Positions 1 to 64,000 of a stretch of DNA of 64,000 nucleotides are shown one piece after another. Made by a program: the position numbers and the translations under genes. Origin of the DNA: Pleionea litopenaei (GTDB lineage: Bacteria > Pseudomonadota > Gammaproteobacteria > Enterobacterales > Kangiellaceae); assembly GCF_031198435.1 (NCBI RefSeq), contig NZ_CP133548.1:558001-622000 (forward strand), given 5' to 3'. Each line of letters opens with the position of its first letter. The stretch's first letter is position 1. The notes beneath the pieces were generated by a model. That model was not told the DNA's origin and searched no databases. It saw only the letters and a program-made list of their open reading frames with translations.

Positions 1-2
1 TA

Positions 3-218
3 TTGAAAGAACAGATCGAACTTCAGCAAAAGTCAGTAAACTCGCTTAAACAAGAATTAGCAGGAGTAAAGTCGGCGCAAGTTAGCAACCAAAGTATTGA
101 GCAGTTAAAGCAGAACTTACAATCATTACAGTCGACCAACCAGAAGTTGCAAGATCGATTGACCACTCTCGAAAAATGGCGCTATACCGTTCAGTCGCAA
201 AGTTCAAATACGCCCTAG
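3..218 (+). CDS. 3' end of an unidentified coiled-coil protein
   Basis: The reading frame is open from the window edge to a TAG at 216-218, so only the last 71 or so codons are visible and the true start lies upstream. The residues are rich in Gln, Lys, Leu and Ser with a heptad-like spacing of Leu and Val, which suggests a coiled coil, and the end is polar. No family can be named. It is followed 60 bp later by a strong hairpin terminator, which supports a real gene end here. Confidence 0.55.
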   Translation: MKEQIELQQKSVNSLKQELAGVKSAQVSNQSIEQLKQNLQSLQSTNQKLQDRLTTLEKWRYTVQSQSSNTP

Positions 219-278
219 AGTACTATTGCTCCTCGCAAAGATTTATCATCGCCATGTCTATTAGTAATTCTATTAATA

Positions 279-307
279 AAAAAGCCCTAGTCTAACTAGG
301 GCTTTTT
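279..307. terminator. Bidirectional intrinsic terminator
   Basis: A perfect stem AAAGCCCTAG / CTAGGGCTTT with a 5-nt loop (TCTAA) is flanked by an A run on the left and a T run on the right, so it reads as a Rho-independent terminator on both strands. It sits between the gene ending at 218 (+) and the dehydrogenase gene ending at 339 (-), two convergent units. Confidence 0.9.
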
Positions 308-338
308 ACTATTTAAGTTTTTTATTGTTATAGAAAGA

Positions 339-1385
339 TCACCCAGAGAAATTTTGCATATCAATGACCAATCGATGTGACACTTCACCATTCGCCAGAC
401 GTTTAAATGCATCGTTAATATCTTGCATCTTAATTAATTCACATTCAGGGTGGATGTCGTGTTTTGCGCAAAAGTCGAGCACTTCTTGAGTTTGAGGTAT
501 TCCACCGATTAGTGAACCGACTATGCCTCGTCGACCCATAATCATGGGTGCAATGTTGGGTTCTTCTACCGGTCCTATTTGGCCGACCATTACCATCATT
601 CCCTTAACGTCTAGTAAAGGTAAGTAGGGGTTCAAGTCATGTTTAACCGGAACGGTATTAATGATTAAATCAAGACTACCGCTTGCCGCTTGCATCGCAT
701 CTTGGTCACTACTGAGTAATGTTTGTTGGGCGCCGAGCGTCTTAGCTTGATCAATCTTCGAAGCTGAATGGGTAATCACTGTGACTGTCGCTCCTAGAGC
801 TTTAGCTAATTTGACGGCCATATGACCCAAGCCGCCTAGGCCGACTACGCCAACACGTGATCCTTTGGTTACATTAAACTCTTTCAGAGGGGAGTATGTT
901 GTAATGCCGGCACAGAGTATGGGAGCTGCCCGAGTAATATCCAAAGCATCAGGAACGCGCAAGACAAACTCTTCACGAACAACGATATGTTTCGCATAGC
1001 CACCATAAGTCAATTCGCCGGTGTGTCTATCTTTTCCATTGTAAGTGGGCGTCATGCCTTTACGGCAAAATTGCTCCTCACCTGCGTCACATTGGTCGCA
1101 AGATTGACAACTATCGACCATACAACCAACGGCGACTGAATCACCCACGGCATAATTTTTGACTTGACTACCAACTTCGATAACTCTACCGACAATCTCA
1201 TGACCCGGCACCATTGGATAAAGACTGCCACCCCAGTCGTCATGAACCTGATGAAGGTCAGAGTGGCAAATACCGGAGTACAATATTTCGATTGCCACAT
1301 CGTTTTCACGCAATGCCCGATGTTCAAAATGAAATGGCTCAAGATTGGATTGAGCATTATGAGCTGCATAACCGATAGTTTTCAT
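339..1385 (-). CDS. Zinc-dependent NAD(P)H alcohol dehydrogenase, YahK-like
   Basis: Medium-chain dehydrogenase/reductase of the cinnamyl-alcohol/YahK branch, which reduces aldehydes with NADPH in the cytosol. The 348 residues match the usual family length. Visible motifs: catalytic-zinc ligands in GICHSDLH (Cys40) and PGHE (His62-Glu63), the structural-zinc cysteines C93-x2-C96-x2-C99-x7-C107, and a Rossmann GLGGLGHMA around residue 180. The ATG is preceded by TTAGGAC at 9-10 nt. It is a single-gene unit, convergent with the left-hand gene and sharing its terminator. Substrate cannot be told from sequence. Confidence 0.93.
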   Translation of the reverse strand: MKTIGYAAHNAQSNLEPFHFEHRALRENDVAIEILYSGICHSDLHQVHDDWGGSLYPMVPGHEIVGRVIEVGSQVKNYAVGDSVAVGCMVDSCQSCDQCDAGEEQFCRKGMTPTYNGKDRHTGELTYGGYAKHIVVREEFVLRVPDALDITRAAPILCAGITTYSPLKEFNVTKGSRVGVVGLGGLGHMAVKLAKALGATVTVITHSASKIDQAKTLGAQQTLLSSDQDAMQAASGSLDLIINTVPVKHDLNPYLPLLDVKGMMVMVGQIGPVEEPNIAPMIMGRRGIVGSLIGGIPQTQEVLDFCAKHDIHPECELIKMQDINDAFKRLANGEVSHRLVIDMQNFSG

Positions 1386-2649
1386 GGATTTAAGTCCTAA
1401 GTTTCTTTTGAAATCAAGTACCTAACCTTAGCACTGATAAGAGTAAAAACCTAGGGCGTTAAAGGTCTAAAAAGTGCACCGAATCTCTTTAGGCTAGCTA
1501 ATGGTTCGACGATAGGTTGACAGAATATGACTAACCAATACTCATATTAAAACCTTGTCCATTTAGAATAATATCCATTTAAAAGAATAACCATTTAAAA
1601 CCATAACCATTTAAAACCTAATTAATTTAAAACCTTACTGTTTTAAAAAAGTACTATTTTAAAAAAGCTACTATTTTACAGGATGTCCATTTAAACCACC
1701 CGTTTAAACCAATGCTTATTTAAAGCAAGCGCATATTAGGCAATTTCAATTCCGTTTCTATATTTTTATGCGGGTATATTTTTTTTGAGAAAGCGTAAGA
1801 AATATTTAGAGAAAGTATCGGTGATAAAGCGTAAGCGTTTTCTGATTGTCTAATATTTAATCTCGTAAAAATCAAACTGCAATATATTTATTGGCTAGCA
1901 GTGTTGCGAGGTAAAAATAATACTTAATGAGATATTGTATTCACCAGGAATCATATCTATTTCATATTGATATACCGCATTAGGAGATTAACTATAGCTT
2001 TCAATAACTTGATAAATACGCTTGATAAATAAGATTAATGTTAAGATGAAATGAGATTAATTTTGAACGATTACTTTTCGAGTGCCTCACAAATTCTAAA
2101 AATATTGATTGCGATCAAAATCAAAACTACCTATCTTTTTAGTGAGATTTAAACACTTAATTTACTAGTGGTTATTTGTTGATGAGATTTTTCTCACGCG
2201 TCACTGGATTGAAATCTTAATGTTTTATGGTGATACCTATTTGGTGCGAATTAAAATATTTTAAATTTTTATGCAGTTTTCCGTGCTGGCAGGTTGAATA
2301 ACTTTGCCGCTGAATAAGATAAACAGGCTGTTCTAAATTTAAAGCGTTAATGAACGGTTTAGTGTCATATAGCTTGTTTTATATTGAGTGTTTTAAGGAT
2401 TAAGATACGAAGGTGAAATTAAAAGAAAAAGTGAACAACTTTTCGTAGGCCTACAGGTTTTATTGCGTAAGGATGCGTAACAGTACACACCATTCACTAA
2501 CTTCTTTTGAGTTGATTTGCAGTCCCTTCTTTGTGAGACAGAGCGTTTTGATTCATGTGTCGGTTCTAGAAATTAGAAATCAATATGAATGTCAAAACGT
2601 CTGTTATACATAGTGCTGGTTTATTAAACATCTACATGGAGTGAATAGA
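1386..2649. other. 1.26-kb AT-rich intergenic region upstream of the eCIS operon
   Basis: No open frame of useful length or with a convincing start is present on either strand. The DNA is strongly AT-rich. It contains the 16-bp repeat array at 1542-1730, and beyond that irregular A/T tracts up to the sheath gene. It separates the divergent dehydrogenase and eCIS operon, so it should hold their promoters; I could not pick a -35/-10 pair with confidence. Such a long AT-rich leader would suit nucleoid-protein silencing, which is inference only. Confidence 0.6.
1542..1730. repeat. Array of about twelve 16-bp TTTAAA-centred units
   Basis: TTTAAA or a one- or two-base variant of it occurs at 1546, 1562, 1578, 1594, 1610, 1626, 1642, 1658, 1674, 1690, then 1703 and 1719. 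The spacing is exactly 16 bp except for one 13-bp step. The best units read ACCATTTAAAACCATA, ACCATTTAAAACCTAA and TCCATTTAAAAGAATA, so a consensus close to WCCATTTAAAACCWTA can be drawn; flanks decay towards both ends. The core is palindromic and recurs every 1.5 helical turns, so neighbouring units face opposite sides of the helix. Candidate protein-binding iterons or a decayed minisatellite. Confidence 0.85.
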
Positions 2650-5055
2650 ATGGCTGTTAATCCCACCTATCCAGGCGTTTATGTGCAAGAAATACCGAGC
2701 GGAGTGAGAACCATCGCTGGGGTAAGTACCTCAGTCGCATTAATGTTAGGTCGAAGTCGTCAAGGTCCGTTAAATGATCCAAAGTTATGCTTAAGCTACA
2801 GTGATTACGAGCGGATATTTTCTAGCGATAGTTCATTGAGCGATTTATCGAGACAAGTGAAGCTATTTTTCCAAAATGGTGGAACGCAATGTCATGTTAT
2901 GAGAATTGCTAATGGCGCTATTGCCGCAAGTGTTGAATTGCAAACCAGTGGTGGAGATGGCACGCTTGTTTTAACCGCAAAACAAGCGGGTAAGTTGGGC
3001 GAAACCATTCGTGTAAGAGTTAATTACAAAGGCCAGTTACCAGAGTCGACGTTTAATTTAACCATTTTTAGACTAGAAACCAACGCTGCCGGTGTTCAGC
3101 AAGAAGTTGCTAGTGAATCATTTCAAAATTTATCGATGGATCCTAACAGTCCATTATTCGCTCCAGACTATATTGACCAAAATTCAGCGTTAATAACTGC
3201 GTCAGTCAGTGGTACATCACCCGGTGCGTCAGCTGGTTTTTCGCAATCAGCAATGCCTATTATTTATGACAGCTCCGATCCTGCAAGTTTTCAAACGGCA
3301 TGTGAAAACGCACTTGGCGATGAAGTAGATACGAATCAACTGAAAATTAGCATAGATGGCAGTCGCTTCGTTGATGTTGATTTTAGTGACATCGATGTTT
3401 CGGCGTTGGCTGGGCCTTCAATAGTAGAGTTTAGAACGCAATTAGCAGCAGAAATGTTAAGTGCCATTGAGTCTGCATTCACGCTGGCAAATTTAGCAGG
3501 TACAACTTGTACCGTCAGTTTGGAAGATGGTCCCACTCCTGGAGCCAATGAAGCGCCAGCGGATGCGTCAGTTTTATTCCGTTTTACATCAAATAACGAC
3601 GGCGATTTGCTGGTTCGTTCGGCCAATCAAAATGACCTTGCTGCGAGCTTGCGATTGGGCAGTGGGCAAGGTGGTTTAGAAGTCACTTCTTATTCAGAAG
3701 CGCGACCCGCCGCGAATGGTGTTAATTTGCATTTTACGACAGCGGCTACCTGGAACGCCTTAGCGCAGCTGACCCAAGACAGTTTAACTGACATAACTTT
3801 ACCTGCCGTTGACAGCGACGGGAATGCCATCACACAAACGATTAATTTCGATTTAGTCACGTCTGACTCAGCTGACCCCATGTACTTTGGTGGTGGAGTA
3901 AGAGAGAAGTTAGCCATTATTCGAGATGCGATCAATAACCATCGAAATGCCAACAAACGAACATTCTTTTGGACTGCAACCTTAGATGGATATCGCTTGA
4001 GTCTAGAGCACAGCAAAGCTGCGGATAACTACATTGGTACCGTCACAACAGCACCCACCAATTTGGTTGCGGCGATAGCTGCAGCCGTTGAGTTGAATGT
4101 AAAGCAGTACAGTGTTGGAACGACAGGAACCAGTGGTCAACAAACGCCCGGTAGTGCAGGTGACGATGGTAGTGCACCTTTGCTCAGTGATTACGAAGAT
4201 GCTTTCCTAGTCGCCGACAGAGACATCGATATGTTCAACCTTATGGTTTTGCCGCAAGATGCCGAACCTGCGCAACCAATCACTGATATTTATGGACCAG
4301 CCAGTATTTTTTGCCAAGAGTCGAGAGCATTTTTAGTCATGGATCCACCTAGCGATTGGACTGACGCAGAAAGCGCAACCGCTGGTGTCGATGATCTTCG
4401 AGTGGGATTAGTGAGCGACCATGCTGCGGTTTTTTATCCGCGAGTTAAAGTTAATGAAAACGGACGAGTTATACATGTTGGACCGTCAGGTGCGATTGCA
4501 GGACTTATGGCTCGCATTGATACATCTCGTGGTGTGTGGAAAGCACCTGCTGGAATAGAAGCCTCGTTACGCGGTGTTGTTGGGGTCGAACGACAATTCT
4601 CTGATAGAGAAAATGGTGTCTTAAATCCTCGAGCGATCAATACCATTCGTTCGTTTCCAAATGGAATCGTTAATTGGGGATCTCGCACCATGGACGGCGA
4701 CAATGATTTTGGATCTGAGCAGAAGTATATTCCAGTCCGTCGCTTGTCACTTTACATGGAAGAAAGTCTATATCGCGGCTTAAAGTGGGTCGTCTTTGAA
4801 CCGAATGATGAACCTTTATGGGCTCAAATTCGCTTAAACGTTGGATCATTTATGCATGGTCTGTTCCGACAAGGGGCCTTTCAAGGCAGCACACCTAAAG
4901 AAGCTTATTTTGTTAAGTGCGATAGTGAGACCACAACCCAAGCCGATCGAAACTTAGGTATTGTTAATATTGTGGTGGGTTTTGCTCCGTTAAAACCAGC
5001 TGAATTTGTGATTCTTTCTATTCAGCAAATTGCTGGTCAATTAGAAGCAGGCTAA
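2650..5055 (+). CDS. eCIS contractile sheath protein
   Basis: Phage tail-sheath family protein (Afp2-4/Pvc2-4 type) that polymerises around the inner tube and contracts to drive it into a target. The N-terminus MAVNPTYPGVYVQEIPSG is the classic sheath opening, and the C-terminal third (MEESLYRGLKWVVFEPND ... LFRQGAFQG) is the conserved interlocking sheath domain. At 801 residues it is longer than simple sheaths (about 350-480), because of a large variable insertion near residues 100-500 that is expected on the outer surface. I start at ATG 2650, not GTG 2641: the GGAG at 2638-2641 is well spaced for 2650. It is the only sheath gene seen; Afp has three. Confidence 0.95.
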   Translation: MAVNPTYPGVYVQEIPSGVRTIAGVSTSVALMLGRSRQGPLNDPKLCLSYSDYERIFSSDSSLSDLSRQVKLFFQNGGTQCHVMRIANGAIAASVELQTSGGDGTLVLTAKQAGKLGETIRVRVNYKGQLPESTFNLTIFRLETNAAGVQQEVASESFQNLSMDPNSPLFAPDYIDQNSALITASVSGTSPGASAGFSQSAMPIIYDSSDPASFQTACENALGDEVDTNQLKISIDGSRFVDVDFSDIDVSALAGPSIVEFRTQLAAEMLSAIESAFTLANLAGTTCTVSLEDGPTPGANEAPADASVLFRFTSNNDGDLLVRSANQNDLAASLRLGSGQGGLEVTSYSEARPAANGVNLHFTTAATWNALAQLTQDSLTDITLPAVDSDGNAITQTINFDLVTSDSADPMYFGGGVREKLAIIRDAINNHRNANKRTFFWTATLDGYRLSLEHSKAADNYIGTVTTAPTNLVAAIAAAVELNVKQYSVGTTGTSGQQTPGSAGDDGSAPLLSDYEDAFLVADRDIDMFNLMVLPQDAEPAQPITDIYGPASIFCQESRAFLVMDPPSDWTDAESATAGVDDLRVGLVSDHAAVFYPRVKVNENGRVIHVGPSGAIAGLMARIDTSRGVWKAPAGIEASLRGVVGVERQFSDRENGVLNPRAINTIRSFPNGIVNWGSRTMDGDNDFGSEQKYIPVRRLSLYMEESLYRGLKWVVFEPNDEPLWAQIRLNVGSFMHGLFRQGAFQGSTPKEAYFVKCDSETTTQADRNLGIVNIVVGFAPLKPAEFVILSIQQIAGQLEAG

Positions 5056-5102
5056 ACACCTAATCAAATATTAACGTTTTAAATTAAATTAAGGAGCAAG
5101 GC

Positions 5103-5600
5103 ATGCAATTTACTGCTAATTCACACCGGTTCGATCCTTATAAAAACTTTAAGTTTCGAATCAAATGGGACGGTCGTTATGTCGCTGGTGTTAGTAAGAT
5201 TAGTGCGTTAAAAAGATCGACTGAACTGGTCAATCATAGAGAGGGTGGAGATGTCAGTAGTGATCGAATTTCTCCCGGGCGCTCAAAATTCGAACCAGTG
5301 ACAATTGAGCGTGGCGTTACTCATGATCCTGAATTCGAAGCTTGGTCAAATCTCGTGCACAGCACAGATGGTGATGCAGCCATGTCGTTGAAAGACTTTC
5401 GCAAAGATGTGATCGTAGAACTTCTCAACCTGCAAGGAAATGTTGCCAAAGCGTATAAGCTGTATCGATGCTGGGTTTCTGAATATCAGGCAATGCCGGA
5501 ACTTGATGCGAATGCTAATGCCATTGCAATTGAAATGATGGTATTACAATGCGAAGGTTGGGAGCGTGATGAGTCAGTTACCGAGCCTACGGAGAGCTAG
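5103..5600 (+). CDS. eCIS inner tube protein (gp19-like)
   Basis: Tail-tube protein of the T4 gp19/Hcp-like fold (Afp1/Pvc1 type). 165 residues is the usual length. It begins DPYKNFKFRIKWDGRYVAGV, carries the family feature of a conserved Glu-Arg-Gly-Val turn (TIERGVTHDPEFEAW) and ends with the typical acidic tail. The start has a strong AAGGAG Shine-Dalgarno 6 nt upstream. It follows the sheath by 47 bp. Only one canonical tube gene is present in the cluster; the 252-residue protein at 17539 is an adaptor-type relative. Confidence 0.93.
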   Translation: MQFTANSHRFDPYKNFKFRIKWDGRYVAGVSKISALKRSTELVNHREGGDVSSDRISPGRSKFEPVTIERGVTHDPEFEAWSNLVHSTDGDAAMSLKDFRKDVIVELLNLQGNVAKAYKLYRCWVSEYQAMPELDANANAIAIEMMVLQCEGWERDESVTEPTES

Positions 5601-5603
5601 TTC

Positions 5604-6395
5604 TTGTACAGCTACCACTGCCACTTTTATCCGGCGGTTGTTAGTTTGCGACCGATCAACGGTTTAGTAGAACAAACAGTTACGAATACGAGTACTCGAA
5701 CAGTACTCGCGTTACTCGATGAATTACTAGAAGCGACGTCAACCGATATAGAGCTGAAGGATTTTAATTTGCTGCTCAGTACAGCCGAAAGAGATCGGTT
5801 ATTGGCTGAGTTGCATATTCAATACTTCGGCGATGAGGTGGTCGCTTATCCATTTTGCAGTCTTTGTGACGAGAAATATGAAGTTCGATTTTCTCTGACA
5901 AAGTTTAAAGAGACATCGAATAACGACTTTCAATCTAAGTTTGATGAATACGTTGAAGCTGATCAACTTTTAGATAACGGAACCTGCGTTTTCGAGTTGA
6001 AGTCAGGAGACTGCATTCGATTAATTAATGGAGCAGATGAAATAAACCTAGAAAGAACGTCTAAAGAGTCAGCTGAAAAATACCTTTTAGAAAACTGTAT
6101 CCTTGAGCATCGATCAGACCTGCCAAAAGAGAGGTTGCTATCTTTGTTAGATGATCTAAATCCGGTGTTAGACGAAACCATTCAAACACAATGTGCAAAT
6201 TGCTGTGGGGAACAACAACTCCAGTTCTCAACTCAAGCGTATTTTTTAGAAAAAATTATGGCTAATCAGCCGTCGTTAAATTCCGATATTCATTTAATTG
6301 CAAGCCAATATCAATGGTCGCTCAGTGAAATTCTAAAGCTTTCTACCGTACAACGTCACAATTTTGTTGAGTTAATTGTCAGTGAGAGAGGGTGA
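5604..6395 (+). CDS. T4 gp26/gp28-like baseplate protein with two CxxC pairs
   Basis: In eCIS loci this slot, just after the tube, holds a T4 gp26/gp28-like baseplate or hub-assembly protein; the size (263 residues) and layout agree. Two cysteine pairs, CSLC in the middle and CANC near residue 198, look like a zinc site. The C-terminal part, SQYQWSLSEILKL, resembles the short DUF6760-type proteins of other eCIS loci (pattern xHWSxxEIxxLxxxxRRxxV), which would make this a fusion; that is memory-based inference. The start is TTG 5604, supported by GGAGAG 7 nt upstream. It overlaps the next gene. Confidence 0.7.
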   Translation: MYSYHCHFYPAVVSLRPINGLVEQTVTNTSTRTVLALLDELLEATSTDIELKDFNLLLSTAERDRLLAELHIQYFGDEVVAYPFCSLCDEKYEVRFSLTKFKETSNNDFQSKFDEYVEADQLLDNGTCVFELKSGDCIRLINGADEINLERTSKESAEKYLLENCILEHRSDLPKERLLSLLDDLNPVLDETIQTQCANCCGEQQLQFSTQAYFLEKIMANQPSLNSDIHLIASQYQWSLSEILKLSTVQRHNFVELIVSERG

Positions 6396-7261
6396 TGCTT
6401 GATATGGGACTGAATTTAGTGAACAAGCTTTTGAATAGAACCGAGCCTGTAATCACTGGCTATTCTTTCTCGCAGCCATTAATTAAGCAGCCCGGTGATG
6501 CAACGATCGATGATCCCTTTATCGAAGAAAACACGCTTGAATCAGCTGAGCCTTTGAATACTTTAGAAAAGGGGCGCGGTGAGTATGCAGAGGTGGGTAA
6601 GCCAAGTGTCGGTCAAGCAGATTCTTTTTCGCCAAAACAAGCTAGCGAAACTCTAGATAGTGAGGAAGGGAATAGTCGTGAAGGTGAAGCTAAGCAGCTA
6701 AGGGCGATGGCAGTAACCTACATTTCGAATAATAAAGAGGAAATTAAGAACGAAACCATTTTGGTTAATAATCATTTAAATAATGAAAATGTAATCATCA
6801 ATCCTTTGCAAAGAAGTGACGTAAAGGAGGGTGTTAAAGATTCTAATGAGCATGCTAGTTCTAATTATAACGATGAGAACTTAATGCTTAACATGCAAAA
6901 TGAAGGCAATGGTATTCGTGAAAAAAGCGAGTTCGATAAGTCTGCTAGCAGCAAAGAACATTCTCATGATACTAGAAAAAGCTCACAGAAACCAAAAGCG
7001 ATAGAGAAAATCCACCATCGAGCTCAACCAGTAACAGAAAAAAAATCATCATCGTCCAATCTAACAAAACTACAACCTTCTCAAGATTTTAATCGGAAGG
7101 CGCCTATTAAACGAGTGACTAAAGAGCCATTTTCGATAGAGATAGGTCACTTGTCGATTGAAATCGTCGAGAATAATGAAATGAAAAGTATAACCAATAA
7201 AAAGAAGCGAACAAGAGTAAGGCAGACTTCTACGGGTAAACCCGTGAGACAAAGGCATTAA
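6395..7261 (+). CDS. Unknown, low-complexity eCIS-cluster protein
   Basis: About 288 residues, mostly Asn, Glu, Lys and Ser with no hydrophobic core in the middle, so probably disordered. The only ordered-looking part is near the end, FSIEIGHLSIEIVE, followed by a very basic tail (KKKRTRVRQ). Several eCIS loci carry a disordered protein with a terminal xIxIGRIEVR-like strand, and I suspect this is its counterpart; function unknown. ATG 6395 overlaps the previous stop by one base with a purine-rich AGAGAGGG just before it; GTG 6392 and ATG 6404 are alternatives. It is clearly coding by position between two eCIS genes. Confidence 0.65.
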   Translation: MLDMGLNLVNKLLNRTEPVITGYSFSQPLIKQPGDATIDDPFIEENTLESAEPLNTLEKGRGEYAEVGKPSVGQADSFSPKQASETLDSEEGNSREGEAKQLRAMAVTYISNNKEEIKNETILVNNHLNNENVIINPLQRSDVKEGVKDSNEHASSNYNDENLMLNMQNEGNGIREKSEFDKSASSKEHSHDTRKSSQKPKAIEKIHHRAQPVTEKKSSSSNLTKLQPSQDFNRKAPIKRVTKEPFSIEIGHLSIEIVENNEMKSITNKKKRTRVRQTSTGKPVRQRH

Positions 7262-7275
7262 GGATAGCCATTAAG

Positions 7276-8553
7276 ATGAGTATGTTAGATATTTCTCAAG
7301 TTACGCGAACACTCGTTAATGTTATTCAGCATCATATCGAGAATTCTTCAGTATGGTCAGATGATTCAACATTGAGTGTAGTGCCAGACCCGCCAGATAG
7401 TCTAGCAGGTGATAACGCGTTAGGGCTGTATCTTTATCATATCAAAGAAGATCCAAGCATGAAAAATGCGCTCCCGATGGGAAACTCTAACCCTCCCATT
7501 AAATTTACAGCGATGCCTTTAATTCTTTTTTATCAATTAAGTGCTCATAGTGACTTGAGTTCACCAACAGGTTCCTATCGTGAACAAATGCTACTTGGCG
7601 CTGCGATGAAAGCATTACATGACAACCCAATTATTAACGATGATACCTTAGTCGCTGGTGAAACAGTTATGCCTCTAATTCTAAGAGGACAAGACAATCG
7701 AATAGCCCTTGAGCTACGTCCAGTAGAGCCAGAAGATGCTGTAAATTTCTGGACGGCAGGGTCAACACCTTTAAGATTAGCCGCTTACTATCAAGTTTCC
7801 GTTATCTTGCTAGAACCCGAGCCTATGCAGCGTTCTGCCAATCCAGTGTTGGATTACAATGTATTTGCTTTTCCTGACTCGACGCCATTAATTACTTCTT
7901 CTCGCTATTCTTTAGATATTTTGCCACCGGGAGCAACAGAATCTCGAGAGATTGTATTGCAACCAGCGAGGGCTCCTTATGGTGCCAGAATCGTTATTAA
8001 TGGATTTAACTTGAGTGGCGACGAAACGTTCGTATATTTGCAGTACGCCGATTGGGACGTCCCTAGAAGGCTTAATTCAATTGATTGGTCAATTCAATCT
8101 GATAATTCAGAAGTTAGCTTAGTGATTCAAGATAACATTGATGGTGATGAGTTAGCTCCAGGACTATACAATTTATTTATTGAAGTCGCTAAAGAGAGGG
8201 TGACTCCGAATGGACAGACTAAACAGTTCACCAATCTCTCTAACCCAACTCCGATAATGATCGCTCCAAGAATTGACACAGTATCGACACCCAATGCTAA
8301 CGGTGTGTTTACGATTAGCGGGCGTATCTTTGAAGGTGTTGATATTACTCAAGATCACGTAAAACTATTTCTTGGGGAGTCAGCTTTAACTCAAGGGGCT
8401 GCTGGCAGTTTAGCGTTCGCAGAATTTGCGATTGTCGATCAAGAAAATTTGGAGATTCGTTGGCTTGAAGATACCAGTGTTGGAGATGTTTATTATTTAA
8501 GGGTTCAAGTGCGAGATGCTGACAGTTTACCCCGATGGTTGGTCATCTCATGA
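7276..8553 (+). CDS. DUF4255 eCIS cap / tail terminator (Afp16/Pvc16-like)
   Basis: The N-terminal 190 residues match the DUF4255 (Pvc16 N-terminal) pattern: an initial helix (ISQVTRTLVNVIQHHIE), then GLYLYHIKEDPSMKN and a YQLSAHS...EQMLLGAAMKALHDNP segment. This family caps the tube and sheath and sets particle length in Afp. Residues 230-425 form a beta-rich extension with IPT/TIG-like strands (YGARIVINGFNLSGDE), longer than the core family. It lies directly before the AAA+ gene, matching the paired position of Afp15 and Afp16 homologues, and its stop overlaps that gene. Confidence 0.88.
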   Translation: MSMLDISQVTRTLVNVIQHHIENSSVWSDDSTLSVVPDPPDSLAGDNALGLYLYHIKEDPSMKNALPMGNSNPPIKFTAMPLILFYQLSAHSDLSSPTGSYREQMLLGAAMKALHDNPIINDDTLVAGETVMPLILRGQDNRIALELRPVEPEDAVNFWTAGSTPLRLAAYYQVSVILLEPEPMQRSANPVLDYNVFAFPDSTPLITSSRYSLDILPPGATESREIVLQPARAPYGARIVINGFNLSGDETFVYLQYADWDVPRRLNSIDWSIQSDNSEVSLVIQDNIDGDELAPGLYNLFIEVAKERVTPNGQTKQFTNLSNPTPIMIAPRIDTVSTPNANGVFTISGRIFEGVDITQDHVKLFLGESALTQGAAGSLAFAEFAIVDQENLEIRWLEDTSVGDVYYLRVQVRDADSLPRWLVIS

Positions 8554-10592
8554 GCCAACTTCACGCGTTAAATACTCAGTTTCAGCTCAGCCGAAGTTTA
8601 CTACCTGAGGATATAGCTAGTCTGGTATCGGAAGTGAGTTTGCGAGTTAAGCAACGTATCGCCTGGTTGGAGTCTTTAAAAGAAAATGAATTAAATCAAC
8701 AACAGTATATGTTCGAGTTAGATAAGCCAGAACATGAACTTATCTGGAGACGCAGTGATTCTAATCCGTTTAGAGATGAGTTGCTAAAGGTTATTGAGGC
8801 TCGAAATGCGAATGATGGGGGACGATTAAATGAGTTATCTCGGCTATTTGGCTTTGCGCAAGAAGATACACATTTGTTTGAACTGTGTGTCGTAGCCTAT
8901 CTAGTACCCCATATTGCTAATCTATTCTCTGTTATTAAATCTGAGCCAACAAACAGTGTAACTGAATTATTAGTCAGTCGACTGTATGACTATGGTTATT
9001 ACTACTCAATAAAATCAGAGTCGCCACTCATTGTATGGGGGATTTTGCGAGAGGGCGTCACTAGTCATGATGAACATTACTTCAAGATCGATGAACACAT
9101 AATGAATTGGCTAATGAATGATCCTGGACTGCATCGTCTTCTTACAGGTCGTGCTGCAATTGTAAAAAGTAAACCGCCATTGCAAAAGCCAACGCTTGAG
9201 ATCTTTGCTGAAGAGATTCGGCAAAAGCTATTAACCATTAAAGATTGCAAATTAGTTATAGCTGTTGAAGGAGAATGCCGTAGTGGTAAGAAAACGATTG
9301 CCGCATTTCTGTCTGAATACTTGTCATTTCCGCTGTTGGCTTTTAATAGCTTTTCTGCGAGTGAACCTGAATTAAAAAGTATTATTACTTTAGCTCATCG
9401 GCAAGCGTACTTGGATAAGGTGGCTCTATACTGGTCGAACCAAGAGTTTATCCAACATGCAAGCATCCCAAATTTCCCAATACAATTCGTCGGTATCTCT
9501 CCAGGCGAAAGTTTAGTTGTTTCTGATAGCTATACCCTTGTTTATTATCGTATTCCTGAATTAACCATAGAACAAAAGGAAGCCATTTGGCGACAATCTT
9601 TTAAGGGGTTCCATAGTTTTAACGAAGATCAAAGGCGCTCTATTCTTTCAAGAAGAATGTCGATTGGAGAACTGCATTCAGAAATAAATGCTGGCGAACA
9701 AGACTTTGATAAATTAATTCAAAATATTAACCGTAGAGAGCTAAATCAATTTGACCGATTGGCCAAGCCGCTAAACTCTGAGTTTACAAGAGATGACCTT
9801 ATTTTAAAGAACTCAACCCTTAAACAAATAGATGACTTTATTTTTGAAGCTAAAGTACGTGATGAATTTTGGGAGAATTCAAAAGCAACTAGACTTTTTC
9901 CTAGAGGAACAGGGTTAGTCGTATTATTGGCCGGCTCACCAGGCTCCGGCAAGACAATGTCTGCGCAAGTTGTCGCTAATGAATTAAATAGACCTCTTTA
10001 TCGTGTCGATTTGGCTTCCGTTGTAAGCAAATACATAGGCGAAACGTCAAAACATTTATCTAAGCTTATCGAGCAAGCAGCTGAATCAAATATTATTTTA
10101 TTTTTCGATGAGGCCGATGCTTTATTTACTAATCGCACTGAAGTCAACGACGCTCATGATCGTTACGCGAACACTGATACAAACTTTTTGTTGCAAGCTA
10201 TTGAAGATTTTCCGGGTGTGGCGATACTTGCGACTAATAAGAAAAGTAATCTAGATAACGCGTTCGTTCGTCGATTACGCTACGTTATTGACATCAACGA
10301 ACCTGATAGTCTACTTCGATTTCAATTGTGGAACAAACTGTCGAGTGAAATATTTGAAGTTTCTAATGATAGGTTTAAACCCTTCTTTAAAATTCTTTCT
10401 GAACAATACGCTTTAACCGGAGCTCAAGTAAAATTCATTTTACTGTCCGCTACCTTCAGTGCCAGACAGCAAGGCACGAAAGTTAGTGCGGAACACATCC
10501 TTAAAGGGTTACAAAGAGAGTTGTTAAAGACTGGTCGGCACCTTTCTGAACAGGAAATATCTATTTTACACCGCTCGGCTAGGGCAGTTTGA
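8550..10592 (+). CDS. eCIS AAA+ ATPase (Afp15/Pvc15-like)
   Basis: AAA+ ATPase of the eCIS type, thought to act in particle assembly or effector loading. The C-terminal module has Walker A GSPGSGKT (residues 462-469), Walker B ILFFDEADALF (Asp520-Glu521), a sensor-1 ILATN and a paired arginine FVRRLRY. A second, divergent nucleotide-binding site, EGECRSGKKT (from residue 241), lies upstream, so this is a two-module protein whose first site looks degenerate. I start at ATG 8550, which overlaps the previous stop as ATGA and suggests translational coupling; ATG 8535 is the alternative. Confidence 0.92.
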   Translation: MSQLHALNTQFQLSRSLLPEDIASLVSEVSLRVKQRIAWLESLKENELNQQQYMFELDKPEHELIWRRSDSNPFRDELLKVIEARNANDGGRLNELSRLFGFAQEDTHLFELCVVAYLVPHIANLFSVIKSEPTNSVTELLVSRLYDYGYYYSIKSESPLIVWGILREGVTSHDEHYFKIDEHIMNWLMNDPGLHRLLTGRAAIVKSKPPLQKPTLEIFAEEIRQKLLTIKDCKLVIAVEGECRSGKKTIAAFLSEYLSFPLLAFNSFSASEPELKSIITLAHRQAYLDKVALYWSNQEFIQHASIPNFPIQFVGISPGESLVVSDSYTLVYYRIPELTIEQKEAIWRQSFKGFHSFNEDQRRSILSRRMSIGELHSEINAGEQDFDKLIQNINRRELNQFDRLAKPLNSEFTRDDLILKNSTLKQIDDFIFEAKVRDEFWENSKATRLFPRGTGLVVLLAGSPGSGKTMSAQVVANELNRPLYRVDLASVVSKYIGETSKHLSKLIEQAAESNIILFFDEADALFTNRTEVNDAHDRYANTDTNFLLQAIEDFPGVAILATNKKSNLDNAFVRRLRYVIDINEPDSLLRFQLWNKLSSEIFEVSNDRFKPFFKILSEQYALTGAQVKFILLSATFSARQQGTKVSAEHILKGLQRELLKTGRHLSEQEISILHRSARAV

Positions 10593-10876
10593 TGACCAAT
10601 CGTAATTATACAAGCGTTAACAAGCCTAAGTTGTCGATCAACAAGCTTTCTTTACGGTTGGGCAATGAAAATGCTAGAGGTGTAGATAATAGCAGTTTAA
10701 ACCTTAGCAAAAGAATGCTAGGTAAACTTGCTTGCGAGCTGGCAAGTCGTAATGTCGAAAGAAATATTAATCTTGGTGAAATAAGTCTAAAACTTACTGT
10801 CGATCACGGCGTAAGTGAACATCAAATAATTCAAGCTATCGTAGAGTCATTAGTAGACAAGGTGCTAAAAGAATGA
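10592..10876 (+). CDS. Small eCIS-cluster protein of unknown function
   Basis: 94 residues starting at ATG 10592, whose A is the last base of the ATPase stop codon, and ending with TGA overlapped by the ATG of the giant downstream gene. Both overlaps point to coupled translation within the operon. The sequence has two short beta-like strands (LSINKLSLRLG; INLGEISLKLTVD) flanking a helix and ends in a helix (IIQAIVESLVDKVLK). I do not recognise a family. Its fixed place between the ATPase and the DUF4157 protein suggests a role in loading or stability of that protein, as inference. Confidence 0.75.
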   Translation: MTNRNYTSVNKPKLSINKLSLRLGNENARGVDNSSLNLSKRMLGKLACELASRNVERNINLGEISLKLTVDHGVSEHQIIQAIVESLVDKVLKE

Positions 10877-13800
10877 CTTCGAATAGTACAAACAACGCTG
10901 CAATTTCTAGAGGTGAAGCCTCTAAAGATCAGCGCGTCACTAATAAAAAGCAAGCGGTTCTGATAAAGCGTCAAAGTGATGAACGAACGAATAAGCATGA
11001 GGTTCAAGCAAGAGCAATTGTAGAACAATGGCGTATTTATGGCCTAAATAATATTAACTCTACCAAGCTCAATCAAAATGAACCGTCGATGCTGTCTTCT
11101 CGTGACTACGAGAGAAACAAAGCTCAGATAACGCCGGCTCGTATGGCTAATTTTTCTATTGCAAATAGTCTAGGGGTAGCGCTGTCACAGAAAGTCCGAG
11201 CGCCCTTCGAAGATTTTTTTCAGGCTGATTTTTCAAATGTGCGTATTCATAGTGATCAAGCGGCTAATGATTTTTCTAAAGATATTAATGCAAAAGCATT
11301 TACCGCAGGAAACCACATCTACTTTTCACATGGCGCCTTTCAACCAGAGACTTTAGCCGGTAAAGATTTACTTGCTCATGAGCTAACACATACCCTTCAG
11401 CAGGCCGGGAGGCGGACTCATGATACTCAGCAAAAAGTGGTTTCTGTAAATTTTCAAAATAATAATCCAAATGCTGTTATCGACTTGCAGAGGGATGCGT
11501 TATTCGATCAGATGGTCGAGGCCTATCGAGCTGAGGCCGATAATAATAATGCGCTAAACGATACAGAGACCTCCCGCGAACGCCGGCTTTCTGCGTTTAA
11601 TGATGTTGAGCAAATCATACGAAATATCATCGGCTTAAGAGCAGAATTAAATACCACGGTCGGTGCGAACGCGGCTGCAGTACAATTAGAACAAGCTATT
11701 CTCGGTGCGAGTGATGAGGAATCACGCCGGTTAGCAGAGCAAATTGATCTGCAACCTTTAGTGGTTAAGGCTTTCCTCTACGATTGCTTAAGGCTGTTAG
11801 GACGATTTGAAGGGGCAGCAAAAATAATAGACGATGAGCCCATGTTGATTAGTTGGCTTACTTATGTTCGATTTGAAAGTCAATTCAGTCAGTTGGTCGG
11901 ATTTAGAGCGTTTTTATTAACGGATGACGACTATGGAAAACAGTGGGCGTTCGATATTATCGAGGACGTTTATGGTGATGATTTTCCGTATAATTTATAT
12001 CAAAGTTTATGGGAGTATTTGGTAAGGCCTGAAGTTTCTGCTGAAAGGGCCGCGGACCTTAGTGATCACTATCAAGATTATGAAAGACAAGCATCGACCG
12101 GATTTGCTGGTAATGACCGAGTGCATATAGCGCATCAGTTAGTTCGTGATCTTGACGAAACATTGTATCAGTTGCAGCTCAATACGGATCTTAATAGTCA
12201 GTCCGAAAATAACACTGACAAGAAGTATTCAGTCAGCTATGGCTTTCGTCGCTTTGGCGAGCAAATGCAAAACGGAGAACTTGTATTTGAGCAAAATGGC
12301 GAGCAAGTACAAGTAGATACCGCCCATTTTCGCAGCATCGGTCGTGGAATAAAAAGCCTCTCAGATTCCGCGATAGAATATTGGCAGCTGGTCAGTAACA
12401 TCATTGATGCATCTCAGGCGGCTCAGCCTATAAACCCTGAATGGCAACCAAGTAATGACGATACGTTTGAATCCTTCGTAAGTAAGGTTGTTGAACTGGC
12501 ATCCGCCGTTTTAATTTCTCCTTTAGAGAATGAAGTATTACCAGAGCCGCAAGCCTATTCAGATGCAATGTTTGAACTAACGTCTCAATTAGCGCCATTT
12601 TCCGAACAACTTTCTCATCGCCTGCAATGGAATATTTTTCGATATGAACATAGAAATAATGAGCGTAAACGTCAATCAGCAGCATGGTTAGGTTGGGGAA
12701 TACGTTGGATTGAAGTCTTGCAAGGATTAATACTTCGTTATGTTCAGTCGGATGATGAAGCTTTCGTCGCTGTTTATCAAAGAGCCGATGTTCGATTGAT
12801 GCACCGAATTATTATGGCAAGATATTTTGGTCTTTTTGCCCAGCTAACTCAGCAAAATGAATTAAGTGATTTGTGTAACGATGTTCTTTCTGGTCGCGAC
12901 ATTCAAGATAGTTATCTCGCAATTACCGGCGATTTTAACGAAGATTCCACGCCAATTGCGCAACTAACGGAAGACTATGGCGGACTAATTCATGGATTAG
13001 GCCTTACCGCAGCTCAATTGGTTAATCTATATGGCGTCTTGCATCTAGAAAGCTTTAATCGGCGACTAAGTACGCTTTTGATTGGAACGGAAGCCGAACC
13101 CGAACAAGGAAGGTTGCGGTTAATGGATGATGCGGTTGAAACCGCAAGAAGGGAGGTTCCGAAGCCTAAGCGCTACTCAGTACCTTCTACAGATTATTGT
13201 ATTGTCTACTACCGAGAAACTGAAGACAGTTTACCAAATCGTTCTTTGGAAGAAATGTTACTGTCCCACCCGATTTATCAGGAATTTTCACAACCGATCA
13301 TTGCAGCAGGTGGTGGTGTTATTAGACCACGTGGTTTCCCAAATGAACTTTATGTATGGAAGTTACCTTCTTTTGCTTTTATTAGCGCATCACTGAGACG
13401 ATTTACTGATTTAAATGATTTAGTCATTGTGCTTGCCGACTTACCCGAGAGTGTCTCTAACTTAATCTGGATGGAAAACTACATTGCTTTAATTGAAGAC
13501 GGTATCGACAATGAAGGTGGTCAATCTGAATCACAATTAGCACTTCGAGAGCGTTTGTTAGGTCTAGTAACCGGTAATATTGACCGACTCAGGGAAACAG
13601 CGAATAGCGATCGAGCCTATCTTTTGACCAGAGCAACCATTCGCAGAAGACGAGCGCTAGCCATTGATTTAAATCAGCAAATTCATGAATACAATGAAGA
13701 TCGAAGTATCGGTAACTACACGGTACCAAATGATATTTTAGGTGAAATAACAGATTTTACGCGTTTGGGCTGGTCGGAAGATATGGCTGCCCATGAAGCT

Positions 13801-16800
13801 GCTTTGATTTTATCGTTGGCCGAAAAGTTAAAGGAACTCTTTATTCAAGATACTTGGTTAGGGGACATTCAAGAAAGGCGCTATGATCTAGTGACGGGGT
13901 ATTATGGTTACGTAGAACGAGCAATTACATTAGCGGAAGATGAACCAGAGCGAATTCGAGCGGTTACTTTTGCAGCGAGTAATTTAAGAGATAGTGATGC
14001 GGCTGTACATAACCGTAATCGTGTTAGCTATGAGTCGGCCGATGATTTACTTTCAAATATTTCGCATTTAAATACGCTAAAGTCATCGTTAGATACGGTT
14101 ATAACAAGCGTACAAACGCGCTTTGGTTTTGAAAGTGATCGAGAAGAAATTCGTTCGCTCAATTTCCATCATAGCCTAGCTATTGGCGAAGTTATGGAGA
14201 TTATGGGGCATACCTATCGAATAACTCGAGTTTACCGTAGTTTTAGATTTCATCCTCCTTATGGTGTCGGTACCGATGCTATTTCACCTGCCATTGTTAA
14301 TGATCTTCGTGGTCGTCCAATTCGAGCTAATGCAACCATTTTAAAATTCACCATAGATACTGGTGAAGAGATCACTGTTCGAAATCGTGAAAGTGATATG
14401 CATTATCTAGTGTTGCTTGATGAAATTATTGCGACAGCAGCTTTTGTTGGAAGTCTCAATAATTTAGAAGAAATACTAGAGCAAGCATTAGAAACAGGAC
14501 TTGATTTAGCTGAGCTAATTCCAGGCATAGGTCAAGGCGTGATGGTTGCTCGTCTCCTATTTGCGATAGGGCAGTTTGTAATTCGTGATTTGCCTGACAT
14601 ACAAGAAAAATTGATCAATAACCCACAACAAATGATTGATCAAGTAACTGAGTTGATTGGTAATGAGTTAGAAGCCGCGGCACCACGCTTCTTAGAGTAT
14701 ATGTTATTTGGTGATCTTCCTTTCGAGAGTCAGTTGGTAGCACCAGATGTTGATGATGACTCTGGTTCTTCTGGAGGAAATTCTAGTCGTCGAAAGCTTA
14801 AAAGATTGTTTGAGTTTGTCACTGAAATGTGTGAAGACGCATTACGAGCTTTTGTTCGCTTAAGAGGACGTATTCGAGGCTCATTTGTGCAAGCTCAAGG
14901 AAGAATCGTCAGTAGTCGCATGCTTTTAATGCTGATCGATGCGGTACCTATATTACTTCGATTAGCAGAACTCGGAAGAGATACGTTTATAGCGTCCGAA
15001 GCACTCGATTTAACGGATCCTGAAAGATTACAAAGCCGAGCAAAAGAAGAAATAGAATCCATCGTTAATAGTATGGTTAAGCTGGAAATTCCTAACGAAA
15101 TCATACCTATGTCCGTCGCGATTGAAGTCATTCTAGGATTTGCTATTGGTAAGTTTGGAAGGAAAGGAAAAATAGTAAAGGAGATACTTGAGGTCACTGG
15201 TGCACTCGGCGAAGCGTCAGAATTAATAGCCGATGGGTTAAGTTCGCAGGGTATTGATCCAAACATACTATGGCGAGATCAAGTTCGAGTAAAACTACAA
15301 CCTTTACTGGAACATGTTCAGGCAACGTTATATACCCAGGTTCAAGAATTAATTGAAACAGCCACCAACGGTGCTATTGTGTTAGATGAGCCAGAACTTC
15401 GAGAAACTGAAATTAACTTTGATGAGTTTGACGAAGACAGCTTGTCGATGGATGCAAAAGCTCGATCTAGTCAACCCGCTCAAACTCGACCTGAAGGTGT
15501 TAATACCTCGTCGGGGTATCCACTTCCGGAAGATCTTCTTTCTCAATTTTCATCAGAATATGGTCACAATTTTGAGCATGTTCGAATGCATCGAGATACC
15601 CAAGCTGCCGAATTAACGCATGAGGCAGATGCTCATGCACTTACTTGGGGAAGTCATATTTTCTTAAATCGTTCTCTGAATCCTCAAACGACCCAAGGAA
15701 GGCAAATACTCCGACACGAGTTAGCTCATGTGTTACAGCAAACTGGGCCTAGGCATAGAGAGTACGATCATTCTGTTTGGCCAATTTCTGGTTCAAAAGG
15801 TCAGGGTGTTCGCTATGACTCTGCTAAAGAGCGTGCTGCTGATAGCATGGCGCAAAGAGCAGAAAATTCAGATTGGGAAGAGAGTATTTCAATTGAAGGC
15901 AGTGGGGGCGGTTTTTTTATGCCTTCGATGCGAAGTATGGCGACTCGTATTTTAGAAAACCTAACCGATGGTGATGTTGCAGAAAATCAAGCCACAGCTT
16001 TTGAAGAAAATGTGCCACGTAGTATTGCTAGAAAGGCAACATTTTTAGATGCGGTAAGTGATGCTAGGAGAATATGGACGGATACGAAAAGCCACTTAGC
16101 CAATGCGACGCTATCGAATTATCTTGCACCATTTGATCAGAATCAATCGCGAATTCAAGGATATTTAGCAAATACTTTTCATTCAACGGTTAATGATACT
16201 ATACCTGGCATTGTTTTACGCAGCATTCAAACTCAGGCAAATGACCGGGTTCGTCTTCTACCACGACTGTTTGCGAATAACTTAGAAACCTATCTTTTTG
16301 CTCGAACTGGCTACGTCGTTAATATCGATATTGATAGTGGCCGAGCTGGCCGCATTACCATGCGTTACCTTCACTTAGCAAATCTTGACGCTCGCTCGGG
16401 ACCGTTTCAAGATATGAAAGCGAATACCATAACGTGGGTTCAAGCGAATCAACCTGACCGTTTATCGTTATTTCAGTCTGCATCTGCGTGGAGTCAAATT
16501 AAGTTATACATTGACGAACGATTGCAAGATGCTCAAGTGTGGCACAGTAGCGAATTTAGACTGAGTGACCGTTTTATCTTGGATACGATCACTATGCTTT
16601 ACAACATTGGTGAAGTCGAAGTCGATTCATGGTCCGAATACAAGAATCCTGATAATGTCGGTTCATCTAAAGCAGGTATACGTGTTGGTACGCATGAAGA
16701 ATTGACTGGCTCAAGAATGCCTCGGGGTGCTCGAACTGGAAGACAGTCGCATCATGTCCCTCAGTACTTATTAGTTGAATATTTCAGAAATAATAATCAA

Positions 16801-17427
16801 AGCACGCTTTTATTCGACGATGTGAATGAAAAGCTTCCCGGATTTATCGATACCACCACACATAGAAATCTTCCTGGTTACAGTACTTCTGGCTCAACTC
16901 GAACAATTGATTTGGAGAAACTCGATCCTAATGGCAATCGCGGAGATAAATTGCCTGCGGTGTCACTAGCGGCTATTACCCATCAAAAAGGTCGATTGCA
17001 TATGAATGCGTCTTCTTCTTGGGGAGAGACCGATGACTTGGAAAGCCCAGCAAGTCAAAGTGAGAAAATTGACCAAGAGTTCATCCGAAATTTAAATCAA
17101 CAACAAATTACCGGGAATAAAGCCGAAATTGCCAGCTATGCTCGCGGTCTTACTGGCAGCAGTCTCACGGATTTCAAACGTAAAGTAGTCGTGGCAATGA
17201 AAGGCACTTATGCATCTATGTACGAAATAATGATTACCGCATTACCTAACGCGTTAGTTCGATATGAGATTCCCTATTACAAAGCGGTCGTTATGAACCA
17301 ACGAGGTTTAGATTCAGAAGACGACTTACCCGTTGGATTTAATCCTAGTGAGTCGGCTACGGAGATCAGAAACATTGTGTCTGCCGTAGAAAGCAAAAAT
17401 AATGAGAAAATGAGCGAGTGGACTTAA
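10873..17427 (+). CDS. Giant eCIS protein: two DUF4157 domains and SHH nuclease-like C-terminus
   Basis: 2184 residues. An eCIS-core DUF4157 domain spans about residues 107-180 and ends in HELTH (169-173); a second spans about 1549-1624 and ends in HELAH (1615-1619), each with the family's RxH or RMH, AGNHI or GSHIF, and LLAHE or LRHE landmarks. Between them lie about 1370 mostly helical residues, with a hydrophobic helical stretch near 1200-1260. The last 230 residues include RQSHHVPQYLL (SHH at 1959-1961) and a later His-rich ITHQKGRLH, resembling Tox-SHH HNH/EndoVII toxins. DUF4157 marks proteins carried by or built into eCIS particles. No other gene here is long enough to be a tape measure, so it may serve as one. 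The start ATG overlaps the upstream stop. Confidence 0.85.
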   Translation: MTSNSTNNAAISRGEASKDQRVTNKKQAVLIKRQSDERTNKHEVQARAIVEQWRIYGLNNINSTKLNQNEPSMLSSRDYERNKAQITPARMANFSIANSLGVALSQKVRAPFEDFFQADFSNVRIHSDQAANDFSKDINAKAFTAGNHIYFSHGAFQPETLAGKDLLAHELTHTLQQAGRRTHDTQQKVVSVNFQNNNPNAVIDLQRDALFDQMVEAYRAEADNNNALNDTETSRERRLSAFNDVEQIIRNIIGLRAELNTTVGANAAAVQLEQAILGASDEESRRLAEQIDLQPLVVKAFLYDCLRLLGRFEGAAKIIDDEPMLISWLTYVRFESQFSQLVGFRAFLLTDDDYGKQWAFDIIEDVYGDDFPYNLYQSLWEYLVRPEVSAERAADLSDHYQDYERQASTGFAGNDRVHIAHQLVRDLDETLYQLQLNTDLNSQSENNTDKKYSVSYGFRRFGEQMQNGELVFEQNGEQVQVDTAHFRSIGRGIKSLSDSAIEYWQLVSNIIDASQAAQPINPEWQPSNDDTFESFVSKVVELASAVLISPLENEVLPEPQAYSDAMFELTSQLAPFSEQLSHRLQWNIFRYEHRNNERKRQSAAWLGWGIRWIEVLQGLILRYVQSDDEAFVAVYQRADVRLMHRIIMARYFGLFAQLTQQNELSDLCNDVLSGRDIQDSYLAITGDFNEDSTPIAQLTEDYGGLIHGLGLTAAQLVNLYGVLHLESFNRRLSTLLIGTEAEPEQGRLRLMDDAVETARREVPKPKRYSVPSTDYCIVYYRETEDSLPNRSLEEMLLSHPIYQEFSQPIIAAGGGVIRPRGFPNELYVWKLPSFAFISASLRRFTDLNDLVIVLADLPESVSNLIWMENYIALIEDGIDNEGGQSESQLALRERLLGLVTGNIDRLRETANSDRAYLLTRATIRRRRALAIDLNQQIHEYNEDRSIGNYTVPNDILGEITDFTRLGWSEDMAAHEAALILSLAEKLKELFIQDTWLGDIQERRYDLVTGYYGYVERAITLAEDEPERIRAVTFAASNLRDSDAAVHNRNRVSYESADDLLSNISHLNTLKSSLDTVITSVQTRFGFESDREEIRSLNFHHSLAIGEVMEIMGHTYRITRVYRSFRFHPPYGVGTDAISPAIVNDLRGRPIRANATILKFTIDTGEEITVRNRESDMHYLVLLDEIIATAAFVGSLNNLEEILEQALETGLDLAELIPGIGQGVMVARLLFAIGQFVIRDLPDIQEKLINNPQQMIDQVTELIGNELEAAAPRFLEYMLFGDLPFESQLVAPDVDDDSGSSGGNSSRRKLKRLFEFVTEMCEDALRAFVRLRGRIRGSFVQAQGRIVSSRMLLMLIDAVPILLRLAELGRDTFIASEALDLTDPERLQSRAKEEIESIVNSMVKLEIPNEIIPMSVAIEVILGFAIGKFGRKGKIVKEILEVTGALGEASELIADGLSSQGIDPNILWRDQVRVKLQPLLEHVQATLYTQVQELIETATNGAIVLDEPELRETEINFDEFDEDSLSMDAKARSSQPAQTRPEGVNTSSGYPLPEDLLSQFSSEYGHNFEHVRMHRDTQAAELTHEADAHALTWGSHIFLNRSLNPQTTQGRQILRHELAHVLQQTGPRHREYDHSVWPISGSKGQGVRYDSAKERAADSMAQRAENSDWEESISIEGSGGGFFMPSMRSMATRILENLTDGDVAENQATAFEENVPRSIARKATFLDAVSDARRIWTDTKSHLANATLSNYLAPFDQNQSRIQGYLANTFHSTVNDTIPGIVLRSIQTQANDRVRLLPRLFANNLETYLFARTGYVVNIDIDSGRAGRITMRYLHLANLDARSGPFQDMKANTITWVQANQPDRLSLFQSASAWSQIKLYIDERLQDAQVWHSSEFRLSDRFILDTITMLYNIGEVEVDSWSEYKNPDNVGSSKAGIRVGTHEELTGSRMPRGARTGRQSHHVPQYLLVEYFRNNNQSTLLFDDVNEKLPGFIDTTTHRNLPGYSTSGSTRTIDLEKLDPNGNRGDKLPAVSLAAITHQKGRLHMNASSSWGETDDLESPASQSEKIDQEFIRNLNQQQITGNKAEIASYARGLTGSSLTDFKRKVVVAMKGTYASMYEIMITALPNALVRYEIPYYKAVVMNQRGLDSEDDLPVGFNPSESATEIRNIVSAVESKNNEKMSEWT

Positions 17428-17429
17428 TT

Positions 17430-17549
17430 ATGCGTCAAGGAAATTTGATAGAAGACATGACAACCGGAATTGTTTTAGCAAGAACTAAGCTAAGCAAACT
17501 GATGAATAGTCAAGCAATTACACTTCAAGGGGAGAATAATGGCGAATAA
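17430..17549 (+). CDS. Possible 39-residue microprotein in the eCIS operon
   Basis: An ATG 2 bp after the giant gene's stop opens a 39-codon frame ending at TAA 17547-17549, overlapping the start of the next gene by 11 bp. The peptide begins MRQGNLIEDMTTGIVLARTK and could form one amphipathic helix. The fit of this frame between two genes that otherwise lie 111 bp apart is suggestive in a locus where genes normally abut. The ribosome-binding site is weak and no family is recognised, so it may equally be a leader for the next gene. Confidence 0.35.
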   Translation: MRQGNLIEDMTTGIVLARTKLSKLMNSQAITLQGENNGE

Positions 17550-18297
17550 CGGTTTCTCTCGCTCTCCATTGTTACTAAAGGGCGCTTTAATTGAATTTTC
17601 GGAGCGATTTATTGGGCCGCTTCCGAATATTATTATTTTTCAATACAACCCTGCGTCAATGAGTCGGTCATTAGAAGTTTACAATCCATTTCAAACCGAA
17701 GAAGTCACAGATGAAGAAGGTCAGGTGCAGTCAGTCAATTATTCTATTAGCGCCGATGCTCAACCACATGATCCACCAGAATCGTTTAGTTTGGAGTTAG
17801 AGCTCGATGCCACCGATGACTTAGAGATTGGCGATCCCATTGCAGTAGCTACGGGCGTCGCTGATCGTATTGCGGCACTTGAAATGTTGCTATATCCGCA
17901 AGAAGAAAGCTTGTTGGGTGAATTATTAGGCGCCATTAGTGTAAGTATTGGAGGAGGCGGTGCAAGTGCATCTACTTCAGCAGCCGCAGAACCGGTTCCT
18001 CGCGGTAGGGTTCCTGTGTTGTTATTCGTTTGGGGGCCAGGAAGAATTCTCCCAGTTCGACTGACGAGCTTTAATGTTGATGAGCAAGCCCATTCGCCAA
18101 TCTTATATCCGACTCAAGCCAAAGTCAGCTTGGGTGTTCAAGTGTTAACCCTGAATGAATTGAATGCGTATCAAGACAGCATGTCGAAAGATCTCGCGAT
18201 CGCTGCTTATAAATTTACACGAAAGCAAAAACAAGTCTTAGCTGCTAGTAATGTAGCAAATACCGTTCAAAGTATCTTGGGAATGTTGCCGTTTTAG
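17539..18297 (+). CDS. CIS tube-adaptor protein (Afp7/Pvc7-like)
   Basis: Adaptor between tube and spike hub. The N-terminal segment FIGPLPNIIIFQYNPASMSRSLE is the hallmark of the contractile-injection-system tube-adaptor family, followed by FSLELELDATD and a C-terminal VLLFVWGPGRILPVRLTSFNVDEQAHSP. A Gly/Ala/Ser-rich linker (residues 133-152) joins two halves. Length (252 residues) is usual. The start has AGGGGAG 6 nt upstream. It opens the baseplate half of the operon. Confidence 0.9.
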   Translation: MANNGFSRSPLLLKGALIEFSERFIGPLPNIIIFQYNPASMSRSLEVYNPFQTEEVTDEEGQVQSVNYSISADAQPHDPPESFSLELELDATDDLEIGDPIAVATGVADRIAALEMLLYPQEESLLGELLGAISVSIGGGGASASTSAAAEPVPRGRVPVLLFVWGPGRILPVRLTSFNVDEQAHSPILYPTQAKVSLGVQVLTLNELNAYQDSMSKDLAIAAYKFTRKQKQVLAASNVANTVQSILGMLPF

Positions 18298-18306
18298 GAG
18301 TGTTTG

Positions 18307-18582
18307 ATGTTTGATAAAAAAAGCCGATACCGTAATAGTGAAATTTATAAAGTCACAGATTCCAGAGGTCGATTGGTCGACGTTGTTTGTGCTGTCGATA
18401 AACCCATTCAGAGCTTTCTTGGTTACCACCGAAGAAAGCAAGGGCAACGACTCGATCATCTTGCCTTTCGGTATATGAAAGATGCGACAGGATTTTGGCG
18501 ACTGGCGGAGTTTAATCAAGCAATGATGGCGGAACAATTAAGTGAAGTCCAAGAGATTGCCGTTCCAGCTGAGAGAAATTAA
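18307..18582 (+). CDS. Small LysM/gpX-like baseplate protein
   Basis: 91 residues with the eCIS pattern SRYRNSEIYKVTDSRGR ... GYHRRKQGQRLDHLAFRYMKDATGFWRLAEFN, which is the tail-protein-X/LysM-like fold that pins the hub to the tube adaptor. ATG 18307 is chosen over TTG 18304 because AGGAG lies 6 nt upstream. It sits between the tube adaptor and gpD genes, the normal position for this component. Confidence 0.88.
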   Translation: MFDKKSRYRNSEIYKVTDSRGRLVDVVCAVDKPIQSFLGYHRRKQGQRLDHLAFRYMKDATGFWRLAEFNQAMMAEQLSEVQEIAVPAERN

Positions 18583-18596
18583 CGGGTTACTAAGGT

Positions 18597-19652
18597 ATGG
18601 ATTCGAGAATTGTTTTAACCATAAACGGAAATGTAAGTGACTTATTAACGTCATCAGCTAGCATTTCGGTTTATGAAAAAGCAGGCCAAGCAACTGAGTT
18701 TCAATTGCGATTACCTATCGACATAGTTGACTCTGACTTTCCTATGTTACTCGAAAATGATCTAGCTCCCGGTAATGAAGTTATGATTTTGGCCTCTTCA
18801 GATGATGTATCTGAATGCTTAGTCAAAGGACAAATCTTCGGTCACGAAGTTCAATACCTTCATGGAGGAGTTGGTTCGAGTGTCAGGGTTTTTGGTGGTG
18901 ATAGCCGGTTTACTATGCAAAGAGAAAATAAATGCGTGCAATGGGCAGACGTAACCGATAGCGAAGTCGTTTCGTCAATAGTTGCTCAGTATGGAATGAT
19001 TCCTGAAGTCAGTGCGACTGACTCTCGCCATTTAACCGAGAAGCACTCACTGATTCAGCGAAATACCGATGATTTTTTTATCGATATGTTAGCAAAAAGA
19101 AATGGTTTTTTGTTTTGGGTTGGATCAGACGACTCAGGAATCGAGACGGCCTATTTTCAACCGCCTCAGTTACAAGGCGATGCTCACTTTGATTTGGTAA
19201 TTAATATGGACGAAGCTAATCTTGATGAGTTTACTTTAAAATGGGACTGTTTAAGAGCGACTGAATTTAGTGCCAATCAACTCGACCTCAACTCTCTAGA
19301 ATTAATTGAGGCTAATGCATCTGAGGCAGATTTAGAATTTCTTGGTAACACCATGCTTAGTCAAGTCATTAATCAGCAAGCGAATTTTCATTCTTTAGCG
19401 CCAGCGAACGATACTGGATGTTTAACATCACTGTCAAAAGGAATGCTTAACGATTCACAATGGTTTATCCATGGAAAATGTGTCACCAGCGCTAATCGAC
19501 TAGGACGAATTTTGAGAGCTAATAAATTGGCTAACATACGAGGCCTGGGCAGTCGACACAGTGGTTATTATTACATCGTTTCGGTGACTCATACGATAGA
19601 TTCCACTCGTCATCTAATGAATGTAGAGGTGGTGCGCAATGCTTGGTCATAG
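18597..19652 (+). CDS. Baseplate hub protein, phage gpD-like
   Basis: Hub half of the spike complex (first part of Afp8/VgrG; late-control gene D family). The core SLIQRNTDDFFIDMLAKRNGFLFWV is the conserved gpD helix and strand, and a C-terminal barrel segment with FIHGKCVTSANRLGRIL follows. 351 residues is normal. Hub and spike are separate genes here, whereas VgrG-like proteins join them. The ATG follows TAAGG by a single base, an unusually short spacing, so translation may depend on the upstream gene. Confidence 0.88.
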   Translation: MDSRIVLTINGNVSDLLTSSASISVYEKAGQATEFQLRLPIDIVDSDFPMLLENDLAPGNEVMILASSDDVSECLVKGQIFGHEVQYLHGGVGSSVRVFGGDSRFTMQRENKCVQWADVTDSEVVSSIVAQYGMIPEVSATDSRHLTEKHSLIQRNTDDFFIDMLAKRNGFLFWVGSDDSGIETAYFQPPQLQGDAHFDLVINMDEANLDEFTLKWDCLRATEFSANQLDLNSLELIEANASEADLEFLGNTMLSQVINQQANFHSLAPANDTGCLTSLSKGMLNDSQWFIHGKCVTSANRLGRILRANKLANIRGLGSRHSGYYYIVSVTHTIDSTRHLMNVEVVRNAWS

Positions 19653-19663
19653 CGAGGTCTAAA

Positions 19664-20221
19664 ATGTTTAATCGAGTTAAATATTCGAATGGTTTCCCAA
19701 GTGATCAAAGTTTTTTTGGGAAGTACCGAGGAAAAGTCATTGACACTAATGATCCAACTTCAAGGGGACGGTTGTTGGTAAGCATTCCTGCGGTGTTAGG
19801 TGAAATTACGGTTTGGGCAATGCCTTGTGTTCCCTATGCAGGCGATCAAGTCGGGTTCTATTCGATACCGCCCGTTGATAGTGGAGTTTGGTGTGAGTTT
19901 GAAGGAGGAGATCCTTCGTATCCAATTTGGGTAGGGTGTTTTTGGGCCGATGGTCAACTCCCAGATGATTCCGATCAAAACATAAAGATCTGGAAGACAA
20001 AAGAACTAACCGTTCGTCTCGATGACAATGCAAGTGAAATTCTGATTGAAAGCAGTGATGGAGCCAAGGTAGTGATTACCAGTGAAGTGCTTAGTGATGC
20101 TGGAGGCGCTAATCATACCGTCGGAGGTTCAGGTGTGATATCAGACAGTGGCGGTAATGGCAAAGTTGAAGTGACCAGTGCTTCTGTTTCAGTTAATGGA
20201 AATGCATTAGAAGTTATTTGA
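19664..20221 (+). CDS. Baseplate spike protein, gpV/gp5 OB-fold type
   Basis: Central spike (second part of Afp8). The OB-fold pattern is clear: FFGKYRGKVIDTNDPTSRGR, then VWAMPCVPYAGDQVGFYSIPPVDSGVWCEFEGGDPSYPIWVG. The C-terminal residues form short beta repeats rich in Gly, Ser and Asp, expected to build the needle. ATG 19664 is preferred because GAGG lies 6 nt upstream; the frame itself extends back to TTG 19643 within the hub gene. 185 residues, a compact spike without lysozyme domain. Confidence 0.9.
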   Translation: MFNRVKYSNGFPSDQSFFGKYRGKVIDTNDPTSRGRLLVSIPAVLGEITVWAMPCVPYAGDQVGFYSIPPVDSGVWCEFEGGDPSYPIWVGCFWADGQLPDDSDQNIKIWKTKELTVRLDDNASEILIESSDGAKVVITSEVLSDAGGANHTVGGSGVISDSGGNGKVEVTSASVSVNGNALEVI

Positions 20222-20309
20222 ATGAATAGCAATCAATAACTTTTTTAATGGTTTCTAAACTCACTGAATAAATAACACGTTAAGCATAGCTATTTAAGGA
20301 AAATGAAAG

Positions 20310-20651
20310 ATGAGCAGCAATACCCATACAACCATGAGTCAACTCACCTGTCCACATGGCGGCTCCATAACGATAGCTTCCTCAAATACCAGTGTTTTCG
20401 CTGACCAGTCATCTGTCGCGACCATTAGCGATACTTTTACCGTAGTAGGGTGTCCATTTCAAATTCCAGGTACGCCACCCATTCCAAGTCCATGTGTCAC
20501 CGTACAATGGATAAAATCTGACTTGCGAGTAAAGGTCAGTGGCCAATTCACGGTGAGTGCTCAAAGCGTTGGTTTATGCTTGTCGGCTCAACAATTGCCT
20601 CAAGGACAAGTTATGTCAGTGAATACCCAATTAAAAGTTTCTAGTCAGTAG
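20310..20651 (+). CDS. PAAR-like spike tip (Afp10-like)
   Basis: 113 residues that cap the spike needle. It opens with LTCPHGGSITI and continues with repeated short strands, a Gly-Cys-Pro (VVGCPFQIPGTPPIPSPC) turn and a conserved tryptophan, as in the PAAR-like/DUF4280-type proteins of eCIS. Cys and His residues could hold the tip metal ion. RBS AAGGAAAAT lies just upstream. It follows the spike gene after an 88-bp gap with no other feature. Confidence 0.85.
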   Translation: MSSNTHTTMSQLTCPHGGSITIASSNTSVFADQSSVATISDTFTVVGCPFQIPGTPPIPSPCVTVQWIKSDLRVKVSGQFTVSAQSVGLCLSAQQLPQGQVMSVNTQLKVSSQ

Positions 20652-20666
20652 CTTAGGGAGAGAGCT

Positions 20667-21038
20667 ATGAACGCATTTAAAAGTTTTAAACATCCGATTG
20701 CCATTGATCTTGGTACTCGTTCTTTAAGTATTGAACGCGATTATGAACAACATGTGGTTCAGCTCATTAAGCAGGTCTTGTTTACCAATCCTGGTGAGCG
20801 GGTCAATTTACCCGACTTTGGATGTGGTCTGAGGCAATTGATCTTTGCTCCAAACAGTGACGTGGCTGCAAGTATTGCTCAAGTTAAGGTTTATCAAGCA
20901 TTAGACAAATGGCTTTCGTCAGTAATGGATGTCGATGCAGTAGAAATCAAGTCTAGTAATGAAAAGCTCTATATCAATATTGCTTACTATTTGAAAACCA
21001 GTGTTGATAAAAAAACATTAAACGTTGAGGTAAGCTAA
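20667..21038 (+). CDS. Baseplate wedge protein, GPW/gp25 family (Afp9-like)
   Basis: 123 residues with the nearly invariant gp25 signature NPGERVNLPDFGCGLRQLIFAPNS. In T4 and Afp this protein joins the sheath to the wedge and starts sheath assembly. A GGGAGAG Shine-Dalgarno precedes the ATG. The last base of its stop is the first base of the next gene's ATG, so translation is coupled. Confidence 0.95.
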   Translation: MNAFKSFKHPIAIDLGTRSLSIERDYEQHVVQLIKQVLFTNPGERVNLPDFGCGLRQLIFAPNSDVAASIAQVKVYQALDKWLSSVMDVDAVEIKSSNEKLYINIAYYLKTSVDKKTLNVEVS

Positions 21039-23500
21039 TGGCCAAAGTCGATCGCTTACAGCATTTAGTCGAGCAAAATACGGTTTGTGGTATGGACTTT
21101 ATCTACGTCTATCCCGATCAGCATTTAATCGATGTTTATTTTCACCAACATGATGCTTCGCCTCAAGCTAATGAAATTCTTTCTGATCTGACAGTGGATG
21201 ATCTGTTGATTGAGAGTCAACTCAATTTAGTCCCTTCATTTTCTGATCCTAATCAGCTTGTTAAAGAGGTGGTGCAAGTTGTGGGAATAGTGTGGACTTC
21301 AGTTGATGATAGAACCGTTTTACGAGTTGCTGTCGCAGAAAATGGTGGTTACTCACCTTATACATTTAAAATTCAGCACGCCAGCATCGATCACTACTTT
21401 CGTCAATTGGTGTTTAGTTTTAAAGCTAACTGTCCCAGTGACCTTGACTGTAAGCAACAAGCGGTAAAGTGTAATGAACCGAAAGAAATGGATTTTCCAG
21501 TGGATTATACCGCTAGAGACTTTAATAGTTTTCGACGAGCGTTACTAGAATTTGCTTCACAAAAATACCCAGATTGGCAAGACCGTTTGCATGCAGATGT
21601 TGGTGTAATGCTAACAGAAGTCTTTGCTGCGCTTGGTGATGAATTATCTTTCTATCAAAATAATATCGTTCGTGAAGGGTATTTAGAAACGGCCTCTCAG
21701 CGTCGTTCGGTTCGCCATTTAGCACGTTTAGTCGATTATGAGCTACATGAAGGGTTAGCCGCTAATGGTTGGCTGTGCGTGATGGCACAAGAAAATGCAA
21801 TTGGTAGTCTTAAAGCCGGAATTAAATTTTACGCTCAAAAAGACAGTGGAGAGAGACTTGTTTATGAACTGGGGAAAGGCCTTGCTGACCAGATTCATGG
21901 TAGGGAATTCTTAATTGATCATCGACTAAATGAATTGAGTCCCTACGTATGGGATGAAGACGATCTGTGTTTACCAGAAGGCGCTACCAGCATTGATGTA
22001 GAAGGCGATATTACATCCGTTTTTTCATTCGATGAGCCAAGTGATGATCCAACTGGAAAATGGGTGGTTTTAACTGAAAGCTCGTCAGTCAAACGAACGT
22101 GTCCTCTAAATTGGCTGGTAAGAATTACGCGTTTAGAAATTATTGAAGACAGACTGCTAGAGCAATTAATTACGCGAATTTATTGGTCGTCAGAACAAGC
22201 GGTTCCCTTTGAAATGTCATTGGAGTCGTTAACAATAAAGTGCAATCTATTACCGATATCCGCTGGTGAAACTCATGAGTTGCTTTATTTGGTCGGTGAA
22301 TTTGATGACGAGCAAGCAATTCCTGACTCAGAGAAAATGAGAATTAACTGTGCGATTCAGCGAAGAGTTAATCGGCAAGTAAAATATTACCAGACACTGC
22401 CAGACCCAAACCAATCAGATCTCACATGGTTGGGAAGCGATCCGAGATCAAGCGCTCCAGAAGTCTATTTAGAAGAGGTGGAGTTTGATGGCGTTAGTTG
22501 GATTCCAAAATCAATTCAGTGGACCTGGCAACGGTCTTTGTTAGGTGTCTATTCTTCGTTGCCTAACGAGCGACATTTTACCCTTGATGATGGCAGCTGG
22601 GGGCGTGTCGTTGGATATTGGAGAAACGGTGTTGAATTTGTTCACAAGGATTATCAAAAGGATGAGGGGTCATCAATTACTTTTGGCGATGGTGAATTTG
22701 GCGCCATACCGAGTTCGGGAACGGTATTTCGAGTCTATTATCGATTAGGCAATGGTGTTGAAACCAATGTCAACGCAAATAGCATCGTACATTTAATGGA
22801 ACCGGAACCTCTTATCGAAAGTATTTATAATCCGGTCGCATTAACTAATGGATTTGCAAAGGAAAGTATTGGCGAAGCGAAACAAGTGATTCCACATGCC
22901 TTTCGAAGTACAACCTATCGAGCGGTTAAACCGGAAGATTATGCTGAAGCGACTGAGCGATTGAGTTGGGTGCAAAGTGCCGGAGCAAAAATGCGATGGA
23001 CGGGTGCTTGGCTAACCTTGTTTGCAACACCGGACCCGAAATCGTCGACCAGCTTATCAATTAAGCAAGAAAATCAGATGAGAGCACAATTAAATCGATT
23101 TCGACAAGCAGGTCAAGCAGTTGAAGTGCGTTCTCCCAAGTACGCGAATATTGATTTAATTATAACGGTTTGTGTAAAACCAAGTGCTTACATAGGCGTT
23201 GTTAAAGAAGAAATATTGACTTATTTGATTGGGAGTGGAGCGGAGGAGAGTTTCTTTTCTCCGAATAATTTTACCTTCGGTACACCTCTTTTAAGATCGA
23301 ATTTAGAAGCGGCTATTCAATCGCTGCCAGGAGTGCGTGCGATATTAGGAATTAAAGTGAGACGACGAGGCTTCTTTGATTGGCGAGAGATGACGGAGAT
23401 GGTATTTCCAGTAGCCATGGATGAAGTTATTCGAATTGAGAATAACTATGACTTTCCAGAACGAGGCATATTAACCTTAGCAATGGAGGGCGGAGTATGA
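21038..23500 (+). CDS. Large baseplate wedge protein, gpJ-like (Afp11-type), first copy
   Basis: 820 residues. After an N-terminal DUF-type segment (about 150 residues) comes the eCIS baseplate signature MDFPVDYTARDFNSFRRALLEFA, the helical pair GVMLTEVFAALGDELSFYQNNIVREGYLETA and the domain ITFGDGEFGAIPSSGTVFRVYYRLGNG. This is the 'putative baseplate assembly protein' family, T4 gp6-like, forming the iris ring around the hub. Gene order gp25, gpJ, gpJ, gpI is the standard order. It overlaps its downstream neighbour by 4 bp. Confidence 0.92.
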   Translation: MAKVDRLQHLVEQNTVCGMDFIYVYPDQHLIDVYFHQHDASPQANEILSDLTVDDLLIESQLNLVPSFSDPNQLVKEVVQVVGIVWTSVDDRTVLRVAVAENGGYSPYTFKIQHASIDHYFRQLVFSFKANCPSDLDCKQQAVKCNEPKEMDFPVDYTARDFNSFRRALLEFASQKYPDWQDRLHADVGVMLTEVFAALGDELSFYQNNIVREGYLETASQRRSVRHLARLVDYELHEGLAANGWLCVMAQENAIGSLKAGIKFYAQKDSGERLVYELGKGLADQIHGREFLIDHRLNELSPYVWDEDDLCLPEGATSIDVEGDITSVFSFDEPSDDPTGKWVVLTESSSVKRTCPLNWLVRITRLEIIEDRLLEQLITRIYWSSEQAVPFEMSLESLTIKCNLLPISAGETHELLYLVGEFDDEQAIPDSEKMRINCAIQRRVNRQVKYYQTLPDPNQSDLTWLGSDPRSSAPEVYLEEVEFDGVSWIPKSIQWTWQRSLLGVYSSLPNERHFTLDDGSWGRVVGYWRNGVEFVHKDYQKDEGSSITFGDGEFGAIPSSGTVFRVYYRLGNGVETNVNANSIVHLMEPEPLIESIYNPVALTNGFAKESIGEAKQVIPHAFRSTTYRAVKPEDYAEATERLSWVQSAGAKMRWTGAWLTLFATPDPKSSTSLSIKQENQMRAQLNRFRQAGQAVEVRSPKYANIDLIITVCVKPSAYIGVVKEEILTYLIGSGAEESFFSPNNFTFGTPLLRSNLEAAIQSLPGVRAILGIKVRRRGFFDWREMTEMVFPVAMDEVIRIENNYDFPERGILTLAMEGGV

Positions 23501-25947
23501 GTCAGTGTACCTGCGTTAATAAAGTTCACTGCGAGTGTACAATCAGTAAAACTCCGCAACCTGGACTAAAATATTTTTCTAGGCAATGGAAAACCTTTGC
23601 TGATTTTCGTGGTGATATGAAAGCATTAGTTCCTAACTATTCAGCATTAGATGGATGGGAGCCATGCACTCTTGATGACTGGGGACTGATTATTATTGAT
23701 ATGTGGGCCTATGTTGCCGACGTGCAAAATTTTTACGATCAAGTGTTTGCTCATGAGCTCTATTTAACCTCAGCTAAGCGCCGATTATCGATAACAAAAC
23801 TTACGAGCTTGTTAGGTTACAAACCTAAACCTGCGGTTGCTGCCAGTGCGTATTTGAAAGTTATGGCACAAGGAACACAACTGATAAAGTTTTCAAAGGG
23901 CTTGGCTTTTCGCTCAGCGGCATTTGACGAAGAGCCACCACAGGTATTTGAAGTAGAAGCAGACGTTAATATTCATTCGTCCAATAACGACTGGAGAGTC
24001 GATACCGAACAACTCAATGGCTTTAGCTCTGATTCGGCAGCAGGCGCAGATGTCGAAGTTGATGCTGTTTATGTCAATACCAAGTATTATTTTCGCTCCG
24101 GAGATGTCGTCTTATTTAAGATTGATGGTGAGTCAGCGGCCTATCATCAGTCCTCAAAAATTCAAAATGTATTAAGCTATACAGATTCTTCGGGAAAAAA
24201 ATTAAATAAGTTAGACTTGTCTAGTAGTATTGATATTCCTAATGGAACCTTGTCAAGTAATGTTCAAATTTACCGAGCGAATCTATCTCAAAATTTGTGG
24301 AAGCAAAGTTATTTTTCGGGAGATCCGAAAGCAGTAGATGGTAATCAGATTGTACTAGATACTCTTTCTTCGAAAATCAGCGCTAACGATGAGTTGATAT
24401 TAAGTTATCAAAATGAATATAAATACGCGATGGTTGAGTCGAATAGTGATACTCAGCTAACCATTCAAGGCGCTACTTCGCAAATGGTCGAAGATGCCGA
24501 GGGGAACGATGTTCCAGTTCCAATACCGGCATTGAAGTCATTGAGTTCCAAGATTTTGCTAGACCGCACGATTGATAATGGCAGCTGGGTGAGTGCTAAT
24601 GCAAATGCTATCAAAGTATATTATTCCTTTCAAAAAATCTGCTCCCTTGAGCTACCTTCCTTAACGGATTTTGAGCTTGATACCAGCGTTCACTCTACGT
24701 TGCCTTTAAATCAACCGCTTGTTAAAAACAAATTAGCGCCGGATGTGCAGCAAGTATTTATACAAGACAGCCAAGATGAAGCATTAAGAATCAATGCAAC
24801 TTTAGATTATGACTCTACCAATCTTGATATAGGTCAAGCAATTGAACATGCAAGTTTTGTCCCACCTCTCACGATATTTGGAAATCTAGTGAAAGTTAGT
24901 CGTGGCGAAAGCGTAGAACACGAGGTTCTAGGCAGTGGACTTGTAACTGAAAAGAATCAATTCTTTACATTAAAGAAAAAACCTCTAACTTACCTAAATA
25001 ACTACAATAGTGCGAGTGAACAAGGGATTGAAAGCACTTTGAAAGTCTATGTAAATGGCGTTGCGTGGGATGAGGTCGATAATTTTTACAATACAGGTCC
25101 TACAGACCAAGTATTTGTCGTAACTCATGATGAAGACGAAAATACATTCATCCAGTTTGGTGATGGAAATCGCGGAGCTCGTCTTCCATCAGGCGTTGAT
25201 AATATTATTGCCTATTATCGGTTTGGTGCGGGAAAAAGTAGTCCTCCGAAAAACACCATAAATCAAATGGTCCAGCCAATTAATGGGGTAACATCGGTGA
25301 CCAATCCGATTGCGTCTACTGGAGGCAGTGAGCGTGAGGATATTGAAGACATTCAATTACTAGCTCCGCAATCCTCATTGCTTTTGGGTCGAGCAATATC
25401 AATTGAAGATATGGCCGTTGTTGCTCGAAGTGTCGCCGGTGTAAGTTTCGCTCATGCTTCTTGGCAGTGGCAAGACAAGCAACAGCGAGCCATGGTTTGT
25501 GTATGGATTCTGGCAGATGAAGCTACGGCACTTCCGGTAAAGCAAAAGATTCGATCGTTGAGTCATGATAATTTGCCTTTTTCAGTTGAAGTAATTAAAC
25601 CATTTGAACTTGGTTTAAGCCTCGACGTGTCAATAGATGACAAATACATTACAGAGAATGTGTTGAGTGACATTTACCAAATACTCTTATCCGACACAGG
25701 GCTTTTAACTCCAGAAAAAATGGGGTTTGGTCGAGCACTGTTTAGAAGTCAAATTTTTGAAGTGTTGCACAGTGTTTCAGGTGTAATGAGCGTTAACAGC
25801 ATATCTCTATTGTTCTACGGGTGGACTTTTCCATGGAACTCTTCAGCAATCAAAGCTCCAACAGGCTTTGTTTGGGATTTTATTAACGCGGGCGTTAAAG
25901 TGAATGGAAAATATTTGGTGCCGCCGAATGTAGAAGGAGCTGAGTAA
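23497..25947 (+). CDS. Large baseplate wedge protein, gpJ-like, second copy
   Basis: 816 residues, related in plan to the preceding protein: LDDWGLIIIDMWAYVADVQNFYDQVFAHELYLTSAKRR corresponds to the first copy's helical pair (split here: LDDWGLIIIDMWAYVADV then YDQVFAHELYLT), and FIQFGDGNRGARLPSGV corresponds to its ITFGDGEFG domain. The N-terminus is unusual in holding a cysteine cluster (CTCVNKVHCEC). The two proteins probably form a heterodimeric wedge, like T4 gp6/gp7 or paired Afp11/Afp12 proteins. ATG overlaps the previous TGA. Confidence 0.88.
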   Translation: MSQCTCVNKVHCECTISKTPQPGLKYFSRQWKTFADFRGDMKALVPNYSALDGWEPCTLDDWGLIIIDMWAYVADVQNFYDQVFAHELYLTSAKRRLSITKLTSLLGYKPKPAVAASAYLKVMAQGTQLIKFSKGLAFRSAAFDEEPPQVFEVEADVNIHSSNNDWRVDTEQLNGFSSDSAAGADVEVDAVYVNTKYYFRSGDVVLFKIDGESAAYHQSSKIQNVLSYTDSSGKKLNKLDLSSSIDIPNGTLSSNVQIYRANLSQNLWKQSYFSGDPKAVDGNQIVLDTLSSKISANDELILSYQNEYKYAMVESNSDTQLTIQGATSQMVEDAEGNDVPVPIPALKSLSSKILLDRTIDNGSWVSANANAIKVYYSFQKICSLELPSLTDFELDTSVHSTLPLNQPLVKNKLAPDVQQVFIQDSQDEALRINATLDYDSTNLDIGQAIEHASFVPPLTIFGNLVKVSRGESVEHEVLGSGLVTEKNQFFTLKKKPLTYLNNYNSASEQGIESTLKVYVNGVAWDEVDNFYNTGPTDQVFVVTHDEDENTFIQFGDGNRGARLPSGVDNIIAYYRFGAGKSSPPKNTINQMVQPINGVTSVTNPIASTGGSEREDIEDIQLLAPQSSLLLGRAISIEDMAVVARSVAGVSFAHASWQWQDKQQRAMVCVWILADEATALPVKQKIRSLSHDNLPFSVEVIKPFELGLSLDVSIDDKYITENVLSDIYQILLSDTGLLTPEKMGFGRALFRSQIFEVLHSVSGVMSVNSISLLFYGWTFPWNSSAIKAPTGFVWDFINAGVKVNGKYLVPPNVEGAE

Positions 25948-25948
25948 T

Positions 25949-28198
25949 ATGAACTTAATTGATGATGGATTTGATCGATATTATTCAGAAAAGTTATGGG
26001 AAATGATACCTGAATACTATCGAAATGAAGACGGTCTATCTGACCGGCCCGATGTTTTGCGTTCGATTATTGAAATCATTGCTTCGCAAGTTGCAGTAGT
26101 GCGTAGGAGTCACGATGCTCTGTGGAATGATCAGTATATAGAACTCTGTGATCAGTGGGCGGTTCCATATATAGGCGATCTACTGGCAACTAGATTATTA
26201 TCAAGCAGCAATGAACGAGGTCAAAGAGTTGATGTCGCAAAAACGATTTATTACCGACGCAGAAAAGGAACTCTAGGAGTTTTAGAAGAGCTTATTAGTG
26301 ATATTAGTGGGTGGGAGGGTAACGTCACAGAATATTATCAGCATCTGGCTCGACATTATCACGGTCTAGAAGCCGCGCCCGCTGAAAGTCGGTTTACAAA
26401 AACACCCAAAGGAGGTACCGCTAATCTACGTAGCCTACAGGGTGCTCAACTCTTAAATTCGGATTTCAATGAGTATTCGCATACACCCGAGTTTCGCCGT
26501 CATAATGGAAGCCTGGGCAAATTGAATATTCAAAAGCTCGGCATTAATTTATATCGTATTCGAGCTTATGCCATTAATGGAGGGCAACCCTTTAAGTTAG
26601 ATGATAATCGATTTTGTTTTGATCCTTCAGGTCGAAACACACAGTTAATGCAAATGCGGTCGAGAGACAATAATTATAATAATTGGGTGGAAGCCAATCC
26701 TTGGGAAGTAATGGCACCGATGAGCTGCCACTTATTTAATCATTGTAACTTTAATATAACGGCGGCGGTTGCTAACGTTCTTAGGATTGAAGATGGCGTA
26801 AGTGATGGAGCACTGGTTCGATTATTAAAACGGATCCCTAATAAGGTATTCTCTGAATCGGATCTAACCCAGTTAGTTGCGCAGTTGAATGAACCAGAAC
26901 TGCAAAACGAAGCAACTCGCTTAACTTTGTTTAATTATGGTCTTGCTGAAAATTGTGGTCGTTCTGGTTTGTATCCGAAATCAGTATCGATTAACTACGA
27001 CGATATGATTACCTCAGCAGAAGTCGCTGCTGCAGATTTAAATGATTGGCCTAGGAGTATTCCAAATCGAGCATTGCTGTTCGATCCGGAAAAAGGACGT
27101 ATCGAAGTCAATGGGCTTTCAGAAGAATTTACCGTGAATTATTTCTATGGGACTTGTGCTCCAATCGGTGCAGGATCTTATCAGCGTGATTTACCGCCAC
27201 TGTTGGTAAAAACCAATGTTACAGGAGGCGGTGCGCTTAGTGCTTCTGAAATTAATAATGAAGGGGCAAGTGAAATACAAGATAATTTATCGTATCGCCC
27301 CTTGTCAGATAAATTAAGTGTTCGAGATTTAACCTTACGTGCTAAAAACGGGTGTCGTCCTTACATTACGATGGAGACTAACTGGGTACTTCGATGCACT
27401 GACGGTGAAACGGACGCCAAAATATTACTAGATGGGCTTTGGATCGGTAGTTCTGACAATGATAATGAAATTATTATTCGAGGAGACGGCGACTATGAGA
27501 GCGTTTTAATTCGTCACTGCACTCTGGATCCTGGTGGATCCAGAGATATTGCTGAACAAATCATTTGGCCAGTCCGTTTGGTTATTGAAAATAAAGTTGA
27601 ATATTTGAAGATAGAACGTTCAATCGTTGGGCAAATTATATTGCGAGGAAATGGACTCATTGAGCATTTAGAAGTCATTGACTCGATCGTTGATGTGCGT
27701 AGCCATTTAAATTTGTGGGAGCAATCTGAAATTGAGCCTGCTCCTGAACCTAGTCACTCTATCGCCATTAACTTACCGTCGAGCACCGTTACTTTATCTG
27801 GAGTTACTGTTTTTGGTGAAGTTAATGTTAATCGATTATGGTGCAGTAATTCGATCATCACAGAAATGGTTGATGTAAGCGATACTCAAGATGGTTGTTT
27901 TCGATTTAGTGCAGCGGTTGCTGGCAGTCGAGTACCTCGTGCTTATCATTCTTATGAAATTGATCCAACTCGATACGAACAGAGTAAAGGGCTATTCACA
28001 TCAACGAGTTTCGGTCACATTGGCTATGGGCAATTAAGTCAAATTGCACCGAAAGAAGTTTCGCAAGGTGGAGAAGACAAGTCCGAGATGGGGGCTTTTA
28101 ACTTTGAGAAGGCGCCTTATAAACGAAAAGATTTAGAAAAGAAAATTAATGAATACATACCTTTTGGGTTAATTCCACTTTTTACCTATGAGACCTAA
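25949..28198 (+). CDS. Tail protein gpI-like baseplate component (Afp12-type)
   Basis: 749 residues. The first 130 residues match the phage tail protein I pattern seen in eCIS: WEMIPEYYRNEDG, VAVVRRSHDALWNDQYIELCDQW split by AVPYIGDLLATR, then RRRKGTLGVLEELISDISGW. The remainder is a long beta-rich region (residues 430-700) with repeated short strands such as VLIRHCTLDPGG and LIEHLEVIDSIVD, which look like a parallel beta-helix. It probably links the baseplate to outer appendages. It begins 1 bp after the previous stop. Confidence 0.85.
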   Translation: MNLIDDGFDRYYSEKLWEMIPEYYRNEDGLSDRPDVLRSIIEIIASQVAVVRRSHDALWNDQYIELCDQWAVPYIGDLLATRLLSSSNERGQRVDVAKTIYYRRRKGTLGVLEELISDISGWEGNVTEYYQHLARHYHGLEAAPAESRFTKTPKGGTANLRSLQGAQLLNSDFNEYSHTPEFRRHNGSLGKLNIQKLGINLYRIRAYAINGGQPFKLDDNRFCFDPSGRNTQLMQMRSRDNNYNNWVEANPWEVMAPMSCHLFNHCNFNITAAVANVLRIEDGVSDGALVRLLKRIPNKVFSESDLTQLVAQLNEPELQNEATRLTLFNYGLAENCGRSGLYPKSVSINYDDMITSAEVAAADLNDWPRSIPNRALLFDPEKGRIEVNGLSEEFTVNYFYGTCAPIGAGSYQRDLPPLLVKTNVTGGGALSASEINNEGASEIQDNLSYRPLSDKLSVRDLTLRAKNGCRPYITMETNWVLRCTDGETDAKILLDGLWIGSSDNDNEIIIRGDGDYESVLIRHCTLDPGGSRDIAEQIIWPVRLVIENKVEYLKIERSIVGQIILRGNGLIEHLEVIDSIVDVRSHLNLWEQSEIEPAPEPSHSIAINLPSSTVTLSGVTVFGEVNVNRLWCSNSIITEMVDVSDTQDGCFRFSAAVAGSRVPRAYHSYEIDPTRYEQSKGLFTSTSFGHIGYGQLSQIAPKEVSQGGEDKSEMGAFNFEKAPYKRKDLEKKINEYIPFGLIPLFTYET

Positions 28199-28210
28199 GG
28201 AATAGTGACA

Positions 28211-31200
28211 ATGGGAACACAAGATATATCTCGATCGATTTTTGATCCTGAAAAACATTATCGAAGCGTTGGTCAACAGCAAGGGCGAGTGCTGACAGAC
28301 GATGATTGGAATGAGAACAATAACATCGATGAACATTACCAACGCGGATTAGCATTTGATGTTGTTGGTTCAGCTGGAAGTCCAAATGAAGGGTTTCGAA
28401 TTAGTGATCCTGTCATTACTGATCGAGGCGTTGATTTTAAGATTGCTGCGGGCACCTTTTACCTCGGTGGAATGAGACTAACATTAGAGAATTCTGAGAG
28501 CTACTTGTTACAAAGTGATTGGTTACAAGGACCAGAGTTAGTAGAGGGCTCAGGTCCAAGAAACGATTTGGTTGTGCTTGAAGCTTATCAGCAAACGGTA
28601 ACTGCAGTTGAAGACAGTGAGTTATTTGAAGTCGCTTTAGGCAGTGCAGATACAACCACGCGGCAAAAATTAATGCAAAGAATTCATCTTCTTGGCGATA
28701 TTGATAGCGCTGAGTGTGAACATGCATGGGCAGAATTCAAGCAAATGCTGGTAGAGGATGGAAGTTGGCAATCAGACAACTGTCTCTTACCCGATGCGCA
28801 ACTTAATGTTGGCTTTGTCGACTCTGGTGTTGGCGATGATTTGTGTCGTCCGACGGCTGCTGGAGGATATTTAGGTGCAGAAAACCAAGCAATAAGAGTT
28901 CAGCTAGTGGACGAGTCACACTTGACTTGGGGCTTCGACAATGCTGCACCGCTCTATCGGGTTGAAGTCGATGTTGATAGACGTACTTTACGACTTATGA
29001 CACCTCCAAAAGATCAAATGCAATGGCCCAGTGCTGATCAAGTTGTTGAAATTTTACCTTGGTGCGCGGTGCTTCCTAATAATCAAAAGTTAGCTGAACA
29101 TTCCGGTCATTTAACTAGAGTTAGCACTTCTTATAACCCTGATACCGGCGCTATTGAAATTGCTGACGCCATTCCAGAGGATGGTTTTGATGAATGGGAG
29201 CAACGACTAGACTCTGATGAACTGTCTGAAAATGGACGCTATTATTTTTTGCGAGTATGGAATAGAGGGAGTGATCGAGAATCGTCTGAATCCATCGAGT
29301 TTTCGCCTAATGTTCCCGTAGCGTTAGGTAATACGGGTGTCGAAATTACATTAAGTGGAACTCAATTTAACGGTGGTGATTATTGGGTTATCGCGGTTCG
29401 ACCAGAAACTCCAAAACAAGCTATGCCTTGGATTTTAGAGGCAGGTCGTGGTCCCAATGGTGTTAAGCGGTATTTTAGTCCTTTAGCGATTCTAAGCTGG
29501 CAAGCGGACCAAAGTGTTTCAGTAACCGATTGTCGGCCACGCTTTCGGCCTTTAACTCGACAGAAAATATGCTGCAGTTATGTTATTGGTGATGGCGTTT
29601 CAAGTTTTGGCGATTTCAACTCAATTGAAGAAGCACTAGATCGGCTTCCGCAAAAAGGCGGAGAATTATGTTTACTCCCTGGAATACATCGAGCAAATGT
29701 CACTATTTTAAATAAATCAGGTATCACTATTAAAGGTTGTGGTCGTCGAACAAAAGTAATCCCTAGAGAAGCCGAGCAAAGTGAAGCTTTATTTTCTATT
29801 TATGATTCTAGCCATATTAAAATACACCACCTGGAATTAATCGCGTTCGATACCACCGCAATTGCTATCGTCGCCAGTGAAGCAGATGCGGTTAGCTACA
29901 TCAATATCTGTGACAACTCCATCTTTGCCTGTGAGAGTGGTTTGAAAAACTTAGATGGTAATCATCTGCTGATAGAGCGAAACACCATAAAGATGATTGA
30001 TAAAAGGGATGCAGGTGTCGCCGTATTTAGTCGCGGCGATGACGTTCTTATTCGTGACAACTTAATTGGCGTTTTGCCTTATCAAGAAAATATTCCTGGA
30101 GATGATGGTGGTGGCTCGGATAATCCCAACCCATCGGATAACTGTTTAGATTTAAACTTAATCTATCGTAATCCGACTTACTTAGTTCAATGGATTAATT
30201 TTGCATGGTCTTTTGATCTAGTCGCTTATATTCCTACTAATCCATATCGAGCGTTAGGTGGAATACAAATCGGCAGTGGTTCTGAGCGCATTGAAATTAT
30301 ACACAATCAAATAATCGGAGGGGCTGGAAACGGTATCACTTTAGGAAGTGAGCCGATCGTCGATGATTTTGAGGCACCGAACCCGCGTCCTCCGGTTAAT
30401 ATTGATGTCCAAGAGAGAAGCGTTACTGGATTCGTTCAGCTCAATGGTGAGGCGGTAGCCGATGAGGTCGTTGTTTTAACGCAAGACGATGTCGTTCATC
30501 AGGGGGTGACCAGCGATCAAGGATATTTCTCGATGGTAGTAAACCCACTTGGTCAATACACTGTAACAATAGCCGATCCCTCTATTGCCGTTGAAAGTGT
30601 AGAAGTTATTGATGCCGGTGAATTTGGTGTTTACTACCAAATTAATGTGGTTGACGTCGACGTTGATATCGATATGAACGATGTACTTGCTTTTATTTAT
30701 CAAGTCAATATCGACGATAATCGAATACAATCTATGGGCGAGAGTGGAGTAGGTTTTCCTCGCTTAACCGCTGACGATATTAAAGAAGTTTTGCGACTAT
30801 TGGTTCAGCAAGGCGGCTTAAATAATGCTGCTAGAATGTTATTGCTTCTAGGCATGATTTTATTCGGAGCGTTTACCGGATTGGTTATGCAATTAAATAT
30901 TCGCAATAATTTAATCGTTGGGTGTTTAAGAAATTTATTAGACATAAATGAAGGTGAGCTAGGTAAACGTTTTCGTGGTATCGGTGGGATTTCTCTGCCA
31001 TTTTGTGAAGAAGTCGTCATCGCGGGTAATCGAATAGAAGATAATGGCGTGGTTCATCGAGGTCCGGTTCAAGGCATCTTTATTATAAGCACCACCCATG
31101 CAGAGATTTATGAGAATCACATAGTTAATAATGGTGCAACCACCGTGAGTAGCTTGCAAAACCCCCTCGTTGGTGGAGTACTAATTTTCATTGCTGCAGA

Positions 31201-31993
31201 CTTCAGTCGAATTTCGGGTTCGAAGCAAGGAGAGATTAATGAAAAGCAAAGAGCATCGATGTTGGCAACCCGAGGGAATAGCGCGTTACAAGTTATAAGG
31301 TTTTCAGATAACGTAATACAGCAGCCATTAGGACGTTCGTTAACTGTGGTATTGTCTATCGGTGGTATGACTATCCATGATAATCAATTCATTACTGAAA
31401 ATTCCGTTGCTCAAGACTTTGATGAAAGTGTTCTGTCTGATACTAACAGTAGTATTCCAAATGAACAGTTAGTGAGTGCATTGAAGCAATTATCAACCAG
31501 CGCTGGAATGCTTTTTATCAATAACTTGGGGAACATTGGAGCGACGAAAGTTCATAACAATCAAGCCACTCTGATGCGTCCCAATGACGCCGGAGTAAGC
31601 TTAGCTGTTTACAACACTTCGAATATCCAATTTTCCGAGAATCACATTCAATGTGGTGCAGGAGATTTAACTTCGAACGTGTTGTTAATGAGTGGTTGTG
31701 TTGATGCGTCTCATAATCGTATTGAAGAAGTAGGGCAAATAATTGATAACACGCAACTGCCATATTCACCTTTGTCTATGATATCTCTTGGTATTCGATT
31801 GAATACTACGGTAATGAATCAATCTAATCATTGTGTTGTTGCTTTCGGTCGACCTGGATTTATTGTCGATGAGGCGAATTTAGTACTGACAGATGCCAAC
31901 AAGATTTGTCCTTTGTTGCTTTCAGATTACCGTGAAAGCATGGTTGGTTATATGGCAGAGCATTATTACTACAGTGTTAACGCGGAGGCTTAA
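28211..31993 (+). CDS. DUF6519 / right-handed beta-helix protein, probable fibre or baseplate appendage
   Basis: About 1260 residues. The N-terminus ISRSIFDPEKHYRSVGQQQGRVLTDDDWNE (here in two parts: FDPEKHYRSV and QQQGRVLTDDDWNE) is the DUF6519 signature common in eCIS loci. From about residue 460 a long right-handed beta-helix follows, with repeated units such as ICDNSIFACESGL and LIERNTIKMIDKR. Around residues 732-800 the helix is interrupted by a small beta domain (RSVTGFVQLNGEAVADEVVV ... GYFSMVV) of carboxypeptidase-regulatory-like type, then a helical segment. ATG 28211 has AAGGA 9 nt upstream and is preferred over GTG 28205. Likely target-binding or structural. Confidence 0.82.
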   Translation: MGTQDISRSIFDPEKHYRSVGQQQGRVLTDDDWNENNNIDEHYQRGLAFDVVGSAGSPNEGFRISDPVITDRGVDFKIAAGTFYLGGMRLTLENSESYLLQSDWLQGPELVEGSGPRNDLVVLEAYQQTVTAVEDSELFEVALGSADTTTRQKLMQRIHLLGDIDSAECEHAWAEFKQMLVEDGSWQSDNCLLPDAQLNVGFVDSGVGDDLCRPTAAGGYLGAENQAIRVQLVDESHLTWGFDNAAPLYRVEVDVDRRTLRLMTPPKDQMQWPSADQVVEILPWCAVLPNNQKLAEHSGHLTRVSTSYNPDTGAIEIADAIPEDGFDEWEQRLDSDELSENGRYYFLRVWNRGSDRESSESIEFSPNVPVALGNTGVEITLSGTQFNGGDYWVIAVRPETPKQAMPWILEAGRGPNGVKRYFSPLAILSWQADQSVSVTDCRPRFRPLTRQKICCSYVIGDGVSSFGDFNSIEEALDRLPQKGGELCLLPGIHRANVTILNKSGITIKGCGRRTKVIPREAEQSEALFSIYDSSHIKIHHLELIAFDTTAIAIVASEADAVSYINICDNSIFACESGLKNLDGNHLLIERNTIKMIDKRDAGVAVFSRGDDVLIRDNLIGVLPYQENIPGDDGGGSDNPNPSDNCLDLNLIYRNPTYLVQWINFAWSFDLVAYIPTNPYRALGGIQIGSGSERIEIIHNQIIGGAGNGITLGSEPIVDDFEAPNPRPPVNIDVQERSVTGFVQLNGEAVADEVVVLTQDDVVHQGVTSDQGYFSMVVNPLGQYTVTIADPSIAVESVEVIDAGEFGVYYQINVVDVDVDIDMNDVLAFIYQVNIDDNRIQSMGESGVGFPRLTADDIKEVLRLLVQQGGLNNAARMLLLLGMILFGAFTGLVMQLNIRNNLIVGCLRNLLDINEGELGKRFRGIGGISLPFCEEVVIAGNRIEDNGVVHRGPVQGIFIISTTHAEIYENHIVNNGATTVSSLQNPLVGGVLIFIAADFSRISGSKQGEINEKQRASMLATRGNSALQVIRFSDNVIQQPLGRSLTVVLSIGGMTIHDNQFITENSVAQDFDESVLSDTNSSIPNEQLVSALKQLSTSAGMLFINNLGNIGATKVHNNQATLMRPNDAGVSLAVYNTSNIQFSENHIQCGAGDLTSNVLLMSGCVDASHNRIEEVGQIIDNTQLPYSPLSMISLGIRLNTTVMNQSNHCVVAFGRPGFIVDEANLVLTDANKICPLLLSDYRESMVGYMAEHYYYSVNAEA

Positions 31994-31995
31994 CC

Positions 31996-32604
31996 ATGAG
32001 CGAGCAAGATATTCAAAATAAGCTTGATAAATTATTTAAAACTCAGGCAAATACTGTTCAAGATCAACGTAAGTTATCTTCTGATTTCGCGGTTATGAAC
32101 TCTATGTTAGTCAGTCGAGAAACCAAGCGCTTACAAAAGAAATACGGAAAGAATGATATTAGGGTTGCCTCGCTTAAACAGAAAAAAGCTGAGATTCATC
32201 GTAATATAAGAGAATCTATAGCTATGAAACCGGTTGAGAGAACAGTAAAATTTGATTCGGTTTTAAAAACAGACGCCGTTGTCGAAGGCGCTATTCACGA
32301 CGAGCATGGTGTCGGCGTCAAGAACTTAAATGTCTACCTAGTTGATGAAGCCGGAAAGAAGATTTCTGATATTAAAACGGTTAAGACTGATGAAAGTGGC
32401 GGGTATTCGATTAAGGTTCCAAAAAAATATACTGCAACTACCGAAAAGAAAGTAGGTTTTAAAGTTGTAGTGGAGTCAAATGCCAAAGAAAAAATTGTCG
32501 AAGATAATGAATCCATTTCGCTTGCTGTTGGTGAGCGCATGAACTCAAAAATGACTATAAATAGAGGCCATTTGTTGAAGAATAGACTTAATAAAAAGGG
32601 ATAG
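31996..32604 (+). CDS. Small eCIS-end protein with a carboxypeptidase-regulatory-like domain
   Basis: 202 residues. The first 75 are charged and helical (QNKLDKLFKTQANTVQDQRK), then VEGAIHDEHGVGVKNLNVYL ... TDESGGYSIKVPKK gives a prealbumin-like beta-sandwich of the carboxypeptidase-regulatory/CnaB kind, followed by a basic tail. The same kind of domain sits inside the upstream beta-helix protein, so the two may work together at the particle surface. GGAGG lies 8 nt before the ATG. It is the last gene of the eCIS block. Confidence 0.7.
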   Translation: MSEQDIQNKLDKLFKTQANTVQDQRKLSSDFAVMNSMLVSRETKRLQKKYGKNDIRVASLKQKKAEIHRNIRESIAMKPVERTVKFDSVLKTDAVVEGAIHDEHGVGVKNLNVYLVDEAGKKISDIKTVKTDESGGYSIKVPKKYTATTEKKVGFKVVVESNAKEKIVEDNESISLAVGERMNSKMTINRGHLLKNRLNKKG

Positions 32605-32612
32605 TGTAAATA

Positions 32613-32650
32613 ATCGCTCGGGAGTGTTAATAGCTTTTGAGCGATCTTTA
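32613..32650 (+). terminator. Possible terminator of the eCIS operon
   Basis: ATCGCTC at 32613-32619 pairs with GAGCGAT at 32639-32645, with a 19-nt loop and a short T-rich CTTTAGTT after it. The loop is long and the T tract weak, so it is only a moderate candidate. The remaining 250 bp to the next gene show no clear promoter or gene. Confidence 0.4.
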
Positions 32651-32905
32651 GTTGTGAGCTTTCGGTTCTATTAGACATTTAGATGCCTAATCTCATCTTT
32701 TTAGCGAAGGAATTCTTTGCCCAAATCTAAGCTATCTTGTGGTTTTAAACATCTATAAACACTTGTGAGTGTCTAAATCTTTGAAATTGCGTGCTATTGT
32801 TCATTTTTCGAGCTAATATCAACATACACGTGTGAGATACGATAAATCTACCTATTTAACATTGAAGTTTAAGTTTACGACTTATTTTGAAAGTATGAGG
32901 GTCAA

Positions 32906-34072
32906 ATGAGCTTCGAAATGATTCATATAATCGGGGCCTGCAGTTATTTTATATGCATGTTACTGTTTGTTTGGGTCAAGCAGTTACCGAAAACTTTACC
33001 TGGTCCTGGTTTCTGGGCTCTCGCAGCGCTTTGTTCTTTTATTTCTCGTATTATCTTTTTAATGTTTAGCAACTTTTCTGATTCTAGTATAAGTTTTTTG
33101 TTTTATTCGGCCATTAACATCATTGAAAAGCCGCTTTTGATGATAGGGTTCTATCGGGTGGTTGGTAAACAGGAAAATAGCTGGCTGATCATTGCATTAA
33201 CCCTTGCGGCCGAAATATGGTTATTAATGACTTGGCTGTTAAATATTAACCCTTGGGCAGCTAGAACCGTCATTTCCATTATTATTGCTGTCTTCTTATT
33301 TAATATTACGTTCTTAGCAATACAAGAACTGAAGAAACATTCAAGATTAACCCTTATTTTAATAGGAATTGGTAGTAGTTTATTAGCGACTCATTGGTTG
33401 TTAGCTTATCCGATGATCAGTCATTTCCCGAGCTGGAATCAAAATGGTTTCGTCGTAGGTATGGTCATCACCTTAACGATGTATTTTGGTTTCCTTGGCT
33501 TAGTTCTGACTGATGTGCAACGAAGGTTAGTTCAGGCTGAAAAAGAAGCTTTAGATTTAGCCTATCATGATCCATTGACTGGCCTAAACAATAAACGCTA
33601 CGTGAATAATATTTTCGATAAAGCTGTGCTCTTAGCCAATCGGCCACACCAGTTAATAGCAATACTTTATATCGATCTCGACAACTTTAAACCGATCAAT
33701 GACGATGCCGGACATCAAATTGGTGATGAAGTGCTAAAAGTTGTCGCTAATCGACTTTCTGAGTCAACGAGAAGTACGGATATTTGCGCTCGCATTGGTG
33801 GTGATGAGTTTTTATTACTTGCGACTCAACTTGAACATGAAGAGCAAGTAATGGACGTTGCTCAAAAAATACTGGAACAGCTTGTACAACCAATTTTAAT
33901 AGCAGATAAACAGTTTTATCTAGGAGCAAGTATTGGCATAAGCCTTTTCCCTAAGCATGGCCAAAATTTAACAGATCTTTCTAATAAGGCTGATCTAGCG
34001 ATGTATCATGTCAAGCGCCATGGGAAAAGTGGATTCGAAGTTTATAATTCTAATATGACATTCGATAAATGA
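32906..34072 (+). CDS. Membrane-bound diguanylate cyclase (GGDEF)
   Basis: Makes the second messenger c-di-GMP from two GTP at the inner membrane. About six hydrophobic helices occupy residues 1-205, then a short linker and the GGDEF domain, starting DLAYHDPLTGLNNKRY. The signature RIGGDEF is intact (GGDEF at 298-302), and RSTD nine residues upstream with five residues before GGDEF forms the inhibitory I-site, so product inhibition is expected. The N-terminal sensor is not a family I can name. GAGG lies 5 nt before the start. Its position behind the eCIS operon invites, but does not prove, a regulatory link. Confidence 0.92.
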   Translation: MSFEMIHIIGACSYFICMLLFVWVKQLPKTLPGPGFWALAALCSFISRIIFLMFSNFSDSSISFLFYSAINIIEKPLLMIGFYRVVGKQENSWLIIALTLAAEIWLLMTWLLNINPWAARTVISIIIAVFLFNITFLAIQELKKHSRLTLILIGIGSSLLATHWLLAYPMISHFPSWNQNGFVVGMVITLTMYFGFLGLVLTDVQRRLVQAEKEALDLAYHDPLTGLNNKRYVNNIFDKAVLLANRPHQLIAILYIDLDNFKPINDDAGHQIGDEVLKVVANRLSESTRSTDICARIGGDEFLLLATQLEHEEQVMDVAQKILEQLVQPILIADKQFYLGASIGISLFPKHGQNLTDLSNKADLAMYHVKRHGKSGFEVYNSNMTFDK

Positions 34073-34277
34073 TCTTTCTGTAACACCGCATTTTTGTCTA
34101 ATTATCCGTGAAAAGCAAGAGGCTAGGCCAAAATATAATAGGGTGTGTCCGATATCTGATAACCAATTCTTCCGAATAAACATAGTGTAAAGCACTGATC
34201 TGACAGTGAGTCATGTATGACGATAACTCGATCATGTTTTAGTTGTTCACTCAAATAATTAAGGAAGAGGTATTAGA

Positions 34278-35423
34278 ATGTTAAAGACAAAACTTACCGC
34301 AGCTTTGTTCGTAACCTTAACGGGAGGTTTCATTAGTAATGTTGCACATGCCGTTGAGTATCCACAGACCGTCGAGGCTTATTTTTCACCTCCGAGTATA
34401 GAGTATGGCGGGCGTTCAAGGTTAAGCTGGCAAGCGAACAATGAAAACATCGCTAAATGTACGTTATCAGGTGATGGTTTCGCGAATCCTCAAACTGATC
34501 TTGAGCCATCGGGTTTTCGCTATCTGTCAGCGACCAGTGATCGGAATATCAAAGTAACCTGCGGCTTCGGTACATGGCTTAAAGGTGAAAAAGAGCTTAC
34601 TTTAAAAGTAAAGCCTTTAAATATTGAAGCAAAGTATGAACCTTCAACAATCGTAATAGGCGGGAGTTCAAAATTAATTTGGTCTGCTCCCGGAGCTGAT
34701 TCATGCACGAGTACAGGAGCGTCAAGTGTTCATGGCGCTAGTGGTGAAGTGGTTTTTAATGGTGATGAAATTGGAGAGTATTCAACGACTCTACGTTGTA
34801 CTAGAAATAACTCAACATCGACGAAAACCGTTTCGGTTAATGTCATTGATCACCTTCCTCCAATTGTGAATGCCTACTTTAGTCCTAGCTACTTGTCACA
34901 GCCTGGAACAACTTGGTTTACCTGGTCATCAATAGCTGCAACACAATGCTCTAAAGGAGGCTCGAGTGGCAGTATACCGACCTACGTCAGCTATAGCATG
35001 ACTGATTGGGTTACTTGTTATGGGCCTGGTGGTTCTTCAACCGGATTTGCTCACGTTACTGTTAATCGAACGGGTGGTAAAGAGCCAGGGCCTTTAAAGA
35101 CAATAACTCAAGCGAGCAGCATCTCTGAGGTAATCGATAATAAACTAAATCGAACATTTCATAGACTCACGGGTAAACAACTCGTTGACTCATCTATGAC
35201 GATTTTAGAAGTGAAATTGAATAATGATGATAAGTTAGATGTTTTGGTCCATGATGGTGATACGAAAGTTGTTTATCTATTTTTAAGTGAAGAAAAAGAG
35301 CTTAAACTAGTAAGAGTCATCCCACAAGTTTCATCAATCAGCGAACTTGATTCTATTCAAATGATTAAAGTTGATGACTCGCAACCGTTGCAATTAATCA
35401 TTAATAAATCGATTAATAAATGA
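34278..35423 (+). CDS. Secreted protein with three Ig-like repeats
   Basis: 381 residues with a signal peptide (KTKLTAALFVTLTGGFISNVAHA) cut before VEYP. Three repeats of 75-85 residues follow, beginning VEAYFSPPSIEYGGRSRLSW, IEAKYEPSTIVIGGSSKLIW and VNAYFSPSYLSQPGTTWFTW; each carries a Trp and cysteines that could pair, as in bacterial Ig-like folds. The last 110 residues form a different domain with alternating strands (MTILEVKLNNDDKLDVLVHD), VCBS/FG-GAP-like in flavour. Exported to periplasm or outside; function unknown. RBS AAGGAAGAGG is strong. Confidence 0.75.
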   Translation: MLKTKLTAALFVTLTGGFISNVAHAVEYPQTVEAYFSPPSIEYGGRSRLSWQANNENIAKCTLSGDGFANPQTDLEPSGFRYLSATSDRNIKVTCGFGTWLKGEKELTLKVKPLNIEAKYEPSTIVIGGSSKLIWSAPGADSCTSTGASSVHGASGEVVFNGDEIGEYSTTLRCTRNNSTSTKTVSVNVIDHLPPIVNAYFSPSYLSQPGTTWFTWSSIAATQCSKGGSSGSIPTYVSYSMTDWVTCYGPGGSSTGFAHVTVNRTGGKEPGPLKTITQASSISEVIDNKLNRTFHRLTGKQLVDSSMTILEVKLNNDDKLDVLVHDGDTKVVYLFLSEEKELKLVRVIPQVSSISELDSIQMIKVDDSQPLQLIINKSINK

Positions 35424-35472
35424 CTCTAGACGTCATTGACATGGTAATTTGATATAAGAGACTTTTGATAGA

Positions 35473-35524
35473 GGACACCCATGTTTTTATAACTAGACTT
35501 ATGGTTTTGATAGGGGACACCCAT
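35473..35524 (+). repeat. Two direct copies of the dispersed GGACACCCAT motif
   Basis: GGACACCCAT occurs at 35473-35482 and 35515-35524, each preceded by TTTTGATAGRG. The same core or its GGACATCCAT variant recurs at 38774, 40068 (reverse), 51993, 52036, 52137 (reverse), 54780 (reverse) and 54834 (reverse, partial), all in intergenic DNA. It lies in the 268-bp gap before the nitroreductase remnant. Confidence 0.7.
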
Positions 35525-35691
35525 CGATTTGACCTGTAATTTCTAAATGGCGCTAGTGGAGGATGAAAATAGTCGACTTCTCTAGCGCTTATTCTATAAT
35601 AATGTTGCATGTGCAACTATATTGATGCATTCTATGTTGGTCTTGAAACTGAACTTTTCTAATTTGCGATAATACTTATAGGCGCACCGGT

Positions 35692-36367
35692 ATGAAAGAG
35701 CACGACTCGATTCCACTTTCAGATTATATTGAATACTCAGACGACGAAATGTTAACGCGCTCGGTCGATTTCTATGAAGAGGTCAAACGAAGACACACTA
35801 TTCGAGAGTTCTCAAATAAGCCAGTATCAAGAGAGCTAATTGAGAATTGTATAAGGGCGGCCGGTACTGCACCTAGCGGTGCGAACCATCAACCGTGGTT
35901 TTTCTGTGCTATTAATAACGTCAAAATTAAAAGACAAATTAGAGAAGAAGCCGAACGAGAAGAAGTTGCGTTCTATAATGAGAAGCGAGCTGGCGAAGAG
36001 TGGTTACAGGCGCTCAAGCCTTTAGGCACCGATGCGGATAAACCATTCCTAGAAATTGCGCCTTGGTTAATTGCAATATTTGCACAGAGAACAGGCGGAA
36101 TTACAGGTAACTCAAAGACCAAGAATTATTATGTTTCTGAGTCAGTTGGTATTGCTACGGGGATTTTGATCCAAGCGCTTCATCACAGTGGTCTAGTGAC
36201 ATTGACACACACCCAAACCGATGAGGTTTTTGAATAAAATTTGCAACCGCCCTGAATCAGAGCGTCCATACATATTACTCGTTGTTGGCTATCCCGCAGA
36301 GTATGCAACAATTCCTACACATGCTATCCGCAAAAAGAGTCTGGAAGAGATAGCTGAGTTTTATTAA
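35692..36367 (+). pseudogene. Nitroreductase-family gene, frameshifted near its 3' end
   Basis: FMN-dependent nitroreductase fold: [35 protein letters not shown] and the C-terminal [12 protein letters not shown] are all recognisable. The first frame runs to a stop at 36237 after [10 protein letters not shown], but the conserved continuation [20 protein letters not shown] is in another frame from 36221 and ends at TAA 36367. A net change of one frame has thus occurred near 36212-36220; restoring one C in each of two short C runs would give the expected T-P-N-P-M. A real lesion or a sequence error are both possible. Full protein would be about 226 residues. Confidence 0.85.
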
Positions 36368-36373
36368 GACTAC

Positions 36374-36901
36374 TCAAAAGTTATTAGACTCTTTTTTGTA
36401 CCATCGAATAATTTCTTTCTGATCAGCCGGTAAATTTGCAGTATCCTGTTGTAGCGCATGTTCTGCGAGTAAGGTTAAAGCATGTAGCTCTAGTTTTAGT
36501 AAGGTTTGATTTATTTCTTCTATTGACTTAGCGCCAAGCTTTTCTTTAAATTCATGGTCTCTATTTTCGAGCCTGTCAATTAATTGCTCGTGCAGTGCAT
36601 TACCCTCTTCAGTTAACGAAAGTTGCTTTTCCTTTTTGTTGCCCGCTATAGACTCTTTAATTAGATAGCCTTCTTTAAGTAAAGTCTTAACTCCGCGAGA
36701 GATTGTGTAGCTATCGAGCTTAGTTTGTGCTGCAACTTGAGCTGCAGAAATCGGTTGATAGCAGCCAATATTAAGTAGAACTCGTAACTCTCGGCTACCA
36801 AGAGACGTTAAACTTCGGATTTCAATATCTCGAGCAAGCTGTAACAAGTTACTTACGACGGCGATACGGTAGGGAAGGTGTTGATTTAAATCGTATGACA
36901 T
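36374..36901 (-). CDS. MarR-family transcriptional regulator
   Basis: 175 residues with the winged-helix core of MarR: LGSRELRVLLNIGCYQPISAAQ, the recognition helix LDSYTISRGVKTLLKEGYL, and a wing ending KEKQLSLTEEGNALHEQL. Such dimers repress nearby genes and respond to small ligands. It converges on the nitroreductase remnant (6 bp between stops), so it is not in its operon. The C-terminal helix is longer than the minimal family. Its targets cannot be deduced. Confidence 0.9.
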   Translation of the reverse strand: MSYDLNQHLPYRIAVVSNLLQLARDIEIRSLTSLGSRELRVLLNIGCYQPISAAQVAAQTKLDSYTISRGVKTLLKEGYLIKESIAGNKKEKQLSLTEEGNALHEQLIDRLENRDHEFKEKLGAKSIEEINQTLLKLELHALTLLAEHALQQDTANLPADQKEIIRWYKKESNNF

Positions 36902-37035
36902 AGTTGGTTAGTCAAGTGTAATGATGAATATAGAATAGTATACCATCGTTTATTCATGTAGAGATGGTTGTTTAATATATTCTCTCGCGTCTAGCGAAAT
37001 TGCCGATAAAGTCCCCTAATCAGCCGACCGTTTAC

Positions 37036-37085
37036 TAGAGATTAATAATAGGATGAGGTTTTGCGAAGTAGATTATTAATCCTAG
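37036..37085. repeat. Imperfect inverted repeat between two minus-strand genes
   Basis: GATTAATAAT (37040-37049) and its complement ATTATTAATC (37072-37081) are perfect arms, extended on both sides by CTAG, separated by 22 nt. A second weaker pair, ATGAGCT (37094-37100) and AGCTCAT (37124-37130), lies next to the end of the 37142 gene and could act as its terminator. The region 36902-37141 has no gene. Confidence 0.5.
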
Positions 37086-37141
37086 ATTACATGATGAGCT
37101 AAGTTTAAATTATTCTAGCCTAGAGCTCATAAACCATGCGT

Positions 37142-37960
37142 TCAGTCATGATTTGATGCAATGAAGTTTTGCCCCCATCCACTTAATGAATTATTAGGTG
37201 CTTCATTAATTAATCGAGAGTCATCGATCTTTTCTAGGACATTCTTTCCATTATTTTGACGCGCTATATTGATTTTATCTAACATTTCTTTGGCCATATC
37301 ATTGATCGTCGATAGCTCAGATTCAGTAAATTTGATATTGTTTTGGTTAAAGTTTTCAATCGCATAATACACTGTGACCTTAGAGCCTCGAAGCCCAGCT
37401 AGCTCAGCATACGCAGCTGATTTTATTAATTTTTCTCTAGAGTCAAGTCCAGAGTACATCGAAAGCTCACTGATATGTAAATCGGAAATATCTGAAATTG
37501 AGCCATGCATTACTGCCTTTTCTTGCAAGTTACGAAATAATTTCCATTGTTCTGAGTTTGAGTATTTATTCTTAAGAGCAGAAATAGCAACCATATCGCC
37601 TTGATCGGCCATTTGTAGTAACGTTTCTTCAGTGTAACTATCATATAGAGCAACATAATCTGGAGGCACAAAATAACCTAACTTAATCAATTGTTTCTCT
37701 AGTTCACTTACTTTAGTAAGCGTTTGGAGGTAGTCGTAGTTATTTGAATTTTCTTCGTTCGAATAAGTCTGGTGAGGAGAGTTTGTTTCTTCATTCGTAT
37801 TTTGAACTTGAGCCTTTTCCGTCTTTTCGACGGCGTTAATATCTAAAGTTGATTGACTCTCTCTATTATTAAAGTTGTTAGACGAGTCATGTTCATAAAT
37901 TGTATAGAAAAAAATGATTAAAGCAATAGTTTCTAGTGCTAGAATGATTTGATCTTTCAA
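37142..37960 (-). CDS. Unknown protein with an N-terminal membrane anchor
   Basis: 272 residues. One hydrophobic helix (IILALETIALIIFFYTIY) at the start is followed by a polar, Asn/Ser/Glu-rich linker of about 60 residues and a helical domain. A stretch with DQGDMVAISALKNKYSN and HGSISDISDLHISELSM has the small-residue spacing of Sel1/TPR-like helices, but no clear repeat consensus. Probably anchored in the inner membrane with the rest periplasmic. I do not recognise the family. Confidence 0.65.
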   Translation of the reverse strand: MKDQIILALETIALIIFFYTIYEHDSSNNFNNRESQSTLDINAVEKTEKAQVQNTNEETNSPHQTYSNEENSNNYDYLQTLTKVSELEKQLIKLGYFVPPDYVALYDSYTEETLLQMADQGDMVAISALKNKYSNSEQWKLFRNLQEKAVMHGSISDISDLHISELSMYSGLDSREKLIKSAAYAELAGLRGSKVTVYYAIENFNQNNIKFTESELSTINDMAKEMLDKINIARQNNGKNVLEKIDDSRLINEAPNNSLSGWGQNFIASNHD

Positions 37961-38125
37961 AATAAACCTCTTTTAATTGGTTGATACTATATAATATATT
38001 GAAATCCAAAATTATGTAGTCGTTCAGAAAGGTACTAAAAGTAACTTCAGAGTATTCGTAATATCAACTGCCTTGCCTGACGACTTTCGCAGGCAAAGCA
38101 ATAATGTATCTATCTGAACTAATAT

Positions 38126-38611
38126 TTAAAACCAAGGAAACAGCTCTCGCATCTTTTCATCAACAGCGTCTTGTTCCGCTTGGTCGCCTTCTTGATCCCA
38201 CAATGTCATGCGACAACTGCTATTGAAAGTTACCTCTGCTTCTTCATATTGAGTAATGATTTCACCATCGGGAAAGCGTACGTACTCATAATAATGAACA
38301 TCGACTGTGTCTTCGTCCAGTAACTCCAGATGTTGAATGTCGAACTCAAATCCGATGAAATTAAAGGTGGTCATCCAACCAATAGGACTAAGTAAAAAGT
38401 TATTGATTCGAGTATCAACACCATTATGGAACTTCTTAAAACGCCAGGCGTAACCACTTGCAGCACAAAAAGCGTTTTCGACATCGATACAGTTTAAGAT
38501 TCTTGTTAATTTTTCGACCGGGTTAGCACAAGATGCTGCATTTGCAGATATTGAAGTCTGAGCTGCAATAGCAATAAGTACACTTGAAATAGCTTTATTC
38601 AGTAACTTCAT
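38126..38611 (-). CDS. Unknown secreted protein, possibly NTF2-like
   Basis: 161 residues with a signal peptide (MKLLNKAISSVLIAIAAQTS, cut after SANA). The mature part has three cysteines and a helix-then-sheet pattern (DVENAFCAASGYAWRFKKF; DEDTVDVHYYEYVRFPDGE; QYEEAEVTFNS) that suggests an NTF2-like cup; that is inference. A strong AAAGGAGAG lies 5 nt before the ATG on this strand, so the gene is very likely expressed. No operon partner. Confidence 0.65.
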   Translation of the reverse strand: MKLLNKAISSVLIAIAAQTSISANAASCANPVEKLTRILNCIDVENAFCAASGYAWRFKKFHNGVDTRINNFLLSPIGWMTTFNFIGFEFDIQHLELLDEDTVDVHYYEYVRFPDGEIITQYEEAEVTFNSSCRMTLWDQEGDQAEQDAVDEKMRELFPWF

Positions 38612-38990
38612 GAATCTCTCCTTTCTTTTCGTTAGAGTTATTATCGTCAGTGACTTAGGTTACAGCTGAGTCATAGAAAAAGGTTTGTCGGAAAGTGTCA
38701 AATAGTTGACATGAATTCTCGAAGTTAGCTAATTTATCGATATAAAATGGGACAGCCACCTAAAAAGAAAGCGGGACATCCAATTTGCAGAGATAACGTT
38801 ATAGATGATTTTAGACACAATATAAAAAGGGCTTTTATTTATGTGTGCTGTATCAGACTGCATGTCGCCGTTCATACTTTCATATTAATTTCAGCTTTAG
38901 GTTACGATTTAACTAAGAAAGGCGATAAAAATATCGTGAGGCATGGGGATATCAAGGCGCTTTGTCTAGCGACCTTTTAAAACTCCAGGT
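38612..38990. other. Intergenic region with a GGACATCC motif copy
   Basis: 379 bp with no gene I accept. GGGACATCCAA at 38773-38783 is a variant of the dispersed motif and faces the reverse copy at 40068, so the two bracket the RAYT-like transposase gene. A 77-codon open frame at 38747 has no ribosome-binding site or family resemblance. Confidence 0.5.
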
Positions 38991-39974
38991 TTAACTCGAA
39001 TAAAGCCGATTGCTAATACCAACGCCTTTAATGAAACGTTGGTCTAGATTGTCTAACAAATGAGTCAATGCTGAAGGTGAGCCGACGGCTCTGAGACCTG
39101 CAATGTTATCATCTCGCTGCATTAACTCAAGGAATCCATCAGGCTCTAGGTTGAGTCTTTCGAGTATCGGCGGGAGGTTACTCGGAATATATCCTCGTTT
39201 TTCACATCGAATAGCGCGTCCGCTGTAATCGACCAGCTCTAAATAATCGGCTTCAGTTACGTTAAATCCATGTCGGTGTGTCGTATTATTCGATTGAGTC
39301 AGCTTCATCAGTTTTACGTTGCACGAACTCGAGTCCTTATTCATATTTTTAACTCTTTGTTTTACCGAGGTGTAATCCGAGTCTTCAGGTGTACTGGCCA
39401 GATTGGCTCGGATAGGATTTAAGTCGACATAAGCCATGGCGGTCACCACGGCCGCTTCATCGAGTAACGCTTGTGACTTAAAGCGTCCTTCCCAGAATCG
39501 TCCCGTACATTGGTCTTCTAAATTCGCTTTTCGCGCTAAATACTCGTTCAAGCAGCGCATAAACCAAGAGATATCGGTAAGTCGTTGTCGCCACTTGGTG
39601 ATGAGCTCTTGAGCCATTTGAGTGAGAGCCGGGGAGGCATTGCCTTTTAAGTATCGGTTCACAATAAACGGGATTTTGTACAATCGTTTCCAACGGCGGA
39701 TGACGTTTGTTTCTGACCACTGCTCAGCTTTCTCAATATCAACGCGTAGAACCAGATGATAGTGATTCGACATCACCGCGTAGCTGGCCACATCAATGGC
39801 AAAGGTATCAGCCAGCAGCGATAATCTTTCAATCACCCAACCTTTACGATGCTCATAGTTTTTTCCTGAAAAGGCATCTTCGCCACACAAGAAGGCGCGC
39901 CTTACGCATCGAGCAATGCAGTGGTAGTAGCTGGTTTGGTTTAAATCAATGAGTGTTTTTCGAGGTTGCGTCAT
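38991..39974 (-). CDS. IS200-like (Y1/RAYT-type) transposase
   Basis: HUH-type single-strand transposase, 327 residues. Visible marks: YYHCIARCVRRAFLCG near the start, the metal-binding HUH motif in SNHYHLVLRV, WFMRCLNEYLARKAN with the nucleophilic Tyr, and GRFWEGRFKSQALLDE with VDLNPIRAN. This long family is frequent as single chromosomal copies in marine gammaproteobacteria and belongs with REP-associated tyrosine transposases, which act on short palindromic repeats. Inverted copies of the GGACATCC motif lie about 210 bp beyond its 3' end and 100 bp beyond its 5' end. The frame is intact. Confidence 0.9.
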   Translation of the reverse strand: MTQPRKTLIDLNQTSYYHCIARCVRRAFLCGEDAFSGKNYEHRKGWVIERLSLLADTFAIDVASYAVMSNHYHLVLRVDIEKAEQWSETNVIRRWKRLYKIPFIVNRYLKGNASPALTQMAQELITKWRQRLTDISWFMRCLNEYLARKANLEDQCTGRFWEGRFKSQALLDEAAVVTAMAYVDLNPIRANLASTPEDSDYTSVKQRVKNMNKDSSSCNVKLMKLTQSNNTTHRHGFNVTEADYLELVDYSGRAIRCEKRGYIPSNLPPILERLNLEPDGFLELMQRDDNIAGLRAVGSPSALTHLLDNLDQRFIKGVGISNRLYSS

Positions 39975-40067
39975 AAGCGATGTCCTTATCGTTAATGTCG
40001 GCCTTTCACCCTAATGAGATGTTGCTTGCGATTCAATCATGATTTTGCGATGAAGTTGAAAAGATAG

Positions 40068-40077
40068 ATGGATGTCC
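40068..40077 (-). repeat. Dispersed motif copy upstream of the RAYT gene
   Basis: ATGGATGTCC, the reverse complement of GGACATCCAT, followed by a short tandem (ATTTTAGG twice). It lies in the gap between the transposase and the alpha/beta hydrolase (39975-40212), which has no other recognisable feature. Confidence 0.65.
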
Positions 40078-40212
40078 TAGATTTTAGGATTTTAGGATTT
40101 TTGCAAATATGCTTTCCAACCATTTGATGGTCTAGCTCGTCAAATAAGATGAAATAGAAAATAAAGACATCTATGTGAAGAAATATTTGAAATTAAGGAA
40201 TGAGGAAACTCC

Positions 40213-41577
40213 ATGGGGATCAAATCAAAATTGCTTTTTGTCGGCCTAGTCGCGGCTGGCGCGTATTTCTATTTATCTGATGATCGAGAGCCACCTGCAG
40301 ACACGCGTTTTAATGATGCTTATCGTTTGGAAGACGGTTCAGTTGTTTCCATCTCAGCATCTACACCAGAGCGAGTTCGCGTTCGCCATATAGATTCTGG
40401 TGAAATACAGGCTTATTATCACTATGGAAAACCTGAATTTGAAGTAACTAATGGCTTTAGTAATAAAGCCGTGGTTGCTAAAGGACATTTTACACTCAAT
40501 AAAGAAGGTCAAGTAACAGGGGCTGTTATAAATGAAAATGGCTCTTTGAAAAATGTCGAAAGATTGGCTTTAACTCATGAAGAGCTCTATTTTCAAAATA
40601 AAGATATTTCGCTACGCGGAAAACTAACTCTGCCAGAAGGTAAGGGGCCTTTTCCTGTAGTCGTGTTAATCCATGGTTCAGAGTCGTACAGTGCTGTAGA
40701 TTATTATTCCTTAACTTATATGTTAGCCGCTAATGGTATTGCGGGTTTTAAATTTGACAAGCGCGGTACTGGGTTATCTGAAGGCGAGTATACACAACAC
40801 TTTCCTACACTTGCTAGCGACGTGAGATCAGCGATTGAAGTACTGAAACACCATTCAGAAATAGACCCTGAAAGAATAAATCTTGCTGGCTTCAGTCAAG
40901 GCGGCTGGATTGCTCCTTTGGTCGCCAAAAATACAAATGTCCGGTCAATTCTCGTTGGTTTCGGGACCGTTGTTAAGCTAGAACGCGAAGATCGCTGGGG
41001 TTATGTAAAACGGCTTGAAGAGCACGGCTTTGGACCTGCTGAGGTTGCAAAAGCCGATGAGTTTAACGAGCTTCTGCGATTATTAATTGAAGCACCCACC
41101 GATGAAGCTTGGAATGAGCTATTTAAACTGACTCAATCCTATAAAATGGAAGCATGGTTTAAATCAGTCTCTGGTTCTGACTCTATGTTAGGTCAAGTTG
41201 TAGAGCAATTGCTAAGTGCAAAAGCGGATTACATTCCTAATTGGGCATGGAAAAGTTATTTTGAATATCGAACGAAGGGTAGTGGCGATAATTTCAATGG
41301 AACTTATGATCCAATGAAAACTATGAAATCAATTAATACACCATCAATTTGGTTAATGGCGGGCGAAGACTCTAGTTTACCAACGCCCGAAACAGTTACA
41401 TTACTTGATAGTTTAATACAGATGGAAAAGCCTGTGTCTTACAAAGTTTATGAAGGTGCCGAGCATGGAAATATTGTTTTTACCAAGAATGAAAACCATG
41501 AAAAAGAATACATCAAATACGTCGACACCTACTTTACTGACATTATCGAATGGTTTAAAAAGCAGAACGATTTGTGA
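40213..41577 (+). CDS. Membrane-anchored alpha/beta hydrolase
   Basis: 454 residues. An uncleaved or signal-like hydrophobic segment (SKLLFVGLVAAGAYFYL) starts the protein, then about 130 residues of beta-rich lead and an alpha/beta hydrolase domain: VVVLIHGSESYSAVDYY (oxyanion region), GFKFDKRGTGLSEG, the nucleophile elbow NLAGFSQGGW, and late GEDSSLPTPE and EGAEHGN holding the probable Asp and His. It belongs with bacterial peptidase/esterase proteins of the BAAT/S9-like kind; substrate unknown. It stands alone in the plus strand; the ATG has AAGGAATGAGG upstream. Confidence 0.88.
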   Translation: MGIKSKLLFVGLVAAGAYFYLSDDREPPADTRFNDAYRLEDGSVVSISASTPERVRVRHIDSGEIQAYYHYGKPEFEVTNGFSNKAVVAKGHFTLNKEGQVTGAVINENGSLKNVERLALTHEELYFQNKDISLRGKLTLPEGKGPFPVVVLIHGSESYSAVDYYSLTYMLAANGIAGFKFDKRGTGLSEGEYTQHFPTLASDVRSAIEVLKHHSEIDPERINLAGFSQGGWIAPLVAKNTNVRSILVGFGTVVKLEREDRWGYVKRLEEHGFGPAEVAKADEFNELLRLLIEAPTDEAWNELFKLTQSYKMEAWFKSVSGSDSMLGQVVEQLLSAKADYIPNWAWKSYFEYRTKGSGDNFNGTYDPMKTMKSINTPSIWLMAGEDSSLPTPETVTLLDSLIQMEKPVSYKVYEGAEHGNIVFTKNENHEKEYIKYVDTYFTDIIEWFKKQNDL

Positions 41578-41771
41578 CCATTAAATAAATTGCAAAGATT
41601 ATATTGAAACGAGTACTCAACAGCTGAGGAAAGTATGCTTTGGTTGATGAATATTTTTGATGTTCACGATAAAAACAAATCAATGATGATTCAACGATTT
41701 TAATTGAAGTGAACTTGATTCATCGGGGAGAATTGCAGCTTATCAAATGTCTAGTTATTAGCTGTATGTAA

Positions 41772-42107
41772 ATGATCCAATTATCAAACCTTGATTGTCA
41801 AAGTTGCGGAGCCTGTTGCGCTCACTATAGAGTATCTTTTTATAATGGTGAATGTGATTTTACTGAACAAGGAAGGGTACCCACCGATTTGGTTAAAACG
41901 GTCAACCCATTTATGGTTTGTATGAGTGGAACGCAACTAAACCCTCCACGCTGTGTAGCATTAAATGGAGAGGTAGGTTCAAGTGTCTCTTGCAATATAT
42001 ATGAAAAGCGTTCGTCTGCCTGTCGTAATTTTGAAGCAGGTTCAGAAGCTTGTTTTCAAGCGCGCGTCGCCCATGGTATTAATATTGATGATTTACAAAT
42101 TGCCTAG
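41772..42107 (+). CDS. YkgJ-family cysteine-cluster protein
   Basis: 111 residues. Typical cysteines: CQSCGACCAHYRVSF near the start, RCVALNG in the middle, CNIYEKRSSACRNFEAGSEAC at the end split here as CNIYEKRSSAC and EAGSEAC. The family probably binds zinc or an Fe-S cluster; its function is not known. The start ATG lacks a good ribosome-binding site. It is a single gene ended by the hairpin at 42169. Confidence 0.9.
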   Translation: MIQLSNLDCQSCGACCAHYRVSFYNGECDFTEQGRVPTDLVKTVNPFMVCMSGTQLNPPRCVALNGEVGSSVSCNIYEKRSSACRNFEAGSEACFQARVAHGINIDDLQIA

Positions 42108-42168
42108 TTAGATTATTGGAGCAATCGTAACCGTATTCTAACTAACCTATAATGTTCTAAATTTATAT

Positions 42169-42197
42169 GAGCCAAACTTTATTGTTTGGCTCTTATT
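42169..42197. terminator. Intrinsic terminator between convergent genes
   Basis: GAGCCAAAC / GTTTGGCTC is a perfect 9-bp stem with a 6-nt loop, followed by TTATT on the plus strand. It lies between the YkgJ-type gene (+) and the end of the CocE-type gene (-), and may serve both. Confidence 0.8.
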
Positions 42198-42214
42198 AAG
42201 CAATAACTCAACGC

Positions 42215-43885
42215 CTAATTGGCTCTCGTTGGGACTTCTAAGAATGAATCTTGGCCGGAGCTGAAGTTAAATTTTACCGAGTAGGGTAGTAAAGTCGGTA
42301 CAGCGTAGAGCGCATCAAACGTGTCAAATGCTATGGCTAGTCGATGTCCCTGCGGAATATCATAGGCTGTAGCAACCAAGTCCCACTGAAAAGACTCACT
42401 ACGGAAGGGTACTGCTCTATATTTGGTTATCGGACCGTGAGTGATCAATGTCCCGATACCCGATCGATCGACGTCGTACAGATAAGCATTTAGTTGGAAT
42501 TGTGCTAGTGAAGGCTCTAATCGAATATCGAGTTTCGGAATGCCACGAATAGACATCGTTGAATCTAGCTTATCCGATTGGAAAACAATGCCATTTACTC
42601 GACTAATAAGACCCATTGGAGTCTTCACAGGTAGGTTTAAGTGTGCGTCTAATATTTCTGATACCAAAGGAATGACGGTCGTTGCTATGGTATCCAAACC
42701 ACTGAAAATTTGATTGCTTTTTGGCCACCAAGGTGAATAAGATGAACGTTGTAATCCACCTTGAGTAAAAAGACCTCTGGCTTTAAGGTAAAACCTTTGT
42801 GTTTCAGTTTCATTTAATGGATAGTTATTAAAATGATCTCTTTCGCCAGTGTGAGCAACTTCCATGGTTACAGGCGCATCATTCATAATTCCGGTTGCTT
42901 CACCTTTTAGCCAATAATCGAACCATCGATGGGTGTTAGTCCAGGTAAAACTTTCTAAACCGATAAGTCCAAATCCTTCACCACTAGCATGAGTACCCTG
43001 ATTAAGATCAATGCGTTTTGGAACCGTTAGATTCTGGTAGAACTCTAAAAGGTTATTGGGTTGAAAAAGGTTATCTCCAAGGTTATTCGCTAAATAGACT
43101 GGCGCATTTCTTTCGTTTATCAAATTTATATACTGATCGACAGAACGCATCTTTGCCCACTCAAGTGTTTCAGGAATATTTTGATTGAAAATTAAGTTGG
43201 CATAGTTTCGTGCGATGACTGGTTCGAGATCAGCGGTCAAAAAGCCACTAGATACTAGCAAGAACCCCCAAAACATTCTCGGCGTTTGTTCTTGATAAAG
43301 TGACTCTCCAAGCGAACCCCAAGTACTCATTGCGACGGCGGTTTTTAACCTAGGCTCTTTTGCTAAAGCTAGAAGACTTATACCTGATCCATAAGAAATG
43401 CCGCTTATTCCTATATTATTTGCATCGACAGGTGTATTGGCCAGTAACCAATCGATCAACGCACTTACATCAGTAACGTCTTTATCGCCTGCGACGTTGA
43501 CTTGACCATCAGAACACCCCCATCCTCGAGCACTGTAACTAAGCACTATATAGCCCTTTTCAGCAAACTGCTTGGCTTGAATCAAATATTCATGTTCATC
43601 GAGTACCCAGCTATTAGCAAAGATAATTGCTGGATAGCCTTGAGCAGGTTGATCATTGATAGGAGTAAATAAATTGATGGCCAGCTCAGTACCATCAAAA
43701 GAAGGAACTTTAATGTCATCTTCAAATTGATACTGACCTGTTGGAAAGTTTGGAAATTGAAGACATATTTTTGCGGATGCGCTAAAACTAATGGTGCTTA
43801 TGAAGGCTAAAAGGATTATTACAAAATTACTTCGAAATAGGTGTAGAGCATGCTTTTGACACCTTTTAAAATTGTCATTGGTCAT
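42215..43885 (-). CDS. Exported CocE/NonD-family hydrolase (S15 type)
   Basis: 556 residues from the chosen ATG at 43885. A signal-like stretch (FVIILLAFISTISFSASA) is followed by an S15/CocE alpha-beta hydrolase core: DGTELAINLFTP, YSARGWGCSDG, the nucleophile elbow GISYGSG, and a C-terminal jelly-roll domain (VDRSGIGTLITHGPI, PFRSESFQWD). Substrates in the family are esters or X-Pro peptides. The start at 43885 has AGGA 8 nt upstream; the frame extends to 43954, but that region is next to an insertion sequence whose end is 44 bp from this ATG, so the native promoter has probably been pushed 1.2 kb away. Confidence 0.88.
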   Translation of the reverse strand: MTNDNFKRCQKHALHLFRSNFVIILLAFISTISFSASAKICLQFPNFPTGQYQFEDDIKVPSFDGTELAINLFTPINDQPAQGYPAIIFANSWVLDEHEYLIQAKQFAEKGYIVLSYSARGWGCSDGQVNVAGDKDVTDVSALIDWLLANTPVDANNIGISGISYGSGISLLALAKEPRLKTAVAMSTWGSLGESLYQEQTPRMFWGFLLVSSGFLTADLEPVIARNYANLIFNQNIPETLEWAKMRSVDQYINLINERNAPVYLANNLGDNLFQPNNLLEFYQNLTVPKRIDLNQGTHASGEGFGLIGLESFTWTNTHRWFDYWLKGEATGIMNDAPVTMEVAHTGERDHFNNYPLNETETQRFYLKARGLFTQGGLQRSSYSPWWPKSNQIFSGLDTIATTVIPLVSEILDAHLNLPVKTPMGLISRVNGIVFQSDKLDSTMSIRGIPKLDIRLEPSLAQFQLNAYLYDVDRSGIGTLITHGPITKYRAVPFRSESFQWDLVATAYDIPQGHRLAIAFDTFDALYAVPTLLPYSVKFNFSSGQDSFLEVPTRAN

Positions 43886-43959
43886 TATATCGGTCCTGTT
43901 TTCGGTGATGTTTTTATGTCTTTTGTAGTGACCTTTACCCCAAATAACAGACACAGGTT

Positions 43960-44840
43960 TTAAGCTGCCGACTCTTCAAATATCATCGGGGCTTTATAGT
44001 CCAGATGAGAGTGACGACGCTTTCGATTATAAAATCCTTCGATATATCTAAACAAGCTCATTCTTGCTTCTCGTAGATTGAAGTAATTTTCGAAGTTCAC
44101 ATGTTCGGTTTTTAATGTGCCAAAGAAGCTTTCAGCAACGGCATTGTCCCAGCAGTTTCCTTTTCGGCTCATACTGATAGTGACGCCAACCAATAACGAT
44201 TCGAGTTCTTCAGAAACATACTGGCATCCTCGGTCTGAATGAAAAAGCTTCGGTAAGCAACCTCGACGCGCTTGAGCCATTTTAACCGCATCACAGACAA
44301 GCTCCGCTTTCATGTGTTCTGCGAGCTGCCAACCGATAACCGCTCGTGAATATAAGTCGATGATAACAGCCAGATAAATCCAACCCGTGCTCGTCGGAAT
44401 ATAAGTAATATCACTCACCCAAACTTGGTTGGCTTCTTCAACTTTAAACTCTCGGTTAAGCAAATTATTAGCCACTGGCTTACCATGACTCGAGTCGGTT
44501 GTGACAACGAACGCTTTAAACTGCTTAGGGTAGATATTATTCTCCCGTTTCAGGCGAGCCACTCGCTTATGATTAACGGGTTCTCCTGATTCCTTCAGCT
44601 CCTTCGTAAGCCTTGGGACACCATAGGTCTGTTCGTTATCGTTAAAACACTCTACAAGCTTGCCGAGCAGGCGTTCATCTTCGATTTGTCGTGCACTCGG
44701 AGGCCTACTTCGCCAATCGTAATAACCCGAATAAGAGACGCCCAGAGCTCGACACTGTAAATAAACATTAAACTCTGGGTGTTCTTCAATAAACTGATAT
44801 TTTACGCTTGGTGCTTCGCAAAGTAGGCAGCTGCCTTTTT
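43960..44840 (-). CDS. IS-A transposase orfB (made by -1 frameshift)
   Basis: DDE integrase-type transposase. Catalytic motifs: WVSDITYIP, FHSDRGCQY and NCWDNAVAESFFGTLK give D, D and E. The frame is open back to the overlap with orfA without its own good start: the GTG at 44562 lies inside the protein, while KYQFIEEHPEFNVYLQCRAL upstream is clearly part of it. It should therefore be expressed as an OrfAB fusion by slipping at AAAAAAG (44835-44841 read on this strand), which is in the proper A AAA AAG phase and followed by the GGCAGCTGCC palindrome. Confidence 0.9.
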
Positions 44841-45080
44841 TAATATTTCTTTTTCCTGCCTGAGTTCTGCCACCTCTTTTCTGAGTTGTTTTAATTCCTG
44901 CTCTGGCGTAAGCTCGACTTCTGACGCTAACAATTCACTCCGATACTTGGTGACCCAGCTATAGAGTGAGTTTGGATTAACGCCTAGTTCTTGTGCTATG
45001 GAAGCCGTGCTGCGATCACTTGATATCGCTAACTGAACCGCATCAAGCTTGAATTGTTTAGAATACTTTTTATTTGACAT
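44802..45080 (-). CDS. IS-A orfA (DNA-binding protein)
   Basis: 92 residues: a helix-turn-helix (QFKLDAVQLAISSDRSTASI, LGVNPNSLYSWVTKYR) and a leucine-zipper-like tail (LRKEVAELRQEKEILKKAA), as in IS3-family OrfA proteins. It regulates transposition and binds the ends. Frameshifting near its end creates the transposase. Confidence 0.92.
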   Translation of the reverse strand: MSNKKYSKQFKLDAVQLAISSDRSTASIAQELGVNPNSLYSWVTKYRSELLASEVELTPEQELKQLRKEVAELRQEKEILKKAAAYFAKHQA

Positions 45081-45144
45081 TTGGATACCTCATTTCTGAT
45101 ATTGTAACTAAGAAATCTGTATCCGTTAAATTGGGTAAGCCTCA

Positions 45145-45470
45145 GTAGTTCTAATACTCATAATTTGCGTTGACATAAACTGACTGTGTAGTCTTGGCTG
45201 GTACGACCTTAAACCAGTTGATATCGAATCTCTCCTGTTTGCACAGTAATTTCAAACATTGAATTGAGATATCTATTGAAGCTCTTTAATTGCAGTGCCT
45301 GAGCGACTGGTAATGTTTAAAATATGATGCATGACACCATAGAAAGTTGTTCAAATTATTCCATGTTCGTATCTCATAATAATCAACCAACAATAAATGT
45401 TTACAAATCGATTAAGCTTTTCAATTACTCAATTGTTATATTCCATTCACTATTTGAGAAAGGAATCACC
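45145..45470. other. Intergenic region right of IS-A
   Basis: 326 bp between the insertion sequence and the exported HExxH protein. It holds the right GTAG target copy (45145-45148) and what was, before insertion, the upstream region of the CocE-type gene. A TTGACA at 45170 has no clear -10 at the right distance. No other gene seen; an in-frame extension of the downstream gene to 45324 lacks support. Confidence 0.5.
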
Positions 45471-46958
45471 ATGCGTTTTGCTTATACTCTTTCACTCTTG
45501 ATCCTAACTGGCTACATCGGCTTTACACAAACGGTTGCCGCGCGTACTCGTGAAGATACTAAAAAGGGGATGAATTCACTTAAAGTTGAGTTCTCAACGA
45601 ATCGCATCCATGGTTTATTTAACTTCTTACAAGCGATTAGTGATAAAGGGGCATGGCAATCCCCTAGCATTAAAGAGATTTTTCAAAGTAGTGAGTACAA
45701 CAATGAAGTCGCTCAGCAAAAATTATCCTTGTTTGTTCGTAGCAATTTAAACTTAATCTATGATTTAGAGACAGGAACCCCTTATCGACCTGCGAGACGA
45801 CAGATATGGCAATTATTTGTAATGAAAGCTACGCAGTCAAACAGCCTTGAAGACTTTAAAGAGCGAACCTTTGGCTTAATATCTAATAAAGACCATGAAA
45901 AAATATTTACGGCGTTACAATATTTTGAACCTATTTATGAGAAGCTGATTTGGAAGCCAGAGGTAGCAAATCTTAAAGGGCTAATTAGCAGAGCAAGTGC
46001 TCGAGCCAAAGAGGTCGACTTCAATCAATCATTTGCAAAGGTATTAAATTTCTTTGATGCTGACTGGGACCTTTCAGTTCCCTTTAAGGTCTATTTTTCG
46101 CCGATTCCCAATGACAGTGGTTACGCTGTTGCAACACCGCAAGGAAATATTTTGACCTTCTCTACGACAAGTGCTTTATCGACTGACGAGCAACTTTCAA
46201 TAGTATTTCATGAAATGGTCCATATACTTTTCGAAAATCAGTCTCTATCTATTAAACAAAATTTAGAGCGTCGCTTTCTTGAAAGTCGCCTTCCGACAAA
46301 AAGTCATGCGTATCATTTGTTAGATGAAGCACTTGCTACTTCTATCGGTAATGGTTGGTTTTATAAGTCTCTGATGGGTGAACTTGACAAAGAGGATTGG
46401 TATGCAACGCCTTATATAAACGGACAAGCAAAGGCAATTTATCCTCTCATTGAAAAGTACCTTACCAGTGAGCGAACGATAGATGATGCCTTTGTCGATG
46501 AATACCTTGCCTTGCACTCTGAGAAATTTCCCAAAAGTCACCTAGAAATTACCAATCTATTTGCAAATACGTCAGTGCTAGCAAGCGATAAAATCATGAA
46601 TCATGAGATGTTGTATCCAATGTATTTCAATAACTTTAATTTTTTGCGGAGTATTGAGACCTTTTCCCCATTGACGAATTATTCTGAAGTTTCTAAACAT
46701 TTTCAGCAGTTATCGACACGCATTCTTTTGATCTCCTCTAAAGCGGAATTAGAAGACATAAAGGTTAGTTTTAATCATAAAAAAAACGATAAAATAGATT
46801 TAAATTATAAAAGTGGTGTTATCCATTACTATCAAGATTCACAAGGCGTTATGAACTTTACAATAATGATTGAGAAGCTAGAAGACTATGAGAGGGCGAT
46901 GATCAAGCTTAAAGAAATCGAGTATCTCCCCAATACTATTGGGCAGATCGATTTTTAA
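45471..46958 (+). CDS. Exported HExxH metallopeptidase-like protein
   Basis: 495 residues with a signal peptide (MRFAYTLSLLILTGYIGFTQ, cut after AAR or VAA). VFHEMVHILFEN carries HEMVH (247-251), and LLDEALATSIG has a Glu at 286 that could be the third zinc ligand, so a gluzincin-type protease is likely, though family assignment is open. Periplasmic or secreted. The ATG at 45471 has AAGGA 6 nt upstream; the frame runs open to 45324 but that part looks non-coding. Confidence 0.75.
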   Translation: MRFAYTLSLLILTGYIGFTQTVAARTREDTKKGMNSLKVEFSTNRIHGLFNFLQAISDKGAWQSPSIKEIFQSSEYNNEVAQQKLSLFVRSNLNLIYDLETGTPYRPARRQIWQLFVMKATQSNSLEDFKERTFGLISNKDHEKIFTALQYFEPIYEKLIWKPEVANLKGLISRASARAKEVDFNQSFAKVLNFFDADWDLSVPFKVYFSPIPNDSGYAVATPQGNILTFSTTSALSTDEQLSIVFHEMVHILFENQSLSIKQNLERRFLESRLPTKSHAYHLLDEALATSIGNGWFYKSLMGELDKEDWYATPYINGQAKAIYPLIEKYLTSERTIDDAFVDEYLALHSEKFPKSHLEITNLFANTSVLASDKIMNHEMLYPMYFNNFNFLRSIETFSPLTNYSEVSKHFQQLSTRILLISSKAELEDIKVSFNHKKNDKIDLNYKSGVIHYYQDSQGVMNFTIMIEKLEDYERAMIKLKEIEYLPNTIGQIDF

Positions 46959-47042
46959 CCGAAAGAATTAGTTCTCAATGGCTTTTAAAGAACTGAAAAG
47001 CTCATTAACTTTACAGGGCGTTTAATAAGCTTGTCTATATCC

Positions 47043-47097
47043 CATGTGAGGGTTAGCTATGTCAGGGTTAATTATGTAAGAGTTAGTTATGTGAGTT
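47043..47097. repeat. 15-bp tandem repeat across a stop codon
   Basis: Three full units and a partial one: CATGTGAGGGTTAGC, TATGTCAGGGTTAAT, TATGTAAGAGTTAGT, TATGTGAGTT. The last unit contains the stop codon of the chemotaxis receptor gene on the minus strand (TAA at 47087-47089), so the repeat may have arisen from the gene end. The rest of 46959-47086 has only a weak AGTTCT/AGAACT inverted repeat. Confidence 0.75.
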
Positions 47098-48388
47098 CGG
47101 CTAGAATCGATAATACCTTATCCGAACTCTCGATTAGTTTATTAACGCCAGCTCTTACTTCGTCGGAGTTTGGTCTTGCTCTGGCTTCTCGATAAAGCTC
47201 TTTTCCAAACTCATGAACCGCTGGATGCACGTTATTAACCAGATCATTAAATTTTGCGTGGTTCTTATAAATTTGTCCTCTCGGTGAAGCTAAAAATTTC
47301 CCAAGCCTGCATTGCGTATGGTCAAGGAGTTCTTTGTCAGTGATCGATGATTGTCCAAATAGTGCAAATCGAAGAACTTTGTCAACCCATACAACATGGT
47401 CTGCTTTTGCTAGTCGAAGTAAGATTTGATCTTCTCCGTCATCATATAGTTTTAATGTAAAGGTCTGTAACTCTCTCAAAAGTTCCATACTTTTAAATAT
47501 ATTGCTAAACGCTTGTGATGAATGCTCTAAGCCTTGCGAAGTGGAGTGGACGCCGTTAGCCATCTCTTGTGATACCGCAGACTGCTCTGTTGCAGCCGAC
47601 GCAATTTGACTAGTGGCATCGACATTTTGTGTAGCGACTTCATTCGCTGCGGTAATGGTTTGGACGAGTTGACTTCTATCTTCATGTGATTCATCGAGTA
47701 GTGAAACAGCCTTTTTTACATTACCTTCTATGTTATGTGCACCATCGACAACATCAGCAACAATGGTTTCAATTTCACCGGCTGCCTCCGCACTTCGGTG
47801 AGCGAGGCTTCTTACTTCGTCGGCAACAACGGAGAAGCCGCGTCCATGATCACCCGCCCGAGCGGCTTCTATTGCGGCATTAAGTGCGAGCAAGTTGGTT
47901 TGTTCAGCGATTTCATTAACCGTATTCGTTAGCTTAATAATTTTTTGGGTCTTTTGTACGAACTGTTCTGCGAATTGACCTACTTGGTTGATAGATGTCT
48001 CAATAGCGCTTAATTTCGCAACGAGCAAATTCATCGACTCTTGGCCTTTTGCCGACTCATCGCTGGCTCTTTGTGCTCGCTCGAACACACTTCCTGCTAA
48101 TCCCTCTATTTCAGTTGCAGTGGCCGACATTTCTTCGATTGCACTGGCTAACTGTATCGTTTCACTCACCATAGAATCTAGTTTATTGGTAAACTCCATA
48201 CCATCTCGACATGTACGCGAGATAATTTTTGCAGACTCAACATTATTGTCGATCATCTGATGAAGCTTTAAATCGGAATCACTCTGTTTAAACAGTGGAA
48301 GTAGCCAATCTGGAACGCTGTTAGAGTCTAGGGTTCCGTCAGCGAATTTTGTTAGCCATTTTTGTACTTCAGACTTTCTAATAAACAT
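47087..48388 (-). CDS. Soluble methyl-accepting chemotaxis protein with CZB domain
   Basis: 433 residues, no membrane segment, so cytosolic. A short N-terminal part (about 90 residues) leads to the MCP signalling hairpin with the conserved tip [20 protein letters not shown] and [18 protein letters not shown]. The C-terminal 110 residues form a chemoreceptor zinc-binding (CZB) domain: [39 protein letters not shown] provide His, Cys and His ligands. CZB proteins sense zinc-linked or oxidant signals. Not near other che genes. An alternative start further down is possible. Confidence 0.92.
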
Positions 48389-48979
48389 AGGATCACTTAT
48401 ATCAAACGGTTATAAATTCTAGGATACTTAAAGAATAGTTTATTTAACCGAAAAGTCGAATCTTGAAACTATGTCTATGATCAACAAAAAATTGTCGTAA
48501 AAACAAATGCATAGGATTAGAAATAGAAGGGCTTGGGTTCGTTTAGAGGACCATTAAAATGACTCCGACTAATGTTGGACGGAGACTTATGGATGGCTCT
48601 TTCTATTCGCTATTAGATACGTTAAGGACGTCGCTAACCAAGGTTATTCCTAACGGGTTCAAGCCGCTAAAGCAAGGGCGATGCCGACAGAGTCTCAGGG
48701 CAAATTCTCACTGAACATTTTAGAAAACTCTATTTTTAACTTAATTGCATTCAAAGACTTGGTTTTCTAAGGAAACTTGGTGCAGCCAGACGCTAAGAGA
48801 AAAACTTATTGGTGATAAAGAGAAATATCGAGTTATTGTTAAGATATCCGAGATATTTTATCTGAGTTTAACTATCTTTTCGAGAGTCTAAGCTCGCATG
48901 TAATTTGACATAAAACAACGTCATACTCATACTCTGAATGTAGGTACATTCGCGTGTTTAATAGGGTTTTAAAAGGTTT
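48389..48979. other. 591-bp intergenic region
   Basis: Separates the divergent chemotaxis receptor and Hpt-REC gene, so it should hold both promoters; none could be called. The middle (48559-48714) contains a short open frame, and in another frame the words VQAAKARAMPTESQGKFSLN read like a decayed coding fragment ending at 48771 or so. Base composition there is more gene-like than its flanks. Confidence 0.5.
48559..48714 (+). CDS. Possible 51-residue small protein
   Basis: ATG 48559 has AGAGGA 8 nt upstream and opens 51 codons starting MTPTNVGRRLMDGSFYSLLD and ending at TGA 48712-48714. The peptide is basic and resembles nothing I know. A competing frame over the same bases looks equally protein-like, so this may be a remnant of an older gene, not a functional one. 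Confidence 0.3.
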   Translation: MTPTNVGRRLMDGSFYSLLDTLRTSLTKVIPNGFKPLKQGRCRQSLRANSH

Positions 48980-51394
48980 ATGGTTGCAACGGCGGTAGAG
49001 TTACAAAAATTAAAACAAGACTTCGACAGCAAATTACCAAGCTATCTCGATAAAATTCATGATGTCTGGTCACAAATTCGATTGGTTGAGTGGAATCGCA
49101 AGCTAGCAGAGTCTCTCTTATATTATTGTCATAAGTTGGCAGGCAGTTCTGCTATATATGGGCATAATGAAATATCGGAAAGACTCAAACAAATTGAGTT
49201 GGCACTGGGTGATTTGTTAGAAAAGGATCAAAAGAATAGCCAAGCGTATGAAGTTATAGAGACTAATTTAAGGAATATTCGAATTAATCCGTTGGATATT
49301 GAAAGGGAATTAAGCAACACTTTTGCAAGTAAGTCCTCGAATATAGAGCACTCTATTATCATCATTGATGATGATCAAGACACAGGAGAATATCTTAAGA
49401 ATTTGATTTCTAATATAGGGCATAACCCCTATTTTTATGAAACCATAGAGGAAGCCGTCGCTAATTTGCGAGAAGTAAAGCCATCTTTGATACTTTTAGA
49501 TATAAACTTTCCAGAAGGCCAAGTAGCCGGTATCAAAGCAATATCGTCAATAAGAGATGTCTTAGGGTATCGGGTACCGATCGTAATGATATCCAGTCGA
49601 AAAGATATGGCTGTTCGATTAGCTTCGATGACAAGTGGCAGTGATGGTTTTCTCACTAAGCCTGTTAAAGTCAGCGAGCTTGAATCCATCATTAACGAAA
49701 AGTCAATGGCGACCCGGCTTGAAGGAAAGAGGGTGCTTATCGTTGATGATGACAAATCGACGGGGTTATTTTATAGGGCGATCTTAAAAAGGTATCAGAT
49801 TGATACTGAAATTGTTACTGACCCGATGAAAACAATAGCAAAGATCAATGACTATAAACCCCATTTAATTTTAATGGATAATGTAATGCCTGGCTGTCGA
49901 GGAACCGAGCTAGCAGAAATAATAAAGCAAGATCCCGAGCTCTTTCATATCCCTATAATATTTATTACAGCTGATAATGATTTTGAATTACCAAGTAAAA
50001 TTCTATCATTAGGGGCAAAGGGCTTTTTATTAAAGCCAATTAAAGAAAAGAGCTTTATCAATACCGTTGAAAAGGCATTGCTGGTACAGCAGCATGTAAT
50101 TACGAAGTTCAAATCAAACCCAACGTTAAAGCAGCGGAATATTTATTCAAGCCAATATCAGTTTTTTGGCGATGTCGAAAGTAGCATCTCTAATTCGATT
50201 GCTAGTGTATTTGGGTTATTGTTGTTACGAATAACAAACTACGGAAATTTAAGGGAAAAATATGGTCTAGCTAGTTCTACTTTATTGCTTGATAAGTTTG
50301 TAGATACGTCATTGCCAAGAGAAATGGTTAACGTAAAAATCTGTAAATTTGGAGAGTCAGATGTCCTCATCTTACTTGAGCGGCCTAACTTGGAAGAAAT
50401 CGAAAGTGAAGTTAATGTTATTGCACAACATTTAAATGACGTGTTAGAACATCAGAGTGAAGATGGAAAGTTATTATTTGATGAAATTAATATGACCTTG
50501 GCTCTAACAACATCATCGAATAAAGATAATTCTATAGAGGCTATTCTGTCAAAGTGCCAAGAGCTATCTAAGCAAGCCAAAGTAGGGGGGTTGGTGTCGG
50601 TCGATCTAAGCAATACAATAGGCAGTCCTTCTAAAGTTCGTTCGATCAATGTCAACGTTTCAGATCTAATTCAAAAAAAGGCTTTTGCTTTATCATACCA
50701 ACCAATTATATCAATTGAAGACAGTTCAAATATCTATATTGATACTTATACTAGGCTAATTAACTCCGAGTTTGATGTTTTTGCTCCTAGCGAATTTTTT
50801 AATCATTTTTCGAAAAAGGAACACTGGGTTTCACTCGATCGCTTTGTTATAGAAAAAAGTGTTGATAAGTTGAAATCTATAAATACATTACCTGATAAAG
50901 AAATATTTTTAATCGTACGATTATCTAAGCAGTGTATTCTCAACAAAGATAATATTTTGTGGTTAAGTAATATAATTCAAAACAACCGAGTGCGGAGCCA
51001 AAAAACTCTCGTTGTTTCTCTACAGGAAGGGGAGTTTAATGAACACCGAGAGGGGTATCTTTATTTCGTCGAGAAACTACGGTTGCTGGGGTGTCAAATT
51101 TCCCTTCAAGGTTATGGTGAAACCAGTCAATCAATTGCAATTCGAAACGAATTAAAGCCCGATTTAATAAAAGTTGACTCTAAAGTTTTAAAGCAACATA
51201 AAGACTCTAAGGCTTTAGTTGCTGAGCTGGTTCAGTACTCTAGCTCACGTTCAATCAATGTGATCGCCACAAAAATTGAATCTGCCGATCGATTGAGTAG
51301 TCTCTATCAACAAGGCATTATGTATTTTCAAGGTAACTTTATCGAAGAAGCCTCGATGAATATCGATATCAATACAAAAATAAGTTTATTTTAA
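48980..51394 (+). CDS. Hpt-REC-REC protein with degenerate GGDEF and EAL domains
   Basis: 804 residues, cytosolic. An N-terminal Hpt-like helix bundle carries HKLAGSSAIYG (His51). REC1 has IIDDDQ and acceptor Asp174 in LILLDINFP; REC2 has IVDDDK and Asp300 in LILMDNVMPG, with Lys in LTKP and LKP. Residues 390-555 follow GGDEF topology, but the active site reads FGESD. Residues 570-800 follow EAL topology (LSYQPIISIED, IRNELKPDLIKVDSKVL) with TYTR where EAL should be. Both c-di-GMP domains therefore look enzymatically dead and may only bind nucleotide or partners, as in FimX-like hubs. Likely a signalling hub fed by phosphorelay. Confidence 0.88.
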   Translation: MVATAVELQKLKQDFDSKLPSYLDKIHDVWSQIRLVEWNRKLAESLLYYCHKLAGSSAIYGHNEISERLKQIELALGDLLEKDQKNSQAYEVIETNLRNIRINPLDIERELSNTFASKSSNIEHSIIIIDDDQDTGEYLKNLISNIGHNPYFYETIEEAVANLREVKPSLILLDINFPEGQVAGIKAISSIRDVLGYRVPIVMISSRKDMAVRLASMTSGSDGFLTKPVKVSELESIINEKSMATRLEGKRVLIVDDDKSTGLFYRAILKRYQIDTEIVTDPMKTIAKINDYKPHLILMDNVMPGCRGTELAEIIKQDPELFHIPIIFITADNDFELPSKILSLGAKGFLLKPIKEKSFINTVEKALLVQQHVITKFKSNPTLKQRNIYSSQYQFFGDVESSISNSIASVFGLLLLRITNYGNLREKYGLASSTLLLDKFVDTSLPREMVNVKICKFGESDVLILLERPNLEEIESEVNVIAQHLNDVLEHQSEDGKLLFDEINMTLALTTSSNKDNSIEAILSKCQELSKQAKVGGLVSVDLSNTIGSPSKVRSINVNVSDLIQKKAFALSYQPIISIEDSSNIYIDTYTRLINSEFDVFAPSEFFNHFSKKEHWVSLDRFVIEKSVDKLKSINTLPDKEIFLIVRLSKQCILNKDNILWLSNIIQNNRVRSQKTLVVSLQEGEFNEHREGYLYFVEKLRLLGCQISLQGYGETSQSIAIRNELKPDLIKVDSKVLKQHKDSKALVAELVQYSSSRSINVIATKIESADRLSSLYQQGIMYFQGNFIEEASMNIDINTKISLF

Positions 51395-51415
51395 ATACGG
51401 GGTCGGTAAAGATAT

Positions 51416-51449
51416 GGGCTCTTTCGTCTAAAGTACGATGAGCCCTTGT
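51416..51449. terminator. Possible terminator between convergent signalling genes
   Basis: GGGCTC (51416-51421) pairs with GAGCCC (51440-51445), loop 18 nt, followed by TTGTTTAG. It lies in the 70-bp gap between the Hpt-REC gene and the Roadblock/LC7 gene. The stem is short. Confidence 0.45.
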
Positions 51450-51464
51450 TTAGAACTATAATCT

Positions 51465-51827
51465 TTACTTTAGCTTGGAAAGATCGAGAGATTCCTCAAC
51501 TTTTTTAGCGACTGCTCTTGCCATACCGAGACTTCCTTTCGCTTTATCAATAACGACGTACAAGAAAATCGCGTCATTGCTATTAAGCAAGCGTATCAGG
51601 TGATACTGTTTATCTAAAGTAATTAGAATGTCCTCTATACCCCCTGCAATTCCCAAAGCTTTCATTGTCTTACGTTTCGCTTTAACTACTTCGGTATTGC
51701 CGGCTGCCGCAGTATTTAGGTCGAAGTTATTTTCACCCTCAGTGCCTAATATTAACCCCGTATCACTATCGACCAAACAGCCGCCCACAAACCCTTCAAG
51801 ATCTTTGAGTTGCGATATATCTGCCAT
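51465..51827 (-). CDS. Roadblock/LC7-domain protein
   Basis: 120 residues, a single Roadblock/LC7 domain: LKDLEGFVGGCLVDSDTGLIL opens it, then IEDILITLDKQYHLIRLL and IFLYVVIDKAKGSLGMARA. Such proteins dimerise and, in bacteria, are often paired with small GTPases (MglB type) or sit beside signalling genes. No MglA-like GTPase is visible here. It converges on the Hpt-REC gene. SD-like GGAGAG precedes the ATG. Confidence 0.85.
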   Translation of the reverse strand: MADISQLKDLEGFVGGCLVDSDTGLILGTEGENNFDLNTAAAGNTEVVKAKRKTMKALGIAGGIEDILITLDKQYHLIRLLNSNDAIFLYVVIDKAKGSLGMARAVAKKVEESLDLSKLK

Positions 51828-51992
51828 TATTTCTCTCCTCTACAAACAGTACTTTAACGAATAGGACAGATTAATCCTATAATCAAAATTTCTTTTAAAA
51901 AAACAGATATTTCGCTCAGATTCGTCTATGTATATCTATTTAATGAGATAGTGATTTGTGGGCAATGAGGTTCAAGCTCGAGGAATTTATCA

Positions 51993-52045
51993 GGACATCC
52001 ATTGATCCTACTCTTGGAAATTATCGAAATTATCAGGACACCCAT
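51993..52045 (+). repeat. Two direct copies of the dispersed motif
   Basis: GGACATCCAT (51993-52002) and GGACACCCAT (52036-52045) are preceded by TTATCA and followed by TGATCCTACTCT or CGATTCTACTCT, so the unit is longer than the ten-base core here: about 22 bp are shared. Confidence 0.75.
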
Positions 52046-52136
52046 CGATTCTACTCTGGGAGAGCAGTGGAGTCATGGGAATTAAATCGTCTTAATATTC
52101 AGATACATGCTACATGGTTTTAGAGTATGGTAAGAC

Positions 52137-52146
52137 ATGGATGTCC
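52137..52146 (-). repeat. Reverse copy of the dispersed motif
   Basis: ATGGATGTCC, facing the two direct copies at 51993 and 52036 across about 90 bp, so together they could fold as an inverted pair. Confidence 0.65.
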
Positions 52147-52295
52147 TCTAGTTATGTCTAGTTATTTACCCGTTGCTTCATCCAGATAAGGGTTCTAAAT
52201 TACCGTGTTCTTACGCCGTACATTAAGACTGAAATGATATAAAAATCAATAAGATAGTAGTGTTGTTTAGTCTGTTTATAGGTTGTTTGTACTGG

Positions 52296-53169
52296 TCAAG
52301 TCCAACCGGACACTTTCTTTAGAGAGTTTTCATAGTTAATTGGCGATAAATCACCGTTACTAGAATGCAGCCTTTCGAGGTTGTAATACTTCATGTAAGC
52401 TGCGACATCTTTTTTCATGTGTTCTCTGGTTGGTTGATGGACTTTTAAAATCCAGTCGTGCTTTAAACTACCAAAGAATCGCTCAACCACAGCATTGTCC
52501 CAACATGCGCCAACGTCACCCATGCTAGCCCCTCATATTGTAACTGGCCAGCAATTTTCGATAGTGATTGCTGGTATATTGAGAGCCGCGGTCACTATGA
52601 AATACGCAGCCTTTACTCGGCTGCCTCAAGTTATAGGCTTTCATTAACGCCTTGCTCACCAAGTCAGTCGTCATGCGTTTATCAATATGCCAGCCGACAA
52701 TTCGTCTGGAATATAAATCCATGACAACCGCCAAGTACATCCAGCCTTCACCAGTCTTCAAATATGTCACATCACCGGCCCAAACTTCGTTCGGAGCAAC
52801 TGGATTGAAGTTTTGATTAAGCAAGTTATCAGCAACCGAATCGCTGTGTTTTCTTTTCGTTGTTACCTTATAAGCCAATCTTTGCGTCACAAATAGAGAC
52901 AGTTCTTTCATTAATCGACTGACTCGCCATTCGCCAATTTCAAAACCTTCCTGGCGAAGTTTTTTTGTCATTTCTCGACGCCCAAGACTCTGCCTACTCT
53001 GCTCAAATAAGCGTTTCATTCGATTCTTGATACGCCATTCATCCACATCAAATACGGGCTTTTCTCGATGCTTCCAGTCATAAAATGCTGATTTACTGAC
53101 GTTTAGCAAGCGACAGAGCATTCTGACAGGATAGTGACAGGCTTCTGACTCAATAAACTCATACTTCAC
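52296..53169 (-). pseudogene. IS-B transposase orfB, frameshifted
   Basis: Codons 1-214 (GTG 53169 overlapping the orfA stop) run through WAGDVTYLK and FHSDRGSQY, then stop after YNMRG. The rest, MGDVGACWDNAVVERFFGSL with the catalytic Glu, continues in another frame to 52296. Removing one base from the run of four C at 52529-52532 (plus strand) restores Y-N-M-R-A-S-M-G-D-V, the normal sequence, so a 1-bp insertion has split the enzyme between its second Asp and its Glu. The stop codon lies inside the terminal repeat. Confidence 0.9.
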
Positions 53170-53456
53170 TTCATTTCTTTTGCAAAGTATTGGCTGGCTT
53201 TTTTTAAAATCTCTTTTTCCATACGCAATTCTTTATTTTCTTTTCGAAGACGTAATAGTTCGGCTCTTTCATCTTCCGAAATAGAGCTTTCGCCTGCATC
53301 TGATTCTAGCTTTTCTTTCCAGCGATATAGCATATTCGTCGTAATTCCTAACGATTCAGCTGCTTTTGACACCGAATATCCCTGCTCAGTAACCAGAGCT
53401 ACCGCATCTTCTTTAAAGCTTTGATCAAACTGTCGTCTTGACCTATTCTTGCTCAT
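53166..53456 (-). CDS. IS-B orfA
   Basis: 96 residues with helix-turn-helix (FDQSFKEDAVALVTEQGYSV, LGITTNMLYRWKEKLE) and coiled coil (LRKENKELRMEKEILKKAS), typical OrfA of IS3-group elements. Intact, but its promoter side is cut off by IS-C, which is inserted about 40 bp upstream. Confidence 0.9.
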   Translation of the reverse strand: MSKNRSRRQFDQSFKEDAVALVTEQGYSVSKAAESLGITTNMLYRWKEKLESDAGESSISEDERAELLRLRKENKELRMEKEILKKASQYFAKEMK

Positions 53457-53573
53457 CGGTACACCTCAATAAGTTAATCTAATTATCTCTTATTTATGTA
53501 AACCTCCCCTAAAATAGTGGCATCTACATTTGGAGTTCTTCAGGGTAAACTAAACCCATAGGGAGAACTAGAA

Positions 53574-53840
53574 ATGAAAAAATCACGCTACTCAGAAAGT
53601 CAGATCGTTAAGATCTTGAAGGAAGTCGAAAATGGCCGTTTGGTTAAAGAGGTGTGTAGGGAGTACGGGATAGCCGATGCGACCTATTACAACTGGAAAT
53701 CAAAATATGGCGGAATGGAAGCTTCAGATGTTAAGCGGTTGAAGGAGCTAGAGGAAGAGAACCGTCGATTAAAGGCCATGTTTGCCGATCTCAGCCTTGA
53801 GCATAAGATCCTAAAGGACATCGTAGAAAAAAAGCTATAA
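53574..53840 (+). CDS. IS-C orfA
   Basis: 88 residues: SRYSESQIVKILKEVENGRL and CREYGIADATYYNWKSKYGG form the helix-turn-helix, then a coiled coil ending LKDIVEKKL. It is the classic OrfA of IS407/IS2-type elements. The slippery heptamer A AAA AAG at 53828-53834 lies in phase just before its stop. Confidence 0.95.
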   Translation: MKKSRYSESQIVKILKEVENGRLVKEVCREYGIADATYYNWKSKYGGMEASDVKRLKELEEENRRLKAMFADLSLEHKILKDIVEKKL

Positions 53841-54685
53841 AGCCAGCGATAAGGCGAGAACTTGTTGACTATGCGAGAACTCAGCATGGCGCAAGTTTGA
53901 GAATGGCCTGTCGCGCAGTTGGCATCAGTGATTCTACATATCGTTACAAGCCGGACCCGCATCGTGATGATGATGTCATCACGAAGCTACAAGAGGCAGC
54001 AGAGCGTTATCCTGCTTACGGTTTTAGTAAGTTATTTAAAATACTACGACGCTGGGGTCACCGATGGAATCACAAGCGTATCTATCGAGTTTATTGCATG
54101 CTGAACTTAAACAAACGGCGCAGAGGCAAAAGACGGCTGCCAACGCGAAGCCCAGAGCCACTTGCTATCCCTAGCTCAGCCAATCACTGTTGGTCGATGG
54201 ACTTTATGAGTGACAGTTTATTCTGTGGTCGCCGCTTTCGAACGTTTAATTTGGTCGATGACTTTAATCGCGAGGCGCTCGCTATAGAAATAGATTTAAG
54301 CTTGCCAGCACCTCGTGTTATTCGCGTTCTGGAGCGAGTGATAGCATGGCGAGGTCAGCCAAGAAAGTTGCGAATGGATAATGGGCCAGAGTTTATTTCA
54401 ACCGCACTAGCCGATTGGGCAGAAGAGCAGCAGATACAGCTGGAGTTTATAAAACCTGGGACGCCAACACAGAATTCATATGTAGAAAGATTTAATCGAA
54501 CTTATCGAGATGAAATTTTAAATATGTATGTATTTAAAACACTCCAAGAGGTTCGGAAGATTACTGAGGATTGGATACGAGAGTACAACGAAGAAAGGCC
54601 GCACGACTCCCTGAATGATTTAACACCATGGGAGCATCTAGCCAGATTCAACAAGCCTGAAAACTCTAATTTAGAGTGCCACTAA
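53828..54685 (+). CDS. IS-C transposase orfB (reached by -1 frameshift)
   Basis: About 285 residues. The frame is open from the slippery A AAA AAG through KAIKPAIRRELVDYARTQHG to the end, so it is expressed as an OrfAB fusion; the TTG at 53897 would drop conserved residues. HCWSMDFMSD, LRMDNGPEFI and NSYVERFNRTYRDE provide the D, D, E triad. Intact, so the element may be active. Confidence 0.93.
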   Translation, partial: KKAIKPAIRRELVDYARTQHGASLRMACRAVGISDSTYRYKPDPHRDDDVITKLQEAAERYPAYGFSKLFKILRRWGHRWNHKRIYRVYCMLNLNKRRRGKRRLPTRSPEPLAIPSSANHCWSMDFMSDSLFCGRRFRTFNLVDDFNREALAIEIDLSLPAPRVIRVLERVIAWRGQPRKLRMDNGPEFISTALADWAEEQQIQLEFIKPGTPTQNSYVERFNRTYRDEILNMYVFKTLQEVRKITEDWIREYNEERPHDSLNDLTPWEHLARFNKPENSNLECH

Positions 54686-54727
54686 AACAGGGAGGTTTAC
54701 ATTTAAGTGTCCGGTGTCATTAAACCA

Positions 54728-64000: not shown

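Follow-up and report, generated by a model that had tools for sequence, protein, structure and literature searches.

A giant, putative DUF4157 cargo gene in the eCIS operon of Pleionea litopenaei carries a second, internal DUF4157 domain ahead of an Ntox14 toxin domain

The eCIS operon and its largest gene

The window analysed here is a stretch of 64,000 nt from Pleionea litopenaei (NZ_CP133548.1, positions 558,001 to 622,000, forward strand), and coordinates are given as positions in the window. An eCIS operon spans 2641-32604, in which sheath, tube, cap, AAA ATPase, spike and baseplate genes stand together (the baseplate J and Tail_P2_I matches being below cut-off). The gene order is sheath, tube, two further genes, cap (Pvc16_N), AAA ATPase, the giant gene, a hub-type protein, spike, OB spike, PAAR-like tip, gp25, three baseplate genes, fibre and a small gene; the names of the hub, tip and baseplate genes are based on sub-cut-off matches combined with gene order.

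2641..5055, + strand: tail sheath (PF04984 and PF17482)
5103..5600, + strand: tail tube (PF06841)
7276..8553, + strand: tail terminator / cap (PF14065 Pvc16_N)
8535..10592, + strand: AAA ATPase (PF00004)
10873..17427, + strand: giant eCIS cargo gene, 2184 aa (ORF, translation, Pfam and 10 other uncut giants with this layout)
17539..18297, + strand: probable tube initiator / hub protein (PF19266 CIS_tube, 14.0 against a cut-off of 27; position)
18597..19652, + strand: spike hub (phmmer match to All3320 chain 7b5h_AJ, E 5.6e-08)
19643..20221, + strand: spike OB domain (PF04717)
20310..20651, + strand: probable PAAR-like tip (PF14107 DUF4280 below cut-off; position)
20667..21038, + strand: gp25-like protein (PF04965)
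21038..28198, + strand: three baseplate genes (weak sub-cut-off PF04865 and PF09684; position)
28205..31993, + strand: tail fibre candidate (PF20129 above cut-off; beta-helix match below cut-off)

The giant gene lies between the AAA ATPase and hub genes and is the largest ORF of the cluster, the next encoding 1262 aa. The gap from the AAA gene to the giant is filled by a 95-codon ORF with a TTG start (10589-10876, +), which shares 4 bases with each neighbour and gave no match in a Pfam scan; at the loci of a same-genus genome (G004), Aliikangiella and Novosphingobium, the giant directly follows an AAA-size ORF with no small ORF between. In a Streptomyces plasmid eCIS this slot is taken by a gene of 66 codons. 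The ORF past the fibre gene (31996-32604) showed a carboxypeptidase-regulatory-like match below cut-off, as did part of the fibre gene. Downstream of the operon are a GGDEF protein (32906-34072) and, 15 kb further, a two-receiver EAL protein (48980-51394), so that cyclic-di-GMP genes (GGDEF, EAL) occur near an injection system, along with a weak IS200/Y1-transposase-like match (38991-39974, -; E 0.0098, below cut-off).

Two DUF4157 domains and an Ntox14 domain in one ORF

The translated giant was divided into the following parts:

11182..11409, + strand: first DUF4157 / eCIS_core, residues 104-179 (PF13699, HELTHxxQ at 169)
10873..11181, + strand: N-terminal leader, residues 1-103 (modelled with low confidence for 1-39 and 62-84), including a conserved E43xxA46 helix at residues 40-65 (pLDDT 70-81 in the model)
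11410..15519, + strand: trunk, residues 180-1549 (its profile matched giants only, among the genomes searched)
15520..15750, + strand: second DUF4157 / eCIS_core, residues ~1550-1626 (PF13699, HELAHxxQ at 1615)
15820..15864, + strand: helix with E1653xxAD, residues 1650-1664 (helix 151-165 of the model; candidate third zinc ligand)
16489..17010, + strand: Ntox14 toxin domain, residues 1873-2046 (PF15522; RxSHHxxQYLL at 1957, His 2037 and 2043)

An earlier note made from the sequence had claimed two DUF4157 domains in this single 2184-residue ORF, and this was confirmed with PF13699 on separate pieces of the protein, both segments scoring well above the cut-off of 22, with 98.9 bits for residues 104-179 and 82.3 bits for residues ~1550-1626 (the latter from a piece starting at residue 1480, in which the match covers residues 71-147). 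In a whole-genome PF13699 search the same two domains gave 102.7 and 85.3 bits and were the sole matches above cut-off in the 4.42 Mb genome, which excludes chance motifs. The Ntox14 domain, absent from the earlier note, was found here by Pfam (83.3 bits in the whole protein and 88.6 bits in a piece; cut-off 25) and lies in the ~560 residues that come after the second DUF4157. Its RxSHHxxQYLL motif, His 2037 and His 2043 are invariant columns of giant alignment A1, and E43 and A46 of the leader helix are invariant in both giant alignments (A1, 5 rows; A6, 9 rows).

A Pfam scan of the trunk piece 300-1500 gave no family match. The trunk model, which ends at residue 1190, predicts with low confidence a mostly helical chain with some strands, order being best at ~600-1040. 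Hydrophobic segments in the giant are weak (19-residue means of 1.4-1.9), those near 1220 and 1415 being partly shared. The model of the second domain gave matches to zinc peptidases, weak ones.

Relatives with the same layout and their rarity

The layout of DUF4157, ~1400 residues, DUF4157 and an Ntox14-like end was found in 11 uncut giants, including that of the window, from 10 genomes or records. HExxHxxQ is present in both copies in all 11, with the pair spaced 1446-1603 residues apart (1550 in L089), and the RxSHHxxQY motif is likewise kept in 11/11. Giant size is ~2180-2350 aa across the family, the lengths of 2365 and 2296 aa for L046 and P0004 being upper bounds, as their ORF starts look over-extended. 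Both PF13699 domains were recovered in 10/10 giants searched with that profile, L089 being checked by its HExxHxxQ motifs and Ntox14; Pfam Ntox14 was found in the five giants scanned as well as in G1222, G704 and G706, while for L046, L047, L049, L050 and L051 the toxin end was recognised from tblastn matches and its motif, the L047 genome also being scored for Ntox14. The earlier note had allowed for an assembly join inside the gene, which is excluded by independent genomes carrying the same layout. Any reading as an artefact or chance motif, whose probability we put close to nil, is refuted by PF13699 scores far above cut-off and by recurrence of the layout in 9 other genomes or records.

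A search with the whole protein matched 4/61 genomes, counting the window's own and one domain-only match; a giant homologue is carried by the same-genus genome G004, and Aliikangiella coralliicola (G013), a member of the window's family, has two giants in tandem. A further giant is carried by plasmid pMTS1 of Cupriavidus sp. P-10, among three plasmid records examined (H1, H5, H20) of the 74 matched. A scan of genome contigs with the toxin end gave 22 pattern stretches, of which 9 were confirmed at 8 loci. The hosts gained in this way are a Comamonadaceae MAG, two Novosphingobium, a Burkholderiaceae record (BURC), Andreprevotia lacus and a Desulfobulbus MAG, whose giant is cut by contig ends and whose N-terminal half was found after an AAA-like ORF. 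Searching 297 genomes from the Desulfobulbus phylum for Ntox14 added the G1222 giant, which scores 377.5 bits to Ntox14; this genome may be Desulfobacca, a genus in the original Ntox14 list, and the founding members of Ntox14 may belong to the giant family. At the 9 loci read in relatives, the giant is preceded by an ORF about as long as the AAA gene, the Pfam AAA scan covering the window's ORF only. Relatives were sought via the whole protein, the toxin end or Ntox14, and giants lacking the toxin end would be visible only to trunk searches.

Two observations concern these host genomes. Aliikangiella also has two ORFs with a single DUF4157, of 543 and 1571 aa (L035; G013 contig 5, ~505-508 kb), and the eCIS region of the Cupriavidus megaplasmid (L041; NZ_AP025172.1, 94.6-140.4 kb) is unannotated, in a 1.6 Mb record holding 2 features.

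In the class sample, DUF4157 was found in 34/369 genomes (71 matches) and in the phylum sample in 24/299 (36 matches), with one double ORF in each, that of the window; leaving out the window's genome, no double ORF was seen in 33/368 (69 matches) and 23/298 genomes (34 matches), respectively. The two samples overlap in some genomes, and double ORFs were judged by comparing coordinates and ORF lengths, not by script, among at most 14 (class) and 18 (phylum) first-look candidates scored per genome, so that a second match could be missed. The earlier statement that DUF4157 usually occurs once per ORF holds in both samples, the PF13699 surveys covering Pseudomonadota. In the family sample, 6/40 genomes had DUF4157 (17 matches), giving 4 double and 9 single ORFs. 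Ntox14 was found in 1/299 genomes of the phylum sample, 2/297 of the Desulfobulbus phylum and 1/246 of the Novosphingobium order, three of these four genomes (G000, G704, G706) being the centres of those searches; of the four matches, three belong to giants and one to the cut piece of the Desulfobulbus MAG. The two-domain layout is rare yet conserved where found.

The two copies differ in the position of an E-helix

In copy 1, the conserved E-x-x-A helix starts 104-126 residues ahead of HExxH, and an ExxA[D/E] motif downstream of HExxHxxQ was seen in 1/10 giants (this one motif being tested, not every Glu). In copy 2, ExxA[D/E] is located at +36 to +42 past HExxH in 11/11 giants, while an upstream E-helix occurs in 3/10, scattered and without a fixed place. 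The copies are not equivalent and are arranged as if circularly permuted; the upstream and downstream E-helices resemble each other. The earlier note had suggested that the protein is loaded or processed at two points; such dual targeting or processing may occur, but the different placement of the E-helix speaks against one signal simply repeated.

Copy 2 has, past HExxHxxQ, a Glu on a modelled helix as a candidate zinc ligand, the feature used for the PVC-metallopeptidase by Zhang 2012 (PMC3482391). A broader and tentative reading, which we consider somewhat unlikely, is that DUF4157 comprises two circularly permuted forms, one with the E-helix first, serving in docking, and one with the E-helix last, an active zincin freeing the toxin, so that the giants would carry one of each, one near each end.

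Origin of the second domain

The tree of the giants paired the window with G1222, one Aliikangiella giant with Comamonadaceae and the other with Andreprevotia, and Novosphingobium with BURC/Cupriavidus (100/100 each). These groupings are at odds with taxonomy, suggesting that the giants have been transferred horizontally. The tandem A. coralliicola giants (L037, 3206-17094) themselves fall in different branches. Trees of the trunk (346-1535) and of the C-terminal part (1690-2184) agreed in topology, although support was weak at two forks, suggesting that trunk and toxin have long been inherited together, and no toxin swapping between giants was seen when these trees were compared in this sample.

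In trees of the single domains, the second domains (d2) formed one clade that excluded the first domains (d1), with support of 98/94 in a first tree and 97/95 in an 80-column tree, 3 truncated or divergent rows being left out of the former and 12 more (L019 and 11 divergent) of the latter. The domains from single-DUF4157 proteins came from loci collected in the other searches, not from the class survey, and were selected by a profile built on the domains of the giants themselves. In the 80-column tree neither one d1 clade (AU p 0.47) nor one d1+d2 clade (AU p 0.53) was rejected, which leaves internal duplication as open as fusion.

The earlier note had inferred a fusion of two once-separate proteins. 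In the form considered here, a Tme-like carrier (DUF4157 and trunk) would have captured a short effector of DUF4157 and Ntox14 at its C-terminus, giving two full targeting signals. We regard this as rather unlikely. The second domain and toxin do resemble the usual DUF4157-toxin effector, the linker ahead of them (~1501-1550) varies between giants and has many gaps (top-residue share 0.33, gaps 0.28), and the d2 clade stands apart from the first domains in both trees. However, all 11 uncut giants are single ORFs, the d1+d2 clade was not rejected and copy 2 lacks an upstream E-helix in a constant position, so that fusion is unproven. The split orthologues that the earlier note had looked to were not found among the relatives, which were sought mostly via the whole protein or the toxin end, nor was a stand-alone DUF4157-Ntox14 protein, the Ntox14 matches sitting on giants or on the contig-end piece of the Desulfobulbus MAG. 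Duplication of the domain inside one gene, followed by specialisation of the second copy and a rearrangement that shifted its E-helix to the end, is to our minds just as doubtful. It agrees with the blastp match between d1 and d2 (34% identity in the window protein), the d1+d2 constraint and the likeness of the E-helices between copies, but the unconstrained trees place d2 apart from d1, and d1 of the window resembles a single-domain protein from G049 (49% over query 97-179; paired 92/80) more closely than its own d2.

Proposed role of the giant and comparison with known systems

Among the closest described counterparts is Tme of the Streptomyces davawensis CIS, a tapemeasure-related effector which co-elutes with the spike and tube initiator (Nagakubo 2024, PMC11126660). 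From the description given there, Tme and the giant have in common a length of ~2200 aa, a DUF4157 in the N-terminal region, being the largest ORF, a place immediately upstream of baseplate-related genes and a C-terminal toxin; the giant likewise is a very long, largest ORF with an N-terminal DUF4157, directly upstream of the tube-initiator, spike and tip genes (the initiator and tip names being partly positional). Compared with that description, which gives Tme one DUF4157 and an EndA-like nuclease, the giant has a second, internal DUF4157 and Ntox14. Tme-like effectors are further characterised by several transmembrane helices and by remote homology to phage tape-measure proteins; the giant shows the weak hydrophobic segments given above, and a PHROGs scan of four giants gave no tape-measure match. 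In the cited text of Zhang 2012 (PMC3482391), DUF4157 is predicted to be an autoprotease that releases toxins, Ntox14 appears as a PVC toxin accompanied by PVC-metallopeptidase, with Desulfobacca and Pelobacter as source genera, and its activity (RNase or other toxic) is a prediction. These proteins and the giant alike have an HExxHxxQ domain before the toxin, the toxins there being variable; the second PVC-metallopeptidase described there is at the extreme C-terminus, as the toxin, whereas that of the giant is internal. As far as these sources describe, the Tme-like giant type and terminal second PVC-metallopeptidase domains are therefore already known, and a giant with a second, internal DUF4157 appears to be new.

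AlgoCIS carries DUF4157 cargo in the tube lumen, and growth inhibition by Cgo1 is described as independent of its motifs (PMC8894135). Cgo1/Cgo2 and the EATs (PMC8213781, PMC11297309) are, like the giant, DUF4157 eCIS cargo, sometimes with linkers of >1000 residues before the toxin, but the relevant sections mention one DUF4157 per protein. Sle1/Sle2 of S. lividans, where Sle2 reportedly interacts with a core particle component (PMC13277306), also tie DUF4157 to a large tape-measure-like cargo, the domain there being supplied in trans by a small protein according to the cited text, and in cis in the giant. The role of DUF4157 in eCIS cargo is called unresolved in parts of PMC8213781 and PMC11297309. 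A phrase and title search of the available papers found none on two or tandem DUF4157 domains per protein; the domain-enrichment count of the main eCIS census dropped within-gene domain duplicates, according to its Methods (PMC8213781), and double-DUF4157 proteins would thus not stand out in it.

From the portions of PMC3482391, PMC8894135, PMC11126660 and PMC13277306 cited above, we infer that copy 1 docks the protein and that copy 2 holds or releases the toxin. That the giant is the main DUF4157-type eCIS cargo, Tme-like, with the copies so divided, is our preferred reading and a real possibility, if a little short of probable. By analogy with Tme and Sle2, the leader and first DUF4157 would attach the giant to the spike/hub as assembly proceeds with the AAA ATPase, and the ~1400-residue trunk would travel with it and need to go through the tube. 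Bearing HExxHxxQ and the conserved downstream Glu, the second DUF4157 would be a cis module ahead of Ntox14, most likely keeping the putative toxin loadable and freeing it after injection, possibly via self-cleavage. With two conserved, differently built copies, one may be disabled while the other serves as internal control, making docking separable from toxin release, and the same layout in distant bacteria offers a way to learn what DUF4157 does.

The giant could instead serve mainly as a structural ruler for the tube, a tape measure whose far end is marked by the second DUF4157, which we hold to be improbable. The conserved size and motif spacing fit such a role, as do the slot upstream of the hub and the fibre candidate being the only other operon ORF of >1000 aa. 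Yet a PHROGs scan of four giants gave no tape-measure family, the low-confidence trunk model shows a partly folded chain rather than a single long coiled coil, and a Streptomyces plasmid eCIS whose gene order is much like the window's has only a 66-codon gene in the giant's slot (its gene order being matched by size and place, with many genes there unnamed). The trunk model and this eCIS make a pure ruler role appear less likely than that of a docked cargo. The Streptomyces plasmid eCIS (L090, L092; NZ_CP109267.1, ~65-90 kb), which has no giant, carries a single-DUF4157 effector of 1475 aa at its 3' end.
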